From: Meandrina meandrites
Taxonomy: Eukaryota; Cnidaria; Anthozoa; Scleractinia; Meandrinidae
NCBI GenBank assembly: GCA_963693305.1
Contig: OY855906.1
Coordinates: 25,242,289 to 25,306,288, forward strand
Direction: 5' to 3'
Length of the DNA: 64,000 nt
A program made the translations under genes and the position numbers. Below are positions 1 through 64,000 of the stretch, piece by piece (position 1 is the first letter of the stretch; each line of letters starts with the position of its first letter). Under the pieces are notes generated by a model. That model was not told the DNA's origin, made no database searches, and was given only the letters and a program-made list of their open reading frames with translations.

Positions 1-261
1 CTTCGTCGTGTTTTATCTTTTACTTTTGCTGGCTCACGATCAGGGGTCAGCCTATCCAAGAGGAACGTCAGCAAGAAATACTGCTCAGGGAACGACATTT
101 ATCCTTTGTAGGCTCCCGTGAGAAACCAAAATGTCATCAGTGCAAATTTGCCGACTGAATCCGACTTGACCCGAATCTAATTTCGCGACACCGAGTAGAA
201 AAATCTCTGCGGACGGATAACAAAGGCTTCATTGTGTAAAACAATCCTAACCATAACAATA
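1..261. other. No gene recognised
   Basis: Unannotated sequence at the window edge. Short frames only; nothing recognisable on either strand. Confidence 0.4.
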
Positions 262-1134
262 CGCAGCTGACTTAAAATGATTTTATCTCGACGTACTGAT
301 AAACATTTCTCGATGATCACCAATTCTACTGGCAAGAAGCATGCCATCGCCTCAGTCTTCAGTTGCATGTGATGTCGAAATACTTGCTACGGCAAACACA
401 AAACGAAAAAATCTCGCGTTAAGTCTGCTGATAGGATTGAGAAAGAAACGCACGAACTTCTTGAAGCGTGGGCCCCCAAATTCAGTAAGCTGTGGGGAGT
501 TTCACAAAGAAAAAAATAAAAATGTGGAACGATATCTGTTCTTCGTAAAAAGAAAGGTGTCCAGAAAGCCAGAGAATGCTACAGCAGGTGAAGAAACGGC
601 AGCAGAATCTAGAGTACGAGTTCAAGCAGTTCAGGCAGCGAATGGAGAAGATGGAATTCAGAAAATTAAAGAAGGCTTCCCCTATTTCAACATCCTGAGT
701 AAAGAAAGGCGAGAAAGTACGACTCCAGACTGGCATGCAGAGTTCTTTTATTGAAATGTGTGAAAAGAGTATGGAACAGGACTACGCAAGATTTGAACGA
801 TCAGCTGAAATGTTCCGTGACGCCCAGAGCAGGCAAATGGAACAAACAAACGCCATAGTTGACATTTTTAAAGATTTAGCATCAAAATAATTGTCTTTAT
901 CTAATCGTTTATCTTCTGTTATTGAAACGATACATACAATTGTTGTGCAAAACTCACGTAGCAATCATAGTCTTTTTTAGGATGCTCGTTTTTTGTCCAA
1001 CCTTTTTCAACGCAATTCTCCAATGAACTTTCAACATGCCAAATGCTCGTTCCACTACAGATCGTAGCGCACCGAACTTTCCCCATCGCATATTCTCGTG
1101 TCGTCATGACAACGTCATGACGACACGAGACAAA
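262..1134 (+). pseudogene. PIF/Harbinger-like transposon relic carrying a broken Myb/SANT-type ORF1 (copy 1)
   Basis: Closely matches 20052..21522 but lacks an internal block of about 0.6 kb that copy 2 keeps (roughly 20880-21470). The coding sequence is split over frames. One frame from position 341 gives a Lys-rich stretch (KRKNLALSLL). Another resumes near 756 with MCEKSMEQDYARFERSAEM and ends DIFKDLASK before a stop. That alternation, and the Gln/Lys-rich coiled tail, resemble the Myb/SANT-like DNA-binding companion protein of PIF/Harbinger transposons; the family call is by resemblance only. Both copies end with a 17-bp inverted repeat (TCTCGTGTCGTCATGAC, AAC, then its complement) at about 1091-1128. 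The frames are broken, so a functional product is unlikely. Confidence 0.5.
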
Positions 1135-1890
1135 AACCATGAACCGACGCAACGAAAATGTTTTATAGTCCGTTTAAAGCTGTAAAAGTCATAAGAAAGG
1201 GAAGGGAAAAGGCAAACGGTAAACAGAGGAAAGTGTATTCAACGATTTAAAGTTGCTTTTACGAGGAAATTAGCAAACTGTGGCCGGAGTCATTCATCGC
1301 GAAAGCAAAGAACTGAAGGGAAAGTTTGCAACTTAACAAACCTTATAGACTGCCGAAATTATTTAAAATAAACAAAAAAAATGAAGGTTAGTTTCAGAAA
1401 CTCTGCTTCGAAAATTTCATTTCGAACTTATTTGCCACGTAATTTTTCGTTTTCGCCGAATCTCACTTTACAGAAAGCACTGAAATTGCATAAAACTAGA
1501 ATCAATTTAAGCGCGTTCAAGTACACAGCGTGAGTTTCTACCATCAAGATAATCCATCGCGATCAATTTGAGGTAGATTTGTTCTTTCAAGTAACGTTTT
1601 CGGGTAAATGTTGAATGAAAACATATCAATGCATAATTTTATTCCAGCCCAGTGAAAGCGTAACTGTTTATTGTGTTCCTTGTCATATGATTGTTTCTGC
1701 GTTTTGTTTTATTTTCCTCTTGCTATACGCTTAGTTCTTTCGCTCCAACTGCGGTGGGCGGAAAAAACGAGAAACTGACGTTAATTATTCGTCTTACGCG
1801 TAGTCGAGCGTAGTGCTGCCTTGTCGGGGAGCGGGAGTTTTTACCGGTACAATAGAACGTAGGTTTTTTTGACCTTTTTGACCAATCAGA
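1135..1890. other. No gene recognised
   Basis: AT-rich sequence with frequent stops in all frames. No domain, repeat boundary or RNA gene is recognised. Confidence 0.4.
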
Positions 1891-2275
1891 GTCCACCCTT
1901 ATGGGATCACTAACTTATCGTGGTAGGGTGGTTTGCGTGTCCCAATAACCCAGAGAGCTATGCCGGCTGGAGTCTTGTAGTCCTGGTAGGGCCATCCATG
2001 CCGGACAGGTCGAAGGGTATGGTCCTGACAAAAAAGTGATCCCCTGGCCCTGCAGGTTAGGGGGTATGGCACAGGGCCAACAACCCTGTCCTGTATAAAA
2101 TATTCTGTTACGGAAACAGCAGTAGAGAATACAACCACAACTGTGTGCCGTGGCCTTTCAGAGTTACCTTAATTGAGGGGCTTAAAACAAAGCTGGAACA
2201 AGATACAACAGCTGGCCAAAGACAGACAGGCTGCCCTACGTGCCAGCGGGCACAATGGGCATTGAGTGAGTGACC
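1891..2275. repeat. Dispersed repeat, probably untranslated part of a retroelement
   Basis: GC-richer segment bounded on both sides by the phrase ACCAATCAGAGT (about 1881-1893 and 2273-2285), which could mark a duplicated target or a repeated flank. It contains a GGGTATGG phrase twice and CCTGTCCTGTATAAAA. The base composition contrasts with the surroundings. No intact frame is seen. Assignment to a retroelement is a guess from composition and the flanking repeat. Confidence 0.35.
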
Positions 2276-3149
2276 AATCAGAGTGCGCGTAGTATCTGAG
2301 GTTAGTTCATAAAGCTCGATAAATTGAAAGAAACGTTTTTATTTACACTTTCATCGAGTAAGCAGGTTTAATTCTTGGCATAACTGTAACAATTTTAAAA
2401 TGGAACGATCTAACTATACCGTGGAAGGATCTAACAATATTTTAGAACGAGCTGACTTTTGGTGGAACGCATTAACTTTTCTTGGGGACGAAGTGACTTG
2501 GAACGACCTAACCATGGCCGGAACGAAATGACCGCAATTCCTTCACCCTCTTAACGGGATTACTTGGCTTCGGCTCATGATGAGCTATTTCGAGAAAAGG
2601 TTGTCAGAAAAAAGGCTAACAAGTTATGAAAAGTGCACGCGAAAAGGTAGTATGGGTAGCAGTGTTGATGTTATGCAAGTGTTGAATACTAATGAGATAC
2701 ATCGACATAATAACGCGAATTTGCACGTTTTCTCTTTCTTCAGACATTTTCCTAACTCAAAGACACGCGACGGTAAAAGTAAAGCTACAGATAAAAGCCT
2801 CCTGAGAGGAAAAAGAAATTGTCCAGGTGCAATACAAGCTTGTACATTATACTTCCCCTAGGCCAATATGTAAAATTCCGGTGAATACCCAGACTTGTCG
2901 GTCTTATCGCGTGAACTTTGGTGCATTTTTCCGACAACTTTTCTAGAAGTGACTGTATGTTATTTGTCTGTGGCCTCGGGTAGCATTTTCAAGACCTCGG
3001 TAACAGTTTTTCACTATACGGACCGACTCAAAGCCAGTTAACCTTTCTACGTTTTTTCCTACTTTACTGTTTGTGGGTAAACGATGCTAAAATGTTGCAC
3101 AGTTCCAACATTTGGGTAAAATAAGCCAGTCAATATCTACTTCAGCCAT
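2276..3149. other. No gene recognised
   Basis: A run at about 2390-2535 repeats the theme GGAACGA(T/C)CTAAC four or five times with variation (degenerate tandem repeat). Otherwise nothing is recognised; the 94-residue frame at 2577 has no familiar feature. Confidence 0.35.
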
Positions 3150-3785
3150 TCCTCATCTTACTCCCCCTTACTGAACTATTAATAATGAGGACACTTTGTG
3201 ATGCTTATCAACAAGAACGTACGGAAGTCGTCAAATGCTCTCCAAACTCCCTGACGTCCGTTTGACATTGTTGGGGAAAGATCTTATACTGGCAAAAGTT
3301 GTTAAAGACCTTGGTGTTACATTTGATCCGAACCTTACTTTTTCTGATCGCATCCTTAAAATTGTTTCGTCTTGTATGCCCAGCCTGGCCCGGATCAATC
3401 GTGTTAAACATATGTTTGATAGAAATACTCTAATTACAATAATTAACACCCTCGTATTCAACAAACTGTTTTCTTGTTCATCTGTTTTCTTGTTCATGGT
3501 CGAATGCAGCAGCCACACAGCTGCTCAAGCTGTAAGCTGTACAAAACTTTGCTGCCCGGATTATCAGCAATACAAGGAAGTTCGATCACGTGTCCCCAAT
3601 CTTAAAAGACTTACGCAGGCTCCCAGGTGAATCACAACTTTACTATCGCGATGCCGCACTCGCATTAAAATGCATGACTTATCTTATCCCCCCCCTAACT
3701 GAACTATGAATAATGATGACACTTTGTCGCGCCTATCAACAAGAACGTACGGAAGTCGTCAAATGCTCTCCAAACTCCCTGACGA
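3150..3785 (+). pseudogene. LINE (CR1/Jockey-like) reverse transcriptase C-terminal fragment between direct repeats
   Basis: The frame at 3235-3630 includes VVKDLGVTFDPNLTFSD and ARINRVKHMFDRNTL, the thumb and post-RT region typical of non-LTR retrotransposons that decay in animal genomes. The frame shifts after the second motif, and LINE-like sequence continues in other frames to about 3680. The fragment is bracketed by imperfect direct repeats of about 110 bp (3150-3252 and 3672-3785) sharing CAACAAGAACGTACGGAAGT. It lacks the catalytic RT core and endonuclease, so it is a dead 3' fragment. Confidence 0.6.
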
Positions 3786-3811
3786 CTCCGTCCCTTGTCT
3801 TTCCTCCCTTT

Positions 3812-4746
3812 TTAAGCGATGACGTCATTTTATGACGTCATCGGTTAATGCTGTAGAGCGGAAAAGCGATGGAATTTATGGAATTTTTGGTGTGATAATT
3901 ACTCCCTGAATTGAACCGAAGAGTAATGGGAACTAGGTGCATTGTTTGTATTCTTTTTGAGATCCGCCATCTTGTTTTTTGGCAAAGGAAGATATTTTTT
4001 TGCAGCTTGTATCATCACCGATCGGCAAACCTTATTTCATTTGTAGCTGTTAAATTGAGATTTCGAGTCTGGAGTGAGTGTTGCACTTTATCAGTTATCG
4101 AATAAATTTGGCATAAAGTTAAGAAGTGATGTCTGTCGTGACTGCAGACGAAGTAACCGATTATTAGCAGTTTTGAAACATCTGTTGAAAAGGTGAGCCA
4201 TCGTAAACTTTTTTTTAAGCGATGACGATGACGTGATCGATTAATCTCGCCGTGCGAGTGGACAGGATCTGTTGTTGTCTGTTGTCTGTTGCCTGTTGCC
4301 TGTTGTGATTAACCGATCTGTAGAACCGAATACTGGGAAAAGAAATCAAGTCAACTCAACAAGAAATCGTCGCATAGAACTCAAAGCAAAATACTCCTGG
4401 GTCGTTAGAAAGGACTAATATAAAGCATAAACGAAAGAAACAAATTATATTTGATGCGTTCTATAAGATTTAGTAAACAGAAATCTCTCCATTCTTTAAA
4501 ACAAAAGGTGTAAACAATTTTAGACAGCGTTTGACCTTGCATCGTATATCGTATATCGTATATCGTATGTCACGCCAAGATAACGCAATTTTTGTTGAAC
4601 AATCATTCAGCACAGAAGTTGTCAGTTACTTTTATTTACCCTAATGTTTTGACAAATGTCCTGAAAATTATCAAAGACCCCTTGTGAAACGTCATCGCTT
4701 CTGCATGCATCGCGTGCCGTTTATTTCAAAGCGTGGAGAAGTAAGT
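3812..4746. repeat. 0.93-kb dispersed repeat, copy 1
   Basis: Nearly identical to 53588..54499 over its whole length, in the same orientation. It begins TTAAGCGATGACGTCATTTT with two TGACGTCA palindromes seven bases apart. It contains a (GTATATC)n microsatellite of four units at about 4545, against three in the other copy. No coding capacity. Probably a non-autonomous mobile element; clear terminal inverted repeats are not visible. Confidence 0.6.
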
Positions 4747-4839
4747 GGTCGCGTGACTCGAAATTCCCACCTTCTGAATATACAGTGTCTTAAGGGGGCC
4801 AAAGGACAAAGGAGTTTCGTTATGGAATAATTTTTAACT

Positions 4840-5036
4840 TCTTATTAGTATTTGCTGACTTACTGTAATTTTTATCGTGTTTTATTGCAATTTTTTTCGG
4901 TTTTTATAGTAATTTATATAGTGATCATTTTATATTTGTATTTTATTGTAATGTAATTTTTCATAATTTTAGGCCATTAACACCGAAAAGCCCTCTGGGG
5001 AGTGTTAATAAAATTTGTATTGTATTGTATTGTAAC
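4840..5036 (+). repeat. Probable LINE 3' end with TGTAT tail
   Basis: AT-rich tract ending AGTGTTAATAAAATTTG followed by three TGTAT units. Short tandem repeats at the 3' end are typical of CR1/L2-like LINE tails. No coding remnant is seen upstream. Confidence 0.4.
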
Positions 5037-5590
5037 GTATATCTCATTAGTGTTCAATCCTGGACATATCTGCGTAGTCAAACTCCAGATGAATTAAGGG
5101 GATCATTTCAGGCTGTCCTGTTGATTAATAACCGCGTGGTGTAAGGGAAATTAGATAGTCGTATTTACTGTTATTATAGAGATTTCATTTAGTCGGCGTG
5201 ATGCATTTGTTATTACTCCTTATTAGTGGACCGGAGGAACTTAACCCAAAAGGGGCGCCTTTTTAAGGCTGGAGGCGCATTTAGGTGCAAGGATTCCACG
5301 TGTTGAATTATAGAAAGGGATAGAAAAAGCTGTCGTTAAGTATTAAATAGGGCCTTCCGAATATCTTGACGGTCACACCGAAGGGTTGATTTATCTTAGT
5401 ACTTAACAAATGGATGTGGTATTCCTACTGCAGGTATGTGAAAAGGTTACCATTTTTCATCGAAGTATATAAAAGGTTTACTTTTTGTTAAAAAAGGTAC
5501 ATAAAGGGGTAACGTTTTGGACCTTGGAGCGGAGCTACCCTGTATAAAAGAAATATCCCGCACCCACCAGGGGCTTCCAGTTCGTCACTT
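5037..5590. other. No gene recognised
   Basis: No coding or repeat feature recognised. The phrases AAAAGGTTACCATTTTT, AAAAGGTTTACTTTTTG and AAAGGGGTAACGTTTTG at about 5440-5515 suggest a small degenerate tandem repeat. Confidence 0.3.
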
Positions 5591-5619
5591 ATTTCAACAT
5601 CTGCGTTGTTTATTTTCAA

Positions 5620-5665
5620 ATGAATGAATGAATGAATGAATGAATGAATGAATGAATGAATGAAT
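5620..5665. repeat. (TGAA)n microsatellite
   Basis: About eleven uninterrupted TGAA units, with degenerate units continuing to about 5720. It lies directly against the broken receptor copy and may have helped truncate it. Confidence 0.9.
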
Positions 5666-5699
5666 TAGCAAGTTAGTGAGCGAGTGAGTGAATAAATGA

Positions 5700-5950
5700 A
5701 TGATGAATGAATAATGAATTTTAACATCTGTTATAAAATCACAGACTGCTTTACTAAAGAATGTGTAATAGGAGGAAGTGCGAAGACAACGTCGTCTGCA
5801 ATACAGGACGAATACGACTCTATTGGTCCAAGATATGACTATAGCAAAGGACAAAAAACTACGGAAGACCAGGGAATTAGCCCCTTCGTCTTACTCAGCT
5901 GCGAAAACTCGGCAGAAAAACCAGGAGATTTCTTTGAAACTCAACAAAAC
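5700..5950 (-). pseudogene. Degraded class A GPCR fragment (TM1-TM2)
   Basis: On the minus strand, VISWTNRVVFVLYCRR and LRTSSYYTFFSKAVCD match the TM1, intracellular loop 1 and TM2 start of the intact receptor at 8213..9325 (VITLTNGLVFVLFCRR and LRTSSNYPLLSLAVCD). Similarity extends upstream of the TM1 part in the same strand direction but passes a stop. After TM2 the frame runs into the TGAA microsatellite. The rest of the receptor (TM3-TM7) is missing, so this is a truncated duplicate about 2.5 kb from its presumed source, in the same orientation. Confidence 0.75.
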
Positions 5951-6293
5951 GTTTTTATTGCAGAGTAAGTCTTACTTCCTTGCTTGCTTACTTACCTACT
6001 TAAGTAGTTACAATTTAGTTTAACTTTTGGTCGTTTACGTTGCGGAATGAATAGCAAGAACGGAAAGCTATCAAATGTAATCCCTAAATTAATTTCTGTA
6101 TTGTAACTGTATTGTAAGTTATTATACAAATGTTGTTATTCAATGCCTTTAGTCAACTGATGTGCAAAATCTCGGACATTGTTTGGTTCTGAGGTATAAG
6201 GTGAGGCTTTTCTTCCCTCATGACATCATTGTAGTGACATGTTAAAACTGCCAGAGGCTAATGCCACTACCTATGATCTGAAATCATGGAGGT

Positions 6294-6662
6294 TTAAAGG
6301 GACACTGTCGCCAATTTTTAGGATAACGTTGAAAAACCAAAAGACATTCTAATCACAGGAGACCCAAAAATACTGTTTCAGTTTCGCTTAAAACTACCCA
6401 ACCAGTTCTCTGAGACTATGATTATGTGTGTTTAGCTGCGGATCGCCAGGATGCGATCGAAGAGCTGCAACTTGAAAATATCGGTCTGATTTTTTTCAAG
6501 TTTTCCCTTTGTTTCGTGAAAAGTTCTTCCTTTGAGAAAATCAATAGATTTCCTTTTCTTGACTTTCTGGGAGTATTCTGTGTACGTGTAAAAGCATTTT
6601 ATTTCATCTTTAGCACATTTTCACCCCAAAACGTAAAAATCCCCCTGACAGTGCCCCTTTAA
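6294..6662. mobile_element. TTAA-flanked T2/Kolobok-like MITE
   Basis: Left terminus TTAAAGGGACACTGTC and right terminus the complement of TTAAAGGGGCACTGTC, one mismatch apart. TTAA target duplications with TTAAAGG termini are the mark of T2-type MITEs related to Kolobok transposons (family knowledge). Related to the element at 47069..47458. The 78-residue frame inside has no recognisable feature. Confidence 0.75.
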
Positions 6663-8212
6663 GTCACCAAAACTCTGGAACTCTATATTTGACTCATTCA
6701 GAACCTTTATAGAACTTCAAGGCTTTCAAAAATACCGTTTCAAAACTATATTTCAGGTCTACTACATGTATAATTACTAGCTAAACAGCCAAGTGTTAGA
6801 ATCAAATATTGTAGTTTTTATCTCAAAGCGAAATTTATTGCAACTTCGAGGCATGCATAAAAAGAGAACATTTTAATATTTGAATTATTTTTCATGATGT
6901 TGTTAGTAATTCTATTTTATTTATTTTGTTTAGGCATTGAAATTTTAAGTCTGGTCTGTAACAACTCACCATTACAGCTAAGAGTAACAACTCACTATAA
7001 CAGCCAAGAGTATTTGCTCAATTAAGAGGGACGTTCAGAAAAAAACCCGAGAGAAATCTTGATTTCGTGACAGAAGTTTAAAAATCGATTCCTTTGATCA
7101 TCTGTCCATTTATTACTTTTAGGTAGAAAAAAAAAACCTAGTGTAGTTTGTTTTCGTCAAAAGCCATTTTATTTTGAGAAAAAGAAAAGAAAATCGGTTT
7201 GCGCGGCTGAGCTCGCAAATAATATATATGCTATTATAAACATCTCTTCGCGTTCGCTTACAAAACCAGTCAGAGAAGTTTGGACACTTCCTATCAGCTG
7301 AAAAACTCCTTATCTTTCACTAGAAAATAATTACAGTGCTTAGGCGAGACTCGCTCGGCAAACTGAAATAATTCAAAACTGTGGAACAGTTGAATTTGAA
7401 AGTAATTTTCAACGGCGTCATTCATGATGTGGTATAACTCTAAAATTTCTCAATCCTCGTTTAAACGCACATACAGATATTTTTCTAAAACATACCAGTA
7501 AATTAGCTTGGGTTGTTGAAAGGAGCCTCTTTATCAATGCATCGAAGTTACGTGAAACAAACGTGAAACCGCAACAAAATGACTTGTCTAACGGCTAAAC
7601 ATTTCTTAGTTCTGAAATGCTGCAAAGCAATTGTGAGGCGAAATATTCCTTATCTCAAACTTTCGTTAAAAAGAAAGTTCTGCAACGGAATAACAGTTAA
7701 GATGAAAGGAAATCGAATATTTGGGGTTGAAATATATTTTTTTGTGCGTTTTGTAATCGTTTACATAGTTCACGGGCCCTACTATGAAAATTTGCTGAAC
7801 TTTGATGTCATTCTAGAGAGATATCTAACAATTACCCAAGCAAATTCTCAGGTATGTTTTTGTTTGTTAAACGAGGATTGAGGAAATTTGGATTCATACC
7901 TCATATTAAATAATGCTGTTAAGTTGTACTGATAACAATGGGCTGCTCCTTCTTTTCGTGTAAATCGCGTTTTTAAACAAGAAAGCGCACTATAAGAGGG
8001 TGCTTTCAAAGTAAGACGAGAGTTCACTTGACAATCAACATCGAATGGGAAACGAGCTGAAATTAGTGACGAATTAAAATCGCTGGTTTTCTTTGCAGAA
8101 TACACTTCTGAAAATCTTCAAGCCTTTTTCCTCCGCGTGCAAGAAGTATATGCAAATTAAATGATGTGGAAGGTGGGAGGACTCCAGGTCCTTTTGTGGT
8201 GCGCCTTCCTGT
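6663..8212. other. No gene recognised
   Basis: AT-rich, intron-like or intergenic. A 100-residue frame at 7579..7881 has no recognisable domain and is probably chance. This region lies 3' of the minus-strand receptor gene. Confidence 0.4.
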
Positions 8213-9325
8213 TTAAACGGAAGATATATAAACTACATGCTCGCTATGGCGACTTAAACTTGGTTCTATTGCATTCTCAGGGAGCGTTATGGATGATTTC
8301 GTACTGCTGCAAGTAAACCTTAGACTTCGCCAACGTTGACGTCTTTGGTTCGATCTGTTCTCTAATGGGAACCTAGGGTCTCTTTTAACATTCAGAGTTC
8401 GCAAAGCGAGCCAGAAGTCGCGTTTAAAAAACGTGTAGATTAAGGGGTTGAAAACGGATGTCATATATCTTATAATGATAAATACTTCCAGGGCAGCGTT
8501 GTCAGTCGACGATGACGTGTTTGACTGTAGGTGATGTTTGACGTAAATTACTAGCATAACGATAAAGTATGGCAACCAACAAATTGCAAATGTCACTGCC
8601 ATGATTGCAAACACAAAGACACATTTTCGATCATTGATACTTTTTTGTTGTAGTCGTGATTTATCTGTGTGGACTGGGATTGGTCGTTTCCTCTTGGCGA
8701 TTACTCTGAGCATCATTTTGAATGCGTAAATCATAAATGCATATGGCACGAAAAATACAAAGACAAGGCCAGCTGTTGCATGGGTGATGTACCAAAAATA
8801 GCGGGAATTGCTTTCATTCCAAACGATAGGAATGACAGCATATATCGCTGACATGATCCAAATCCCAGTCAAAATTTTGAACATCATTTTCTTTGTTACT
8901 AGGTAGTGTTTGAGTGGTCTGATGATCGCAAAGTATTTTTCCGCAATTATGGCAAATATGTGATACGCGGCTGACACGGCCATTAGTGTGTGTAGGGCAT
9001 ACATCCAAAACGCAAAGTGCTGCTCGAAGGAAAAAATAATGAAGTATGGAATGTTAACAACTCCTGTAAAAAGATCGCAAACCGCTAAACTAAGCAATGG
9101 ATAGTTGGAGGAAGTACGAAGCCAAGGTCGTCTGCAAAACAGGACGAATACGAGTCCATTGGTCAAAGTTATGACTAAAGCAATGGGTAGAAGCTTGCTC
9201 AACGACTTTACTCCAAAGTCAGGTTGCTGTGCTAAACTTGAATCTGAGCTGTTGTTGTTCATGTTTACTGCAGATTTAACCACGGGCAAAAAAATACCGA
9301 AATCTAAAGAAATAGAAACATTCAA
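8213..9325 (-). CDS. Class A (rhodopsin-type) G-protein-coupled receptor, single exon
   Basis: Seven-transmembrane receptor of 370 residues in one exon, as is common for cnidarian rhodopsin-class receptors. Visible landmarks in order: an N terminus with an NNSS glycosylation site; TM1 TNGLVFVLF; TM2 LAVCDL; EKYFAIIRP in place of the usual DRY box at the end of TM3; TM4 GIWIMS; a basic third loop (KRKRP); TM6 CWLPYF; TM7 NPLIYTFF; then a Ser/Arg-rich tail of about 70 residues. The conserved TM3 cysteine expected just before ALHTLMAVS is not apparent, so the usual TM3-ECL2 disulphide may be absent. The start at 9325 is the first Met; MNNNSS, 21 residues later, is an equally plausible start. Ligand unknown. 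A truncated copy lies at 5.7-5.95 kb. Confidence 0.9.
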   Translation of the reverse strand: MNVSISLDFGIFLPVVKSAVNMNNNSSDSSLAQQPDFGVKSLSKLLPIALVITLTNGLVFVLFCRRPWLRTSSNYPLLSLAVCDLFTGVVNIPYFIIFSFEQHFAFWMYALHTLMAVSAAYHIFAIIAEKYFAIIRPLKHYLVTKKMMFKILTGIWIMSAIYAVIPIVWNESNSRYFWYITHATAGLVFVFFVPYAFMIYAFKMMLRVIAKRKRPIPVHTDKSRLQQKSINDRKCVFVFAIMAVTFAICWLPYFIVMLVIYVKHHLQSNTSSSTDNAALEVFIIIRYMTSVFNPLIYTFFKRDFWLALRTLNVKRDPRFPLENRSNQRRQRWRSLRFTCSSTKSSITLPENAIEPSLSRHSEHVVYISSV

Positions 9326-10382
9326 CTGAGTTTATGTTAATACAAGCAGTCCCTTTGTTTTATTTATAAATGGATGGCAGGGCTACGAGTCTGGGATATT
9401 CGTTTATCTTATCAACATCATAGAAGAAACGAACATATCCAGCTTTGACCTTTTGTGATTACTGCACGTCAAATAATGTTGAGAGTCGTAAAGGATTATT
9501 CTTGTGATTCGTGATTAGCTGAATTTATTTCCCGTGAAATCGTGAATTAAAAAAAAATCGTTATCCAAGACCCTAGGGTTTTGCGTCACCCGTGAAGAAC
9601 TTGAATTAATAGTCGATATTCGTCATTTCACCACTCTATTCCATGTGATTTTGAGTTGCGAGATCTCCGGAAGAAACTTGACTATGACAATAAAGGAATG
9701 CAATTAGGCTTTTAAAGATTGTGATGGTGAAAGTAGCATATTATGCCAGTAGCACTGTCCACTAGATTCCATCCGAAAAGAAAACTTTCTATTCGTTGTC
9801 GATCGCAAAATTGCATCTCAGATACAGTTCCTGTCGGTTCGATAGATTCGTCGAATGGATAATGTAGCCTTGCCTATGAGAGGTACTAGGACCGACATGG
9901 CTTTTAATGGGGCTTCCGGTTTCCGTGCACCCCAGGCTCCCCAGGTTCAGTAAACTGCAAATCTTTACCAAAACATCGAACAACAAAGTGTGTTTTTCAA
10001 TGAGCCAAGCAAAAATGATCTAATAATTATCAAAATATGCGAATTATGCTAGCAGTGCTACTTTTTTTAAAATGGGAAAATTATGGTAGTTTTCATTATG
10101 CCAGTTTTCTATAAAAACCCATATGCAATTTGCAATATGCATTCCTTCTATTGCCTTTATTCGATTTTGCTTTCCACGAACAATACCGGTAGTTTCATTT
10201 CAGACGGCGGTGATAAACGGCTTCTTGTATTTTATCTCGTATACTTTTAATTTCTGTAATTATTTGTCTTCTATGTATAAAGAAATCGCTTACTTGCAGA
10301 CGTATGTTCTAAGCATCCCTCTGATCAAAGTTCAACCACGTTTACTTCAGGCAGTCGGGGATACCAGATTATCAAATGTAGC
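9326..10382. other. No gene recognised (upstream of GPCR)
   Basis: Presumed 5' flank of the minus-strand receptor. No promoter element can be named with confidence. The 65- and 91-residue frames show no known features. Confidence 0.35.
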
Positions 10383-10700
10383 TGTGTATGACCAATAAAT
10401 ATAAAGGTAAGGTAAAGTACGAGCCTAGGGGGCCATCAGGCCGGAGCTTATCCCGGTCTCCGTAGCATAAAGCGACTAGGAGTATTGCTACTCCCCCGTG
10501 GATGGGATGCCAGTCTATCGCAGGGTTACCCCCAGCAGTAAATTTGCCGGTACCCATTTATACACCTGGGTGGAGAGAGGCACTATGAGAGTAAAGTATC
10601 TTGCCCAAGAACACAACGTAGTGCCCCGGCCAGGGCTCGAACCCGGACCGCCCGATCCGGAGCCCAGCGCACAAACCATTAGGCCACCGCGCCTCCTATA
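10383..10700 (-). mobile_element. tRNA-derived SINE
   Basis: Reading the minus strand from about 10700: a tRNA-like head has an A-box-like TGGCCTAATGG and a perfect B-box core GGGTTCGAGCCC. It is followed by a tRNA-unrelated body containing CTGGGGGTAACCCTGCGATA and a segment rich in paired GC blocks, ending in a short GGTAA-type repeat at about 10408. The two boxes are spaced as in an internal RNA polymerase III promoter. The head does not form a clean tRNA cloverleaf, so it is a SINE, not a tRNA gene. Confidence 0.75.
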
Positions 10701-10928
10701 AACCAATAAATATGTTAGTATCAAAATATATATCCAAAACTTACGCAAGGGAACGATAAAGTCTTAATTGCATGCAACATGTAGCACGCGAGTAACTTAC
10801 CAACCTACTCACTTCAAGCTCAAAACGTTTGCCTAACGCACCTTAAAACTTAAAAACAGTAGTGTCCAATCAGGTCAATTTCGAGATACCTATAGAAAAC
10901 ATGTTTTTGAGTCTAATGAGCATGCGCA

Positions 10929-12220
10929 TTAGACTCTATGTAGTAGAAAAAAGCTGTTAGCAATCCCAAGGGAATGGTTCGGGATCGATAATCTTAAACA
11001 ATGGCGGACTATTGCTTAAACAATAGCCCGCCACATTGCGGGCTTAGTGCGGTGATCATAATCCAATCAGCAAGCAAGGATCTTGGTAACCAAGCAACGG
11101 TCGAACGGAGCTCGAGCACGACACGCACTTGTAAAAGAAATTGTCATGTATGTAATTAGAATTAATGTTTTACAGTGCAAAATAATATGAATCCTCGTTT
11201 TCAAGTGTGAAGCCACTGAAAATGTTCTCCTTCCAGCTGCATGTTTTTTTACATAATCCCTGGGATCGGAAACGCAACGTGAAATCGACATCTCTTGATG
11301 AAAAAAATCCGGAAGTGACATTTGTGTTCACAAACAAATCAAAGTGCTCTCAGAGCCAGCTCATTCATGTTATGGACAAATTGCATTGTAAAGTTGAATG
11401 CTGGAAATTTAAACCAAGGAGGAAAGGAAAGAGTTAGAAACAGGTGGGGCTAGTTAGCTGCGAGGATGTCCGAGCGCAGGGGGGAGGGGGGGGGGGGGGG
11501 GTCTGAGTATCCCCTATCCCATTAATTTTTGGGCTAAATATCCTGTATCCCGTTAATTCCGGTGGTCTGACTCTAGACTCTATATAGTAGAAAAAAGCTG
11601 TTAGCAATCCCAAGGGAATGGTTCGGGATCGATAATCTTAAACAATGGCGGACTATTGCTTAAACAATAGCCCGCCACATTGCGGGCTTAGTGCGGTGAT
11701 CGTAATCCAATCAGCAAGCAAGGATCTTGGTAACCAAGCAACGGTCGAACGGAGCTCGAGCACGACACGCACTTGTAAAAGAAATTGTCATGTATGTAAT
11801 TAGAATTAATGTTTTACAGTGCAAAATAATATGAATCCTCGTTTTCAAGTGTGAAGCCACTGAAAATGTTCTCCTTCCAGCTGCATGTTTTTTTACATAA
11901 TCCCTGGGAAACGCAACGTGAAATCGACATCTCTTGATGAAAAAAATCCGGAAGTGACATTTGTGTTCATAAACAAATCAAAGTGCTCTCAGAGCCAGCT
12001 CATTCATGTTATGGACAAATTGCATTGTAAAGTTGAATGCCGGAAATTTAAACCAAGGAGGAAAAGAAAGAGTTAGAAACAGGTGGGGCTAGTTAGCTGC
12101 GAGGATGTCCGAGCGCAGGGGGGAGGGGGGGGGGGTCTGAGTATCCCCTATCCCATTAATTTTTGGGCTAAATATCCTGTATCCCGTTAATTCCGGTGGT
12201 CTGAATCGCCAACTTTTATG
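10929..12220. repeat. Tandem duplication of a 0.65-kb unit
   Basis: Unit 1 (10929-11572) and unit 2 (11573-12220) are nearly identical and head-to-tail. Each holds a hairpin (GCCCGCCACATTGCGGGC), a short frame (VKSTSLDEKNPEVTF, ending PRRKGKS or PRRKRKS) and a poly-G run of 13-20 bases. Unit 2 lacks five bases (ATCGG) after CCCTGGG, which shifts the start of its frame. The remaining frame is conserved in both units but unrecognised, so I do not call it a gene. Confidence 0.85.
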
Positions 12221-13494
12221 TTAGATATCCCAGAATCCCTTGTTTAAATATGCCATATCCCGTTAATGTTTTCTCCAAATATCCCCTTTCCCTATAATTT
12301 GTTTGACTATAAGTACACTCTCTTTTTTATAAGAGCCTTTTTTTTATAAAGAAGAACATGCTAAGAACATACCCCAGGCTGATAGTCAGAGAACGTCTTT
12401 ACTTTGCCCATTTGTTTTAATGAGTGATATAAATAAGTGCAAAACCGTGGTCTAACAGTACAATTAACTCAATGCTTAAAAGAAAATTCTTTTAACATTG
12501 GTGTTTTCTTGCTGTATGATATACTATGTGGAACATCTCAACTTACACTTTTAACATGTCTAACTTAAAAACCTCATTAAAAGCCTCATTGAATGGTGAA
12601 AAAAAAATAACAATGCTTAGCCTCAGCCTCATAGTTAGACATTCTTATATAGATATATCCCGAAAACCCCTTATATATAGGGCCTCCATATTCTACCTTC
12701 GGTTTTTTTTTTCAACGTCGAGCAGAATTGACTTGAGTTGAAATCACGCAACGTTTGATGTGGTTTTTCCTACGTAAAGCAAAATTGGCCCGAGTTCAAA
12801 TCACGCAACATTTGATGTCTATTTTGAAATTGTCAGAGTTGAAATCACTCAACGTTTGATGTTTACTCACTCGCGAGGAGCTATGAATCATTCACCTATG
12901 TAAAGTTTTACGAATACTCTGTGGTGTTATTTGTTTTTTGGTGTTATTTAAGCGGTAGAGTCTGTCAAATCGTAAGATTTACTGAATATTCATTGCGAAA
13001 CAGCGAGTTATCTTGACAGATGTTGATGTGCATCTGATAAGAGAACATAATGTCGCATGTTGTAATTTACGGTCACGTAATCGCTCAGCTGTAAGATCTC
13101 TACGATCTTCTTGTTTCTGATAGTACATTTTTACTGTGTTCTTTATGTGCATTTGAACATAAAATATATTTTTGTAATAGAGGACTTGCGTATTTTTTCT
13201 ATTTAAACACTTTCCAGTGGTTTGCTTTAATATCTGGAGGCAAAAATTTTCCATTGTTACGGGTCGTTACGGGGTAAATAATGCAACTATGATATTCAGG
13301 TGGCAGAAAATGAACTGAAGATCGTAGAGATCCTTATATACCATACTTACTCCAAACAATTAATATCAAGAAGCCCCCGTGGCTTTATAAAAGGGTCTAG
13401 TAACGTTGCTTTCCGTTGTTGTCGTGCAACAAAAGTTGCATTATATTGAAGTGTGACATCAGATGTAAGACATACGATAGTCGGCCGTCAAGAA
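12221..13494. other. No gene recognised; short degenerate repeat
   Basis: At about 12730-12870 the theme GAGTT(G/C)AAATCACGCAACGTTTGATGT occurs three times, spaced about 60 bp: a degenerate tandem repeat. Nothing coding is recognised. Confidence 0.45.
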
Positions 13495-13825
13495 GGTCAA
13501 ACCACAGGGGCCCCACACAAATGGAGCGACTGTTGATGTTCAAAATTATAAAGGAATGTATGGTACAACCGTAACGTTTCTATTAGAATGAACTATAGCG
13601 ACAGCATCGCAAAAACCCTCCAAATCGCTAAAATTCGCCGTTTTGAGCTACAAGGACGACAAGGCACAACTATTGAGGTAAGTTTACGTTTATTTTGAAC
13701 ATAAATATAAATGTTACTCGCTATAGTTCATTCTAATAGAAACGTTACGGTTTTCCCATACATTCCTTTATAATTTTGAGCATCAACAGTCGCTCCATTT
13801 GTGTGGGCTCCCTGTGGTCAAACGC
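13495..13825. mobile_element. Fold-back element, about 105-bp arms
   Basis: The left arm (about 13495-13600) and right arm (about 13716-13825) are near-perfect inverted copies sharing ATGGAGCGACTGTTGATG and its complement. The spacer of about 110 bp includes ATTGAGGTAAGT. No coding capacity. Confidence 0.8.
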
Positions 13826-16055
13826 TGCTGTGTTTACACACTGCTTTCAATGAATAGACGTCCTTTGTTCTCTGTCTACTATTCGTATAATAGTGGATCA
13901 AATGAAAAAACTTCCCTATCGAAAGTTTTTTTCAAACGTACTACAGTTGAATTATTTGTTTCCTGGTTGCTACAAAATGGTGTTAATTTTGACTGCCATT
14001 AAGTGGGGAGTATTAGCATGCAAGATTACTTCCGTTCATGGTCTTACATTTTCCGGTTACGGACAACTTCCGTCCACGCACAACTTCCACCGTCAACATC
14101 GCCGTATTACATTATCGCATTCATTGCGCATGCGCGCATATGAATGAGCTAAAAATAGCTTTGAAAAAAATGGAAAATTAAATAAGATTGTAGTGAGCAA
14201 TTGATTGTTCAATTCAACTGAAACAGGATTTCATTCACAGAATGCAACTTTCATTAAAAAGAGTTTTGTTTTCACCATTCAAGATTCAATCCAGAGCTCT
14301 AAAACAAGACAGTGAAATCAAATTACATTTTGCGCGGAATTTGCATAAATATTGAGACTTGCCAAATGGTAGTTAAGACAGAATGAAAACTCGATTTAAT
14401 TGTTATTGAATTCTGATCTGATTGTTATTTCCACGTATTGACCATTTGAAAGCTGTTCTCAGTCATGAAAACAAAACTCTTTCATTCAACTGCTTGCAGT
14501 ATTTAATAGACGTGAAAATATTTCGCTTAATCAAATTACATTCTGCGCGTAATGTTTTCTTTGCTCTCTTGTGTCGAAACGTTTAAGGAAATTGAAATCT
14601 TTGTTGATCAGTATTGCATAAATTGCAAAGGAATTGAAAAAGAAATATTTTGGCTTATTTTGATGGGTTTAGGATATTTAGATTACTGAATTAATGGCTC
14701 TATCTTGTCTATCTATAGGGCGGACCATTATTTTTTTGGAAGCTGTCTGTGAAAACAGTTTATTTTTCGGTGGCAACTTGCTGCAGACAATTTTTTTCAT
14801 GACTGCAAAAAAAAAAAATTATTTAGGTTTTTTTTCGCTTTTGCAAACAAATTTTTCAGGATTCCCCCCCCCCCCCCCCCCGCGCTAAATCTGTACGATC
14901 TTCCTATGGTCTACAACGCACTAATCTTTCAACATGAATCGATGAACTCAAACCCTAAGTAACATGTTTTTTCTATTTCAAATATAACATTTCGACAACT
15001 TTCTAAATATATATACTTATTTAAAGAGAACAAATATTATCGACTTCTTCTGAACCACTCTTACTATAACCAAACCTCTACTACACCTCTTGCTCTATGC
15101 CCTAAATACCGAAACTACTTCAACATATTTCAACCGCACTAACAATCCATGACGCATTAGACTCATGTACCCACTGTGTACTATTTTTGCGTCATGTATT
15201 CACGCTTACCTGCAACTCGCAGTAACATGTGTAAAAGAGACTGAAACACATTCAGACTGCCTTTCGGCCTTTGAGCAGTTTTCGAAATACATTAATTAAC
15301 CAATCAATCAAGTTTTAGCTCCGTTGCTTTTGAGTTTTGTGTGCTTTTGATTTCGATTTCGGTTTCAATGTTCACGTTCCCATGCATCTCACGCTAAAAT
15401 GAAAAAAAGAAAACAAGGAAAAATACAGATTGTTTTTAAACTGCACTTTATTGATTTTTTTTATAATTTAGTTATACTTTATTGAGTTGAACGCTTCCTT
15501 TTTTAAGTTTTAGTGAAGTTGTTCTGAAGTTTTTGGCTCCTTTGTTTTTTTCTTATGCGTTCTTCGTTTTCGAGTTTTGGTTCTTTCTGGGTCTCCATTT
15601 TCAAGTGTTTCGTTTTTGAAACTACCAATTCTTTGCTACGATACAGACCATATGTCTTGATCAGCCGCCGTATGTATTTTTATAACTATTTTTTTAAGGA
15701 GTGTTAATGAGAGGTATAGTGGAAACAAGTAAAACGTGGGAAAATTGCTATCACATCAAGCACGGAAGGGAATAGGCTTTCGTTGGTCACTTCAATCTCT
15801 AGAATACGAAAGGAAGACAATCTAGGGCCGATCCACAATTTCCAGGACGGCGAACACTGACAAAACACTGCCACGGTATGAATCAAAGGCCCTTTGGGCT
15901 GTCTCGTGTCAGTCAAAAAGAGATTAAAATATACTTCACTAAATAGTTATTATAAAAGTAAATGTTTTGCTAGGCCGCAAAAAGCTTGTATGTTATTTAC
16001 GCTTGCAATATTTACAGGGAGTTCATTAAAGACATTCGCGCCACTAAAAAAATAG
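13826..16055. other. No gene recognised; poly-C tract
   Basis: Low-complexity AT-rich DNA with a 17-18 base poly-C run at about 14864-14881. No frame longer than about 85 residues and none with recognisable features. Confidence 0.4.
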
Positions 16056-17300
16056 GTGTTCTTAGAAAATTTACCATATCTGGGGATAGGGAAAGCAGAG
16101 ATGGGGGAACATTTTGCTGGGATAATATTTAGTCTTCTTTTTCCATTCCCGGGAGATAAAAATGGCGAACAGGCGGGAAAACAAAATGACAGAACACATA
16201 TTATTTATGATTTTTACCAAAAAAACGTCCGTCCTCTCTATTTCCGACGCAAACTGAACGCAAGAGGAATTGAGCGTTACTCGAAGCGCTCGTCCCCCAC
16301 TTCACCTCCTTGCGCCGACGTTTTGCGCTGTTTTCCATTTCTTTTGTTATTTATTGCCCGTTTTTAACGATCAAAGAACAATATCAGAAAATAGAGTATT
16401 TAATACATGTTTCTTGTGACGAAAACGCTGAAAATAGAAATGCCGATATGTTTGTAACGAACGTTTTACACATACCCAGGCAAATAGCATTCCCAAGGTA
16501 AATAACACCAAGGTAAACTCACCGCGGGAATACGTTACCGAGGTGTTTGCGGTCACACACTTAGCACTTTACCAAGGTCAATTTTTCATACTGTTTTCGG
16601 CGCGAAATGCGAAAATGGGTAATTCGAGGGTGCTTGCTTAGCATCATCTCGCTTTTATTATTTATACTCTTTCGACAGTCTTCTACTGCTTTGTTATGTC
16701 AGTATTTCAGACAGCGAAGAAATAGAAGGCGAAGACTCCGTTTATATAAATCTCTTTGTTGGATTTTTCTAAACCTTGAGATGAAATCGAAATACATATA
16801 ACAAAACGCACTATAGATCTTCCTTGACTAGTGTTGTATTTAAACGCCAAATTTCCAAAAAAAAAATAGCATTTACTTACAAATCAGCAAGCCATCAAGC
16901 CGTGATTCTAAGAAAGACCACGTTTTTGCTGCCTTGAACACGCAAAGTTGACCTCAGGAAATCTAAACCAAATTTCTCTGTTTATTTTATTTGCTTATCT
17001 TTGAGGTTTGCCTCGCGATTGGTCATTTTATCTTGGGGTACTTGGAAAATCTACCTATTTGCCTCGGTAACTTTCATGGGCGATTCTTTTGTTCTTTTTC
17101 ACACCGCCATAAAATTACCTTGGGGGAACATTTTGCTGAGATAATTTTTAGTCTTTTTTTCATAAGCGGGAAATAAAAATGGCGAACAGGCCATGAAAAT
17201 GACAAAACACCCGGGAAAACAAAATTACAAAGCACGCGGAAAAAAAAATGACAGAGCACATATTATTTATGATATTTACCAAAAAAACGTCCTCAATATT
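16056..17300. repeat. Pair of diverged direct repeats
   Basis: 16060-16235 and 17110-17290 share GGGGGAACATTTTGCTG, AAAAATGGCGAACAGG and ACATATTATTTATGAT in the same order with indels between. An old duplicated repeat of unknown type; no coding function seen. Confidence 0.6.
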
Positions 17301-17653
17301 TGTGAGTTTCCCGAGGTAAAGAGCCCTTTTACCATGTTAAAAGGACGATGTGTAACCGCAACTATATAAATTTGACACACTACACTATTAACCTATTCCG
17401 TACTTGAAACCCTACACCGCTACACAGATCAAGCAATTTGTTCCAGACAAATTTTGTTAATTACATTTTATGGAGTTACGAAAAAACTTTCCGTAAAGAT
17501 TCTCGCATCGCGACTGCATAAAAACACAAAATCCCGCTCCGGCTCTTTCTTGAAATTCCCGCTTACCGCTCCTGTTTTCAGCTCCCATCCCGGCCTAATA
17601 TCACCACATCTTCTTATCTAGGTTTCTTAGCGTGAGGTCTGTCTTTGACCTTG

Positions 17654-20014
17654 TTAAAGGGCAACTCTTGGGAAATTTACCCCGATTTTTTTTATTTTTT
17701 CTATAAGTTGTTTATAGCAACAGGAATCTTTAGAAGGTCAAGTTTTTAGATATCGGCCAAAATGAATTTACTACGAATTTTCATTTACGCCAATTTACGC
17801 CAAACGTTCGGATTTTGGTACGTCACGTGATGCTACGTCACAGGTGTGGAAGGCAGATTTGCTTTTGCTTCTGGTAAGAGGAAAACACGCCAAGCTTCTC
17901 TTCATAAATGAGAATGACCAGGAGAGAAAGACCCTATGCTGTTCAATGATGTCCAAGATAAAAAAAGGTAGTGCTTCAGTGCTTAAATATGAAAGGAAAT
18001 AAACTTAAAAAGAGTAAATCATGTGTTTGTGAAACGAAACAAATCCGTCAGATTGATCGGCCTTCTAAGGTCAGCAAATGTGCATGGCTTTATAATACGA
18101 TGCATCCTCTCTTGCACCATATCGTGATAAAGATGCCTTTTGTCTGGAGTAGATAGTAAATTGAAAAGGGTCTGCGAGTGCTGACTCCCATAATTTGTCA
18201 GAAATCTCTTCATTTATGAGCAGGAATACTGAGCCTCTATATGTCCTATATGTAAGCGAAATCCACGCGTTCGGAAACAGACCGATATATTTTGATTCTG
18301 TTGTTGAAAAATTTGTAGCCACCCTCAGATTTCTCCTGCTGTTAATTGGCAAAATAGAAGGCAATTCCCACCAGCAAATGTAGTGTTTCTTTGAAGTATA
18401 TGCCTTCGAAAGGCGCGCGTGATTTGCGTGCAGGTCAGTACTGCGCAATAAGAAGCCACTACCCCGCGCGCTAGCAGAGGCGCTCTCGCGGGATATAAAA
18501 TTATACGAAGAAATGGGGAATCAAATATAAAACAATATCCGGATAACTAAGAGAAGAAGTGTTGCGTGAAGTACTTATTCTGTGATTCCTTTTGAGAAAC
18601 AATTGTTGTAAATTAGGCAACCTGGGGTGTAGCATGAAACCCGGGTATGAAAGCGTGTCACGCTCTTTCCCTTCACCCTCCCTAGCCTGACCACGAAAGA
18701 GTTTCGTGTGCAGATTCGAGCAGATGTCAGTTAACGAGATAACTAAAGGAAAACATGCCAAAAGTTGTAAGACACGAAGAGCGCAACGACCATTTCAAAT
18801 GCAAACCATGAATTAAAACGCAAGCAAACGCGAAAGTAATAAGGAGCCAAACACAGCACAATTTTCGATTTTCGTGGGGGTGCTTTTCCCAAAAAGATAA
18901 GAAATTGCAAAATAAAAACATGACAACTTAATTATACCGATAAATATAAAATCACGTACTGCAGGGTCGTGTAATAGTCCCGGTGGCAGTAATCAGTTTA
19001 CAAAATCATTCTACAGTTTTACGCACACAAGCACGAACAACCTTGAACAAAGTTTCCTCGAGGCAAGTTGTTTCAGCTACAGAAAGCGCAAACTCCCTTC
19101 TCCCAACAAAAGAAGTGAAGAGACCCAGCAGAGTTTTGTCCACATTCAACTGCAAGCCTGAGTATGTTCTAGATAAAATCTGCCGCAGAATTTCGAGCAT
19201 TATAGTCTAGTTTCGGTAGCTGGCATTTCGCCGGCAGAATTCTTCGTTTTCGAGCAGAATTTAGAAAAATCGATAACACAAAGGAGACAAAGAATTTAAC
19301 TTGCGTTTCTGTATTTGCAAGCTTTCAAACGCACAAGATAGATAGTGTACATTAGGCTGAAGCTCAAAACCTATTGTGATAAACATGAGCAAAAATATTT
19401 GAAGACCGAATATAAACAACAAAATGCAGCAAACAGTTTGGTTGTATAAAAGCATGTTTAATTAAGCTTCTCGCGTACATGCAAATAATAACAAGGCTTT
19501 TCAGGTTTGACTTAGCTCACAAACAACTGGCCGAGATAATAGAGAAAGAAACTGTACATTTAGGACTTCAATTCACTCACCATTCTTCGCCGTCGGCGGT
19601 GAGGAGGTTCGATATTTTACTCCCTCTCTCTGTCTCGCTGTTTTTCCCTGGAGGCTCAAAACGCCAGAGTTGAAATACTATAGAAGGTTCTTAATCATCC
19701 CCTGACATATCCTCTCCTATAGCTCTCTAAAAATCAGTGGAGTCGCTAGCAGAAGTTGAGCTCTCAGTGCAAGAATTTGAGTCAGCCATGTTCGTGACTT
19801 GTTGCGGTTCCACACCTGTGACGTATCACATCTCGTGATCATAATCAAAGCATTCATGGCGAAATGTCACAAAAGCGGTAAAATACGAAGTTTTACGTTA
19901 AAATTAACCGGTAAAAAAGCTTCTGAATTCAAATTTGTTGCTTCCTGTGTAATTTTGGAAACATTCCGAAGCTTTTACTGAAATATAGGTTTCTAGCCAA
20001 GAGTTGCCCTTTAA
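17654..20014. mobile_element. 2.36-kb TTAA-flanked transposon, T2/Kolobok-like
   Basis: Left end TTAAAGGGCAACTCTTGG and right end its exact complement, each including TTAA. Sub-terminal inverted patches also match, for example GTCACAGGTGTGGAA near 17840 and its complement near 19810. Termini of this type place it with T2/Kolobok elements. Frames inside are at most 125 residues and unrecognised, so it looks non-autonomous despite its length. Confidence 0.7.
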
Positions 20015-20051
20015 CTTTTGAGATGTTTGTAAGGCTTTTTTTAGCCCCCTA

Positions 20052-21522
20052 ATGCAGCCGACTTAAAATGATTTTATCTCGGCGTACTGATAAACATTTC
20101 TCGATGATCACCAATTCTACTGGCAAGAAGCATGCCATCGCCTCAGTCTTCAGTTGCAAGTGATGTCGAAGTACTTGCTACGGCAAACACAAAACGAAAA
20201 AACCTCGCGTTAAGTCTGTTGAAAGGACTGAGAAAGAAACGCACGAACTTCTTGAAGCGTGGGCCCCCAAATTCAGTAAGCTGTGGGGAGTTTCACAAAG
20301 AAAAAAATAAAAATGTGGAACGATATCTATTCTTCGTAAAAAGAAAGGTGTCCAGAAAGCCAGAGAATGCTACAACAGGTGAAGAAACGGCAGCAGAATC
20401 TAGAGTACGGGTTCAAGCAGTTCAGGCAGGGATCTCGCTCGACTGGAGAAGATGGAATTCAGAAAATTAAAGAAGGCTTCCCCTATTTCAACATCCTGAG
20501 TAAAGAAAGGCGAGAAAGTACGACTCCAGACTGGCATGCAGAGTTCTTTTATTGAAATGTGTGAAAAGAGTATGGAACAGGACAACGCAAGATTTGAGCG
20601 ATCAGCTGAAATGTTCTGTGACGCCCAGAGCAGGCAAATGGAACAAACAAACGCCATAGTTGACATTTTTAAAGATTTAGCATCAAAATAATTGTCTTTA
20701 TCTAATCGTTTATCTTCTGTTATTGAAACGATACATACAATTGTTGTGCAAAACTCACGTAGCAATCAAAGTCTTGTTTAGGATGCTCGTTTTTTGTCCA
20801 ACCTTTTTCAACGCAATTCTCCAATGAACTTTCAACATGCCAAATGCTCGTTCCACTACAGATCGTAGCGCACCGAACCTTAGGTTTTAAACTTTCTCCG
20901 CTCCTGAGTCAGGCGTCCTCTGTCCGGGTAGGGTTTCACTAGCCAGTTCGTTTGTGAATAGGCACTGTCGCCAGCTAAAAGGGGCCTTATTTCTGTTCCA
21001 TTTATATTGCCTGTTGGACCACTAAGAATTTGCGTTCGCTGCAAGTTCATAAATCAAACACTCTCTCCTAATTGTCTCAACCATTCCATTTAAAAAATGT
21101 ACAAAAATTTCACCTAATAAAACTGCTCAAATTTAATACATCTCTTTCACTGCTTTACATTCTACGCCGCGATTTTCCGTTAAATTAAAGTTCAATTCTG
21201 TTCAACTAAAAAGCCATTTATACTAAACACTCCCAACCGACAAACGATTACAATGAACCAGCAGAAAAGCAAAAAACTTTCAATGCAGCAATATTTTTGA
21301 ACTCCTACTTATAGACAAAAATTATTTGTTCTTTCACAACACGCACAAAATTCGGCGGCCTCACAAAGCAAATCTTGACATGGCGGGAAAAATATTGACA
21401 TGGCGGGAAAATTCCGCGACCTCACAAAGCAAACGCGCATGGAATGCACCTTGGAATGCACCTTCTGCCCCTCGCATATTCTCGTGTCGTCATGACAACG
21501 TCATGACGACACGAGACAAAAA
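20052..21522 (+). pseudogene. PIF/Harbinger-like relic, copy 2 (longer)
   Basis: Same sequence as 262..1134 with an extra internal block of about 0.6 kb (20880-21470). It shares the Myb/SANT-like coding remnants (KKRTNFLKRGPPN; a second frame ending DIFKDLASK) and the terminal 17-bp inverted repeat at about 21483-21519. A short insertion after QAVQAG distinguishes it from copy 1. Frames are interrupted, so it is inactive. Confidence 0.5.
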
Positions 21523-21574
21523 GGGATCAGTAAAAAACAAGAGCGAATCCATCATTGAATACTGAGGTTATTGA

Positions 21575-22233
21575 GCTTTAGTCTAATTTCCAGAGGTGAA
21601 TATAAGAATGGAACATTTTGAATGGTGGAAAAGCTCTAGTTTATGACGCTATATTCACCTCGCTAGGAAGTGAATATAGCATTTCAGGGCTTGGTTTCTC
21701 AGCCACGCCACCTTTGCCATCCAGGCAAGTAAACATGGCAACCTTTGCTGAATGAAATTTTCGTTCACTCTGAAGAAATCACTCCAAATCCGGCGTATTC
21801 AGCACAGTTGGAATTTTGAAAATTTTCTGCCAAGGCTTTTGGACCGAAAATATTTTCAAGAGATGATTCCCAAGGCATTAGAATTGATGGTAAACACGGT
21901 GGTTTTGTAGATCGGACGCAGCCATGAGAAAACCAATGCAATCCATTGACCCAAAATTATTCAGTTCTCTTCAGACCAGAGCTGCTCATTTCAAGAGGAT
22001 TTAGACAATTGTTCAGAAGTCGTCAACGACTAATCAAAGGTACTAGATATCTGTCTTTTTCTTAGTGTTTGTTTTGTTCCGTTTTATTGCTTAAACAAAA
22101 GTGTAAATTCTGATTTACGATGAATTAAACTTGTTTACACGTATGCAAGCGAGCATTTGTGTTTGTTGTTTCCGTGTTTTAGTTCTTTATTTTGTAGTTC
22201 TTGATATTCACCTCTGAAAATTAGACTAAAACA
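21575..22233. mobile_element. Element with TIR TTTAGTCTAATTTTCAGAGG
   Basis: The left end (about 21577-21606) and right end (about 22205-22233) are inverted copies of a TTTAGTCTAATTTNCAGAGGTGAATAT theme. No reading frame; probable MITE. Its right end abuts the palindrome described next. Confidence 0.6.
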
Positions 22234-22331
22234 ATTATTCGCCTCAGGCTCAGTGAATCTCGGCGAATATTCCCCTCGACTTCGTCTCGGGGAATGTTCG
22301 CCGAGATTCACTGAGCCTGAGGCGAATGATT
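22230..22331. repeat. Near-perfect palindrome, 44-bp arms
   Basis: The arms carry TTCGCCTCAGGCTCAGTGAA and its complement, separated by a loop of about 13 bp around TCGACTTCGTCTC. It would form a very stable cruciform or hairpin. Position against a TIR suggests it is a terminal part of a mobile element. Confidence 0.9.
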
Positions 22332-22497
22332 GTCATTTATTCCTTCATCTAGTTGTCAAAACTTGATGAATGAATAGATGACCGAATGAAAAAGCTGTTC
22401 AAATTTTAATTATTCACACTCAAACGGTTGGTTGCAAAATTATTCTTATATATCCAAAAGGTCTTGATGACAGCAGACAGGTAACGATTTTAAGAAA

Positions 22498-23029
22498 AAC
22501 GACTAATTTTTTAAATTTACAAGACATGTTTCGACAGAGCTTCTGTCATCTTCAGTTGAATGGTTTACAAAGCATGCAAAGTTGAATAATAAGTAGACGA
22601 AAATGCTAATTAAGACAAATAGTAACAACAGAACGTGAAAATGCGTGAATTAAAAGGATAATTTTAGATTAACATGGTGTAATTGTTGATTGAGGCAAGG
22701 TTGTTCTTTTTGAATATGGATAGCCTCCTTTATCTTGAGTTGAAAGCTGGTAGTGGCGTGATCTAAAATATGAAAACAATCTATTGTACATAAGGCGCGA
22801 CAACGTTCCGAATTTTGAAGATGTTTGAAGATATGAGAGGCCTTATCTACGGCTAAGTGCTCACGTACGCGTGTGAAAAAATGTCGGGTGGTTTCGCCGA
22901 CATAACAGGCATTACAGCCCGCACAGGTAAACTTGTAAACCACACGCGAATGAAGCCCGCCGGGGATAGGGTCTTTCACACCAAAAAAGTTGCTGATCTT
23001 AAAGGAAGAAAAAACTAATTTGATATCTA
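22498..23029 (-). pseudogene. Penelope-like element 3' part: GIY-YIG endonuclease, cut by the Polinton
   Basis: On the minus strand the frame enters from the Polinton left end as LDIKLVFSSFKISN, then GVKDPIPGGLHSRVVYKFTC, CYVGETTRHFFTRVREH and HVNLKLSF before a stop at 22650. The C-x2-C pair followed by YVGET, R and EH is the GIY-YIG endonuclease signature of Penelope-like retroelements. The frame continues without loss of phase from the right flank (39458..39790), so the two pieces are one element interrupted by the Polinton. The 3' untranslated part carries a hammerhead-like motif at 22523..22555. Confidence 0.88.
22523..22555 (-). ncRNA. Hammerhead-ribozyme-like motif at PLE 3' end
   Basis: Minus strand: CTGAAGA core, T, stem GACAG/CTGTC closed by an AAGCT loop, then GAAAC and ATGTC. 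The arrangement CUGANGA - stem II - GAAA is the hammerhead core. One U is unpaired at the base of stem II. Type I hammerheads in Penelope-like elements are established knowledge; activity here is untested. Confidence 0.5.
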
Positions 23030-23032
23030 AGT

Positions 23033-23238
23033 AGTAGTATAGTCGGGACTAATCAAATACCACTTTGGGTGCACCTAAATTTTTCAACTCTTCACGAGAC
23101 TAGTAGTCAGGGACCAAAGCCAAACCATGTTCACATAGCTCGCATGGTTCGGCTTTGATCCCTGACTATAGTCTCGTAAAGAGGGTGAAAAATTTAGGTT
23201 TACCAAAGTAGTATTTGATTAGTCCCGACTATACTACT
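23033..23238. repeat. Imperfect palindrome within left TIR (hairpin-telomere-like)
   Basis: About 97-bp arms that read AGTAGTATAGTCGGGACT... outside and the complement inside, with mismatches spread along the arms and a central CATG...CATG loop around 23128-23148. It would fold into one long hairpin. Confidence 0.9.
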
Positions 23239-23363
23239 TGGGAAAAGAAAGGGAGTAAAAGGAAATGAAAAGGGGGTGAAACCCACGGCGGGGACAAGCA
23301 ATTAGAGAATTGACACCGTGCAGTATAAAAGTTTTTTAATTAATTATTAAAAAATATTTTTTC

Positions 23364-23374
23364 CATAATATACA
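23364..23374 (+). promoter_or_regulatory. TATA-type motif before polB
   Basis: CATAATATACA directly before the ATG; part of the TIR and repeated before the right-end gene. Member of the element-wide start-proximal motif set. Confidence 0.5.
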
Positions 23375-26300
23375 ATGGACGAAATAGACCTCGAATCTCT
23401 CGAAGATGTCGACCTCGAATCTCTCGAACAAGAACTTGCGAGAATAGACCCGGAAGTGTTGCGCTATTTATCGCAATTACTTTCAGAAAACGTTCCTGCG
23501 GTTAAAAAGATAATAAGGAATGCGTTGGAAGAACCAATCCCAGAAGAAACAAAGAAGCGATTAAAACCACCTTTGCAACCAAAACCTTACCAACCAATAG
23601 CACCTCCAAGAAAAAGGAACAGAAGACAAAAAATAATTAGACAGTTTAAACTTCTGAGGGAGTTTGATCCCATCCACCCGCAAAACATAAGAAATGTGGC
23701 AGACTACCAGAATGAGGTCGAGGATAAGTACAAGGACGAAACAACTGAGGGTGAAGAGAAGATAAAAGGTAGGCGTTATATTCGGTGGCGCTTCAAAAAG
23801 AATCTGGAAAGAGACCAAACATCAAAATTCATGGAAAAAATAAGAAAGGACGTAAGAACATCATTTTACATAAGGTACGTTTTTGCATTTAATTTGCGCA
23901 ACATTGAAGACGGAACCTTTCTTACCTTCTACCAAAATGAAAAAGGCTCCCGATGGATAAACAAACTAGAAGACGCGGAAAAATGGCTGAGGGAAAGGGA
24001 GTCTGAACGTTTGGAAGTAGATAGAATCGAAAGACCAGACACAAAATGGATCTTCGACCACTACTATGCTGTTGATGTAAAAGTTGTGCTTGACCGTCAA
24101 CCGCTGATGGGAACAGGCCAATTACCAGACTGGCTGCGAAATCGCGCACACGCAGCGAGAGGACAAGCAATGGTGGCACTGGATACCTATAGAGATAACT
24201 TGTGTTTATGGCGTTGTATTGCTGTGCACAGAGGAGCTAGACCAGATCGAAGTACAGAAGCAGCCCGACGTCTAGCCAAGAATTTTTTCAAGTTCAGGGA
24301 TACGCCGACGGACTGTCCAAAAACCTCGCTGGATGAATTGGAAAAGGTAGAAATGCATCTGAATAAGGGTACTGCTTTCTCAGATTGGCTGGGAATAAGG
24401 GTTTATGTACCAGAGCGTGTAGATGATAAAGAAGTGGTTTGGCATCTCACAAGAAATCCGGCGTCAAAGTTAAAAAACATCATGACAATTGGAATTTTTG
24501 GAGAGCACGCATTTTTAATAAAAGACATTGCAAAGTTGGCAAATCTTTATGCATGCGTCCATTGCAACGCAAGATTCACACAAGCAACCCATCTTCAACG
24601 TCACGCAGATAGATGTGCCCAAGGGAAAACTGAAATAGATTGTCCAGGCGAAAAGGTGGAAGCGCCACAGTCAGCTTACCAGAAAGCGTTTTACCCAAAA
24701 CATAACGCATCGAATGAATCAATTCAGTGGCTAGAGTACGTAGCAAAGCATTGGAATATGACCATTCACCACGCAATGTCAGGCCACGGAGGAGAGCGTT
24801 TGATAGGGAAAAGACCAGTTGATGGATACAACCATAAGAGAAAGTTAGTTCTTCAGTATCACGGATGCTACTTTCACGGCTGTCCAAAATGTTACCCTGA
24901 TCGGGATAAAATAATTGAACGTGGCGACAGAACAAGAGAAGAACTATTCCAAGCGACAATGAGGCGCACAGCTTACCTCAGAAAGGAAGGATACAAAGTA
25001 ATAGAGTGTTGGGCGTGCGAAGTTGGAGACAAATATGTCGAACAACTGCCAAAAACCCAAACAAAAAGTTATCCACATGTGATTTTGTACGATTTAGAGG
25101 CGTACGGAGACAAAAATAAGCGAAAGGATCCGACAGACAATTTAACAATCGAGAATGAGCACGTACCAATCTCGGTGAGCATCGGTGACACCCTTGAAAG
25201 AGAGCCAACCCACATCTGCGAAAGAGACCCCAAAGAGCTGGTCCGTAAGTTTATGGAAGAGTTGGAGAGACGCGGAAAAAACATAAGAACAAAAGTAAGA
25301 GATGAATTTATGCCAGCAGACGTAAACCTGCTTCCAAAAGTTCAGAGGAAAAAAATAGAAGAATGGTGCGACCAGGTCCCAGTCACCGGTTTTAACTCTG
25401 GGACTTACGATCTGAATCTGATCAAAAACTACTTCGCAGAGCACCTTGTGGGCGCAACCAACAAAGTCAGAGTGGCAAAGAACGGAAACAAAATCATGTT
25501 CTTACTAACTTCTGGCTTCCGTTTCCTTGACATAATCAACTACCTTGGCCCGGGAACCAGCTACGAGAAATGGGTAAATGCCTACGACTGCAAGACAACG
25601 AAATCATGGTTCCCATACGAGTGGTTTGACAGACCAGAAAAGCTGGATTATCCAGGATTACCGGATTATATGGATTGGTATTCAAAGTTGAAAGGAGACT
25701 TTGTACTGAAACTGTCAGAATGGAAAGCCTGCAAAAAGGCGTTTCGAGAAGAGGGAATGAAAACCTTCGAAGACTGGGTGCGTTACTACAATAATCTCGA
25801 TGTGGCACCCGGACTTGAGGCTCTCGAAAAAATGAAAAACTTCTACACTGAGAAGGGAATCGACATAATGAAAGACGCAGTCAGCATCCCAGGTGTGAGC
25901 TTACACTACCTGCTAAGGGGAGCTATTGAACGCAAAGCGGTTCTTTACAGCCCAAGCAAAGAAGCATATGATATGTTGAAAGCAGCAGTTGTTGGAGGGC
26001 CTAGCCTCGTTTTCACAAGATACCACGAAGTTGGAAAAACAAGAATAAGGTCGCATCAAATAGCAGGTGGGGTTTCACCCCACACCCTCCAGGGTATTCC
26101 AAAACTTTGTCAAAACATCCTCGGATATGACGCCAACGCCCTGTATCTCTCAACCATGCTCAGAGAAATGCCCTGTGGAAAAGAAAAAGTTGTACACTAC
26201 ACAGGAGAATACCAAACAGACGGGGCACCAGTACTAACGCACAGACTCAAAGAAGGAAGCTGGTTCGGATATGCAGAAATAGATATAGAGATTCCAAATC

Positions 26301-27385
26301 ACTTACACCAAAAGTTTGAGGAAATGTGTCCGTTCTTCCACAACAAAGTGGTGCCAGCCAAAGCTGTCCCCGAGCATATGCTGAAATACTTGCGTGATAC
26401 AGGAAGAAAACGAGGAGAAGATAAGAAACTCATGGGAACGTTGTCAGCGCAGAGGATGCTTGTGTACGCCCCTCTACTACTCTGGTATGTGAATCACGGG
26501 GCAGTTATCAAAAGGGTTTATCGTACAATTGACTACACACCGGCAAAGATCTTCCCCTGGTTCGTGGAACAAGTCACGGTGGCTCGCCGGACAGGAGATA
26601 AGGAAAAAAGCAAAGCACTGCTGGCTGATATATTCAAACTGTTGGGAAACAGCGGGTATGGGAAGCTAATAGAAGCCTTGGAGCGTCAAACAAACGTAAT
26701 CTACACCAAAGATGAGAAGGTAGTCGACAGAGCCTTGCGAAGCGCGTATTTTTCAGATCTTGACGAGATTGGGGAGGCTTATGAGTTAGAAAGTCGGAAG
26801 CCACGGATCACAATCAGAAGACCGTTTCAGATTGGAATAGCTGTATATCAGCTGGCAAAGCTGCGTATGTTGGAATTCTATTACGACTTCCTTGACAGAT
26901 ACTTTGATAGAAAAGATTTCGAGCTGATACAGATGGACACTGACAGCAACTACTTGGCAATCTCAGGTAAGAAACTCGAGGACATTGTGCGACCAGAGAT
27001 GAAAGCAGAATTCGAGGCACAAAAAGAGAATTGGTTGGCTTGGGACAAGTGGAGCGGGAGAACGCCGGGTCTGTTTAAGATGGAGTGCGAGGGGGAGCGG
27101 ATGATAGCGCTCTGCTCAAAATGCTATTACATTGATGACCGGGGAGATAAAAAGAAGTTAAGCGCAAAAGGTATGTCGAAGAAGCAAAACGATATAACCT
27201 GGCAACGTTTCAAGGCAGCGCTGGAAGGAAGCAAGGATGTGGCAACAAACAGAGGTTTTCGAATGCGGGATGGGAATATAGTAACTTACGAGCAGGAGAA
27301 GCTGGGGTTGAGTGCATACTATGACAAACGATGGGTACTACCCGACGGGATACACACCGAACCAATCGAATATCACAGTGGGTAG
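23375..27385 (+). CDS. polB: Protein-primed family B DNA polymerase with accessory N-terminal domains
   Basis: Replicates the element from its ends by protein priming (family knowledge). 1336 residues. The exonuclease carries DLE (D573, E575), FNSGTYD (673-679) and YNNLD (805-809). The polymerase carries YDANALY (D919), KLLGNSGYG (K1088-G1096) and MDTDS (D1188, D1190), then a downstream CSKCYY. Before the exonuclease lie: an acidic N terminus with a repeated DLESLE; a DNLCLWRCIAVH stretch (274-285) faintly resembling the OTU protease Cys motif; a C2HC finger (C394, C397, H410, C414); and a segment with VDGY, LQYHGCYFHGCPKC (493-506) and GYKVIECW, resembling Vsr-type PD-(D/E)XK nucleases. The last two resemblances are inference. 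The first Met fits, 3 bp after a TATA-type motif in the TIR. Residues 898-908 are encoded by a palindrome of the element-wide repeat set. Confidence 0.97.
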   Translation: MDEIDLESLEDVDLESLEQELARIDPEVLRYLSQLLSENVPAVKKIIRNALEEPIPEETKKRLKPPLQPKPYQPIAPPRKRNRRQKIIRQFKLLREFDPIHPQNIRNVADYQNEVEDKYKDETTEGEEKIKGRRYIRWRFKKNLERDQTSKFMEKIRKDVRTSFYIRYVFAFNLRNIEDGTFLTFYQNEKGSRWINKLEDAEKWLRERESERLEVDRIERPDTKWIFDHYYAVDVKVVLDRQPLMGTGQLPDWLRNRAHAARGQAMVALDTYRDNLCLWRCIAVHRGARPDRSTEAARRLAKNFFKFRDTPTDCPKTSLDELEKVEMHLNKGTAFSDWLGIRVYVPERVDDKEVVWHLTRNPASKLKNIMTIGIFGEHAFLIKDIAKLANLYACVHCNARFTQATHLQRHADRCAQGKTEIDCPGEKVEAPQSAYQKAFYPKHNASNESIQWLEYVAKHWNMTIHHAMSGHGGERLIGKRPVDGYNHKRKLVLQYHGCYFHGCPKCYPDRDKIIERGDRTREELFQATMRRTAYLRKEGYKVIECWACEVGDKYVEQLPKTQTKSYPHVILYDLEAYGDKNKRKDPTDNLTIENEHVPISVSIGDTLEREPTHICERDPKELVRKFMEELERRGKNIRTKVRDEFMPADVNLLPKVQRKKIEEWCDQVPVTGFNSGTYDLNLIKNYFAEHLVGATNKVRVAKNGNKIMFLLTSGFRFLDIINYLGPGTSYEKWVNAYDCKTTKSWFPYEWFDRPEKLDYPGLPDYMDWYSKLKGDFVLKLSEWKACKKAFREEGMKTFEDWVRYYNNLDVAPGLEALEKMKNFYTEKGIDIMKDAVSIPGVSLHYLLRGAIERKAVLYSPSKEAYDMLKAAVVGGPSLVFTRYHEVGKTRIRSHQIAGGVSPHTLQGIPKLCQNILGYDANALYLSTMLREMPCGKEKVVHYTGEYQTDGAPVLTHRLKEGSWFGYAEIDIEIPNHLHQKFEEMCPFFHNKVVPAKAVPEHMLKYLRDTGRKRGEDKKLMGTLSAQRMLVYAPLLLWYVNHGAVIKRVYRTIDYTPAKIFPWFVEQVTVARRTGDKEKSKALLADIFKLLGNSGYGKLIEALERQTNVIYTKDEKVVDRALRSAYFSDLDEIGEAYELESRKPRITIRRPFQIGIAVYQLAKLRMLEFYYDFLDRYFDRKDFELIQMDTDSNYLAISGKKLEDIVRPEMKAEFEAQKENWLAWDKWSGRTPGLFKMECEGERMIALCSKCYYIDDRGDKKKLSAKGMSKKQNDITWQRFKAALEGSKDVATNRGFRMRDGNIVTYEQEKLGLSAYYDKRWVLPDGIHTEPIEYHSG
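26067..26083. repeat. In-frame GTGGGG palindrome inside polB
   Basis: GTGGGGTTTCACCCCAC followed by ACCCTCCAGGG. It encodes part of AGGVSPHTLQG just before polymerase motif A. It shares its outer arms with the intergenic palindromes of this element. Confidence 0.7.
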
Positions 27386-27406
27386 CAACTCAGTTGCTGA
27401 TACCCC
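27382..27406. repeat. GCAACTNAGTTGC palindrome between polB and integrase
   Basis: GGGTAGCAACTCAGTTGCT, then GATACCC: nested inverted repeat overlapping the polB stop codon, in the gap between convergent polB and integrase. Possible transcript end or mobile palindrome. Confidence 0.75.
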
Positions 27407-27426
27407 GCACCCCAAGGGGTAAGGAT

Positions 27427-28416
27427 TTAGTTCAAGTTAGTCGGAGGTAATTGTGTGTTTGGAGGCACAACAAGCAGTTCTTCACGTACAAAACCACGTT
27501 TGGGCCCGTCATGTAAATAGTAGAGAACTGGCTGATCCGGTTTGGTAAAAGAACGTTCAAGGTTGTAAACTTTTAAAGACCAGATTGGATCAGTGGCTCT
27601 TTTCGTCCCACCTTCAAGCTCACCAGGTTGGTACAAATATCGAACCAAAACTATGGAGGGGAGCTTTTTTTCATTTTCTCCAACAGGTCGCAAATATTTG
27701 GTTGCTGGTTCTGCATAAACATTTTTTTTCCTGATTGCGGCAGCAGGTTTCATACCAATCAACCGTGTGACTTGGTTGTTCAGAGCAGAAACAACTTTGG
27801 GAAGCCTTTTTACCCACTCTGTGGACCGCTGACCCTCATTGCTACGCATTTCAACCGCGTACTGATACCCGAACAAGCGCTCAGCCAGGGTACGGTTGAA
27901 ACGTTCAACAATGGCTTGGTCTCTGTGAATTTCAGGGTGCCCTCGTCTGATAGAAGTTTTGTGATTTTCCATTTCTTTTGTAACAGCGCCCATAAATTCA
28001 CGCCCAGGATCAACCTGCAGAATCTGTGGCCACTTCAGAGGTCCGCGTGTATAAATTGTCTTAAAAGCTTTGGCAACCATATCAGAGTTTTTAGAGGTTA
28101 AAGGCTGAGCTTCTTTGAATCTGCTGGCAACATCAACAACGGTAAGCGCGTATTTGTAAGTGCTACGGCCCACTTTGTCGTGCGGCAGAAAAAGAAGATC
28201 TGCCTGATGCACTTTGTTGGGTGTAGGCACGTCGAATTTTGGGCGAGGAATGTAGCGCGGTGCGGGGAGGTAGATCTGCCAGAGCGCTTGTTTGAACAAC
28301 CATTCTTTAGCAACAACTTCAGGTACCTTTGCAGCAACCGCTAATTTTTTAATGGCGGAGATACCTTTCCAGTAACCTTGTGGACTGTAGTAACGCCGCT
28401 CTAATTTTCTGTCCAT
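27427..28416 (-). CDS. int: Polinton integrase (retroviral DD(35)E type)
   Basis: Inserts the element into host DNA (family knowledge). 329 residues. The RVE core shows HQADLLFLP (D73), LQVDPGREF (D136) and AIVERFNRT (E171). The spacing of 34 residues between the second Asp and the Glu is the DD(35)E arrangement. The C-terminal part has RATDPIWS, PVLYYL and FVREELLVVP, a small beta domain usual in Polinton integrases; a chromodomain is not obvious. The N-terminal HHCC zinc finger is not evident in the first 60 residues. Convergent with polB and divergent from the 28445 gene, sharing a 28-bp start region rich in TA. Confidence 0.95.
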   Translation of the reverse strand: MDRKLERRYYSPQGYWKGISAIKKLAVAAKVPEVVAKEWLFKQALWQIYLPAPRYIPRPKFDVPTPNKVHQADLLFLPHDKVGRSTYKYALTVVDVASRFKEAQPLTSKNSDMVAKAFKTIYTRGPLKWPQILQVDPGREFMGAVTKEMENHKTSIRRGHPEIHRDQAIVERFNRTLAERLFGYQYAVEMRSNEGQRSTEWVKRLPKVVSALNNQVTRLIGMKPAAAIRKKNVYAEPATKYLRPVGENEKKLPSIVLVRYLYQPGELEGGTKRATDPIWSLKVYNLERSFTKPDQPVLYYLHDGPKRGFVREELLVVPPNTQLPPTNLN

Positions 28417-28437
28417 TTAAATAATTATGCGCGGGCA

Positions 28438-28443
28438 TATATA
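28438..28443. promoter_or_regulatory. TATATA motif in the divergent int/ORF gap
   Basis: TATATA in GCATATATACATGG, just before the preferred start of the plus-strand gene and 21 bp from the integrase ATG. It could serve both. Confidence 0.45.
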
Positions 28444-28444
28444 C

Positions 28445-28996
28445 ATGGCCACAAAACCTTACCCCCACAGGGAACAACTAAAAAAAGAGCTTATCAAAAT
28501 GTTGCTGAAAAAGCAGGAAGCGTTAATAAAAGAAATCAAGCCAGAAAAAGATCTTGACGACCGTTACGACCTCGAAGGGGTGTGGAGTTTACCCCACGAA
28601 GAGATGAGCCACCCTCCCAAACCAAAATTATGGTATTTAATTGCAGTACTAAAAAAAGTCGGCATTTCTTTAGAACAGGTCGGTGACGAAATGGGGTTGA
28701 CCTTTTTGGGTAATGTCATTTGGCAGTTCAAGCGGGTAAATCTCGGATCGTTTAACTACGTTTGTTTTTTACACAACTATTTTCAAAAGGTCTCAACAAG
28801 AGATTGGCCGGCGAAAAATGCAATACTGAAAAAGCTCACGAAAAGATTGCCGAAGATGCGGCAAACCAGAAATAAAGCGGATAAAAGTTTCAACGAATGG
28901 TGGAGAGAAGAAATGTTAAATCAAATTATTTATTACAGGTATCAGGTATCAGTAGCTGAGTTGCTAACCACCGCGATTAAACAGCAGTTGTCTTAG
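28445..28996 (+). CDS. Polinton protein of unknown function (183 aa from second Met)
   Basis: An open frame also extends to an ATG at 28427, but the Met at 28445 follows a TATATA motif like other starts in this element, so I prefer it. The protein is Lys-rich with predicted helices: KKELIKMLLKKQEALIKE at the N terminus, a central hydrophobic part LWYLIAVLKKVGISLEQVG, and a basic C-terminal half KKLTKRLPKMRQTRNK. No Cys/His metal cluster or membrane span is seen. I do not recognise the family. It is divergent from the integrase and its 3' end overlaps that of the next gene by 20 bp. Near the C terminus (28945-28969) it contains a degenerate copy of the element's palindrome, which codes for VSVAELLTT. 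Confidence 0.75.
   Translation: MATKPYPHREQLKKELIKMLLKKQEALIKEIKPEKDLDDRYDLEGVWSLPHEEMSHPPKPKLWYLIAVLKKVGISLEQVGDEMGLTFLGNVIWQFKRVNLGSFNYVCFLHNYFQKVSTRDWPAKNAILKKLTKRLPKMRQTRNKADKSFNEWWREEMLNQIIYYRYQVSVAELLTTAIKQQLS
28945..28969. repeat. Degenerate GCAACTNAGTTGC-type palindrome in a coding region
   Basis: GGTATCAGTAGCTGAGTTGC with the tail TAACC: same order as the copy at 30420 but with changes in the left half of the core. It lies in frame near a C terminus. Confidence 0.6.
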
Positions 28997-29501
28997 ATGT
29001 TCTGTTAACCTTTACCCCCACTCCACCGTCAGTGTGGTTTGAAAAACGCAGTTTTGTCTTTGCAGTTGTAAAGGTGTTGTACTTTTTCACAATATCTTGG
29101 TACTCACCGTCAGAGATTACACCATCTTCAAGAGCGGTTGATATGAGAGAGTTGATCGTGCTCAGCGTAGCTTCAGCCAGGGTCTGTATTTTTTCGTGAT
29201 TTTTCGCTTTCCGCAGGAAAAATTTGATGGTGACCATGCAGGAGGTTGACACCAATGAAAACAAGGTGGCAGTTGCGATTAAAGGTCCCCCAACAGCAAC
29301 GCCAACCGCAGAAAGAGAAGCGGCGAGCCCAGAGCCGGTAAGAATGGTAGCGACTCCGCCTGTTATTGCACATACCGTTTGGCAACGTGTGTGCCACCGT
29401 TTGAATTTGGCTGAGGTTTCGTAGTAGTGCACCAACTGGTTTTCCAAATTCGTCTTTATCAATTCTATTTCAGCCCGCCTGAATTTTGATGCAGAATCCA
29501 T
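28977..29501 (-). CDS. Polinton small membrane protein, unknown function
   Basis: 174 residues. An N-terminal helix with conserved-looking aromatic and charged residues (LVHYYETSAKFKRWH) is followed by two hydrophobic segments, about 43-80 (AITGGVATILTGSGLAASLS, then GVAVGG) and 81-95 (ATLFSLVSTSCMV). Then comes a soluble helical part with ALEDGVISDGEYQDIVKKY. The two-span plus helix layout resembles SLATT-type or other small viral membrane proteins, but I cannot assign a family. The C-terminal DGVISDGEY looks like an EF-hand-shaped turn. The start is supported by TATATA 5 bp upstream. It overlaps the convergent gene's 3' end by 20 bp. Confidence 0.8.
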   Translation of the reverse strand: MDSASKFRRAEIELIKTNLENQLVHYYETSAKFKRWHTRCQTVCAITGGVATILTGSGLAASLSAVGVAVGGPLIATATLFSLVSTSCMVTIKFFLRKAKNHEKIQTLAEATLSTINSLISTALEDGVISDGEYQDIVKKYNTFTTAKTKLRFSNHTDGGVGVKVNRTSKTTAV

Positions 29502-29505
29502 TTCC

Positions 29506-29511
29506 TATATA
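29506..29511 (-). promoter_or_regulatory. TATATA motif before the membrane-protein gene
   Basis: ACATATATAGG read on the minus strand, five bases before the ATG at 29501. Confidence 0.5.
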
Positions 29512-29532
29512 TGTGTTTAAAAAATGTGTAAT

Positions 29533-30396
29533 CTAATCGCAATATTGGTTATGCCATTTTCCATTTTTATATACAATCCGATTACATGGACCAGTTGTAT
29601 TTTTAGGGTGTGTCCAAAACTTTTTGCTGAACAGACCGGTTTTCGTGTTAAAGGCACCTTTTGCGATGTCACCACTCCAATACTTTTTAAACAAATCCTT
29701 ATCACCACCTGTGATAGCCATGATTGCAGCAGCCACATCTTGAGACTGTTGAAAGCCCGGAATTTTTTCGCCGATCTTTTTATTGATCGTTTCACCGACA
29801 CCCAAACCCACCTTTTGCTTCGAGCTGATTGCGTTGCGCGCCGCGGCGTGACCCCATTGCCGTTTGTTTTTGGGAATAGCGTCAAGCGCCTTCACCATTT
29901 TTTTGTCTGCATCATGCTTGCAGCCTTTCTCATTTTTCTTGCCTGCACAGACGGCATAATCAACGTCATGCTGCATTGCAACTGCGTCCGTGGCGCCTGT
30001 GGGTTGCTGGTATATCTTCAAGATCTTTCCCGTCTTGGGGTCGTAAGAAAGCTGTTTTTCAAGAGGATTGTACGGTCCTGTGTAGTTATGACCAGGAAGC
30101 GTCCACCCCTTTTTTGGCTTAGGCAGCTTGCCGATGGCTTTATGCAAATCAAAAGCCCCACCACGGGGTCGTTCATAAAGAGGGTTTGTTGGGTCATCTA
30201 CTCTATTACCCGCATAAATTCTCATATCATAATTACCACCACGTTGGGTACCCCCACTAATAAATCGTGTCTTGGTAATGCCACAACTTGCGCATTTTAC
30301 TTTTAACATTCTTCTACCATTTTTTGTGGTAGTGTTTTTTTCACTTCCCGGTACGTTGGGTGTGAAACGCTTTTCCTTCACGCAGTATACCTCCAT
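29533..30396 (-). CDS. Virion-type phospholipase A2 protein with N-terminal zinc-ribbon-like domain
   Basis: 287 residues. Residues 1-46 (YCVKEKRFTPN, KCASCGITKTRF; C5, C35, C38) resemble the small DUF5679-type metal-binding domain but lack the fourth Cys. Residues about 97-165 match a parvovirus-VP1-type phospholipase A2: LPGHNYTGPYN as the calcium loop, then AMQHDVDYAVC with the His-Asp pair (H143, D144) and further acidic residues at CKHDAD. Such domains act on membranes during entry of non-enveloped virions (family knowledge), so a virion location is inferred. The C-terminal third has an ISSKQKVGLG stretch and GIGE-like turns. Its N terminus is paralogous to the next gene at 30434..30985, and both have the same TTATATAAG start motif. 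Confidence 0.85.
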   Translation of the reverse strand: MEVYCVKEKRFTPNVPGSEKNTTTKNGRRMLKVKCASCGITKTRFISGGTQRGGNYDMRIYAGNRVDDPTNPLYERPRGGAFDLHKAIGKLPKPKKGWTLPGHNYTGPYNPLEKQLSYDPKTGKILKIYQQPTGATDAVAMQHDVDYAVCAGKKNEKGCKHDADKKMVKALDAIPKNKRQWGHAAARNAISSKQKVGLGVGETINKKIGEKIPGFQQSQDVAAAIMAITGGDKDLFKKYWSGDIAKGAFNTKTGLFSKKFWTHPKNTTGPCNRIVYKNGKWHNQYCD

Positions 30397-30397
30397 C

Positions 30398-30405
30398 TTA
30401 TATAA
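30398..30405 (-). promoter_or_regulatory. TATATAAG motif before the PLA2 gene
   Basis: ATTATATAAG immediately before ATG on the minus strand; identical to the motif before 30985. Confidence 0.55.
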
Positions 30406-30419
30406 TTAAAGAAAATTCT

Positions 30420-30447
30420 CGGGTATCAGCAACTTAGTTGCTACCCG
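30420..30447. repeat. GCAACTNAGTTGC palindrome at a gene end
   Basis: CGGGTATCAGCAACTTAGTT, then GCTACCCG: outer arms CGGGT/ACCCG and inner arms AGCAACT/AGTTGCT, perfect apart from an ATC bulge. It overlaps the stop of the 30434 gene and is inverted relative to the copies at 27382 and 31014. Confidence 0.8.
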
Positions 30448-30985
30448 CTGTGTGACACCCGCCTTTCAACTTATTTCCCGGTATCATATCTTTTGGTCTT
30501 AATCTGTTTGAGGCTTTAGTCAACAAATCCCCAGACAAAGCATCAATTGTGTAATTAACAGCTTTTTTCGCGATTGGTTTGGCTTTATTGGCTATCTTCT
30601 TCTGATACTCTGGTTGTCTTAAAAACTCGCTTGCAAAGTATCTTCCTTGTTTCACACCTTGCTTTGCTAAATAAGGAACTCCGTACTCAAAGAAAGCTTC
30701 AGCTGCTGTATTTCCAACTGTATCAAGAACCCCACCTCCGAACATTCTTTTTTCAGCGCGAGCAAGTTCTTCTCTCTTCTTTTTGGGTAAACCACTTCTG
30801 GTCCACTTAAATATTGGATCTAAAATATTACCTCCTTCGTGGGCACTGACAAAACGTGTCTTGGTAATGCCGCAGCTAGCACATTTTACTTTAAGCAACC
30901 TTTTACCATTTCTTGCGGTTGCAAATGTTTCACTTCCCACCACATTAGGTGTGAAGCGCTTTTCTTTCTCACAGTAAACATCCAT
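30434..30985 (-). CDS. Paralogue of the PLA2 gene's N-terminal domain fused to a basic helical tail
   Basis: 183 residues. The first 46 residues (YCEKEKRFTPN, LLKVKCASCGITKTRFVS) match the N terminus of the PLA2 protein next door, so the domain was duplicated. The remainder has no PLA2 motif. It is basic and helical (PKKKREELARAEKRMFGGG; KKIANKAKPIAKKAVNYTID), which would suit a minor core or internal virion protein; that role is inference. The last residues (KGGCHTAGSN) come from the palindrome at 30420. The shared domain could be a targeting or packaging tag. The start is fixed by TTATATAAG immediately upstream. Confidence 0.8.
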   Translation of the reverse strand: MDVYCEKEKRFTPNVVGSETFATARNGKRLLKVKCASCGITKTRFVSAHEGGNILDPIFKWTRSGLPKKKREELARAEKRMFGGGVLDTVGNTAAEAFFEYGVPYLAKQGVKQGRYFASEFLRQPEYQKKIANKAKPIAKKAVNYTIDALSGDLLTKASNRLRPKDMIPGNKLKGGCHTAGSN

Positions 30986-30986
30986 C

Positions 30987-30994
30987 TTATATAA
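30987..30994 (-). promoter_or_regulatory. TATATAAG motif before the 30985 gene
   Basis: ATTATATAAG directly before the ATG on the minus strand. Confidence 0.55.
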
Positions 30995-31013
30995 TTAACC
31001 AAAAATTCATGGG

Positions 31014-31046
31014 GTGTGGGGAGCAACTCAGTTGCTGATACCCCAC
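31014..31046. repeat. GTGGGG-GCAACTNAGTTGC-CCCCAC palindrome
   Basis: GTGGGGAGCAACTCAGTTGC followed by TGATACCCCAC: a two-tier hairpin with a GATA bulge, the best preserved copy. It overlaps the protease stop codon. Confidence 0.85.
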
Positions 31047-31504
31047 TGTGTAAAATAATCCTTCACCACAGCCTCGTTGGCGCGCGTATTTTCAGAAAAC
31101 ATTCTCAAAATATCTCGAAACGACCGCCCTTTGTTACGTTCGTTCAGGAAAAGCAGACAGTAGTAGCCGCAGCGCACGCTGAATTCCCACTGAAGCTGGT
31201 TGTCATTCCGAAGAAAGGTCTGTTTGCCCTCAAGAATCAACTCAATTTCCCATTCTGCGGGCGGAGGTAAACCGAAAGAGTCAAAGTACTCCCGTCCACC
31301 CCAGCAGCAAACCCAATGGGTGCCTGGCCCTCCAAGATCATCCATGTTGATTATACAAGGGGAGTGGTTTTTCACGTGGATCTCGTCTCTCGCAAATATG
31401 CCTTTGATGGGGATTTTCAAGTATTGGCACCACCGCCGCAAGTCAAAATCGGTTAAGGGGACATCAACGAAGGTAGGCTTTTTTTTGGTCGCCCCAAGAA
31501 CCAA
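31028..31504 (-). CDS. pro: Adenain-like cysteine protease (virion maturation)
   Basis: 158 residues, close to the usual length of this family. Catalytic residues in order: GTHWVCCW (H63), EYFDSFG (D75), NQLQ (Q105 as oxyanion residue) and VRCGYYC (nucleophile C112, seven residues after Q105 as in adenovirus protease). The early LRRWCQYLKIPIKGIFARDE is also typical of this family. It presumably cleaves capsid and core precursors in assembling particles. The start overlaps the end of the upstream gene (31464..31838) by 41 bp and has no TATA-type motif of its own, so the two are probably expressed from one transcript. The stop lies inside the palindrome at 31014. Confidence 0.9.
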   Translation of the reverse strand: MVLGATKKKPTFVDVPLTDFDLRRWCQYLKIPIKGIFARDEIHVKNHSPCIINMDDLGGPGTHWVCCWGGREYFDSFGLPPPAEWEIELILEGKQTFLRNDNQLQWEFSVRCGYYCLLFLNERNKGRSFRDILRMFSENTRANEAVVKDYFTQWGISN

Positions 31505-31838
31505 TAAATGGTGGAGGACGCCGGAAATATGGAGGAGGGTTGATGCGCATTCCCTTTCCTCCTGTTGGGGGTTTTACCCGCATGCCGGCCCCACTCGCCA
31601 TCTTGCGCACATGTCTGATTTGTGTCTTGCTCATGTCTATGTCCACGCCCGTTTTGTTTTTGATAGCGCGCTGTATTTTTTTGATCTGCCTGGCGGTCAA
31701 GTGCAAAGTGTCGCTGCCCCCGGTTATGGCCTCGTTTTTAAATCTGAGCGTAACTGCTTCTCCTGGCCCAAAGGCCCGCGCGAGGCTTACTTTTTGCCCG
31801 TCTGAAAGTGAAATCTTGTGCGGATAGTAAGTCGTCAT
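31464..31838 (-). CDS. Small basic Polinton protein (core-like)
   Basis: 124 residues. An N-terminal beta-like part (ISLSDGQKVSLARAF, EAVTLRFKNEAI) precedes LHLTARQIKKIQRAIKNKTG, then VDIDMSKTQIRHVRKMASGA, and a Gly/Pro/Arg-rich C terminus (GMRVKPPTGGKGMRINPPP). The order LTxxQ...KI...A...G-G-V-x-I-x-(M/L)-S is a recurrent theme of cnidarian Polinton proteins as I recall them; no enzymatic motif is seen. The net positive charge suggests a DNA-binding core component. It precedes the protease and overlaps it. A GTATAAAG motif sits directly before the ATG. Confidence 0.75.
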   Translation of the reverse strand: MTTYYPHKISLSDGQKVSLARAFGPGEAVTLRFKNEAITGGSDTLHLTARQIKKIQRAIKNKTGVDIDMSKTQIRHVRKMASGAGMRVKPPTGGKGMRINPPPYFRRPPPFIGSWGDQKKAYLR

Positions 31839-31871
31839 CTTTATACTTATTTCAAAAAATTATTTTACACA

Positions 31872-31886
31872 GTGGGGGTACCCCAC
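31872..31886. repeat. Short GTGGGGGTACCCCAC palindrome, intergenic
   Basis: Perfect 15-bp palindrome followed by ACCCCCAGG, lacking the GCAACT core. It lies between the MCP stop and the next gene's start. Confidence 0.65.
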
Positions 31887-31899
31887 ACCCCCAGGAGTT

Positions 31900-33159
31900 T
31901 TACACCATCACCAGCTCATTACCCACCTGCCTGAGAACAAGTTCGGACTCGTACAAAATTCCTGCATAAATGGTGTAGTCTTGCGCGTTGGCCGCCTCGT
32001 TGAGCCTGTAGTGGAAAACCATCTGCTTCGGGTCGTTGGTCATGTTATCCTTGTTTTCGCGTAAGTCAAAATAGACTATTGGGTACAGCGTCTCGAAGTT
32101 GTTGGGCTGAAGCTGCACACCGGTGTTGTAGTCGTTTTTGCGGTACCGGTAGTTCATTAAGTCATTAAGAATGCGCAGTTTGAAGTTTTCGTCGTAGTCC
32201 AGCTCCGGATAGTACTGCGAAGAGCCGTACTGCAGCCGGCAGGTCGCCAGCTTGGCTGAATTGTCTCCGTCAATGTCAAAGGTGTCAAAGAAGTAGGGGT
32301 TTTGAGTCAAGGCGTTCTTCTTCCTTGACTGTTGAATGAAAATGAAAACATGTTTTGCGTCTTTTAGACCAGGATTTATCTGCCACGAACCGAAAGCGTC
32401 ACGCCGACTGGGGCTGGGCTGGATCATTTCATTCAGGTACGTCCATTTCTGAGGTTTCAAAAAGTTTTCGTTTGCGAGCTTCTGTCCTTCGCTGGTAAAA
32501 CGCAGCATTGGAACCCACAGCTCAAGGTTTCTCACTACTACCCTACGATCTGTGCCATCGTTTTGCCAAATCAGCTCTGCATCCGGTTCAATTTCAAACT
32601 CCAGCTGCATGGGGGGGAGAAGCTTGTCACTCAGCTCCTCGAAGAATGAGTACCTGTTAAGCGGTATGAGGGTTTCAACCGTGAGGCCGGCGTGGGCAAG
32701 CAAGCCCCTTTGTCTGATTCCTTGGTTAGTGGCAGCGACGGCCGTTACATTGCTATTATCCGTGTCCAGATACCAAAACTGGTTTTTCGCCGCGCTCCTC
32801 GCAAAGTCATCAGAAAAATCCAACAAGTTTTTGATGAATATTAACTTGTGAATGTTTTCTACGTTGTAAATGTTTTTGCCCGATGATTTTACCACAAGTT
32901 TGTTTATCAGTGAAAATGAGCCGTTAATGGGCGCTGACCGGACGTCCCCTGCAACTGCTGCGCCATCCGCGGTTGCCTCGAAAGTGAAATCAGCCCGGAA
33001 GTAGGCGTTATACCAGTCAAACCAGTTGTCTCGGTCGGTGAGTGTGAATTTATAGTTTGTTTTTACCTGGTGCTGATTGTTACCCGGGATAGTGATCGGT
33101 TTGTCTAACCCGATACGAACATACTCTGTTTTTTCCAAATGCCTGTGGCTTCTGAACAT
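31900..33159 (-). CDS. mcp: Major capsid protein (double jelly-roll, hexon-like)
   Basis: 419 residues, the largest of the minus-strand virion cluster. Features that fit Polinton capsid proteins: an N-terminal part ending KPITIPGNNQHQVKTNYKF; LINKLVVKSSGKNIY; IKNLLDFSDDFARS with AKNQFWYLDTD; the conserved-looking RYSFFEELSDKLLPPMQLEF followed by LIWQND; then WVPMLRF and a Tyr-rich second half with YRYRKNDYNTG. The sequence is beta-rich without membrane spans. It would form the pseudo-hexameric capsomer. The assignment rests on recognition of this sequence type and on position next to protease, penton and core genes; no fold can be computed here. The start follows GATATATAGG 10 bp upstream. 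Confidence 0.85.
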   Translation of the reverse strand: MFRSHRHLEKTEYVRIGLDKPITIPGNNQHQVKTNYKFTLTDRDNWFDWYNAYFRADFTFEATADGAAVAGDVRSAPINGSFSLINKLVVKSSGKNIYNVENIHKLIFIKNLLDFSDDFARSAAKNQFWYLDTDNSNVTAVAATNQGIRQRGLLAHAGLTVETLIPLNRYSFFEELSDKLLPPMQLEFEIEPDAELIWQNDGTDRRVVVRNLELWVPMLRFTSEGQKLANENFLKPQKWTYLNEMIQPSPSRRDAFGSWQINPGLKDAKHVFIFIQQSRKKNALTQNPYFFDTFDIDGDNSAKLATCRLQYGSSQYYPELDYDENFKLRILNDLMNYRYRKNDYNTGVQLQPNNFETLYPIVYFDLRENKDNMTNDPKQMVFHYRLNEAANAQDYTIYAGILYESELVLRQVGNELVMV

Positions 33160-33168
33160 CTTGCGTCC

Positions 33169-33176
33169 TATATATC
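33169..33176 (-). promoter_or_regulatory. TATATA motif before the MCP gene
   Basis: AGATATATAGG on the minus strand, about 10 bp before the ATG at 33159. Confidence 0.5.
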
Positions 33177-33192
33177 TTTTAAAAAAATTATT

Positions 33193-33675
33193 TTAATTTT
33201 CCGCCAAATATTGATTTACTTTCAACTTTGCAGCCCGACCCGCGTTTAAAATCTGGTTCAACTTTTTCCGCGAATCTCCGCTGAGTTTAGTTTTAGGTAC
33301 TACCCCACTTTGCATCTTCTTCAGTTTTTGCCGCGACTCGGTACTAAGTGAGGTCGCCTTTTTACTTCCCCGCTTACCCTGGGGTGTGGAATTGGCAACT
33401 TTGTTGCCGAGTGACTTAGTTGCTGATACCGCACTTCGCAAAACGGCTTGTATCTTGTCAGCCGCTTTTTCTTCTGCTTTTTCTGCAGCTTTTTTCAGCA
33501 TTTGCTTCGAGGCTTCATTTACAGCCTTCTTCAACGTCTGACGGGTGACCTTCTTTTTGAACCGCTTTCCTATATTCATCAGGGTGTCTCTAACAACCCC
33601 CGTACCTTTGTGTTTGTATCTATATGTTCCCTTCGGCGCGTCATAATATCTCGCCCACTCGCTCGGATGATTCAT
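33193..33675 (-). CDS. Lys/Arg/Ala-rich core protein
   Basis: 160 residues, strongly basic. The N terminus (EWARYYDAPKGTYRY) is followed by a long helical Lys/Ala/Glu part (KKAVNEASKQMLKKAAEKAE, then EKAADKIQAVL). After that come two related C-terminal blocks, LSTESRQKLKKMQSG and LSGDSRKKLNQILNAG. The composition resembles DNA-condensing or membrane-active core proteins of adeno-like viruses; this role is inference. The stretch at 33378-33430, coding for KSLGNKVANSTPQG, derives from copies of the element's palindrome. A GTATAATA motif precedes the ATG. Confidence 0.75.
   Translation of the reverse strand: MNHPSEWARYYDAPKGTYRYKHKGTGVVRDTLMNIGKRFKKKVTRQTLKKAVNEASKQMLKKAAEKAEEKAADKIQAVLRSAVSATKSLGNKVANSTPQGKRGSKKATSLSTESRQKLKKMQSGVVPKTKLSGDSRKKLNQILNAGRAAKLKVNQYLAEN
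33378..33430. repeat. Composite palindrome repeat inside the core-protein frame
   Basis: GGGGTGTGG, then GGCAACTTTGTTGCC, then GACTTAGTTGCTGATACC: two partial copies of the GCAACTNAGTTGC unit side by side, kept in frame. Confidence 0.7.
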
Positions 33676-33694
33676 TATTATACTTATGTGTAAA

Positions 33695-34474
33695 TTATTT
33701 TTCTTTTTCTTCTTCGATGATGATGCTTAAAGCCACGTCTTGGTCATTCAGATCTATAATGTTGTTGCGCCCATCAGTGATTTTGATATTTATGCTATTG
33801 ATTCTGTTTTTGTTCACCGGGTGCCACAGGAGGCGGCGCGGCTCTTTTGAAAAGGGGTAGCTGACTGAGAGTTCAGCGGTTGAAAAAGAGAACATAACAT
33901 CACCCCCGATGTTGTCCACGGCCCTTGTAATGAGGTCACAATGGATGTAGATCCAGTCGACGCCTCTTGTTATATTTGGCACGCGGTCGCTCCTATTGTT
34001 CGCTCCGTCTATTGTTTTCTTGTCAAAACCCAGCAGCGCGCCGAATTCTCCTTCGCTTAGGTCAAGCTCGTAGCCGTCCTGCAACAAAATGACCGCCCGG
34101 TACGTTGTGCTGTGAAAATACAGCTGGACAATAAACTTGGATTTTTCATCCTTGGGATCCACTCTTCCGATTAGTGACTGAATGGTGGTGTTGAGGTCTT
34201 TGTAATTATACATTCCATCCGGAATTGTCACGGTTTTCCAGTTCTCTGTTTTTTTCCGCCATTTGAACTCGTTGTTGTTGTACCGTTTCGCGATGTTGTA
34301 CCACGAATATGACATGGATACCAGCTCATTTAACGACGCCTTGTACTTTTTGAAGGGCTCTAAAGCGATTGGTGGGTCAAAGTTAATTGTGAAGTCATGT
34401 GACTTGCTGTTGGTGTTTTTTTGTTTGGCCAGCTGCGAGTCGAGCAACAGGTTGAAATGAAAATGGGTTGACAT
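33695..34474 (-). CDS. Minor capsid protein / penton (single jelly-roll)
   Basis: 259 residues. The N terminus (STHFHFNLLLDSQLA; DFTINFDPPIAL) is followed by a run typical of Polinton minor capsid proteins: SMSYSWYNIAKRYNNN, TIPDGMYNYKDLNTTI, GALLGFDKKTI, DWIYIHCDLITRAVDN, the FSFSTAELSVSYPF strand, and a final LNDQDVALSIIIEEE. The DG-Y...L and IHCDL segments with a C-terminal beta stretch are the recognisable features. It would occupy the fivefold vertices. The assignment is by resemblance and context (between MCP and the ATPase). The start is preceded by ATTATATAAG 6 bp upstream. Confidence 0.8.
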   Translation of the reverse strand: MSTHFHFNLLLDSQLAKQKNTNSKSHDFTINFDPPIALEPFKKYKASLNELVSMSYSWYNIAKRYNNNEFKWRKKTENWKTVTIPDGMYNYKDLNTTIQSLIGRVDPKDEKSKFIVQLYFHSTTYRAVILLQDGYELDLSEGEFGALLGFDKKTIDGANNRSDRVPNITRGVDWIYIHCDLITRAVDNIGGDVMFSFSTAELSVSYPFSKEPRRLLWHPVNKNRINSINIKITDGRNNIIDLNDQDVALSIIIEEEKEK

Positions 34475-34479
34475 GTTGC

Positions 34480-34489
34480 TTATATAATA
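34480..34489 (-). promoter_or_regulatory. TATATAA motif before the penton gene
   Basis: ATATTATATAAGC on the minus strand, 5 bp before ATG. It overlaps the stop region of the upstream 62-aa gene. Confidence 0.5.
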
Positions 34490-34668
34490 TTACTCAAAAT
34501 TTTGTGGGCTTCTTTTTGTGTTATTTCCTTTAGCTTTACCAGCAACCCTAACATCTGCTGGACCTGTTTTTTCAGCTTCAGTGAAGTGTTGCCCGCCTGT
34601 ATAGACGCTAAGCTTAAGTGTAGCCTTTCAACCAAAGCGTTTGGATCAACACTTCCGCTTCCTTCCAT
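34480..34668 (-). CDS. Small helical Polinton protein (62 aa)
   Basis: 62 residues: a Gly/Ser start, then LVERLHLSLASIQAGNTSLK and VQQMLGLLVKLKEITQKEAH ending LSNII. An amphipathic helical protein without Cys. The form 'ASI-AGN' then 'LL-KLK-I-...AHK' recurs among small Polinton proteins in my recollection, but no function is known to me. It has no TATA-type motif of its own, lies 22 bp after the 34690 gene and overlaps the penton promoter, suggesting co-transcription with its upstream neighbour. Confidence 0.65.
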   Translation of the reverse strand: MEGSGSVDPNALVERLHLSLASIQAGNTSLKLKKQVQQMLGLLVKLKEITQKEAHKILSNII

Positions 34669-34689
34669 TTCCTTTTCTCTTTCGGGTTC

Positions 34690-35397
34690 CTATTCCCAGT
34701 CGGGTTCATCCTGGGGTATCAGCAACTGAGTGTGGGGTAACCTTACTGAAGGCTGTTTATTCCCTTTTCTCCTGTCAAGAATTTCATCTCTTGCCTTTTT
34801 TATGTCTGCCAATGTGTAGCCGCGGAATTTTGATTTTGGGCTTTTTACAACATAGTCAGGATTGTCTTTATTTTTTGTTAACATGCTGCTCAGTGTCTGC
34901 AGGTCAACCGACTCTGATCCCTTGATACCCGGTTCTTGTGGTGGCCCCCATTTACTTGGTTTTTCCACTGGGCTTTCCGTTAATTCCATTTCTTCCTCTT
35001 CAGCCAAAGGTGGTAACGGTGTTGATGTAGGAGATGGTGGTGGTGATGATGTTGGTGTTGGTGGTGGTGATGATGTTGGTGTTGGTGTTGGTGTTGGTGA
35101 TGGTGTTGGTGTTGGTAGTGGAGTTTCCTCATCCGGATTAAAATCTTCGTCAAAGGGGTTGTTTAAATCAAACTCATCCATACCATAGTCTGGAACCTCT
35201 TCTTTCTCTTCTTTTGGTGCCGTCCCTACTTGGAGTTTGTCAAGCCGCGATGTGATAGGTTTGAACAAATCCTCACCTGATAGCTGGCCAAACTCTTTAT
35301 CTATTTTGTTATTTTTTATTGCCGCGAGAATGCTGTCGTTCTGCTGCTCAACTTCAGCCTTTTCGCTGACAAGTTTTCGCCACTTCTTCATGGACAT
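34690..35397 (-). CDS. Acidic Pro/Thr/Ser-rich Polinton protein
   Basis: 235 residues. An N-terminal coiled part (MSMKKWRKLVSEKAEVEQQN) precedes an acidic stretch (DEFDLNNPFDEDFNPDEE). A low-complexity (TP/SP)n run from about 92 to 130 follows, then an EEEEMELTESP segment and a C-terminal helix FRGYTLADIKKARDEIL. The repeat region is a GGT/GTT-type trinucleotide expansion on the plus strand and probably varies in length between copies. A role in assembly or scaffolding is a guess. The C-terminal residues VRLPHTQLLIPQDE are encoded by a truncated palindrome copy (34713-34743). Divergent from the ATPase, sharing TATATATAA in a 28-bp gap. Confidence 0.75.
   Translation of the reverse strand: MSMKKWRKLVSEKAEVEQQNDSILAAIKNNKIDKEFGQLSGEDLFKPITSRLDKLQVGTAPKEEKEEVPDYGMDEFDLNNPFDEDFNPDEETPLPTPTPSPTPTPTPTSSPPPTPTSSPPPSPTSTPLPPLAEEEEMELTESPVEKPSKWGPPQEPGIKGSESVDLQTLSSMLTKNKDNPDYVVKSPKSKFRGYTLADIKKARDEILDRRKGNKQPSVRLPHTQLLIPQDEPDWE
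34713..34743. repeat. Truncated palindrome copy at a C terminus
   Basis: GGGGTATCAGCAACTGAG joined to TGTGGGGTAACC: left half of the GCAACT unit, with the right half lost. It lies in frame near the stop. Confidence 0.65.
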
Positions 35398-35407
35398 ATT
35401 TTTGCCG

Positions 35408-35416
35408 TATATATAA
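35408..35416. promoter_or_regulatory. Shared TATATATAA motif for a divergent gene pair
   Basis: Self-complementary in its core, 11 bp from the minus-strand ATG (35397) and 9 bp from the plus-strand ATG (35426). Both genes therefore start within 28 bp of each other. Confidence 0.6.
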
Positions 35417-35425
35417 CAGAAAAAA

Positions 35426-36058
35426 ATGAAAATTCCAAATTACGACCCCAGTTTGACTACAAAAAGTAATTACAAGCAAGGCCACCCTTGTATGCCAGCA
35501 AATACCTTTCGGATGCTTATTTGCGGGCCGAGCAACTCTGGTAAAACAAATATTCTCATGCATATGCTTTACAGGCTGTTGGTCTACGACAAAATTTACC
35601 TTTGCACAAAGAACCTACATCAAGACAAGTACCAATATATGATTGATGATTTCGATAAAAGAGTCAATCCTGCGGCTGGGTATAATGTTATTGAAGGCGC
35701 CAACGATGTTATTCCTCTTGAGATGCTGCCCACTGACAACCAAAAAATTGTAATCTTCGATGATATGGTTTGTGAAAAAAACCAAAACGACATTATCGAT
35801 TATTTTATGAACGGGCGGCAGCGCAATTGCAGCGTCATTTATCTTTCTCAAAGCTACTTCAAGACCCCCAAAAACATCCGAGATAATTGCACCCACTTTT
35901 GCATTTTCAACTTTCTTCCCAGAGAAAATAACCGTATTGCTGATGAATTGGGAATTGACAGAGAGCTGCTTGAAAGGGCTACCGATGCTAAATATTCTTT
36001 TTTATACTACGACAAACCAAAAAAAACCACACTCAAAAATTTTGATGAAAATATATAG
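35426..36058 (+). CDS. DNA-packaging ATPase (A32/FtsK-HerA type)
   Basis: 210 residues, a typical length for Polinton ATPases. Walker A is GPSNSGKT (34-41). Walker B is KIVIFDDM (107-114) with the double Asp. SVIYLSQSYF (136-145) is the motif III/sensor strand found in A32-like packaging ATPases. Later NRIADELGID and ATDAKYSFLYY complete the family pattern. It would pump element DNA into capsids. The start follows TATATATAA by 9 bp. The fibre gene begins two bases after its stop, and the fibre's own TATATAG motif overlaps this stop codon. Confidence 0.93.
   Translation: MKIPNYDPSLTTKSNYKQGHPCMPANTFRMLICGPSNSGKTNILMHMLYRLLVYDKIYLCTKNLHQDKYQYMIDDFDKRVNPAAGYNVIEGANDVIPLEMLPTDNQKIVIFDDMVCEKNQNDIIDYFMNGRQRNCSVIYLSQSYFKTPKNIRDNCTHFCIFNFLPRENNRIADELGIDRELLERATDAKYSFLYYDKPKKTTLKNFDENI
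36052..36057 (+). promoter_or_regulatory. TATATA motif overlapping the ATPase stop, before the fibre gene
   Basis: AAAATATATAGAG; the TAG is the ATPase stop codon and the fibre ATG follows 3-4 bp later. Confidence 0.5.
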
Positions 36059-36060
36059 AG

Positions 36061-37680
36061 ATGGGGTATCTTAACGGTGCGACGGGTGCGACTCAAACAC
36101 ATGAAGAGTCTACTTCAATCCGAGGGAAAACCGGCCCTGCCGGCCCTGCTGGTCCAACTGGCGCAACTGGACCCGCTGGCCCTAAAGGTGAAAAAGGTGA
36201 TAAGGGCAATACTGGCCCGCAAGGACCTAAAGGAGATAAAGGCAATGTTGGGGAAAAAGGATTAAAGGGTGAAACGGGCTCACAGGGGCCACCCGGACCT
36301 GCTGGCCCTGCGGGAGCAACGGGACCTACGGGGCCTACGGGGGCTACAGGACCTGCGGGGCCTACTGGAGCAACTGGACCTGCGGGCTCGAAAGGAGCTA
36401 TGGGGGATAAAGGTGAAAAAGGGGAAAAGGGTGATAGTGGGGATATGTCATCAGCTAGCGTTACTGGTGACATTGTCATGAACGACCATGCAATCAAACA
36501 GCTCGCAAATCCTGTCGGCGATCAAGATGCTGTCAATCTCACTTCAATGAAAAAATATGTGGGCTCCTCTGCAATTACAACTGGGCACGCCCATAAAAAG
36601 AATGACTTAGGTTTTTTAACCCAAAGGGTTGGTGTTTCAGCTGTAAACAATATTTCTTCTGTTACAGTTAAAGACTTTACATCCAACCTTCACAGTGTCA
36701 ATAAAAAGGCTTACACTTTTAACATTATAAAAACAAGTAACAATTCTTTCAACTCGCGTTTGGCGTTGAATAAAACACCTCTAAAAGAAGGAGAGTACAC
36801 TATATGTGTTGAGTTCTTTTACCCTAAAAACAAAAACGATCAAAACTGGTTTCTTAACCCTTTAAACAAGTTGGCCTCCAGTACTATTACCTACCACACC
36901 AAACGCTTTGCCACCCATAACCCTCCGTATATAAGGATCATTTTTAATACTTACAAATTAAAAGATAAGAATGACGACACTATCTATTTTGACATTTTAA
37001 ATCCGGGTTATGATGGTTCAGCACCTAGTGAAAAGGCCGCTTTAATCATTTACGGTGTAAAGGGGTATCAATCAGATATAGACGGAATTATTTACGATGA
37101 TGTTTTCTTTCTCGCTTCCGACGGTGATTTTACTCTACAAACAAATTTAGATATGAACTTTTTTCAAATAAAAAATTATGATCCAGGCTTCGCAACAGAC
37201 AACGATACAATCAAATTACAAAAAGATTTAGATCTAAACGGTTATGCGATAAAAAATATCAGACCAAGAATAGTAATACCTGGAGACTGGAAATCAGATG
37301 AAAATAAAGTAGGTAATAGAACTTATGTTAAATTCGGTAATTCCATTGCTGTAATGTCGCCATTTCCTTGCTTAATTGAGGGTGTCTCAGCTTTAATTAT
37401 CGAAAAAAAGGATCCCTCTCAACCTTATGACAGAATAGGTTTTGTTTTTAGAAGACCTGGCACTTTGTTAGATGAGGCTCCCTTTATAAGCGTACGTAAT
37501 GCTAATGGTTTAAGATACCAATATACGGAGGCTAGTATTGGCGGTGATTTTATAAGATTAGATCCGGGACAATATTTTATGGTTTATTTATCTCATCACG
37601 ACGACCCAATTATAACCCCACCTAATTCAAAACATGTATTAGTAAGTTTAATTTTAATAGACGATTTTTCTTTTAGGTAG
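36061..37680 (+). CDS. Collagen-like fibre protein
   Basis: 539 residues. After a 21-residue head, residues 22-129 form about 36 unbroken Gly-X-Y triplets rich in GPA, GAT, GEK and GDK. This predicts a trimeric collagen stalk. It is followed by GDIVMNDHAIKQLANPVGDQ and DAVNLTSMKKYV, and later by NLDMNFFQIKNYDPG and DLDLNGYAIKNIRP. These short 'D-x-N-x-x-x-I-K-N' units are like the trimerisation and spacer units of phage and virus tail fibres. The C-terminal 170 residues are beta-rich, ending VLVSLILIDDFSFR, and probably form the receptor-binding head. The protein is inferred to project from the vertices. It is paired in strand and spacing with the ATPase. Confidence 0.85.
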   Translation: MGYLNGATGATQTHEESTSIRGKTGPAGPAGPTGATGPAGPKGEKGDKGNTGPQGPKGDKGNVGEKGLKGETGSQGPPGPAGPAGATGPTGPTGATGPAGPTGATGPAGSKGAMGDKGEKGEKGDSGDMSSASVTGDIVMNDHAIKQLANPVGDQDAVNLTSMKKYVGSSAITTGHAHKKNDLGFLTQRVGVSAVNNISSVTVKDFTSNLHSVNKKAYTFNIIKTSNNSFNSRLALNKTPLKEGEYTICVEFFYPKNKNDQNWFLNPLNKLASSTITYHTKRFATHNPPYIRIIFNTYKLKDKNDDTIYFDILNPGYDGSAPSEKAALIIYGVKGYQSDIDGIIYDDVFFLASDGDFTLQTNLDMNFFQIKNYDPGFATDNDTIKLQKDLDLNGYAIKNIRPRIVIPGDWKSDENKVGNRTYVKFGNSIAVMSPFPCLIEGVSALIIEKKDPSQPYDRIGFVFRRPGTLLDEAPFISVRNANGLRYQYTEASIGGDFIRLDPGQYFMVYLSHHDDPIITPPNSKHVLVSLILIDDFSFR

Positions 37681-38020
37681 TAAGCCTAGTAAGTTTTGAT
37701 GTTCCTTTCTGCCCGCTTGGCTTGGTAATATATGTAAACAGCTCGAATTATAAAGCGCAGCTGTCAATCAATTCTTATTCTGTGGTTTACCTCCCACGCA
37801 AATCTTTTGTTTTTACATTCTTCAGTGCTAAAATTCTGTGGTTTAGCCTAAAAAAATTTCAGAGCAATCAAATCTATTGTTCTTTCGCTCCGCTCTGCTT
37901 ATTTTTAAAAAAAAAACAAATTAAGACCTGTCAGTTTTCTATTTAGACGTTAGTAAGATTATGTAAATACGCAAAGTTCAAGAACTTTCTTGAATATAAT
38001 TACACGGGAAGACACGCAAA
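37681..38020. other. Polinton non-coding stretch
   Basis: Untranslated-looking sequence after the fibre gene. A 74-residue frame at 37722 follows AATATATG but is Phe/Lys/Ser-rich low-quality sequence; I do not call it. Confidence 0.35.
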
Positions 38021-38146
38021 ATGATTTCACTATTTCATGCTCTTATGTATGTTATAAACGAAATTTCTACACCTGTTTGGCAAAACGAGGTCAGACAGAT
38101 AGCTCATCAAGTAGTGGAGGCTATGAGAGAGGCGGAAAAAAATTAA
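38021..38146 (+). CDS. Possible 41-aa small protein
   Basis: A short frame MISLFHALMYVINEISTPVW continuing VRQIAHQVVEAMREAEKN to a stop. A GAATATAATT tract lies 20-30 bp upstream, in line with other starts in this element. The amphipathic C-terminal helix is plausible, but length and lack of homology make it uncertain. Confidence 0.3.
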   Translation: MISLFHALMYVINEISTPVWQNEVRQIAHQVVEAMREAEKN

Positions 38147-38230
38147 ACAGTCTCGCTTGGTAAGTTAACTTCACTCAATATTGGGCTTGTGTAATATAAA
38201 TATTGGTTTCCGTTCTTCTTCTCAGAAATA

Positions 38231-38632
38231 TCACCAACCTACGTCGAAAGATTTCTTGAAACACTCATCATAATCATCTTCATCATAAATAGGATAGCCG
38301 AAATAGTGTCTGAATCCATTTCTAATACACAGATTACAGTGACCATTTCGCGAACATCTGCTTCTGTCACATTTATAACAGAACAAGACCCTTACAATTT
38401 GTTCATTGCGACCACAAAATGGAGCTTCATTGATTGCAGCATGAACTTCAGCCCAGCCAAGAGCTTTTCGCTGTCTGAGCTTCATTTTAATATATTCTTT
38501 GCGGATTTCTTTTCGAACCTCGTCCCACCCGAGCATTTTACGCTGCCAGAGTTTTATTTTAATATACTCCGTACAGATTTTTTCTCGAAGTTCTAGTGGA
38601 AGTGCTTTTATTAATTCCAATGTGTCTGCCAT
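38231..38632 (-). CDS. Cys-rich Polinton protein, paralogue 1
   Basis: 133 residues. It contains an internal duplication: EYIKIKLWQRKMLGWDEV followed 22 residues later by EYIKMKLRQRKALGWAEV. Then comes APFCGRNEQIVRVLFCYKC, a SRCSRNGHCNLCIRNG cysteine cluster able to bind zinc, and an acidic C terminus (YDEDDYDECF). The block LRQRK-LGW-(E/K)VH...PFC...(I/L)V(R/K)V-FC is shared with the gene at 38690..39112, so the two are paralogues. I do not recognise a wider family. A regulatory or host-interaction role near the element's end is only a guess. GTATAAAC precedes the ATG. Confidence 0.7.
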   Translation of the reverse strand: MADTLELIKALPLELREKICTEYIKIKLWQRKMLGWDEVRKEIRKEYIKMKLRQRKALGWAEVHAAINEAPFCGRNEQIVRVLFCYKCDRSRCSRNGHCNLCIRNGFRHYFGYPIYDEDDYDECFKKSFDVGW

Positions 38633-38689
38633 GTTTATACACTTGTTGACGTGTTTCTCTAATTGCTTTGTAAAATTTTGAAAGATTTC

Positions 38690-39112
38690 TCACATTGGGT
38701 CTAAACCCCTTAACTTACAAGGGGTCCAAGCATGTTCAAGATCATCTTCGCCTATCTCAATACAGCGTCTGGGGTTGCTGTATCCGTCTATGCCTGGGAA
38801 AGCGAAATGATAGATGGAGTCTTTTCGCACACACGGAACACATATCTCAGTAGCGCAGCAATTTTTATGTACTAAACAAAACATAACTTTCACAAGCCTT
38901 TGCCGTTTATGACAAAAAGGGGTTTTCTGCAAATCTTGGTGTACTTTGTCCCAGCCAAGATCTTTTCGCTGTCTAAGTCTAAACCAGATTATCTGGTTTA
39001 ACCTTGGTTTGGTTTTTAATCTCTCGTTTTGCTTCCTCTCAAAACAATCCCAATAGAATTCCAAATTTTGTTCTTCCAAAGTCTGTCCAATGTTTTGCTC
39101 GACAGTTGCCAT
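38690..39112 (-). CDS. Cys-rich Polinton protein, paralogue 2 (right-end gene)
   Basis: 140 residues: an acidic N-terminal half (EQNIGQTLEEQNLEFYWDCF), then LRQRKDLGWDKVHQDLQKTP, FCHKRQRLVKVMFC and CCATEICVPCVRKDS, and a C-terminal DDLEHAWTPCK. It has one copy of the LRQRK-LGW unit where its neighbour has two. Its start codon and upstream ATACA tract lie inside the right TIR, so its promoter is the same sequence that drives polB at the other end. Function unknown. Confidence 0.75.
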   Translation of the reverse strand: MATVEQNIGQTLEEQNLEFYWDCFERKQNERLKTKPRLNQIIWFRLRQRKDLGWDKVHQDLQKTPFCHKRQRLVKVMFCLVHKNCCATEICVPCVRKDSIYHFAFPGIDGYSNPRRCIEIGEDDLEHAWTPCKLRGLDPM

Positions 39113-39122
39113 TGTATATTAT
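39112..39122 (-). promoter_or_regulatory. TATA-type motif before the right-end gene
   Basis: CATAATATACA on the minus strand directly before the ATG; identical to the polB motif because both lie in the TIR. Confidence 0.5.
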
Positions 39123-39248
39123 GGAAAAAATATTTTTTAATAATTAATTGAAAAACTTTTATACTGCACGGTGTCAATTCTCTAATTGCTTGTCCCCGCC
39201 GTGGGTTTCACCCCCTTTTCATTTCCTTTTACTCCCTTTCTTTTCCCA

Positions 39249-39454
39249 AGTAGTATAGTCGGGACTTATCAAATACTACTTTGGTAAACCTAAATTTTTC
39301 ACCCTCTTTACGAGACTATAGTCAGGGATCAAAGCCGAACCATGCGAGCTATGTGAGCATGGTTTGGCTTTGGTCCCTGACTACTAGTCTCGTGAAGAGT
39401 TGAAAAATTTAGGTGCACCCAAAGTGGTATTTGATTAGTCCCGACTATACTACT
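39249..39454. repeat. Imperfect palindrome within right TIR
   Basis: Same 206-bp palindrome as on the left. Its central loop is in the same orientation relative to the element as the left copy (one base differs), so the two ends are not seen in flip and flop states. Confidence 0.9.
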
Positions 39455-39457
39455 ACT

Positions 39458-39790
39458 TACAATAGCGCTTGATTAAGTGTCGAATCTTTTTTTGAGTGAC
39501 AACAGAAAAATGGCCTATGTACGGCAGCTTAAAGTAAAATGTGGGCGAAGTGGTAGGGAGGGAGACTCGGGGACAATGATTGCTATGGGTCCCAGTTATG
39601 TAACGGTTAACCACTTTTTCAATTACATGGGCAGGGAAAAGGTTCTTTTTGAGAATTTCAGTAAGTTTGGTTATGTCCTCGTGTAACCCCAACCAGGTGT
39701 TATTGATTTTGTAGGTCAATCCCGACCTTAAGTTAAGTAAACCTGAACTTAGAAGCCTTTTCACTGTAGTCACCGCCCACCGCCCAGACC
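39458..39790 (-). pseudogene. Penelope-like element RT thumb region, cut by the Polinton
   Basis: On the minus strand the frame reads GLTYKINNTWLGLHEDITKL, AHVIEKVVNRYITG, FKLPYIGHFSVVTQKKIRHL and IKRYC, then meets the Polinton terminus. This is the segment between the RT palm and the endonuclease in Penelope-like elements. It continues in phase as LDIKLVFSS at 23029. At its other end (about 39790) it switches abruptly to an inverted PLE 3' copy, so the catalytic RT part is absent. Confidence 0.85.
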
Positions 39791-40279
39791 CATTTTTGGT
39801 GTGAAAGACCCTATCCCCGGCGGGCTTCATTCGCGTGTGGTTTACAAGTTTACCTGTGTGGGCTGTAATGCCTGTTATGTCGGCGAAACCACCCGACATT
39901 TTTTCACACGCGTACGTGAGCACTTAGCCGTAGATAAGGCCTCTCATATCTTCAAACATCTTCAAAATTCGGAACGTTGTCGCGCCTTATGTACAATAGA
40001 TTGTTTTCATATTTTAGATCACGCCACTACCAGCTTTCAACTCAAGATAAAGGAGGCTATCCATATTCAAAAAGAACAACCTTGCCTCAATCAACAATTA
40101 CACCATGTTAATCTAAAATTATCCTTTTAATTCACGCATTGTCACGTTCTGTTGTTACTATTTGTCTTAATTAGCATTTTCGTCTACTTATTATTCAACT
40201 TTGCATGCTTTGTAAACCATTCAACTGAAGATGACAGAAGCTCTGTCGAAACATGTCTTGTAAATTTAAAAAATTAGTC
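39790..40279 (+). pseudogene. Penelope-like element 3' part (GIY-YIG endonuclease), inverted partner
   Basis: Plus-strand copy of the same 109-residue endonuclease frame as 22498..23029. The only difference I see between them is Ala to Val in KFTC(A/V)GC. It is joined head-to-head to the minus-strand RT fragment at about 39790. It shows the CYVGETTRHF and RVREH signature and ends KLSF at 40130, with a 3' tail carrying the hammerhead-like motif. It lacks an RT domain, so it is not autonomous. Confidence 0.85.
40225..40258 (+). ncRNA. Hammerhead-ribozyme-like motif at PLE 3' end
   Basis: CTGAAGA, T, GACAG/CTGTC stem, GAAAC, ATGTC; identical to the copy at 22523..22555. Confidence 0.5.
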
Positions 40280-40380
40280 GATATTCTTATATACAATAAA
40301 ACGTGCCCATAATCGAGGCGTCAAAATCACTAATGGCAACAAATTTAGCTACAGGGGCTCTTTAATGTATTAACCATGCC

Positions 40381-40575
40381 CCTTGACGTCCGCACACGTC
40401 ATCCAAGGCGAGAGAACTTGAATACAAAAGCGGACCGTTTTTTCGATGTTTTTTAAGAGATTTTTCGGAATGGGGGAGATATGCTACAATTTCTTTCAAA
40501 TCCAATGGCTCACTATAGGAAGTATCGAATTTTAGCGAAGAATACGAGTCAACAGACTTGCGCGAGGGAGATCTT
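40381..40575 (+). repeat. 195-bp dispersed repeat, copy 1
   Basis: Matches 43419..43613 (CCTTGACGTCCGCACACGTC through CGCGAGGGAGATCT) with a few changes. Unknown type. Confidence 0.7.
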
Positions 40576-42374
40576 AATATAGAACGAAGGAGGCATATTT
40601 TATTATTTAGTTATTTATTCTTTTTCCCCCATACCTTGCTATTTTGTTAACAGCCAAAATTGCCAAAAAAAGTTGCCATTACAAAGAATAAAAGATGTGC
40701 AGTTTTGACACAAAGGTTAAAATCTTTTCTCACTTCATGGAAACCTAAATATATCATTGATCTGTTGCCCGAACACTTCCGCGAATCCTCCTTAGAAAAA
40801 CTTAAAACCCAAAGCAAGCTTAACGAGAAAATGCGTGTTACTAATGGCAACAAATTTTGCAGTAGCGGGTTTAGCATTTGGCCGAATATTGAAAGGAAGC
40901 GGCATATCGTAGATATTTAATAGCTTTCTTTTTATCCTCCCATCGCTTGATAAAGTTTGTTCACATCCGAAAATTACGTAAAACGAATGGAACGAGTGGA
41001 ACATGCTCAGTTTTAACACAATGATCTTTTCTCACGTCATGAAAAACCTAAATGTATTATGTTGTTGTAGTGCTTGTCCGGAAATTAAGAATATGACTAC
41101 CTCATAAGATACGAACGATTCTTACCTCCGATAAAGTACCTTTCAAGTCTCTAATTGTGCAGATCAAGCCGCATGTGCTGGATCGAATTTGACTTACTTT
41201 TGGAGCACGAATACGGGACGAATCATCTTTCGTATCCCAAAGTATACTTGATATTAATGTAGGCGAGTTTTGATCGAAATGGGTCATAATATGACATTCT
41301 AGACATTAATATACATTAATATGACGGCGATCGTTGATTTTAATTTTAAGACTAGAACATCCTATTGACAGCTGTAAATCGTTGGAACTACACTTTTCAT
41401 GAAATATATACGTATTTCAGGGTTTTCACACCAGTTGCAATGAAGGACGCCTTTAATTTTTCACAACGAAGGATGCTTGTTTCTATATGACACACGATAA
41501 ATTCGAATCTCGTTTCATGGCATAATGAGTTGTGGGCGCGTGGACGGTGTGATCTGAAGGTGGAAGCGACCTTGCAAAAAGTGTGTGCATAAGGAGGGGT
41601 GGGGGGCGGGGAGAAAATATTGCAGCATAAATTGCGTGGCTTATAATTGTCAACTTTCCAACTTTTCAAATTATTGTAATGGTGGCTTTTTGTTTAGTGC
41701 AAAAATGCCTTTTTACACATCTTAACTAGTGTCTCTGAGGTTTTAAAACTTTCTTCTTTATAGTAAATCTAACGGCAATAACAAACTTTACAGCTCCACC
41801 GTCAATATTACCGGGTTGGATACACACCTGTTAGCATCTAGAAGAGACGGCATATTACATTTGGGCGATTTGGTTTCAAATTATGAGACACTTTAACAAA
41901 CCCACAGAAAAGTATTCGCTTCATATCTCGAAAATGAATAAATAAGAAATTTATTTCTTCAACAGCTATGCGTCATCAGAGAGAGATCTGTTATGAATGA
42001 ATGACAACTTTATTTAAACACGGTAGAAATATCAGTTTACAATGATTAAAAAAAGCCAGAGAATAAACATCCAAATTTTCAATTTACTGGTTTACATATT
42101 TACATATTTTATTATCCAAACGGCAATAGCGAACTTGTGCTTCCTTTTGTTACTTTTTTATCGAATTCTAAAATAAAACCCTCACAAAAATAGGGGAAAA
42201 AAATCACACATTCACGGCAAACACAAACCTACTCATTTCCGCGTACAGACTGACGACATAAGAGGATTTTTTGCCGTTCCTGGGGAAAACAAACGTCATA
42301 CTTAATGTCTCATTTGCATGTCTTAAAACGCTAGCGTCCTCGAATTAAATAGTCATGTTAACGTTATGTCCGAA
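40576..42374. other. No gene recognised
   Basis: Short frames only (up to 90 residues), none recognisable. Two diverged versions of a CAGTTTTNACACAA...ATCTTTTCTCAC theme at about 40700 and 41010 suggest an old repeat. Confidence 0.4.
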
Positions 42375-42905
42375 ATACAGTCGACTCCTGACAACTCGAA
42401 CCTTCAAGGGAAGTTAAAAAAGGTTCGAGTTATCGGGAGTTGATAACAAATGACCATGCACTATGTACAATATTCATGTAGTGTACATTTAAATCAAACT
42501 TAATTGCAGACTAGAAAAGTCGAGTAAAAATAGAACAATACATCTCTAAATAACTGTATATTAAAATCGGAAGGTAACGTAATGTGAAAAATATAACGAA
42601 GAAAAGCAGCAGGGGGAAGTCCAGGAACCTCGTACGTTCTTGAAAACTCTTTTTTTGGACTACAGTACACTGTCTGTTTTGACTTGACAGATATGGTTAT
42701 GATAAAATTATAATTATAGAAAATGATTTGAAGGGAACGAAAATTACTTCGAGGTGGCGGGAGGTTAGAGTTATCGAGGGTTCGAGTTACCGAGGGTAAA
42801 ATAACAGTAAATGTATGACGGAAATCCGGGGGAAATCGATTTTAGTTCGAGTTAGCGCGAGGTTCGAGTTAGCGAGGGTTCCAGAGAGCAAGGGGTCGAC
42901 TGTAC
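42375..42905. mobile_element. TA-flanked MITE (Tc1/mariner/pogo-like ends)
   Basis: Ends TACAGTCGACTCC... and ...GGGGTCGACTGTA. Internal repeats of the GTTCGAGTTA(T/G)CG(A/G)G theme occur at both sub-terminal regions. Short TIRs with a TA duplication suggest a mariner-superfamily MITE. No transposase frame. Confidence 0.65.
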
Positions 42906-43001
42906 GTAATCTGACACTAAGTTGCGTAAATCAAGAGAAAATGATGAGACAGAGAGGGACGCGTCCAATCCAGGAATTGGAATGTCAATTGCGCTTAAGG
43001 A

Positions 43002-43024
43002 GGGGGGGGGGGGGGGGGGGGGGG
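43002..43024. repeat. Poly-G tract
   Basis: Uninterrupted run of about 23 G; likely length-variable. Confidence 0.95.
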
Positions 43025-43418
43025 TAAACGTGAATTTGAGTGAAATTTTAAGAGCTTTAAAGAAGGGATAGAAGAAAGAAAAATATTTTTGAAACACCAC
43101 CAGACAGTTGACCCTCACGCAAGGGCACCCCAGGTTGTCAGGAGACTGTTTGGGTGTCCATCTACTAATTTTTAACTTAAAATTCTAATTTTAAAACCAC
43201 ATTAAATCGTTAAGACTCTTTAATATTCTTATTTCTCCAAATTTTGCTAATCCTTTGAGAAAAACTATCTCTTCACAAACATTTCCAAAAATTTTCAGAA
43301 CCCCGCTAAACATAGCTTTGTGAAATGAGATTCTGGATTACTTGAAAAGCGGACGAGATATTCGCATTAAACCCAAGTTAAACGGTGAAAAAACGGGCGT
43401 CAGGTGTACCCCCGCCTT

Positions 43419-43613
43419 CCCTTGACGTCCGCACACGTCATTCAAGGCGTGAGAACTTGAATACAATAGCGGACCGCTTTTTTGATCTTTTTAAGAGATT
43501 ATTCGGAATGGGGGAGATATGCTACAATTTCTTTCAAATCCAATGGCTCACTATAGGAAATATCGAATTTTGGCGAAGAATACGAGTCAACAGACTTGCG
43601 CGAGGGAGATCTA
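43419..43613 (+). repeat. 195-bp dispersed repeat, copy 2
   Basis: Same orientation as 40381..40575. Confidence 0.7.
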
Positions 43614-43817
43614 CATTTTAATAATGTGGTGCCAGGACATCATGTAAAGAGCAAGGGAGATAATATAGCTCAAGAGTCAAAACGCTTGGTCTAATTGATG
43701 TTATTCCAAAACCCAGTACCTGATGATAGTTTCAGTACATAAAGGACGAAGGATAATCCGAATAAGTTCATTGTGCCCAATAATTTTGACAACAAATGAT
43801 GATCTTGGAAAATAAAC

Positions 43818-43851
43818 TGTAATATTTCGGTATAGGCTATACCATCATCAG
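43818..43851 (-). ncRNA. Hammerhead-ribozyme-like motif, PLE family 2 (left arm)
   Basis: Minus strand: CTGATGA, T, GGTATA/TATACC stem with a GCC loop, GAAA, TATTAC. A canonical CUGAUGA/GAAA core. Confidence 0.55.
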
Positions 43852-43919
43852 ACTAAGAAAATTAACATACAAGCTAGATCTTAAATACTGTGGGTGACGA
43901 GACGAAACAAAAAGTTTAC

Positions 43920-45053
43920 TCAGGAGAATAGACAGAGTTCTCTGCTGGATTTCAGTCCATTGTTGAGAGAAGGTGCTAGGCGTTTGATGAAATATGCCTC
44001 TTTGTACAGGAGAAGATTCCAATTATTGTCACAGTCTAGTACTGTTGTATTATCACGGACAACTTGGGTAAAATATTCTTTGTCATAACTAACAGGACGT
44101 GGAACAATGTCAGTATTTAAAGTATCCGGTAAATTACACAAATTACGGATGAAAAATAAATGATCACACGTTCGCAGGTGTTTGTAAATTGCGCTCTCTT
44201 TGTCAGAGATAGCGTGTTCATGTGTTCGGACGAAAAGAGTTCTGTCTGTTTGCCGATGTACGCTCATTGGCAACCAGGGCAATTGAATTTGTAAACAACA
44301 TGTGATTTACTCAAGAGTGGAACTTGATCTTTGTTGTTGGTGTAGAAACATAATTTCGTTGTTTTCTCGCGTACTTTTATCTCGATGTTAGGGTTTGCAA
44401 GGCATCTGCGAAGCTTTCTCTTGAAGGATCTTAAGAGTTGCGATGTTTTATCTCCGATGTACGGAACAGAAAGCCAGATGGTTATGGAGTCTTCCTTGTC
44501 TTTGTTCCCTGCTGTATGGATCTTATTCAGGGCATCGTACGAGAAACGTCGAATTAGCGCGTTTGCAATGCGTGAGGGGAAATTGTTCCAGGATATGATC
44601 GTTTTAAGCCGTTTTAGTTCAGATTTAAGCAGATTAGGGGAGCAGATACTATGAATGCGGTTAACTAGGGCTTTAATCCAAGAAATATTCTGACGCCATG
44701 GAACGAAACTATCAAAGTTTGTGTATTGACCTGTAAAGGTGTCCTTACGGTAGATTCCGATGCCGTTCGTTAAAATGTTGATATCCAGAAAGTGTGGAGT
44801 GGTGTTTTCAAAGAGATCATAAGTAAAGCGGATGTTCTTGTCAAACTTGTGGAAAAAGTCTAGAATGATGTTGATTGTGTCAGGTTTTATCAAGAGCAGT
44901 GTGTCGTCAACATATCTACAATAGAAGGTGATAAGTCCTCGATCGATGAGTTGTTTGACGATTGTTTGTTCAAACTCCGTCATAATGATGTTGGCTAACA
45001 CTGGTGTCAGCATGGGTGTCAGCATGGGTGGCTCACTAGGCCCAGTGTTAGCC
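43920..45053 (-). pseudogene. PLE RT-endonuclease, frameshifted arm
   Basis: It contains RT motif YVDDTLLLI and the same downstream sequence as the plus arm to VVYKFNCPGCQ. There a small deletion between PGCQ and the YIGKT region breaks the frame. The endonuclease resumes in another frame as TDRTLFVRTHEH and ends SSRELCLFS. The catalytic GIY-YIG part is disrupted, so this arm is dead. Confidence 0.85.
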
Positions 45054-46136
45054 AACATCATTATGACGGAGTTTGAACAAACAATCGTCAAACAACTCAT
45101 CGATCGAGGGCTTATCACCTTCTATTGTAGATATGTTGACGACACACTGCTCTTGATAAAACCTGACACAATCAACATCATTCTAGACTTTTTCCACAAG
45201 TTTGACAAGAACATCCGCTTTACTTATGATCTCTTTGAAAACACCACTCCACACTTTCTGGATATCAACATTTTAACGAACGGCATCGGAATCTACCGTA
45301 AGGACACCTTTACAGGTCAATACACAAACTTTGATAGTTTCGTTCCATGGCGTCAGAAAATTTCTTGGATTAAAGCCCTAGTTAACCGCATTCATAGTAT
45401 CTGCTCCCCTAATCTGCTTAAATCTGAACTAAAACGGCTTAAAACGATCATATCCTGGAACAATTTCCCCTCACGCATTGCAAACGCGCTAATTCGACGT
45501 TTCTCGTACGATGCCCTGAATAAGATCCATACAGCAGGGAACAAAGACAAGGAAGACTCCATAACCATCTGGCTTTCTGTTCCGTACATCGGAGATAAAA
45601 CATCGCAACTCTTAAGATCCTTCAAGAGAAAGCTTCGCAGATGCCTTGCAAACCCTAACATCGAGATAAAAGTACGCGAGAAAACAACGAAATTATGTTT
45701 CTACACCAACAACAAAGATCAAGTTCCACTCTTGAGTAAATCACATGTTGTTTACAAATTCAATTGCCCTGGTTGCCAATCAGAGTCAGCGTACATCGGC
45801 AAAACAGACAGAACTCTTTTCTTCGTCCGAACACATGAACACGCTATCTCTGACAAAGAGAGCGCAATTTACAAACACCTGCGAACGTGTGATCATTTAA
45901 TTTTCATCCGTAATTTGCGTAATTTACCGGATACTTTAAATACTGACATTGTTCCACCTCCTGTTAGTTATGACAAAGAATATTTTACCCAAGTTGTCCG
46001 TGATAATACAACAGTACTAGACTGTGACAATAATTGGAATCTTCTCCTGTACAAAGAGGCATATTTCATCAAACGCCTAGCACCTTCTCTCAACAATGGA
46101 CTGAAATCCAGCAGAGAACTCTGTCTATTCTCCTGA
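45003..46136 (+). CDS. PLE reverse transcriptase (5'-truncated) with GIY-YIG endonuclease
   Basis: Open from the palindrome centre. It begins in RT motif region GGSLGPVLANIIMTEF, then has YVDDTLLLI (catalytic YVDD), HFLDINILTNGIGIYRKDTF, SVPYIGDKTSQLLRSFKRKL, VYKFNCPGCQ, SAYIGKTDRTLF and RTHEHAIS of the GIY-YIG domain, ending SSRELCLFS. The N-terminal RT (fingers, first palm Asp) is missing, so it cannot be autonomous. The frame continues upstream to 44928, but that part is antisense to the opposite arm and not real PLE protein. Confidence 0.85.
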   Translation, partial: GVSMGVSMGGSLGPVLANIIMTEFEQTIVKQLIDRGLITFYCRYVDDTLLLIKPDTINIILDFFHKFDKNIRFTYDLFENTTPHFLDINILTNGIGIYRKDTFTGQYTNFDSFVPWRQKISWIKALVNRIHSICSPNLLKSELKRLKTIISWNNFPSRIANALIRRFSYDALNKIHTAGNKDKEDSITIWLSVPYIGDKTSQLLRSFKRKLRRCLANPNIEIKVREKTTKLCFYTNNKDQVPLLSKSHVVYKFNCPGCQSESAYIGKTDRTLFFVRTHEHAISDKESAIYKHLRTCDHLIFIRNLRNLPDTLNTDIVPPPVSYDKEYFTQVVRDNTTVLDCDNNWNLLLYKEAYFIKRLAPSLNNGLKSSRELCLFS

Positions 46137-46204
46137 GTAAACTTTTTGTTTCGTCTCGTCACCCACAGTATTTAAGACCTAGCTTGTATGTTAATTTTCT
46201 TAGT

Positions 46205-46238
46205 CTGATGATGGTATAGCTTATACCGAAATATTACA
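46205..46238 (+). ncRNA. Hammerhead-ribozyme-like motif, PLE family 2 (right arm)
   Basis: CTGATGA, T, GGTATA/TATACC with an AGCT loop, GAAA, TATTAC. Its loop differs by one base from the left arm. Confidence 0.55.
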
Positions 46239-46310
46239 GTTTATTTTCCAAGATCATCATTTGTTGTCAAAATTATTGGGCACAATGAACTTATTCGGAT
46301 TATCCTTCGT

Positions 46311-47068
46311 TCTAATTGATGTAGGAAACATAAACTTTACGAGACAGAGCGTAACTTTAAAATAAAATTAAAGCTTTCTTGTAGTAAAGCTATAGAAGCT
46401 AGTGACAGCATTCGAAACCGGACATGGATATGTCCGGTTATGTCATCTGTGATAAGACACAACACACCTTGCAAATATGAATACAAGTTATCGCCTTCAC
46501 GGAGGTTTCAGACCTTGTCCTTCCAGAGTGAGAATTTTGAGAGGCAACTACATATCTAGCAAATTGGACGAGCCAAATCAAATTTAGCAAATGAAAGGTG
46601 TTAATTTCTAACTAAAAACAGCTGGAAATGGTACAGAAATGTGCCATGTGTGCTCTATTGAGCTTGAAATGCCTCCCAAAACAAAAGAGTTGTCTATTTT
46701 TTAGACTCCTTCCGAGTTGTTGAAATTTTTAGGTGCCACATAGACTTGGGAGAAAGAAAATTGTGTACCTTTAAGGACTTTTATGGCGTTTCTCAACATG
46801 TTCAGCTAAAAAAAACAACGCGTTTTAATTTTTTGTAAAAGAAAAGTTTTATGCATAGTCCACGGCATTTTTTGGCTTTAGCGTGAGAGCAACTCCCTAC
46901 CCTATTGGCCTGAGTCTATTACGACAACACATACCAATGCTAAATTGAATAATAATGTTCGACAGATTAATGGTTTGAACTGTGTTAAAACTGATAATTA
47001 ATTTTCCTACTCTGCTTTCTTTGACAGGGTATATTTTTGCTTCCGAAAATTCAGTGAAGGTATCTTAA
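46311..47068. other. No gene; fragment related to the 49.4-50.4 kb element
   Basis: Around 46440-46600 the sequence (GTGATAAGA-ACAACACA, AGACCTTGTCC-TC-AGAG) resembles 49870-50060, a diverged repeat fragment. Nothing coding recognised. Confidence 0.4.
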
Positions 47069-47458
47069 TTAAAGGGGCACTGTCACGGGCATTTTTTGGC
47101 TTTTTTAGTAAAATGGCACCAAAATTACGACTTAGTACTTTCAACCATACAGGAAATGCTCCTAGAACTGAAAGGGAAGGATATCTAGCAAATTGCTTAA
47201 AGAAGAGGGTGACCGTAAATAGAATACGGAATTTTTCCAAACCACAAGGACTGAACTTGAAAAAGTCAGGCTGACTTTTTCAAGTTGAGATCAAAAGCTC
47301 CCGATGGTATCACAGTGATATCACACTATATTTAGCTTCAGTACGCTGGTATAGTAATTTTAAGAAAACGTGACCACTGTTAATTGGTTTCCAATGGTGT
47401 AAACATGTTTTTGTGCTCTTGAATTTTTGAAGTTATGCTCGTGACAGTGTCCCTTTAA
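47069..47458. mobile_element. TTAA-flanked T2/Kolobok-like MITE, second copy
   Basis: TTAAAGGGGCACTGTC at the left and the complement of TTAAAGGGACACTGTC at the right. Same TIR as 6294..6662, with different internal sequence. Confidence 0.75.
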
Positions 47459-47929
47459 GAGAGCAAGTCGTTTTCCTGATTTCAAAGGTTTAGAAAAATC
47501 AAGGAAAGAACTGAAATACAACACAAACGCGCAGAACTGCCATCACAGAATATATTGTAAAGATGGGTGAAGAGTCAAGGAAGCCAAGATACTAATCCTA
47601 CAAAAATCAACAACAACAACAACAACAGCAACAAAATTGTTGCCAAACAATGCACAAAGTAATGTTTTATTCATTATTATGTTTTCCTCCTACATTGCCC
47701 TAAATACAAATAATAGCGGAGCTCCCGGTCTCGTAGAGATTAATAAGTGTACGGTTAACGTTGTTCGAACTGTGCACATGCTCATATTGAGTGAGATAAA
47801 TGATGATCGCAGATTTATTTATCACAGAAAAGTTTTTAAATTTTGATGCTTTCGTGTGTATATCACTGCAGCGATGTCAATTTCAATCTTAGAGACAACC
47901 ACAGTAAGAAAAGTGAGACACGATTCCAC

Positions 47930-48245
47930 GAATAAGCCATGTTCTAAACGAGCAGGGGACTGGGTACGGTTTTCTCTTCGGTACAAACATTCAATATCGA
48001 TTGAATTGAAAAATGGGCACGTCATCTGAAAGAGCATCCAAAAATTAGTAAATTCACCAAATTTGACGGTTATTGGTTTAGTACACTTAGTATGGATTGG
48101 AGGGACAGGCGTCCTCAAATCCATACTAAACTCTCTTATTTTAAAAGTGTACCATGCCTTTGCGTTTAAACCAATAACCATCAAATTTGAAAGAAAAAAT
48201 ACGTTCGTACCCAGTCCCCTGCTCGTTTAGAACATGGCCAATTCT
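47930..48245. mobile_element. Fold-back element
   Basis: AGCAGGGGACTGGGTACG near 47950 and its complement near 48205. The inner parts pair as well (GGTTATTGGTTTA near 48070 with its complement near 48170; ATCCATACTAAAC region at the centre). A long imperfect hairpin. Confidence 0.75.
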
Positions 48246-48584
48246 GTGAGCATATTTCGTTTCGCCGTAAGATATTCAGTTTAACCGTGAACGGTCTAAA
48301 TTTATCTTGTACCTATGATTAGCCGTGTACTTTTAAATCCAGTAAAAATAAATAAATGGGGAGCTCCGCTTTTAGGCTTGCCTAAACCCATATATTGTTT
48401 CTTCTTTAGGCTATATTCTCTTTCAGGTATTATTTCATTTCAATAATTATACTACACTTAATTAATTGTTTATGCCTTACACTACATTAGATCATTAAAA
48501 ATACGCGTGTACCCACAAATCTGAAGGACAAGTTAACACAGGTACTCAACAAGGCAACAATCATTGCTGAACATATAGCAAGGA

Positions 48585-48960
48585 CACATGCAGTCAGCAA
48601 ATTAACAAATTTTAGACAAAGGCAGTCAACAGGTCAACACTTGTGTAATACCGGCAGCCAACAAGCCAACAAATATCAAACAAAGGCAGTTTGCAAACCA
48701 GCAAGTTTAAAATAAAGGCAGTCAACAGGCCAACAAATTCAAAACAAAGGCAGTTAACAATCCAATAAATTTATAACAAGCAATTCATAAGCAAATTCGA
48801 CTCTTGACAAGCCAGGAGAACCGGATCAATCAAATACATTGTGTATTTTATACTCGAAATAATAGTCCTGTCGTCTATTTTTAACTTTAAACAGTCAACA
48901 AGCGGACAAATATTAGACTGTCAAGGTTCTCAACAAGTCAAAAAAATTTAAAGACCGCTA
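48585..48960. repeat. Degenerate tandem repeat, about 40-bp unit
   Basis: Seven or eight imperfect units of an AAAGGCAGTCAACAGGCCAA-type sequence followed by CAAATT. No coding capacity. Confidence 0.7.
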
Positions 48961-49070
48961 GACAAGACCAAAACAGAACGCAGAATGAAACGTGTTCTTG
49001 TGACGAACATGACAAAAGAGCGCATGTCGTAGAATGTTTAATTTTGTATGCCTCGACATGTAAGTTTAAA

Positions 49071-52000
49071 TCACAATGATGTATCCCAGATATCGTTCTG
49101 GTACCACAGCTCCTCCAGGAGGTCTCGTACTTGAGAGGCGTTTGGTCGAACATCTGGGTCTTGTTCAAAACACAAATGTACCACTTCCTGGAGCTGGAAA
49201 AATAACAAATTTTATTGACGGCCTTTCTGCGGAATTAGAAATTAATAAAGTCCGGCTCAATTTCAATCCATGTGAACTGGTTTAAATTTGCAAAATTGAC
49301 CTTTTTCCTTTTTTAGTTTTAGTTTTAACAAACCTAGAAAGAATCAGTTCCGCCACGTAATAAAGTTGATAATTACATAAGCACAATAGCAGCGCTCGAT
49401 TACCAGCCGCTGTTCGGGGAATGAGCCCGCGCTCCTCCCCGAAACGACGGCTGGACGCGTGGATTGACCATTGTTAATTTCCACCAATCAGAACGTCGCC
49501 TGCTCAAATCGTGCAGGCAGATTTTTTTCTGGAGCAGACTTAGAAATGACGAATGCGAGAGTGTAGTTTGACAAGGCATGCGTTCATGTTTTGGAGCGCT
49601 TTAAACTTTAAACCTGGACGATTTACAACAAGAAAGCATTAGAGGAGCTGGATAATGGTGAAAATGATTTTGTAATTCAACCTACAGTCAGAAACGGTGG
49701 TTATTGACATCGTGAAAGAGACGGCGACATACAAGTCCATTGCTGTTCGCAAATGTTGGAGCCAGAACTAGCTTCGCGTCTCTTTAAAACAAACCGTCTT
49801 AATAGCTGTTACGTGTATGAGTTACAGCAGTCTCTGGTGAAGCCGGACAAAGATAAATATTTCATCCGTGATAAGATACAACACATCTTGCAAGATTTGT
49901 AACAGTTGAATTAGACAGCCGAGCTTAGCTGTTTAATAAATGCAAGTAATCATCATCTTTAACGAAAAATTTTCAGATCTTGTCCGTTCAGAGCGAACAT
50001 TTTGCGAAGTCAAAATATCTTGCAAATAGAAGCGAGCCAAACCGCTCGAGCAGAGCATCATGCAAACGTGTAACGTCAAAACAAAGACAAATCCGCAGTA
50101 GTGAGTCTGTGTCGGCTTGTCACGATTCTCAGTAACATTTGCTTCGCTTTGTCTCAGAATTTTTTTAGACACTCGATACTCCTTAAGCAATCTAAAATAT
50201 AAACTTATCGGGTAAGCCGTAAAAGGCAAAGTTCGTATTGGAACGGGAAAACATGTATTTTTTATGCCATTTCCGGTGATCAGTAACGACGCATAAATTA
50301 AATTTTAAATCTACGTCACAGACACGATCGGCCACTCACGCGTCCAGCCGTCACTTCTCGGGGAGGAAAGACTGAGTTACACGAGAGGACGGCGGAAATC
50401 GAGCCTACATGATAGCTTGTCCAATTATGATTTTGAATGTCTCAGGCAATTGTTGCTGGTAGCAATAATGGAAAAATTTACCAGGATAGATCACTCAAGA
50501 CTACAATTGACTACTAAAGAAGCACACAAAACATTGGGTATTTGTGGTTCCATCATGTATTAATTCTCCGACGTGCATACATACTCAGACCCCCACGAAC
50601 GTAGAAAGGGATTGGGGTTGAAGGGAGTGTTTACTGAGTCCGATAGTTTACATCAAAAGAAAAACATAAAATAAATACAATATAATTTTGATCTGCAGCA
50701 TAAGTGTATGTAAATCAAAATGTTAATAAGCATACCTCCCCAAACTCTTCAGTGCCAAGGCATCCCTTTATCAACTCAGCCAGCATAAAACCAAATTGAA
50801 GAACGTTCTTTCCTAAAATATCCTTCACCGCATGACCAGTTTTTACGCATCCTGGAAAGTCTCGATAGATCCATTGTGCTGAGCCAAATCCTCCCAAAAC
50901 AGCTGTTATTGGCGGCATCTAATTACCAGAGATAACAAGTCATGTATTCATTAGCTTTCGGTCGCTGACTCAATTAGGTATGGTAGGGTTACGTGTTTTC
51001 TGTATTCTGTGTACTGTGCACAGTGAAGTTGTCTAAGAAACCATTAAGAGAGAAATAACAAGTGGCAACAGTGATAACAGCAACAATAGCACCAGAGACA
51101 ACAAAATAAAAGCCTAAAAGCATAAATATAAGCAAAGTTAAAGCCTGAAGCTTTAAACCACTTAAAACACTTCTTATTAATGTTTGCTGGGATCAGGCGA
51201 TCAAATAACATGCGCCAAGTGTACACTGTAGCTGACTATTGACTTCATACTAACTACTAAGTGTTAAGTTGTATAAAGAAACTTATATTTACTTCTCAAA
51301 AATATATATTGTATTTATAATTTCAGAAACCTTTTACAACGATTTATTCCTATTCATTTGTTCTAACAATTAGCTACAATACGTCCGTCCGTCCGTCCGT
51401 CTATCGGTCCGTCGGACGTCGTTCGTTCGTTCGTTCGTTCGTTCGTTCGTTCGTTCGTTCGTTCGTTCGTTCATTCATTCATTCATTTTTTGATAATATA
51501 AAAGTTAGCATAATGTAGTTTATAAATATTACCCTTAGTCCTCTTCCAATTAAAACGTTGGATGTTGTGATGTTGTTATGGACAATGCCATTTTGTTCCA
51601 AGTGTTGTACGGCGTAGATCAAGTCAATAGCCACAATTAAAACCACATCTAGGTTTAGAGTAATTCTGCTGTTTCTCAAAAACTCATCCAACGTCGTACT
51701 TGACTCAAAGTCATAACACAGCAAGCTGCATTTCACAGAAAATGTAGAAAAGTGCCATTTATATCTGAGCCAGCATGGAAGTTTCAGTTTTGAGGGTTTT
51801 TTAAAGATTTATTTAACAAAAAACATCTGAATATTACTTGAAGAGAGATAACAGAAATTAAGGACATGAAAGGTTCCGCAAGTTCCTCCTGATCAAGGAG
51901 AAAAAAAATAGAAAGACTTAGAAACAGTATCCTACTTGATTGCGGATCTACAGTATATGTATATGTATGCACATTTATTAATTAAATGGAGGAGAGTGTT

Positions 52001-54937
52001 TTACTGGGAAATGGAACACTCCTAGATTTCATACGCCACTATTTCCAGGACCCCAGTGGCGTATTTGTTATTGACGTCACGATTCGCGCCTTTTCTGCTT
52101 TGTTGAATTAACTTGGTTTCTTATGTCATTTAATTTGTTGTAAGCAAGCATTGATAAACAGGCTTATTTGTCTAACCAGTCCACTGTGGTTTAACTAAGA
52201 GACAAAAAAGAATGAGTTTTCCGAAAAAACTTAAGAACGGGAACATGATAATGGAAACCTTTCAAAACAATAAAATAAAAACGGCAATATCAACAGCATC
52301 TGGCCTCCATATAATAAAAAGAACATTACATTATTCAATTTCGCACCTCCACCATTGGTATAAATTAGTTTACTTTTCGCTCTAATAATTACACATTGGC
52401 TCAAAGATATGATTTTATGTTGTCGTGGCAAAAACGATATCGTTTCTGCCACTCGAACATAAAATTGATTTCTTCTCGCGACCGTGCAATATCTTCTATT
52501 TATGAACGAAACATAATAAGAAGTAAACTGACTAAAATCAAAGGTTGAACTTACAATGAACTTTTCTTGAGCCGTGGAAATCTTTTCTGCTTGTAATTTA
52601 ACACACATTCATCAGCTAGGAAAAAGTCGAAACGTGACGGCATGAAAATGAAACTACGATAAAATTATCTGCAAATTTGTGCGCTTCTTTAAGTGTTATC
52701 AGCAAATTAAACGACTTAAGCGATAGTTATCAATAATTAGTCTCGACAGTTATATGACGTGTTATTCAATTATAGAAATGGAAACACGTACCAGCGAATT
52801 AAGACCTGTAATAAATTACCACTGCTAGTTGAAACTAATTGATTAATTAATTTTTGACAAACTAATTAACTATGGGCAAGTCAATTAAAAATCAATTAAT
52901 TATATTAATATAGTTATATATTTACATAGGGAGCCCGCGCGCTTATTTGTGGGCGGTTGTAAGCTGTACTGTATGTTAATTTCATTTAACCTTCGAACGT
53001 AAATAAAAATAAATAAATTAACTTACCTGTTGTCTCCTTCAATCTGTTGTAAAGCCAAATGGGATACATTTCAAGTTGGGATGCATTTTGGCGCCGCGAT
53101 TGTTCGTTTTCTTTGATATATTTGAAACACTACTTCGATCGACCGTTGCACAATGTTGCTCTGTGATGTGGCTATCGCGTTTCATCATTATCTCAGTGCA
53201 ACGTCATCGTTACATTCAAACTGTTAATAAATTAATAACCAACGGTGAAACACGAGACGCTAATGAGAGCGGCATGACCTTGCACTGAGCCGTGTGACGT
53301 TGCACTGAGATAATGATGAAACGCGATAGCCACATCACAGAGCAACATTGTGCAACGGTCGATCGAAGTAGTGTTTCAAATATATCAAAGAAAACGCACA
53401 ATCGCGGCGCCAAAATGCTTCCCAACTTGAAATGTATCCCATTTGGCTTCACAACAGATTGAAGGAGACAACAGGTAAGTTAATTTATTCCTTTTTATTT
53501 ACGTTCGAAGGTTAAATGAAATTAACATACTGTACAGCTTACAACCGCCCACAAATAAGCGCGCGGGCTCCCTATGATATTTATTTATTAAGCGATGACG
53601 TCATTTTATGACGTCATCGGTTAATGCTGTAAAGTGGAAAAGCGATGGAATTTATGGAATTTTTGGTGTGATAATTACTCCCTGAATTGAACCGAAGAGC
53701 AATGGGAACTAGGTGCATTGTTTGTATTCTTTTTGAGATCCGCCGTCTTGTTTTTTGGCAAAGGAAGATATTTTTTGCAGCTTGTATCATCACCGATCGG
53801 CAAACCTTATTTCATTTGTAGCTGTTAAATTGAGATTTCGAGTCTGGAGTGAGTGTTGCACTTTATCAGTTATCGAATAAATTTGGCATAAAGTTAAGAA
53901 GTGATGTCTGTCGTGACTGCAGACGAAGCAACCGATTATTAGCAGTTTTGAAACATCTGTTGAAAAGGTGAGCCGTCTTAAACCTTTTTTTAAGCGATGA
54001 CGATGACGTGATCGATTAATCTCGCCGTGCGAGTGGACAGGATCTGTTGTTGTCTGTTGCCTGTTGTGATTAACCGATCTGTAGAACCGAATACTGGGAA
54101 AAGAAATCAAGTCAACTCAACAAGAAATCGTCGCATAGAACTCAAAGCAAAATACTCCTGGGCCGTTAGAAAGGACTAATTTAAAGCATAAACGAAAGAA
54201 ACAAATTATATTTGATGCGTTCTATAAGATTTAGTAAACAGAAATCTCTCCATTCTTTAAAACAAAAGGTGTAAACAATTTTAGACAGCGTTTGACCTTG
54301 CATCGTATATCGTATATCGTATGTCACGCCGAGATAACGCAATTTTTGTTGAACAATCATTCAGCACAGAAGTTGTCACAGTTACTTTTATTTACCCTAA
54401 TTTTTTGACAAATGTCCTGAAAATTATCAAAGACCCCTTGTGAAACGTCATCGCTTCTGCATGCATCGCGTGCCGTTTATTTCAAGTGGGAGAAGTAAGG
54501 GCGATCAGTAATTTGGTTACACACTTACTGTTCTTCAAATATAACTAAAGATCTATACAATAATTGAAGCAATATAAGAGTATAGATAAACGATATGAAT
54601 GAGAGAAGTGTGTCTTATCGCTGAGAGGAATTCGTTCTCTTTGCTTTTTAGCCCATTTCACGATCGTCTTAAAAAAGAGAGGCGTTGAACCTTCCAAATC
54701 TTACTTCAAGGAGCCTTTAATTTCGACGTAATTAATACAACTGAGGCAAAATATGGAATTTTCCATACTTCGAGCATGCCAGCAATACTTGAGGATGTTG
54801 GGATGCCCGTCTCCATCACTGAGCTGCCTTACTAATTCGACTTCCTTCCTCCAAGCGTCTTCCTTAACTTTGGAGAAATGTTTGATAAGTCGCACTGACA
54901 TATCCTTTTTATTTCCTGACCAGGCTACAACAAATCC
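49071..54937 (-). CDS. Kinase-like gene, probable pseudokinase (four exons visible)
   Basis: Exons inferred from splice sites, read on the minus strand. 54715..54937 (acceptor CAG, donor GTAAGA): GFVVAWSGNKK, MSVRLIKHF, then helix-C-like EDAWRKEVELVRQLSDGDGH and PNILKYCW. 51533..51725: LIYAVQHLEQNGIVHNNITT, SNVLIGRG. 50736..50918: PPITAVLGGFGSAQW, GKNVLQFGFMLAEL. 49071..49193: LCFEQDPDVRPNASQVRDLL, ending IWDTSL. The layout matches subdomains II-III, VI, VII-IX and XI of a protein kinase. The VAIK Lys aligns with Arg (SVR), HRD reads HNN, DFG reads GFG, and the subdomain IX Asp reads Asn. All catalytic positions visible are changed, so a non-catalytic kinase is inferred. Exons for subdomains I, IV-V and X were not found. 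The N-lobe (HPNILKY) has some IRE1 flavour. Joining these exons into one gene is inference. Confidence 0.55.
49396..50403. mobile_element. 1.0-kb element with about 70-bp imperfect TIRs
   Basis: Left CTCCTCCCCGAAACGACGG, CTGGACGCGTGG; right the complement with small changes (ACGCGTCCAGCCGTCACTTC). The ends start GCTCGATT and finish AATCGAGC. It lies in an intron of the kinase-like gene. No transposase frame. Confidence 0.65.
51381..51486. repeat. Compound tetranucleotide microsatellite
   Basis: (CGTC)n, then (GTTC)n of about 13 units, then (ATTC)n, directly 3' (in gene sense) of a kinase-like exon. Confidence 0.95.
52925..53576. mobile_element. Fold-back element, about 280-bp arms
   Basis: The termini ATAGGGAGCCCGCGCGCTTA and complement, and nearly the whole arms, are inverted copies (52925-53206 and 53295-53576). 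The spacer is about 90 bp. Each arm carries a 70-78 residue mirror frame (ILAPRL(F/C)VFFDIFETLL), which is simply the same arm sequence. It ends 11 bp from the dispersed repeat at 53588. Confidence 0.9.
53588..54499. repeat. 0.93-kb dispersed repeat, copy 2
   Basis: Near-identical to 3812..4746, in the same orientation. It has one GTATATC unit fewer and a shorter (GTTGTCT)n stretch. Confidence 0.6.
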
Positions 54938-56130
54938 CTGAAAGAAATGCCAGAGTCACTAATCTTACAAATCTAGTTAAATGTAGTACAAACCTAGTCA
55001 AAAGGCCTTGGTACACTTGACTGAATACTGCCAAGTGACAAATCATTTAGCGTTGACTAGCCATTGTTTTATTTTCCGAATCCCACTCCCTCCAAAACAA
55101 TGTTGCGCACGGTTGGATGGATAGAAATCGAAATTGCATTGGGTTGGTGAGTTGGAGGTTTAAAACAATGCCCATCTTTCGTGGAAACAAATTGTGTCCC
55201 AAGACTTTTGTTTAGGAATGTATACTTCGGGTAAGGTTGAAATCTGCCAGTCAATTCCAAGTATCACAGGAGGTACTATCATTAATGGTGCTCCATTCTG
55301 AGTATTGCTGCCCACGTTAGTTGCTGGTGCCTATTTATACTACGGTCCAGAGGGAAACACTAGAAAGCTCGAAGAGCGCTCTGCGATCCAACAGACTGTA
55401 GTCATTGAGCTACTGTGTCTCCCAATACGTTTATCGATGCTGTCTAAAAGATAGTTCGATTTTTAAATTTATTATTGTTTCTAAACACAATGTTAAGGAG
55501 TGTAAAAAAAATTAACAATAGAGTCGATGTTCGCGTGCGTAATTATATTTTTGGCCCGACTTGGCTAGCTGTGACATATTTACGTCCAAGAACATCAACT
55601 GTATTACTATTATAATAATTTCAGAGAGCATTTAGAAAAGGAATGAAAGCAGTAAACAACATCTTGAACAGTTCCGGCGTCGAGAAAAAAGCTCTAAATT
55701 TCTCTTGAAAAAAAACATTACAGAACTCTGAAGAGAACACTTAGAAGTGTTAAAATTGCTTGCGCAGCTATGTAGGACCTGAGCGAGTTTCACTCGACGA
55801 AGGAAAAATTACATTCACTTTGCCTGCCAAGGATTCTTTGTGGAGTTTCTTTAATTCTTCTTCGTCTAGCTGAGAACACTGAGAATTTGCTTGAACCCCA
55901 GCTGCAGACGAAGTTATTAAACGGAGCTTGAAGTGCTGCTAGCCAGAAAGAAAACGGCGCGTACAGTTGAATGGTTTTCAGTTCTGATTGGCTGGCATCG
56001 TTATTTTCTTGTTTCTGATTGGTCCACGGCAGTGGGCTAAAACATATTTTAGCTCACAAAATACTCCACAATGCCCGATGAAATTATATAAGATGGATTT
56101 AACTTACAAGGTAAATGTTTACTACAGTAA
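54938..56130. other. No gene recognised (between kinase-like and LGR genes)
   Basis: Upstream of the kinase N-lobe exon and downstream of the LGR tail exon. The earlier kinase exons may lie here, but I could not identify them. Confidence 0.35.
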
Positions 56131-56375
56131 TTATATTGGAGAACGCGTTAACAATCTTACCACTGAATATGACGTCTCATCCGAAAATACATTTGGTATT
56201 TCAGTTAACTTCAAATTGGTTTCAGGAGTCTCATATTCTGGTATCTCATCTAATGGCAGAGTGGATGTGCTTGGAATTGGAGATGGGCTCAAACTTGATC
56301 TAACAGTTGTCTGAAAATCGCTTGGGAAAATAGCGTTCAGACGACGTAACGAATCAAGCAGTATTCCCTGTTGCC
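56131..56375 (-). CDS. LGR gene: probable C-terminal tail exon
   Basis: An acceptor (TTCTTGTAG) is followed by an open frame QQGILLDSLRRLNAIFPSDF, then a Ser/Pro/Thr/Glu-rich tail (SPSPIPSTSTLP, DEIPEYETPETN) ending LLTRSPI and stop. It joins in phase to the 7TM exon: the codon split G|GG gives Gly after NTSSS. Phosphorylation-rich cytoplasmic tails are expected for this receptor class. The alternative, reading through the donor to a stop at 56706, would add a Phe-rich segment and is less likely. Confidence 0.6.
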
Positions 56376-56785
56376 CTACAAGAAAAAAAAATCAGTTTTT
56401 CACATTCAACAGGCAGGATTCATTGACTACTTTTACATTTGTTTTAGAAAGTAAACATTAAGATGTACGGTGTGTCTGTGAATCTGACCAGAATAATAAA
56501 GAGAATACAAGTCGAATTTTTCGTCTCCTTTAGAACTCTTTTCTCTATGCTCCCTCCTCTAACCTATTCCCCCATTCATTGATGCTCTGCTATGGAGAGA
56601 TGCACAGTGAAGAAAAGTAGAATGCGTATGAAATAGCGATCTTCCGCTGTCAAGTCGAACGTGTCAACTACCAGATCAGCGTCTGTTGATACGACGTTTA
56701 TCTAATCATGAGAGTAAGAAACAAAGAACACAAAAATGCTTTATTATATATTTAACGGTCGATGTAAAAAAAAATGAAAACAAAC

Positions 56786-57840
56786 CTGAAGACGAAGTGT
56801 TGCGCCATTGCATGGTTCCTGTAAAAAGACTGCAGAATGTTTCTTTCTTTTCGGTTATTTTTCTCCTCACCATTGGAGTTGAGAATGTGTAAAGAATGGG
56901 GTTTATAGATGAATTAACCGGGAGTACAAATACCGCAATCCACACGTAAGCTTGTTTTTCAGGATCACGGAATTGTCCGAATAGAGAGAGGATTCCGATG
57001 ATGATTACAGGCATCCAGCAAAGGAAATCAGTTAAAATTATAAATACCATTCTTTTTGCCATCTGGGACTCTCTGTTCATGTTCGTTGACCTGACTTGCT
57101 TTGAAACCCCTTTTACTGTTAAAAACATGACTATGTACGCAGCAAGAAGATAAACGAATGAAGCAAAGTTCAATCCGATGAATATGCCCACAGCATATTC
57201 CCAACCAGCTTGCCGTTCTGACGAGAGATGGAGAGGAAGGCAGACAGCCGATTTTCCATAAAATCCAACGTTTCGCTCAATATCATTAAAATAATCAAGC
57301 CCAAATGTTGGAATTATGGATATCAGAATTCCAAAAATCCATATCCCTACCACAATAATGTAAGCAAGTGAGCGATTCATCCGTCTTACTTTAAACGGAA
57401 AAACAATACAAATGAGCCTATCGGTTGTGATGAGAGTCAACATAAGCACCGAGACCTCACTTGAAACCATCGACAGAACCCCAGTAAATGTGCATATTAA
57501 TCCAGATCGCCAGTTTATGTCATGTTTAAAGTATTCACCTTGCCACTGTACGTCTTTCACAGCAATAATGAGAAGATAGACGCCCATCAGTAGATCTGAC
57601 ATCGCCAGGTTTGTCAAAAGAAAAGAATGTACTTTGTTATCTTCTTTCACAATAACTCGCATTAGAATGACGAAAAGATTTCCAAAAAGGGCTGAAAGCC
57701 CCAAAATCCAAACACAAACTTGAACGGCTTTGTTTTTCATCAGATCAGAACAGCTAGAGAACTCATTTTTTGGTGAAACGCAATGGACACCGGGAGCTGC
57801 TTTTTCAGCATAGCAACAGAGTATAAATTCATCAAGGTGA
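56786..57840 (-). CDS. LGR/relaxin-receptor-like gene: hinge and seven-transmembrane exon
   Basis: It begins after a TTTATCAG acceptor with the hinge Cys cluster: FILCCYAEKAAPGVHC, SPKNEFSSCSDL. The class A core follows: TM1 GLSALFGNLFVIL; TM2 LTNLAMSDLLMGVYLL; CTFTGVLSMVSSEVSVLMLT with the TM3 Cys; TDRLICIVFPF (DRL for DRY); TM4 GIWIFGIL; TM6 LTDFLCWMPVII; TM7 NSSINPILYTF. The YAE...C...SSC-DL hinge directly before TM1 and LAMSDLLMG are typical of LRR-containing glycoprotein-hormone/relaxin receptors. The donor CAG|GTTTGT ends it after MQWRNTSSS. Plasma-membrane receptor; ligand unknown. Confidence 0.88.
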
Positions 57841-58062
57841 CTGATAAAGAAAGGAAAAAAAATAGTTACAGGTTATTATCTTTTAAACCTCCTTTTCGGA
57901 TGCTGTTTGGATTCACGTAAAAGTGATCCATATAAGAAAAAATAACTTTTCAAAACTACGTCGCCCGAAGAAATTTACGAATCAGGTTGGGGCTTAATTT
58001 TAATTGCTGACTATGATGCTTATTCCAAAACTCAATGCAACAATTTATTTATAACAACTCAC
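57841..58062. other. Intron of the LGR gene
   Basis: Short intron between the last LRR exon and the hinge-7TM exon, with GTGAGT donor and TTTATCAG acceptor. Confidence 0.7.
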
Positions 58063-58970
58063 ATTTCCTTAAGGCTCGTTAGTCCATTAAAAGCGTCAGG
58101 CGAAAAATCTTTTAAGCTGAGGGAGTTGTTTTCCAAATTTCTGGAAAAAAGTACAAATAAAAATGAAGCATCTATATACGAAATTAACTAAGAGTGAGTT
58201 TATCCCAGACTAAACAGTACGAGCAAGTATAGTATTATTAATATTTGATGAAGGTTAATAAGACATTATCCCGAAAATTTCATGATAACTGGTTGGTTTT
58301 AGCAGTTGGTTTTTTAGCAAAGAATGTACAGAAACCTTGATACATGCCTTTATTTCCAGCCGTATCGACTACTGCAATAGCCTATTATATGGTTTACCGG
58401 CATGTCAGCTACAGAAATTACAGAGAGTTCAGAATTCAGCTGCTCGTCTTGTGTTCGAAGAAAGCAAGTTCTGTCATATTACACCTCTATTGAAATCACT
58501 GCATTGGTTACCTGTAAAGTATCGCATCGATTTTAAGGTTTTATTGCTAACGTTTAAGGCCATTCACGGACTTGCTCCGCCATACATTTCCGAACTTATA
58601 TCTGTTAAGGACACTAGTGGTAGATATAGTTTAAGATCAAACAGTGGTATACTTCTCAACTTTAGAACTTGCAAGTCTTTAACTACGCTGGGTGACCGAT
58701 CATTTTATATGGCTGCCCCCAAATTATGGAACAATCTTCCCCTTTTTATTAGAAATATCTCCTTTGTAAATAGTTGTAAAAAGTCTTTTAAAACACATTT
58801 GTTTCAGAAGGCGTTTTTTAGCTGATTATTTATTTTATTATTAGAACTTGTACTAGAGATGTTTTTAGGATTTTTAAGTAATGTTAAGGGTTTGTAAGTA
58901 TTATTTTCTTAAACATTGTAATGCGCAGCTGAAAATTTTATATTGATAATTGCGCAATATAAGTCAATTA

Positions 58971-59001
<31 letters not shown>

Positions 59002-61363
59002 GTTTTACGTATAATTTCGCATGAACGCTAACATATCTCTTTGGTACAACGATATGCAGTACCCAGTCCATAAAGGCTAGCCCTTTGTACCATGGGAATG
59101 CCTGGAATTGAATCAACAGATGCATAGTTGCTGTTTTGCAGTATCAGGTTTAAAGAAGGTTGTACAGAGAAGCTTTTAAATTGAGAGAAACCTCACCTTA
59201 ATAATTTTCTCAGAGAGAAGAACACCAAATAAGTAATACTAAACCGAAAATAAAGAAGGGTGGAAAGGATCAAAACAGTCAACGAGAGGCAAGAATGAAA
59301 ACAAGTTTGTTTATGATGGCATCGTACGTGACGAAGCATTTTTAGTCAGCAATTAATTTAAACTTAATTTAAGCATACATCAGTTCAAAACAATGTCCTT
59401 TGTATATCTACAAACTTCCTTTCTCCAATTAAAAACGTGGCTTACAATTTCTCCAAAGAAGACAGTCCAGCAAATGTCTTTGCAGTCAGCCTTTGAATCT
59501 TGTTGTCATTAAGAAACCTAAAATAAAAGGTATTGCAATTTATTTTGTAAACAGAGTATACAATATGTAAGGTTCATCCTGTTAGTATGTCACGTTATAA
59601 ATTTAACCTTCTTCTAGTTGGTTGTGCAGACGTCTTTGAAACCCTTTGCTAATAAATAGTCAAGGTCACCAGCTGTAAGTCCAAAACTTCTAGGGTTCCT
59701 ATTTTTCATTGCGACAATCAACGCGAAATGTTCTTATGTCGTTGACAGTTTTTTGCCTGTGTTTTTTTCTTTTTTGCTCTTTGATGAATGATTAAATTTC
59801 TTCTTGGCTATAACCACTCGTATCCAACAAGGGCGAATGGAATAATTGTTTTATGAAATTCTTCTTTAGAAAAATCAACTGGACATTTCATTTTGATGTA
59901 AACGAAGTGATAGTATGAGGAGGCGGGAAAATTTGTGTCGCGGTGTTCACTTCTTGAGTTGAATGAAACAGGCGAGGAAAGCGTGCGAGAGAGTTTTCTT
60001 CTGCAGATTTTCCTTGAACAATTTCCTTGCAAATCGTCCTTTCATCCTGGAAAATTGTGACAATAATTAAGGTTTACGGGAGGATCCGAAGCAATAGCTT
60101 TTCTGGAAATTATACGCCTTGTGCAAGACGAGAGAAGCAAGTGTTTACACATTGTACTTGTTTACGGCTCCACGGCTATCATCAAGACTACTACATTATG
60201 CTGAAACGAAATTGCACTCAGACTCGATGAAGTTTATTGAAGTATAAAAGGACAAGACTTGACTGAAGTGCTAAGCGTAATTTTACGTCGAACACTGAAT
60301 GAAATTGTGTCAGTTTTCTGGTCTTCCCGTAAATTATTTGCCGCTTTTCTTCTTCGTTCAGTCGCTTTTGTTGTACATTTACAAGTATTTTTAATTAAAC
60401 ATTTCGCATCAATCCTTTCAGTTTTACGTAGTTGAGTCAACTTTGGCATTTTAGTAGTATCTGTGTGGTTTTAGGGAAGGCAATGTCGATTATTTCTTCT
60501 ATAAGCTTATAAAGCTCGCCAAATTTGCCATTTTTCTGATGGAACTTTTGCTTCCTGCAGGAACATTTTAAGCTGAGCGGCACTCTCCGCACTCGTTTCC
60601 CATATAAGGTCAAATATAGGTATATTGGCTGATAACCGGGACTCAGTAAACCAATCAAAAAGCTAGAAAAGCAATATCCGAGGTTGAGAATTTAATAATA
60701 ACTGATAACCGTGGGCTCTTATTACACTTACAATATTTTAAGCTTCGATAAACCAACGAAAGTATTGTCAGGCAGCTCTTCCAGTAGATTCTGTTGAAGA
60801 TACCTAAACGATGAAAATTAATCAAGCCACAAGTTTAGAATTACGAATAACAGACGTGGCAGCAGTAAATATAAACTAAAAGCAAGTTTAGTATTGTGCA
60901 TATATTTAACAAATTTGTTGTTAACTTACAGGTGTTGTAAATTCCTTGTGTCATTAAACGCGTTCTTATCAATCATATTTATCTTGTTTTGTCTGAAGCT
61001 CCTTCAACGATAAAATAAAAATTAACATTCATTTAAGGCTCACTATTTATAAATGGTAGTTGCTTAAATTCAATTGTCATATTTCAAATGATCCTGAAAA
61101 TTTCAACTTACAATGTTGTCAGTGATGTAAGTGAAGCCAAGGTGGTCGACGAAATATCTTCTATCAAGTTGAAGCTACAGTCCCTTTAAAGGCGAATCGA
61201 AAATGAATTAAGATATTTATAAAACTCTTTTGCATGTTTGCTTGTTTGTGTGCTACCTTTGGTCATTATCCACATTTCTACATGTACTTACAAAGTCTGA
61301 AGATTTATCAAATTGTCGAAAACGCCATCAGGTAAGTTCCTTATAAAATTCCATTCAAGCTTC
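58063..61363 (-). CDS. LGR gene: six leucine-rich-repeat exons
   Basis: Minus-strand exons, each one LRR and each with AG acceptor and GTAAGY/GTGAGT donor. 61292..61363: KLEWNFIRNLPDGVFDNLIN. 61112..61183: DCSFNLIEDISSTTLASLTS. 60930..61001: SFRQNKINMIDKNAFNDTRN. 60732..60803: YLQQNLLEELPDNTFVGLSK. 59446..59517: FLNDNKIQRLTAKTFAGLSS. 58063..58140: NLENNSLSLKDFSPDAFNGL. Five are exactly 72 bp and the last 78 bp, all splitting a codon after base 2. This is the known phase-2 pattern of LGR genes. They form the extracellular ligand-binding domain, read into the 7TM exon at 57840. Exons upstream of 61363 (signal peptide, possible LDLa) were not identified; the gene may start outside recognisable sequence. 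Confidence 0.82.
58322..59001 (+). pseudogene. CR1/L2-like LINE 3' fragment in an LGR intron
   Basis: The frame at 58337-58825 starts FISSRIDYCNSLLYGLPACQ and has VQNSAARLVF, LHWLPVKYRIDFKVLLLTFK, PYISELI and LWNNLP, the C-terminal region of CR1/Jockey-type RT proteins. It is 5'-truncated (no RT catalytic core), with a 3' untranslated tail GCGCAATATAAGTCAATTAT and an (ATT)n end at 58970-59001. Opposite in orientation to the host gene. Confidence 0.85.
59518..60731. other. LGR intron, nothing else recognised
   Basis: The long intron between two LRR exons. Frames of 67-74 residues are seen on both strands but match no LRR pattern. Confidence 0.5.
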
Positions 61364-61547
61364 CTAAAATGAAATTGTACAGACTGATAAGAAAGAGAGA
61401 ACTAGACAATTCTCTCAGATACCGATAAATTTATATTACAACATAATATTTAACACAGCCATTTTTAACATTGAACATCTTTTTTGCCCTGTGTTATAGA
61501 AAAACCTTTCACCAGGGAACGGTGTATTTTAATATTGTAAAGTGCCT

Positions 61548-62303
61548 ATGAAATGACAATCAAGTTAAGCTCATTTAAAAGGCCTTTCAAAAATAAGAAA
61601 GGTGGTGTTTTTCTTTTTCTGATATCTTTTCTCGTTCCAGTGAGATATTCACGATTTGTGTTATGCAAATTAGTTAACTGATGACGTCATAAGCTGTGAT
61701 ATCTCTAAAACTACTCAAGCAATGTTATTGAAACTTAGCACAAGTATTGTACTCTAAGAAATACATCACATGTTACATAGTCTGGTGTTGCTATGGCAAC
61801 ACTTTTGGTTTTGGTTTTTGTTCTTTTTGGTTCTCTTCATGCCGAAATGGCAATCCCGGGTTTTGATCCATTCCAAACCTCATCCGCCATCTGAAGGGAC
61901 ATTTGGATATCTAGCGCAATGAGCACATTATGTATCTTTTTATAAGACCATTTGCTTCTCTTTATAAAGTCACAAATCGTAATATTTGATTCAAAGAGGA
62001 AAAAGACTGGAACTAAAAGTATTGCCATAGCAACATTAAAATATGTACCAAATGGTGTATTTCCTAGGTACAATAATGATGCAAAGTTTCAATTATTTTG
62101 CTGTAGTAGTTACAGAGCTATTACTGATTTTGTGTTTTTACGCCATACTTTCACAACTTTTGACGTCATCAGTTATCTAATTTGCATGATACAAAAACGT
62201 GAATATTTCTGGAACGAAAGAAGATATTAGAAAAAAAAATCTCTCTTAATTTTGAAAGGCCTTTCAAATGAGCTCAACTTGTGTTCCGTTTCATAGGAAA
62301 TTT
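61548..62303. mobile_element. Long fold-back element, over 300-bp arms
   Basis: The left arm from CCTATGAAATGACAATCAAG and the right arm ending with the complement of CCTATGAAACGGAACACAAG pair through shared blocks: AGGCCTTTCAAA, TTAACTGATGACGTCA, ATTGAAACTT, GTTGCTATGGCAA. The centre is near 61925. No transposase. Located upstream of the last LRR exon I found. Confidence 0.85.
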
Positions 62304-62746
62304 AAAACATCCCAATACGTTTATCTTTCTTTAACATATTTCCAATGTCGAACAGCTTCCCCCAGACCGGTTTAATACATGTATATTTCTAAATGCTGAT
62401 AATATTTTGTTAAAGTTTGGGACTCTCGAGTACCGTTCGGGTAAAAATGCAGACTGCAGACTGCAGGCTAGCACACTGCAGACTGCAAAGATGGCAACTC
62501 GAGTAAAAAAAAAATGACAGTTTGCTATTTCGTAGAGCGGCCAATCTAAGGTAAGCGGTTCGCTATGCAAAAGAGAAACATTTGCATACGCGGCTCTGTT
62601 TTATCAACGGATCGTTTTTATCAACCATGGAACTTCAGCTTTATTCACGAAAACTTGATATGCGATATACGCTTGTCTAACGGTAATGTAATGTATGCAA
62701 AGACACGCGAAACCATTAAAACGCCTCAGACATTGCTAAGCATTTT

Positions 62747-63088
62747 AAGGCTGGTTTTCACTAGCGCATAAGCACAAGCATAAGCATAAGCACAAACACT
62801 CGCATAAGCAAGTGAGAACACCCAAGACATAAGCATAAGCATAAGCACAAGAAGAACGAACATTGTTCGTTCTTCTTGTGCTTATGTTATGCTTATGTCG
62901 TAGTGCGAACGCGAGTGAAATAAGCATAAGCATAAGGGTTATAATCCGCCATCTTGATTGCAGTTGAGGAAAGCTGGTATCGAGGAATTTTGTTATTGCT
63001 GCGCCTGCGTATACTCTTATGCTTATGTCCTGGTGTTCTCACTTGCTTCTTAATTTCTTATGCTTATGCGCTAGTGAAAACCAGCCTT
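62747..63088. mobile_element. MITE with AAGGCTGGTTTTCACTAGCG ends and CATAAG sub-repeats
   Basis: Terminal inverted repeats of about 30 bp. Interior with more than twelve CATAAG/CTTATG hexamers and a perfect palindrome AAGCACAAGAAGAACGAACA / complement at about 62845-62884. Sub-terminal repeats of this type are typical transposase-binding arrays. Confidence 0.8.
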
Positions 63089-63227
63089 TACTGACCTATC
63101 CCTCGTTTTTAAGCAGCAGAATATTAACGAGTAAGTAAAAAAAAAATAGAATTACGGTTTCTGGTGGAAATATTTGCTACTTTTAAAAGGCAAGTTAGTC
63201 AGTTTCGATGCCGCCAGACATTTTCTG

Positions 63228-63385
63228 CTAGTTTGCAGTCTGCGGTCTGCAGCCTGCGGTCTGCGGTCTGCGGTCTGCGGTCTGCGGTCTGCGGTCTGCG
63301 GTCTGCGGTCTGCGGTCTGCGGTCTGCGGTCTGCGGTCTGCGGTCTGCGGTCTGCGGTCTGCGGTCTGCGGTCTGCGGTCTGCGT
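63228..63385. repeat. (CTGCGGT)n minisatellite, about 22 units
   Basis: Near-perfect heptamer array. It is open in several frames on both strands because 7 is not a multiple of 3 and no unit contains a stop; the frames (for example SAVCGLR repeats) are artefacts. A few related CTGCAGA units occur at 62449-62490. Confidence 0.97.
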
Positions 63386-64000
63386 TTTCACCCGACTGCT
63401 CGAAAACTGTGTAACTCTTAACTGCCTGCATGCATATTTGCTTAAGGGACTTGGGTCCAGCATCGTTATCAGTTTGTTTTTATTTAATGAACATTTTTAC
63501 ACTTACAGTGTTTGTATTGAAGAAATGTTGGCAAATGCACCTGGTCCTATTCTAAAGAGACGGTTTCCACTCAAGTCCCTAAAAAGGTTTCAAATTGATT
63601 AGATCAAGTCACTGCTTTTAAGATATGTTGCACATCTTCGAGTGAGGCTCTTGCTGTCTCGGCTACAAATAAAATCTGGAATTTACATTAAGCAAAAAAA
63701 AAATCCCTTGCAGCATAACTACAATAATATTGGACTGCGAAGAGATTATAGTGGTAGGACTCTGGTGAAAAAAAAAAATCAGCGAAGTGGCGTTTAAACC
63801 AGCTGGAAGACACAAAGAGATCATGGTTAGAAGGTTTGACAGGCTTTTTTCTGTTGAAATGTATTTTTTTCCTATTGTTTCCTATTGTTTTTTAAGCTCA
63901 ATACTACAGTCCACGCGACTACTTTAAATTCGAGCCACAAATGACTTTATTAGCAACTGAAAGGACCCTAGTCAGCCACTCCTGTGTTTCTGTTAACATA
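63386..64000. other. No gene recognised
   Basis: Window end; AT-rich with no recognisable frame or repeat boundary. Confidence 0.4.

What the first reader, a model, noticed from the sequence alone, without database searches (positions are those of the whole stretch)
23033..23238. Polinton ends are long hairpin palindromes, like parvovirus telomeres
Each TIR contains a 206-bp imperfect palindrome with arms of about 97 bp, mismatched at scattered positions, around a loop bounded by CATG. The same structure is at 39249..39454. Polintons are expected to replicate by protein priming, which needs no hairpin. A self-folding terminus suggests another role: integrase recognition, a covalently closed or foldback replication form, or a packaging signal. 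The scattered mismatches show that the fold is tolerated or maintained despite drift.
Basis: partly seen in the sequence, partly recalled or inferred. Interest (0 to 1): 0.85.

Follow-up and report, generated by a model that had tools for sequence, protein, structure and literature searches.

The report
Polinton hairpin ends match their polymerase
Virus-like Polinton elements in what is probably a coral genome end in long DNA hairpins, and the bases at the hairpin tips change in step with the base-reading residues of a zinc finger in the element's own DNA polymerase, so the tips are most likely where that polymerase binds to start copying.

Summary
Both ends of the Polinton at 23033-39454 carry a 206-bp imperfect palindrome (DNA fold z = -19). 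It is terminal: 20 of 22 paired copies in the same genome have an exact 5-bp target duplication against it. It is shared: 40 of 40 TIR-found ends have it, 18 of 20 PolB-found ends have it whole (2 truncated), and 9 of 9 ends read from a second subfamily have it with a diverged stem.

Parvovirus-type hairpin transfer is not supported: orientation is the same in 40 of 40, and no Rep domain was found. The outer 28 bp vary between copies but stay paired (99.7% of cells). Their bases follow the contact residues of a PolB zinc finger by the standard code: triplet 14-16 fits in 26 of 27 elements; the best other register fits 8. In new elements 53 of 54 arms fit.

Best reading: the tip is PolB's protein-primed origin, present as an inverted pair that can refold into a duplex origin on single strands. 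Recognition is strongly indicated; the hairpin's use is inferred.

The parts
23033..23238 (+). left terminal palindrome (outer arm about 97 nt, 13-nt loop 23130-23142, inner arm about 97 nt)
39249..39454 (-). right terminal palindrome, inverted copy of the left one, 2 differences in 206
23028..23378 (+). left TIR as matched (351 bp, including 5 bp outside the tip that also match on the right)
39109..39459 (-). right TIR as matched
23033..23060 (+). left outer tip (28 bp): AGTAGT repeats, then the inferred PolB recognition core; zinc-finger triplet at 23046-23048
23211..23238 (-). left inner tip, inverted copy of the outer tip (triplet 23225-23223)
39249..39276 (+). right inner tip (triplet 39262-39264)
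39427..39454 (-). right outer tip (triplet 39441-39439)
23375..27385 (+). PolB, 1336 aa, protein-primed family B polymerase type
   Evidence: relative P0002, 97% identical over residues 560-1336, matches PF03175; the window protein itself did not
24554..24616 (+). zinc finger of PolB (residues 394-414, CVHCNARFTQATHLQRHADRC); recognition positions -1 to +6 are residues 403-409 (24581-24601)
24143..24169 (+). PolB residues 257-265, second segment whose residues track tip positions 21 and 23
27427..28416 (-). rve integrase; not among the best predictors of tip bases
31900..33159 (-). double jelly-roll major capsid protein (model)
35426..36058 (+). A32-type packaging ATPase

Best explanation
Each end of this Polinton is an origin of protein-primed replication built as a terminal hairpin. 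The tip has AGTAGT repeats (a start for jump-back priming) followed by a PolB recognition core at bases 11-24, read in part by a zinc finger in PolB's N-terminal half (bases 14-17) and by residues 257-265 (bases 21-23). The same origin is repeated, inverted, at the base of the inner arm. Inferred step: when a strand is displaced during replication, its 3' end folds on the inner arm and the two arms re-form a perfect duplex origin on the single strand itself, doing in cis what an adenovirus panhandle does with both ends. This accounts for why perfect pairing is kept over the footprint (1-28) and mismatches are tolerated deeper. Shown here: terminal hairpin, its conservation in two subfamilies, arm-to-arm and DNA-to-finger covariation. 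Inferred: physical binding, use of the hairpin in replication, and the copying that keeps the four tips identical.
For: Terminal position: exact 5-bp duplication against the palindrome in 9 of 11 pairs, with 0 of 110 mismatched pairings as control, and in 11 of 11 more pairs. Arms: 28 tip pairs 99.7% paired, 10 with double changes, 85 double-change cells against 24 in shuffles. In 27 elements, 10 of 10 shared-variable tip columns are concerted, against 0 of 20 deeper ones; arm-arm divergence is 0.5% against 13% between copies. Finger: base 16 against residue 403, A-Q 17 and G-K 10; base 15 against 406, G-H 12, A-N 8, T-S 6, G-Q 1; invariant G14 with invariant R409, 27 of 27. Register scan: 26 of 27 at register 14 on both arms, next best 8 of 27 among 380. 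All 7 polymorphic tip columns are fully predicted by a PolB residue on each arm; of deeper columns 0 of 4 (outer) and 0 of 14 (inner). Four arms in 22 elements: 263 of 264 bases fit. New elements found through PolB: inner 18 of 18, outer 17 of 18. Second subfamily: 9 of 9 elements, both arms, including QACS with GTA. Across subfamilies 31 of 64 predicted stem pairs show double changes in 8 sequences. Not plain co-inheritance: on trees of other parts of PolB and of integrase, tip base 15 needs 12 steps, as in shuffles. In 106 PolB homologues that cover the finger, -1 is only Q or K and +3 only N, S or H.
Against: No binding or replication was measured. The finger is one short CCHC-type finger: Pfam zf-C2H2 E 4e-4 on a 59-aa fragment and 0.05 on the whole protein, both under the curated cut-off. 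The AlphaFold model of PolB is poor (mean pLDDT 45), so the contacts cannot be modelled. One element has Q at +3 with G; one outer tip (N02) misses. Base 11 is weak: one permutation in 60 on the inner arm did as well as residues 786 and 798, and base 11 follows the PolB trees (1 and 2 steps, shuffled mean 4.8), so co-inheritance may explain it. For base 23 (4 minor copies) the permutations reached 0.83 and 0.73. Base 16 needs 6 steps against 8.2-8.5 in shuffles, so some shared descent is there. The deeper stem also covaries somewhat more than shuffles (6 of 60 pairs, 19 cells against 5.8), so the contrast with the tip is of degree; and one of five measures, the number of pair types, does not exceed the shuffles. 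Covariation of both arms with PolB could reflect two separate binding sites rather than a folded hairpin.
Confidence: 0.72

Rival explanations
1. Two separate PolB sites per end: PolB binds the inner and outer tips as inverted duplex sites (for example as a dimer), and the ability to fold is a by-product.
For: Inner tips match the finger as well as outer ones (132 of 132 against 131 of 132 bases). PolB residues predict both arms equally.
Against: The deeper stem, outside the PolB-linked bases, is also kept complementary across two subfamilies although its sequence changed. Two sites alone do not need a 97-nt stem.
Confidence: 0.25
2. Self-templated end repair: the 3' end folds back and is re-copied from the inner arm, so the outer tip is regenerated each cycle; identity of the arms is a product of copying rather than of selection.
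For: Fully concerted change is confined to the outermost 28 bp; the 2 one-sided and 3 unpaired cells there, out of 1008, are each in one sequence only. A chimeric element (PolB side L049, far side L015) has four identical tips although its inner arms differ between the ends.
Against: It does not by itself explain agreement with the polymerase's finger, and copying would have to stop exactly at AGTAGT. It may act together with the best explanation.
Confidence: 0.4
3. Parvovirus-like rolling-hairpin telomere: hairpin transfer by a nickase.
For: Terminal palindromes at both ends with an internal loop.
Against: 40 of 40 ends in one orientation; no HUH Rep or S3 helicase domain in the 16 element ORFs scanned; AGT repeats and PolB point to protein priming. 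A fixed orientation alone would not exclude it, as one parvovirus end is reported in the flip form only (PMC1185569, passages).
Confidence: 0.05
4. Integrase recognition signal: the arms are kept alike because the integrase binds both.
For: The hairpin lies at the terminus and the rve gene is present.
Against: No integrase column is among the five best predictors of any tip base (29 variable integrase columns against 214 of PolB); tip distance hardly follows integrase distance (Spearman 0.10).
Confidence: 0.05
5. A separate fold-back element inserted into an ancestral TIR.
For: The palindrome begins with AGTAGTATAG and ends with its complement.
Against: It lies exactly at the element end with target duplications against it, occurs in both subfamilies with diverged stems, and its tip matches PolB. 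Free-standing copies were not searched for.
Confidence: 0.03

Closest known systems
Polinton/Maverick elements (vertebrate Mavericks, Barreat and Katzourakis 2021, PMC8097293, passages seen)
   Same: Gene set, long TIRs, AGT-type end motifs proposed for jump-back protein priming.
   Different: 5-bp rather than 6-bp target duplications; each TIR is a terminal hairpin; a text search of that paper for 'palindrom' had 0 hits.
Adenovirus core origin bound by the polymerase-terminal protein complex (recalled, no paper read)
   Same: Terminal short repeats for jumping back, with a polymerase recognition site just inside; displaced strands re-form a duplex origin.
   Different: Adenovirus re-forms the origin by pairing the two ends (panhandle); here each end could do so alone.
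Parvovirus hairpin telomeres (PMC1185569, passages seen; otherwise recalled)
   Same: Terminal palindromes that fold on themselves.
   Different: No Rep/NS1 domain found, no flip/flop, and a protein-priming polymerase instead.
Bidnaviruses (Krupovic and Koonin 2014, PMC4061559, passages seen)
   Same: Polinton-derived PolB and terminal repeats in an element of mixed Polinton and parvovirus ancestry.
   Different: That paper states that bidnavirus terminal repeats do not form parvovirus-type hairpins.

Membership tests
Polinton/Maverick | protein-primed family B polymerase | tested here: met
   The window protein gave no PF03175 match, but P0002, 97% identical over residues 560-1336, matches at 1.4e-17.
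Polinton/Maverick | retrovirus-like rve integrase | tested here: met
   PF00665 E 3.6e-7, 30.8 bits, just under the curated cut-off of 32.6.
Polinton/Maverick | A32-type packaging ATPase | tested here: met
   PF04665 E 4.4e-15.
Polinton/Maverick | double jelly-roll major capsid protein | tested here: met
Polinton/Maverick | adenovirus-type maturation protease | tested here: inconclusive
   Candidate ORF 31028-31504 minus has no Pfam match listed at E up to 10.
Polinton/Maverick | TIRs and short target-site duplications | tested here: met
   TIR 351 bp; exact 5-bp duplications in 20 of 22 pairs. Vertebrate Mavericks have 6 bp, so the length differs. The window copy itself has none.
Parvovirus rolling-hairpin replicon | terminal palindrome that folds into a hairpin | tested here: met
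Parvovirus rolling-hairpin replicon | HUH nickase/Rep (NS1) with S3 helicase | tested here: not met
   No such Pfam domain at E 0.01 in the 16 ORFs of the element that were scanned.
Parvovirus rolling-hairpin replicon | flip and flop orientations of the terminal palindrome | tested here: not met
   40 of 40 ends score higher in one orientation.
Parvovirus rolling-hairpin replicon | single-stranded packaged genome | not testable with these tools
   No virions or episomal reads are available.
Protein-primed origin (adenovirus type) | short terminal repeats at the priming site | tested here: met
   AGTAGT at the outer tip of each end that was read whole.
Protein-primed origin (adenovirus type) | polymerase recognises a sequence just inside the terminus | tested here: met
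   Met by covariation only; binding not measured.
Protein-primed origin (adenovirus type) | terminal protein covalently on the 5' end | not testable with these tools
   Needs biochemistry.

The most novel reading that the evidence does not exclude
These Polintons replicate by hairpin-based protein priming, a mode between adenovirus and parvovirus: each displaced strand refolds its own duplex origin, and sibling families living in one genome keep separate origin-polymerase pairs by switching two or three contact residues of one zinc finger together with all four hairpin tips, which keeps each polymerase for its own element.
Probability: 0.5. Interest if true: 0.93.

Novelty: new variant of a known kind. 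Interest (0 to 1): 0.88.

Why it matters
I found no report of how Polinton polymerases find their origins in the listings and passages seen (ten searches; only asked about zinc fingers, and most subscription papers are not held). Here a natural experiment in one genome gives a readable code: the finger predicts the tip. It makes origin recognition, the role of hairpin ends, and the separation of sibling elements directly testable, and gives Polintons a terminal structure that had been a mark of parvoviruses, which bears on the bidnavirus link.

Tried and rejected
Relatives in viral contigs: four scans found none, so no other species' ends could be read. Flip/flop: rejected. Overall gene distance as predictor of tip type: weak (Spearman 0.26 PolB N-terminal, 0.25 PolB C-terminal, 0.10 integrase, -0.04 MCP with 78 pairs only); single residues carry the signal. 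AlphaFold of PolB 1-1200: mean pLDDT 45, not used. A weak repeat of the tip motif deeper in the arm (inner 4 and outer 10 of 1000 shuffles as good) is left as a hint. PDB search with PolB gave nothing. Elements with finger QSNN (predicting GAA) could not be located: the search did not complete. Whether still more distant Polintons, or TIRs without the palindrome, exist is not tested: one search scored 40 of 639 first-look candidates, 35 of 2009, 34 of 1998, 34 of 1992.

Rows dropped: one search used 27 elements, one end each, out of 40 ends; the dropped rows were 11 second ends, one segmental duplicate (L029) and one identical copy (L015). Searches used the window and 26 elements whose PolB side was fetched; for two of these (E_L022, E_L033) the tip was read from the far end because the PolB-side tip is lost or cut. 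Of 17 partner regions, 12 had a TIR match; L052 was truncated and left out of the pairs. In one search, 2 of 20 ends (N03, N08) had lost the outer arm and were not scored. From the second subfamily 9 elements were read, of 34 and 36 listed matches. Gaps in the PolB alignment counted as states.

Full report
What is there. The window holds a 16.4-kb Polinton (23033-39454) with PolB, rve integrase, a PLA2-domain gene, a double jelly-roll capsid protein, an A32 ATPase and a collagen-repeat gene. It lies in a 551-Mb genome, probably of a stony coral: the named homologues of PolB and capsid protein are from Oculina patagonica; the host itself is not named. It folds far better than shuffled sequence (z -19.45).

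It is terminal and shared. A search of the genome with the TIR scored 40 of 639 first-look candidates; all 40 have the palindrome, but the query holds it, so this set is selected for it. I fetched them with flanks and looked for missing partner ends. In 22 elements with both ends, 20 have an exact 5-bp duplication directly against AGTAGT (9 of 11; 11 of 11); 0 of 110 mismatched pairings do. The exceptions are the window copy and L031/L034. A search through PolB, which does not select for palindromes, gave 20 further elements: 18 have the whole palindrome, 2 are cut and keep only the inner part. A second subfamily, whose PolB is about 73-76% identical, has 34 listed PolB matches in the genome; 9 of 9 ends read have a terminal palindrome with a diverged stem. 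In an alignment of 8 palindromes from the two subfamilies 31 of 64 predicted stem pairs show double changes, and the 28 tip pairs are intact in 8 of 8.

It is not a parvovirus telomere in mechanism. All 40 ends score higher in the forward orientation, and the asymmetric positions (outer C, inner T at column 30; outer GGTGCACC, inner GGTAAACC; columns 63 and 73) keep their sides in 38 to 40 of 40 copies. No Rep or S3 helicase domain was found in the 16 element ORFs scanned.

The tip behaves differently from the rest. In 27 elements taken once each, 10 of 10 shared-variable columns among the outermost 29 change together in both arms, while 0 of 20 deeper columns do so fully (12 of the 20 show some shared change; Fisher p 3e-8). 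Within a copy the two tips differ by 0.5%, between copies by 13%; deeper, arms differ by 11-18% within a copy and by 2-12% between copies. Pair counts agree: 28 tip pairs are 99.7% paired with 85 double-change cells (24 in shuffles), 2 one-sided and 3 unpaired cells of 1008; one of the five measures, the number of pair types, does not exceed shuffles. The deeper 60 pairs have 19 double-change cells (5.8 in shuffles), so they covary too, but less. In 16 of 22 elements all four tips are identical; 6 have one tip that differs by one base. One element is a chimera, its PolB side 76% identical to the window and its far side 97%, with inner arms that differ between the ends; yet its four tips are identical.

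The tip follows the polymerase. I fetched PolB and integrase regions of 26 more elements and asked which residues predict tip bases. Residues 404-406 of PolB lead for bases 15-18 taken together (403 is tenth there but alone fully predicts base 16), and residues 259-265 for bases 21-24. Residues 394-414 form a CCHC-type zinc finger (zf-C2H2 E 4e-4 on the fragment, under the curated cut-off), and 403, 405, 406 and 409 are its positions -1, +2, +3 and +6. By the textbook recognition code (recalled, not from a call) +6, +3 and -1 read three successive bases 5' to 3'. Observed: R409 with G14, both invariant, 27 of 27; 406 with base 15, H-G 12, N-A 8, S-T 6, Q-G 1; 403 with base 16, Q-A 17, K-G 10; 405 with base 17, T-C 9, C-T 11, V-T 5, F-T 1, G-G 1. 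Sliding the predicted triplet over 380 registers on both arms and strands gives 26 of 27 at register 14 on each arm and at most 8 of 27 elsewhere. Every polymorphic tip column (7 of 7 on each arm; columns 16 and 18 divide the elements alike) is fully predicted by at least one PolB residue; of deeper polymorphic columns 0 of 4 (outer) and 0 of 14 (inner) are. Base 11 with residues 786 and 798 is the weakest: one of 60 permutations did as well on the inner arm, and it follows the PolB trees. Over four arms of 22 elements 263 of 264 bases at 14-16 fit.

It is not simple co-inheritance. On trees of PolB 430-1336, PolB 1-240 and integrase, base 16 needs 6 steps (shuffled means 8.2-8.5) and base 15 needs 12 (shuffled means about 12). 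The association peaks at the finger, not near the left end. Among 106 homologues that cover the finger (of the 120 listed; some are from this same genome, as P0114 is found in it at 100%), -1 is only Q or K, +3 only N, S or H, +6 R in 103 and K in 3, while the structural residues hardly vary.

Tests on elements not used to find the rule. In the 18 scorable PolB-found elements the code predicts the triplet in 18 of 18 inner and 17 of 18 outer tips. In the second subfamily 8 of 8 elements with KASN or KACN fingers have GAG on both arms, and one with QACS has GTA on both arms, as predicted. Together 53 of 54 arms.

Reading. The hairpin tip is most likely the recognition site of the element's own protein-priming polymerase. 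Two copies per end, inverted, can pair to a duplex origin when the strand is single. That near-perfect pairing is confined to the span with the PolB-linked bases fits this. My confidence is about 0.9 that PolB reads the tip and about 0.5 that the folded hairpin is the working form. How the four tips are kept identical (end re-copying, pairing of the two ends, or selection against mismatched ends) is not settled.

Literature. Ten searches listed no paper whose title or abstract start reports hairpin TIRs in Polintons or a PolB finger that reads them; beyond listings I saw passages of six papers. The founding Polinton and Maverick papers were not seen.

Noticed in passing
window 22650-23032 and 39455-39923: The Polinton sits inside a Penelope-like ORF on the minus strand. 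Joining the flanks with no base removed (or with 3 removed) keeps one reading frame into the GIY-YIG domain, so this copy shows no target duplication, unlike 20 of 22 paired elements.
   Followed up: partly
window 22491-22987 and 39793-40289: 497-bp arms, 99% complementary, of GIY-YIG (Penelope-like) sequence flank the Polinton outside.
   Followed up: partly
G000:C1:43921730-43938041 (L015, L049, L089): Chimeric Polinton: PolB side 76% and far side 97% identical to the window, with a 5-bp duplication and four identical tips.
   Followed up: partly
window 23101-23117: A weak second copy of the tip motif deeper in the arm (inner 4 and outer 10 of 1000 shuffles as good), perhaps an older terminus.
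   Followed up: partly
window 23130-23142 and A5 columns 98-113: A loop core resembling GCTCAC...GCTCGC is kept between subfamilies although the surrounding stem changed, except in L155; it may be a further binding site.
   Followed up: no
G000, PolB searches: About 2000 first-look candidates per PolB query (not a count of copies), and 34 listed second-subfamily matches without stops: probably a large and recent expansion.
   Followed up: no
window 30255-30415 and 30844-31004: Two adjacent genes share a DUF5679-like start (161 nt, 80%); one also has a PLA2 domain.
   Followed up: no
window 36061-37680: Collagen-repeat ORF next to the packaging ATPase, perhaps a fibre or spike protein.
   Followed up: no
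window 22231-22333: Another near-perfect hairpin (50-nt arms, 92%, 3-nt loop) just outside the element.
   Followed up: no
PolB residues 786 and 798 (window 25730-25732, 25766-25768): They track tip base 11 in 27 elements; shared descent is not excluded there.
   Followed up: no
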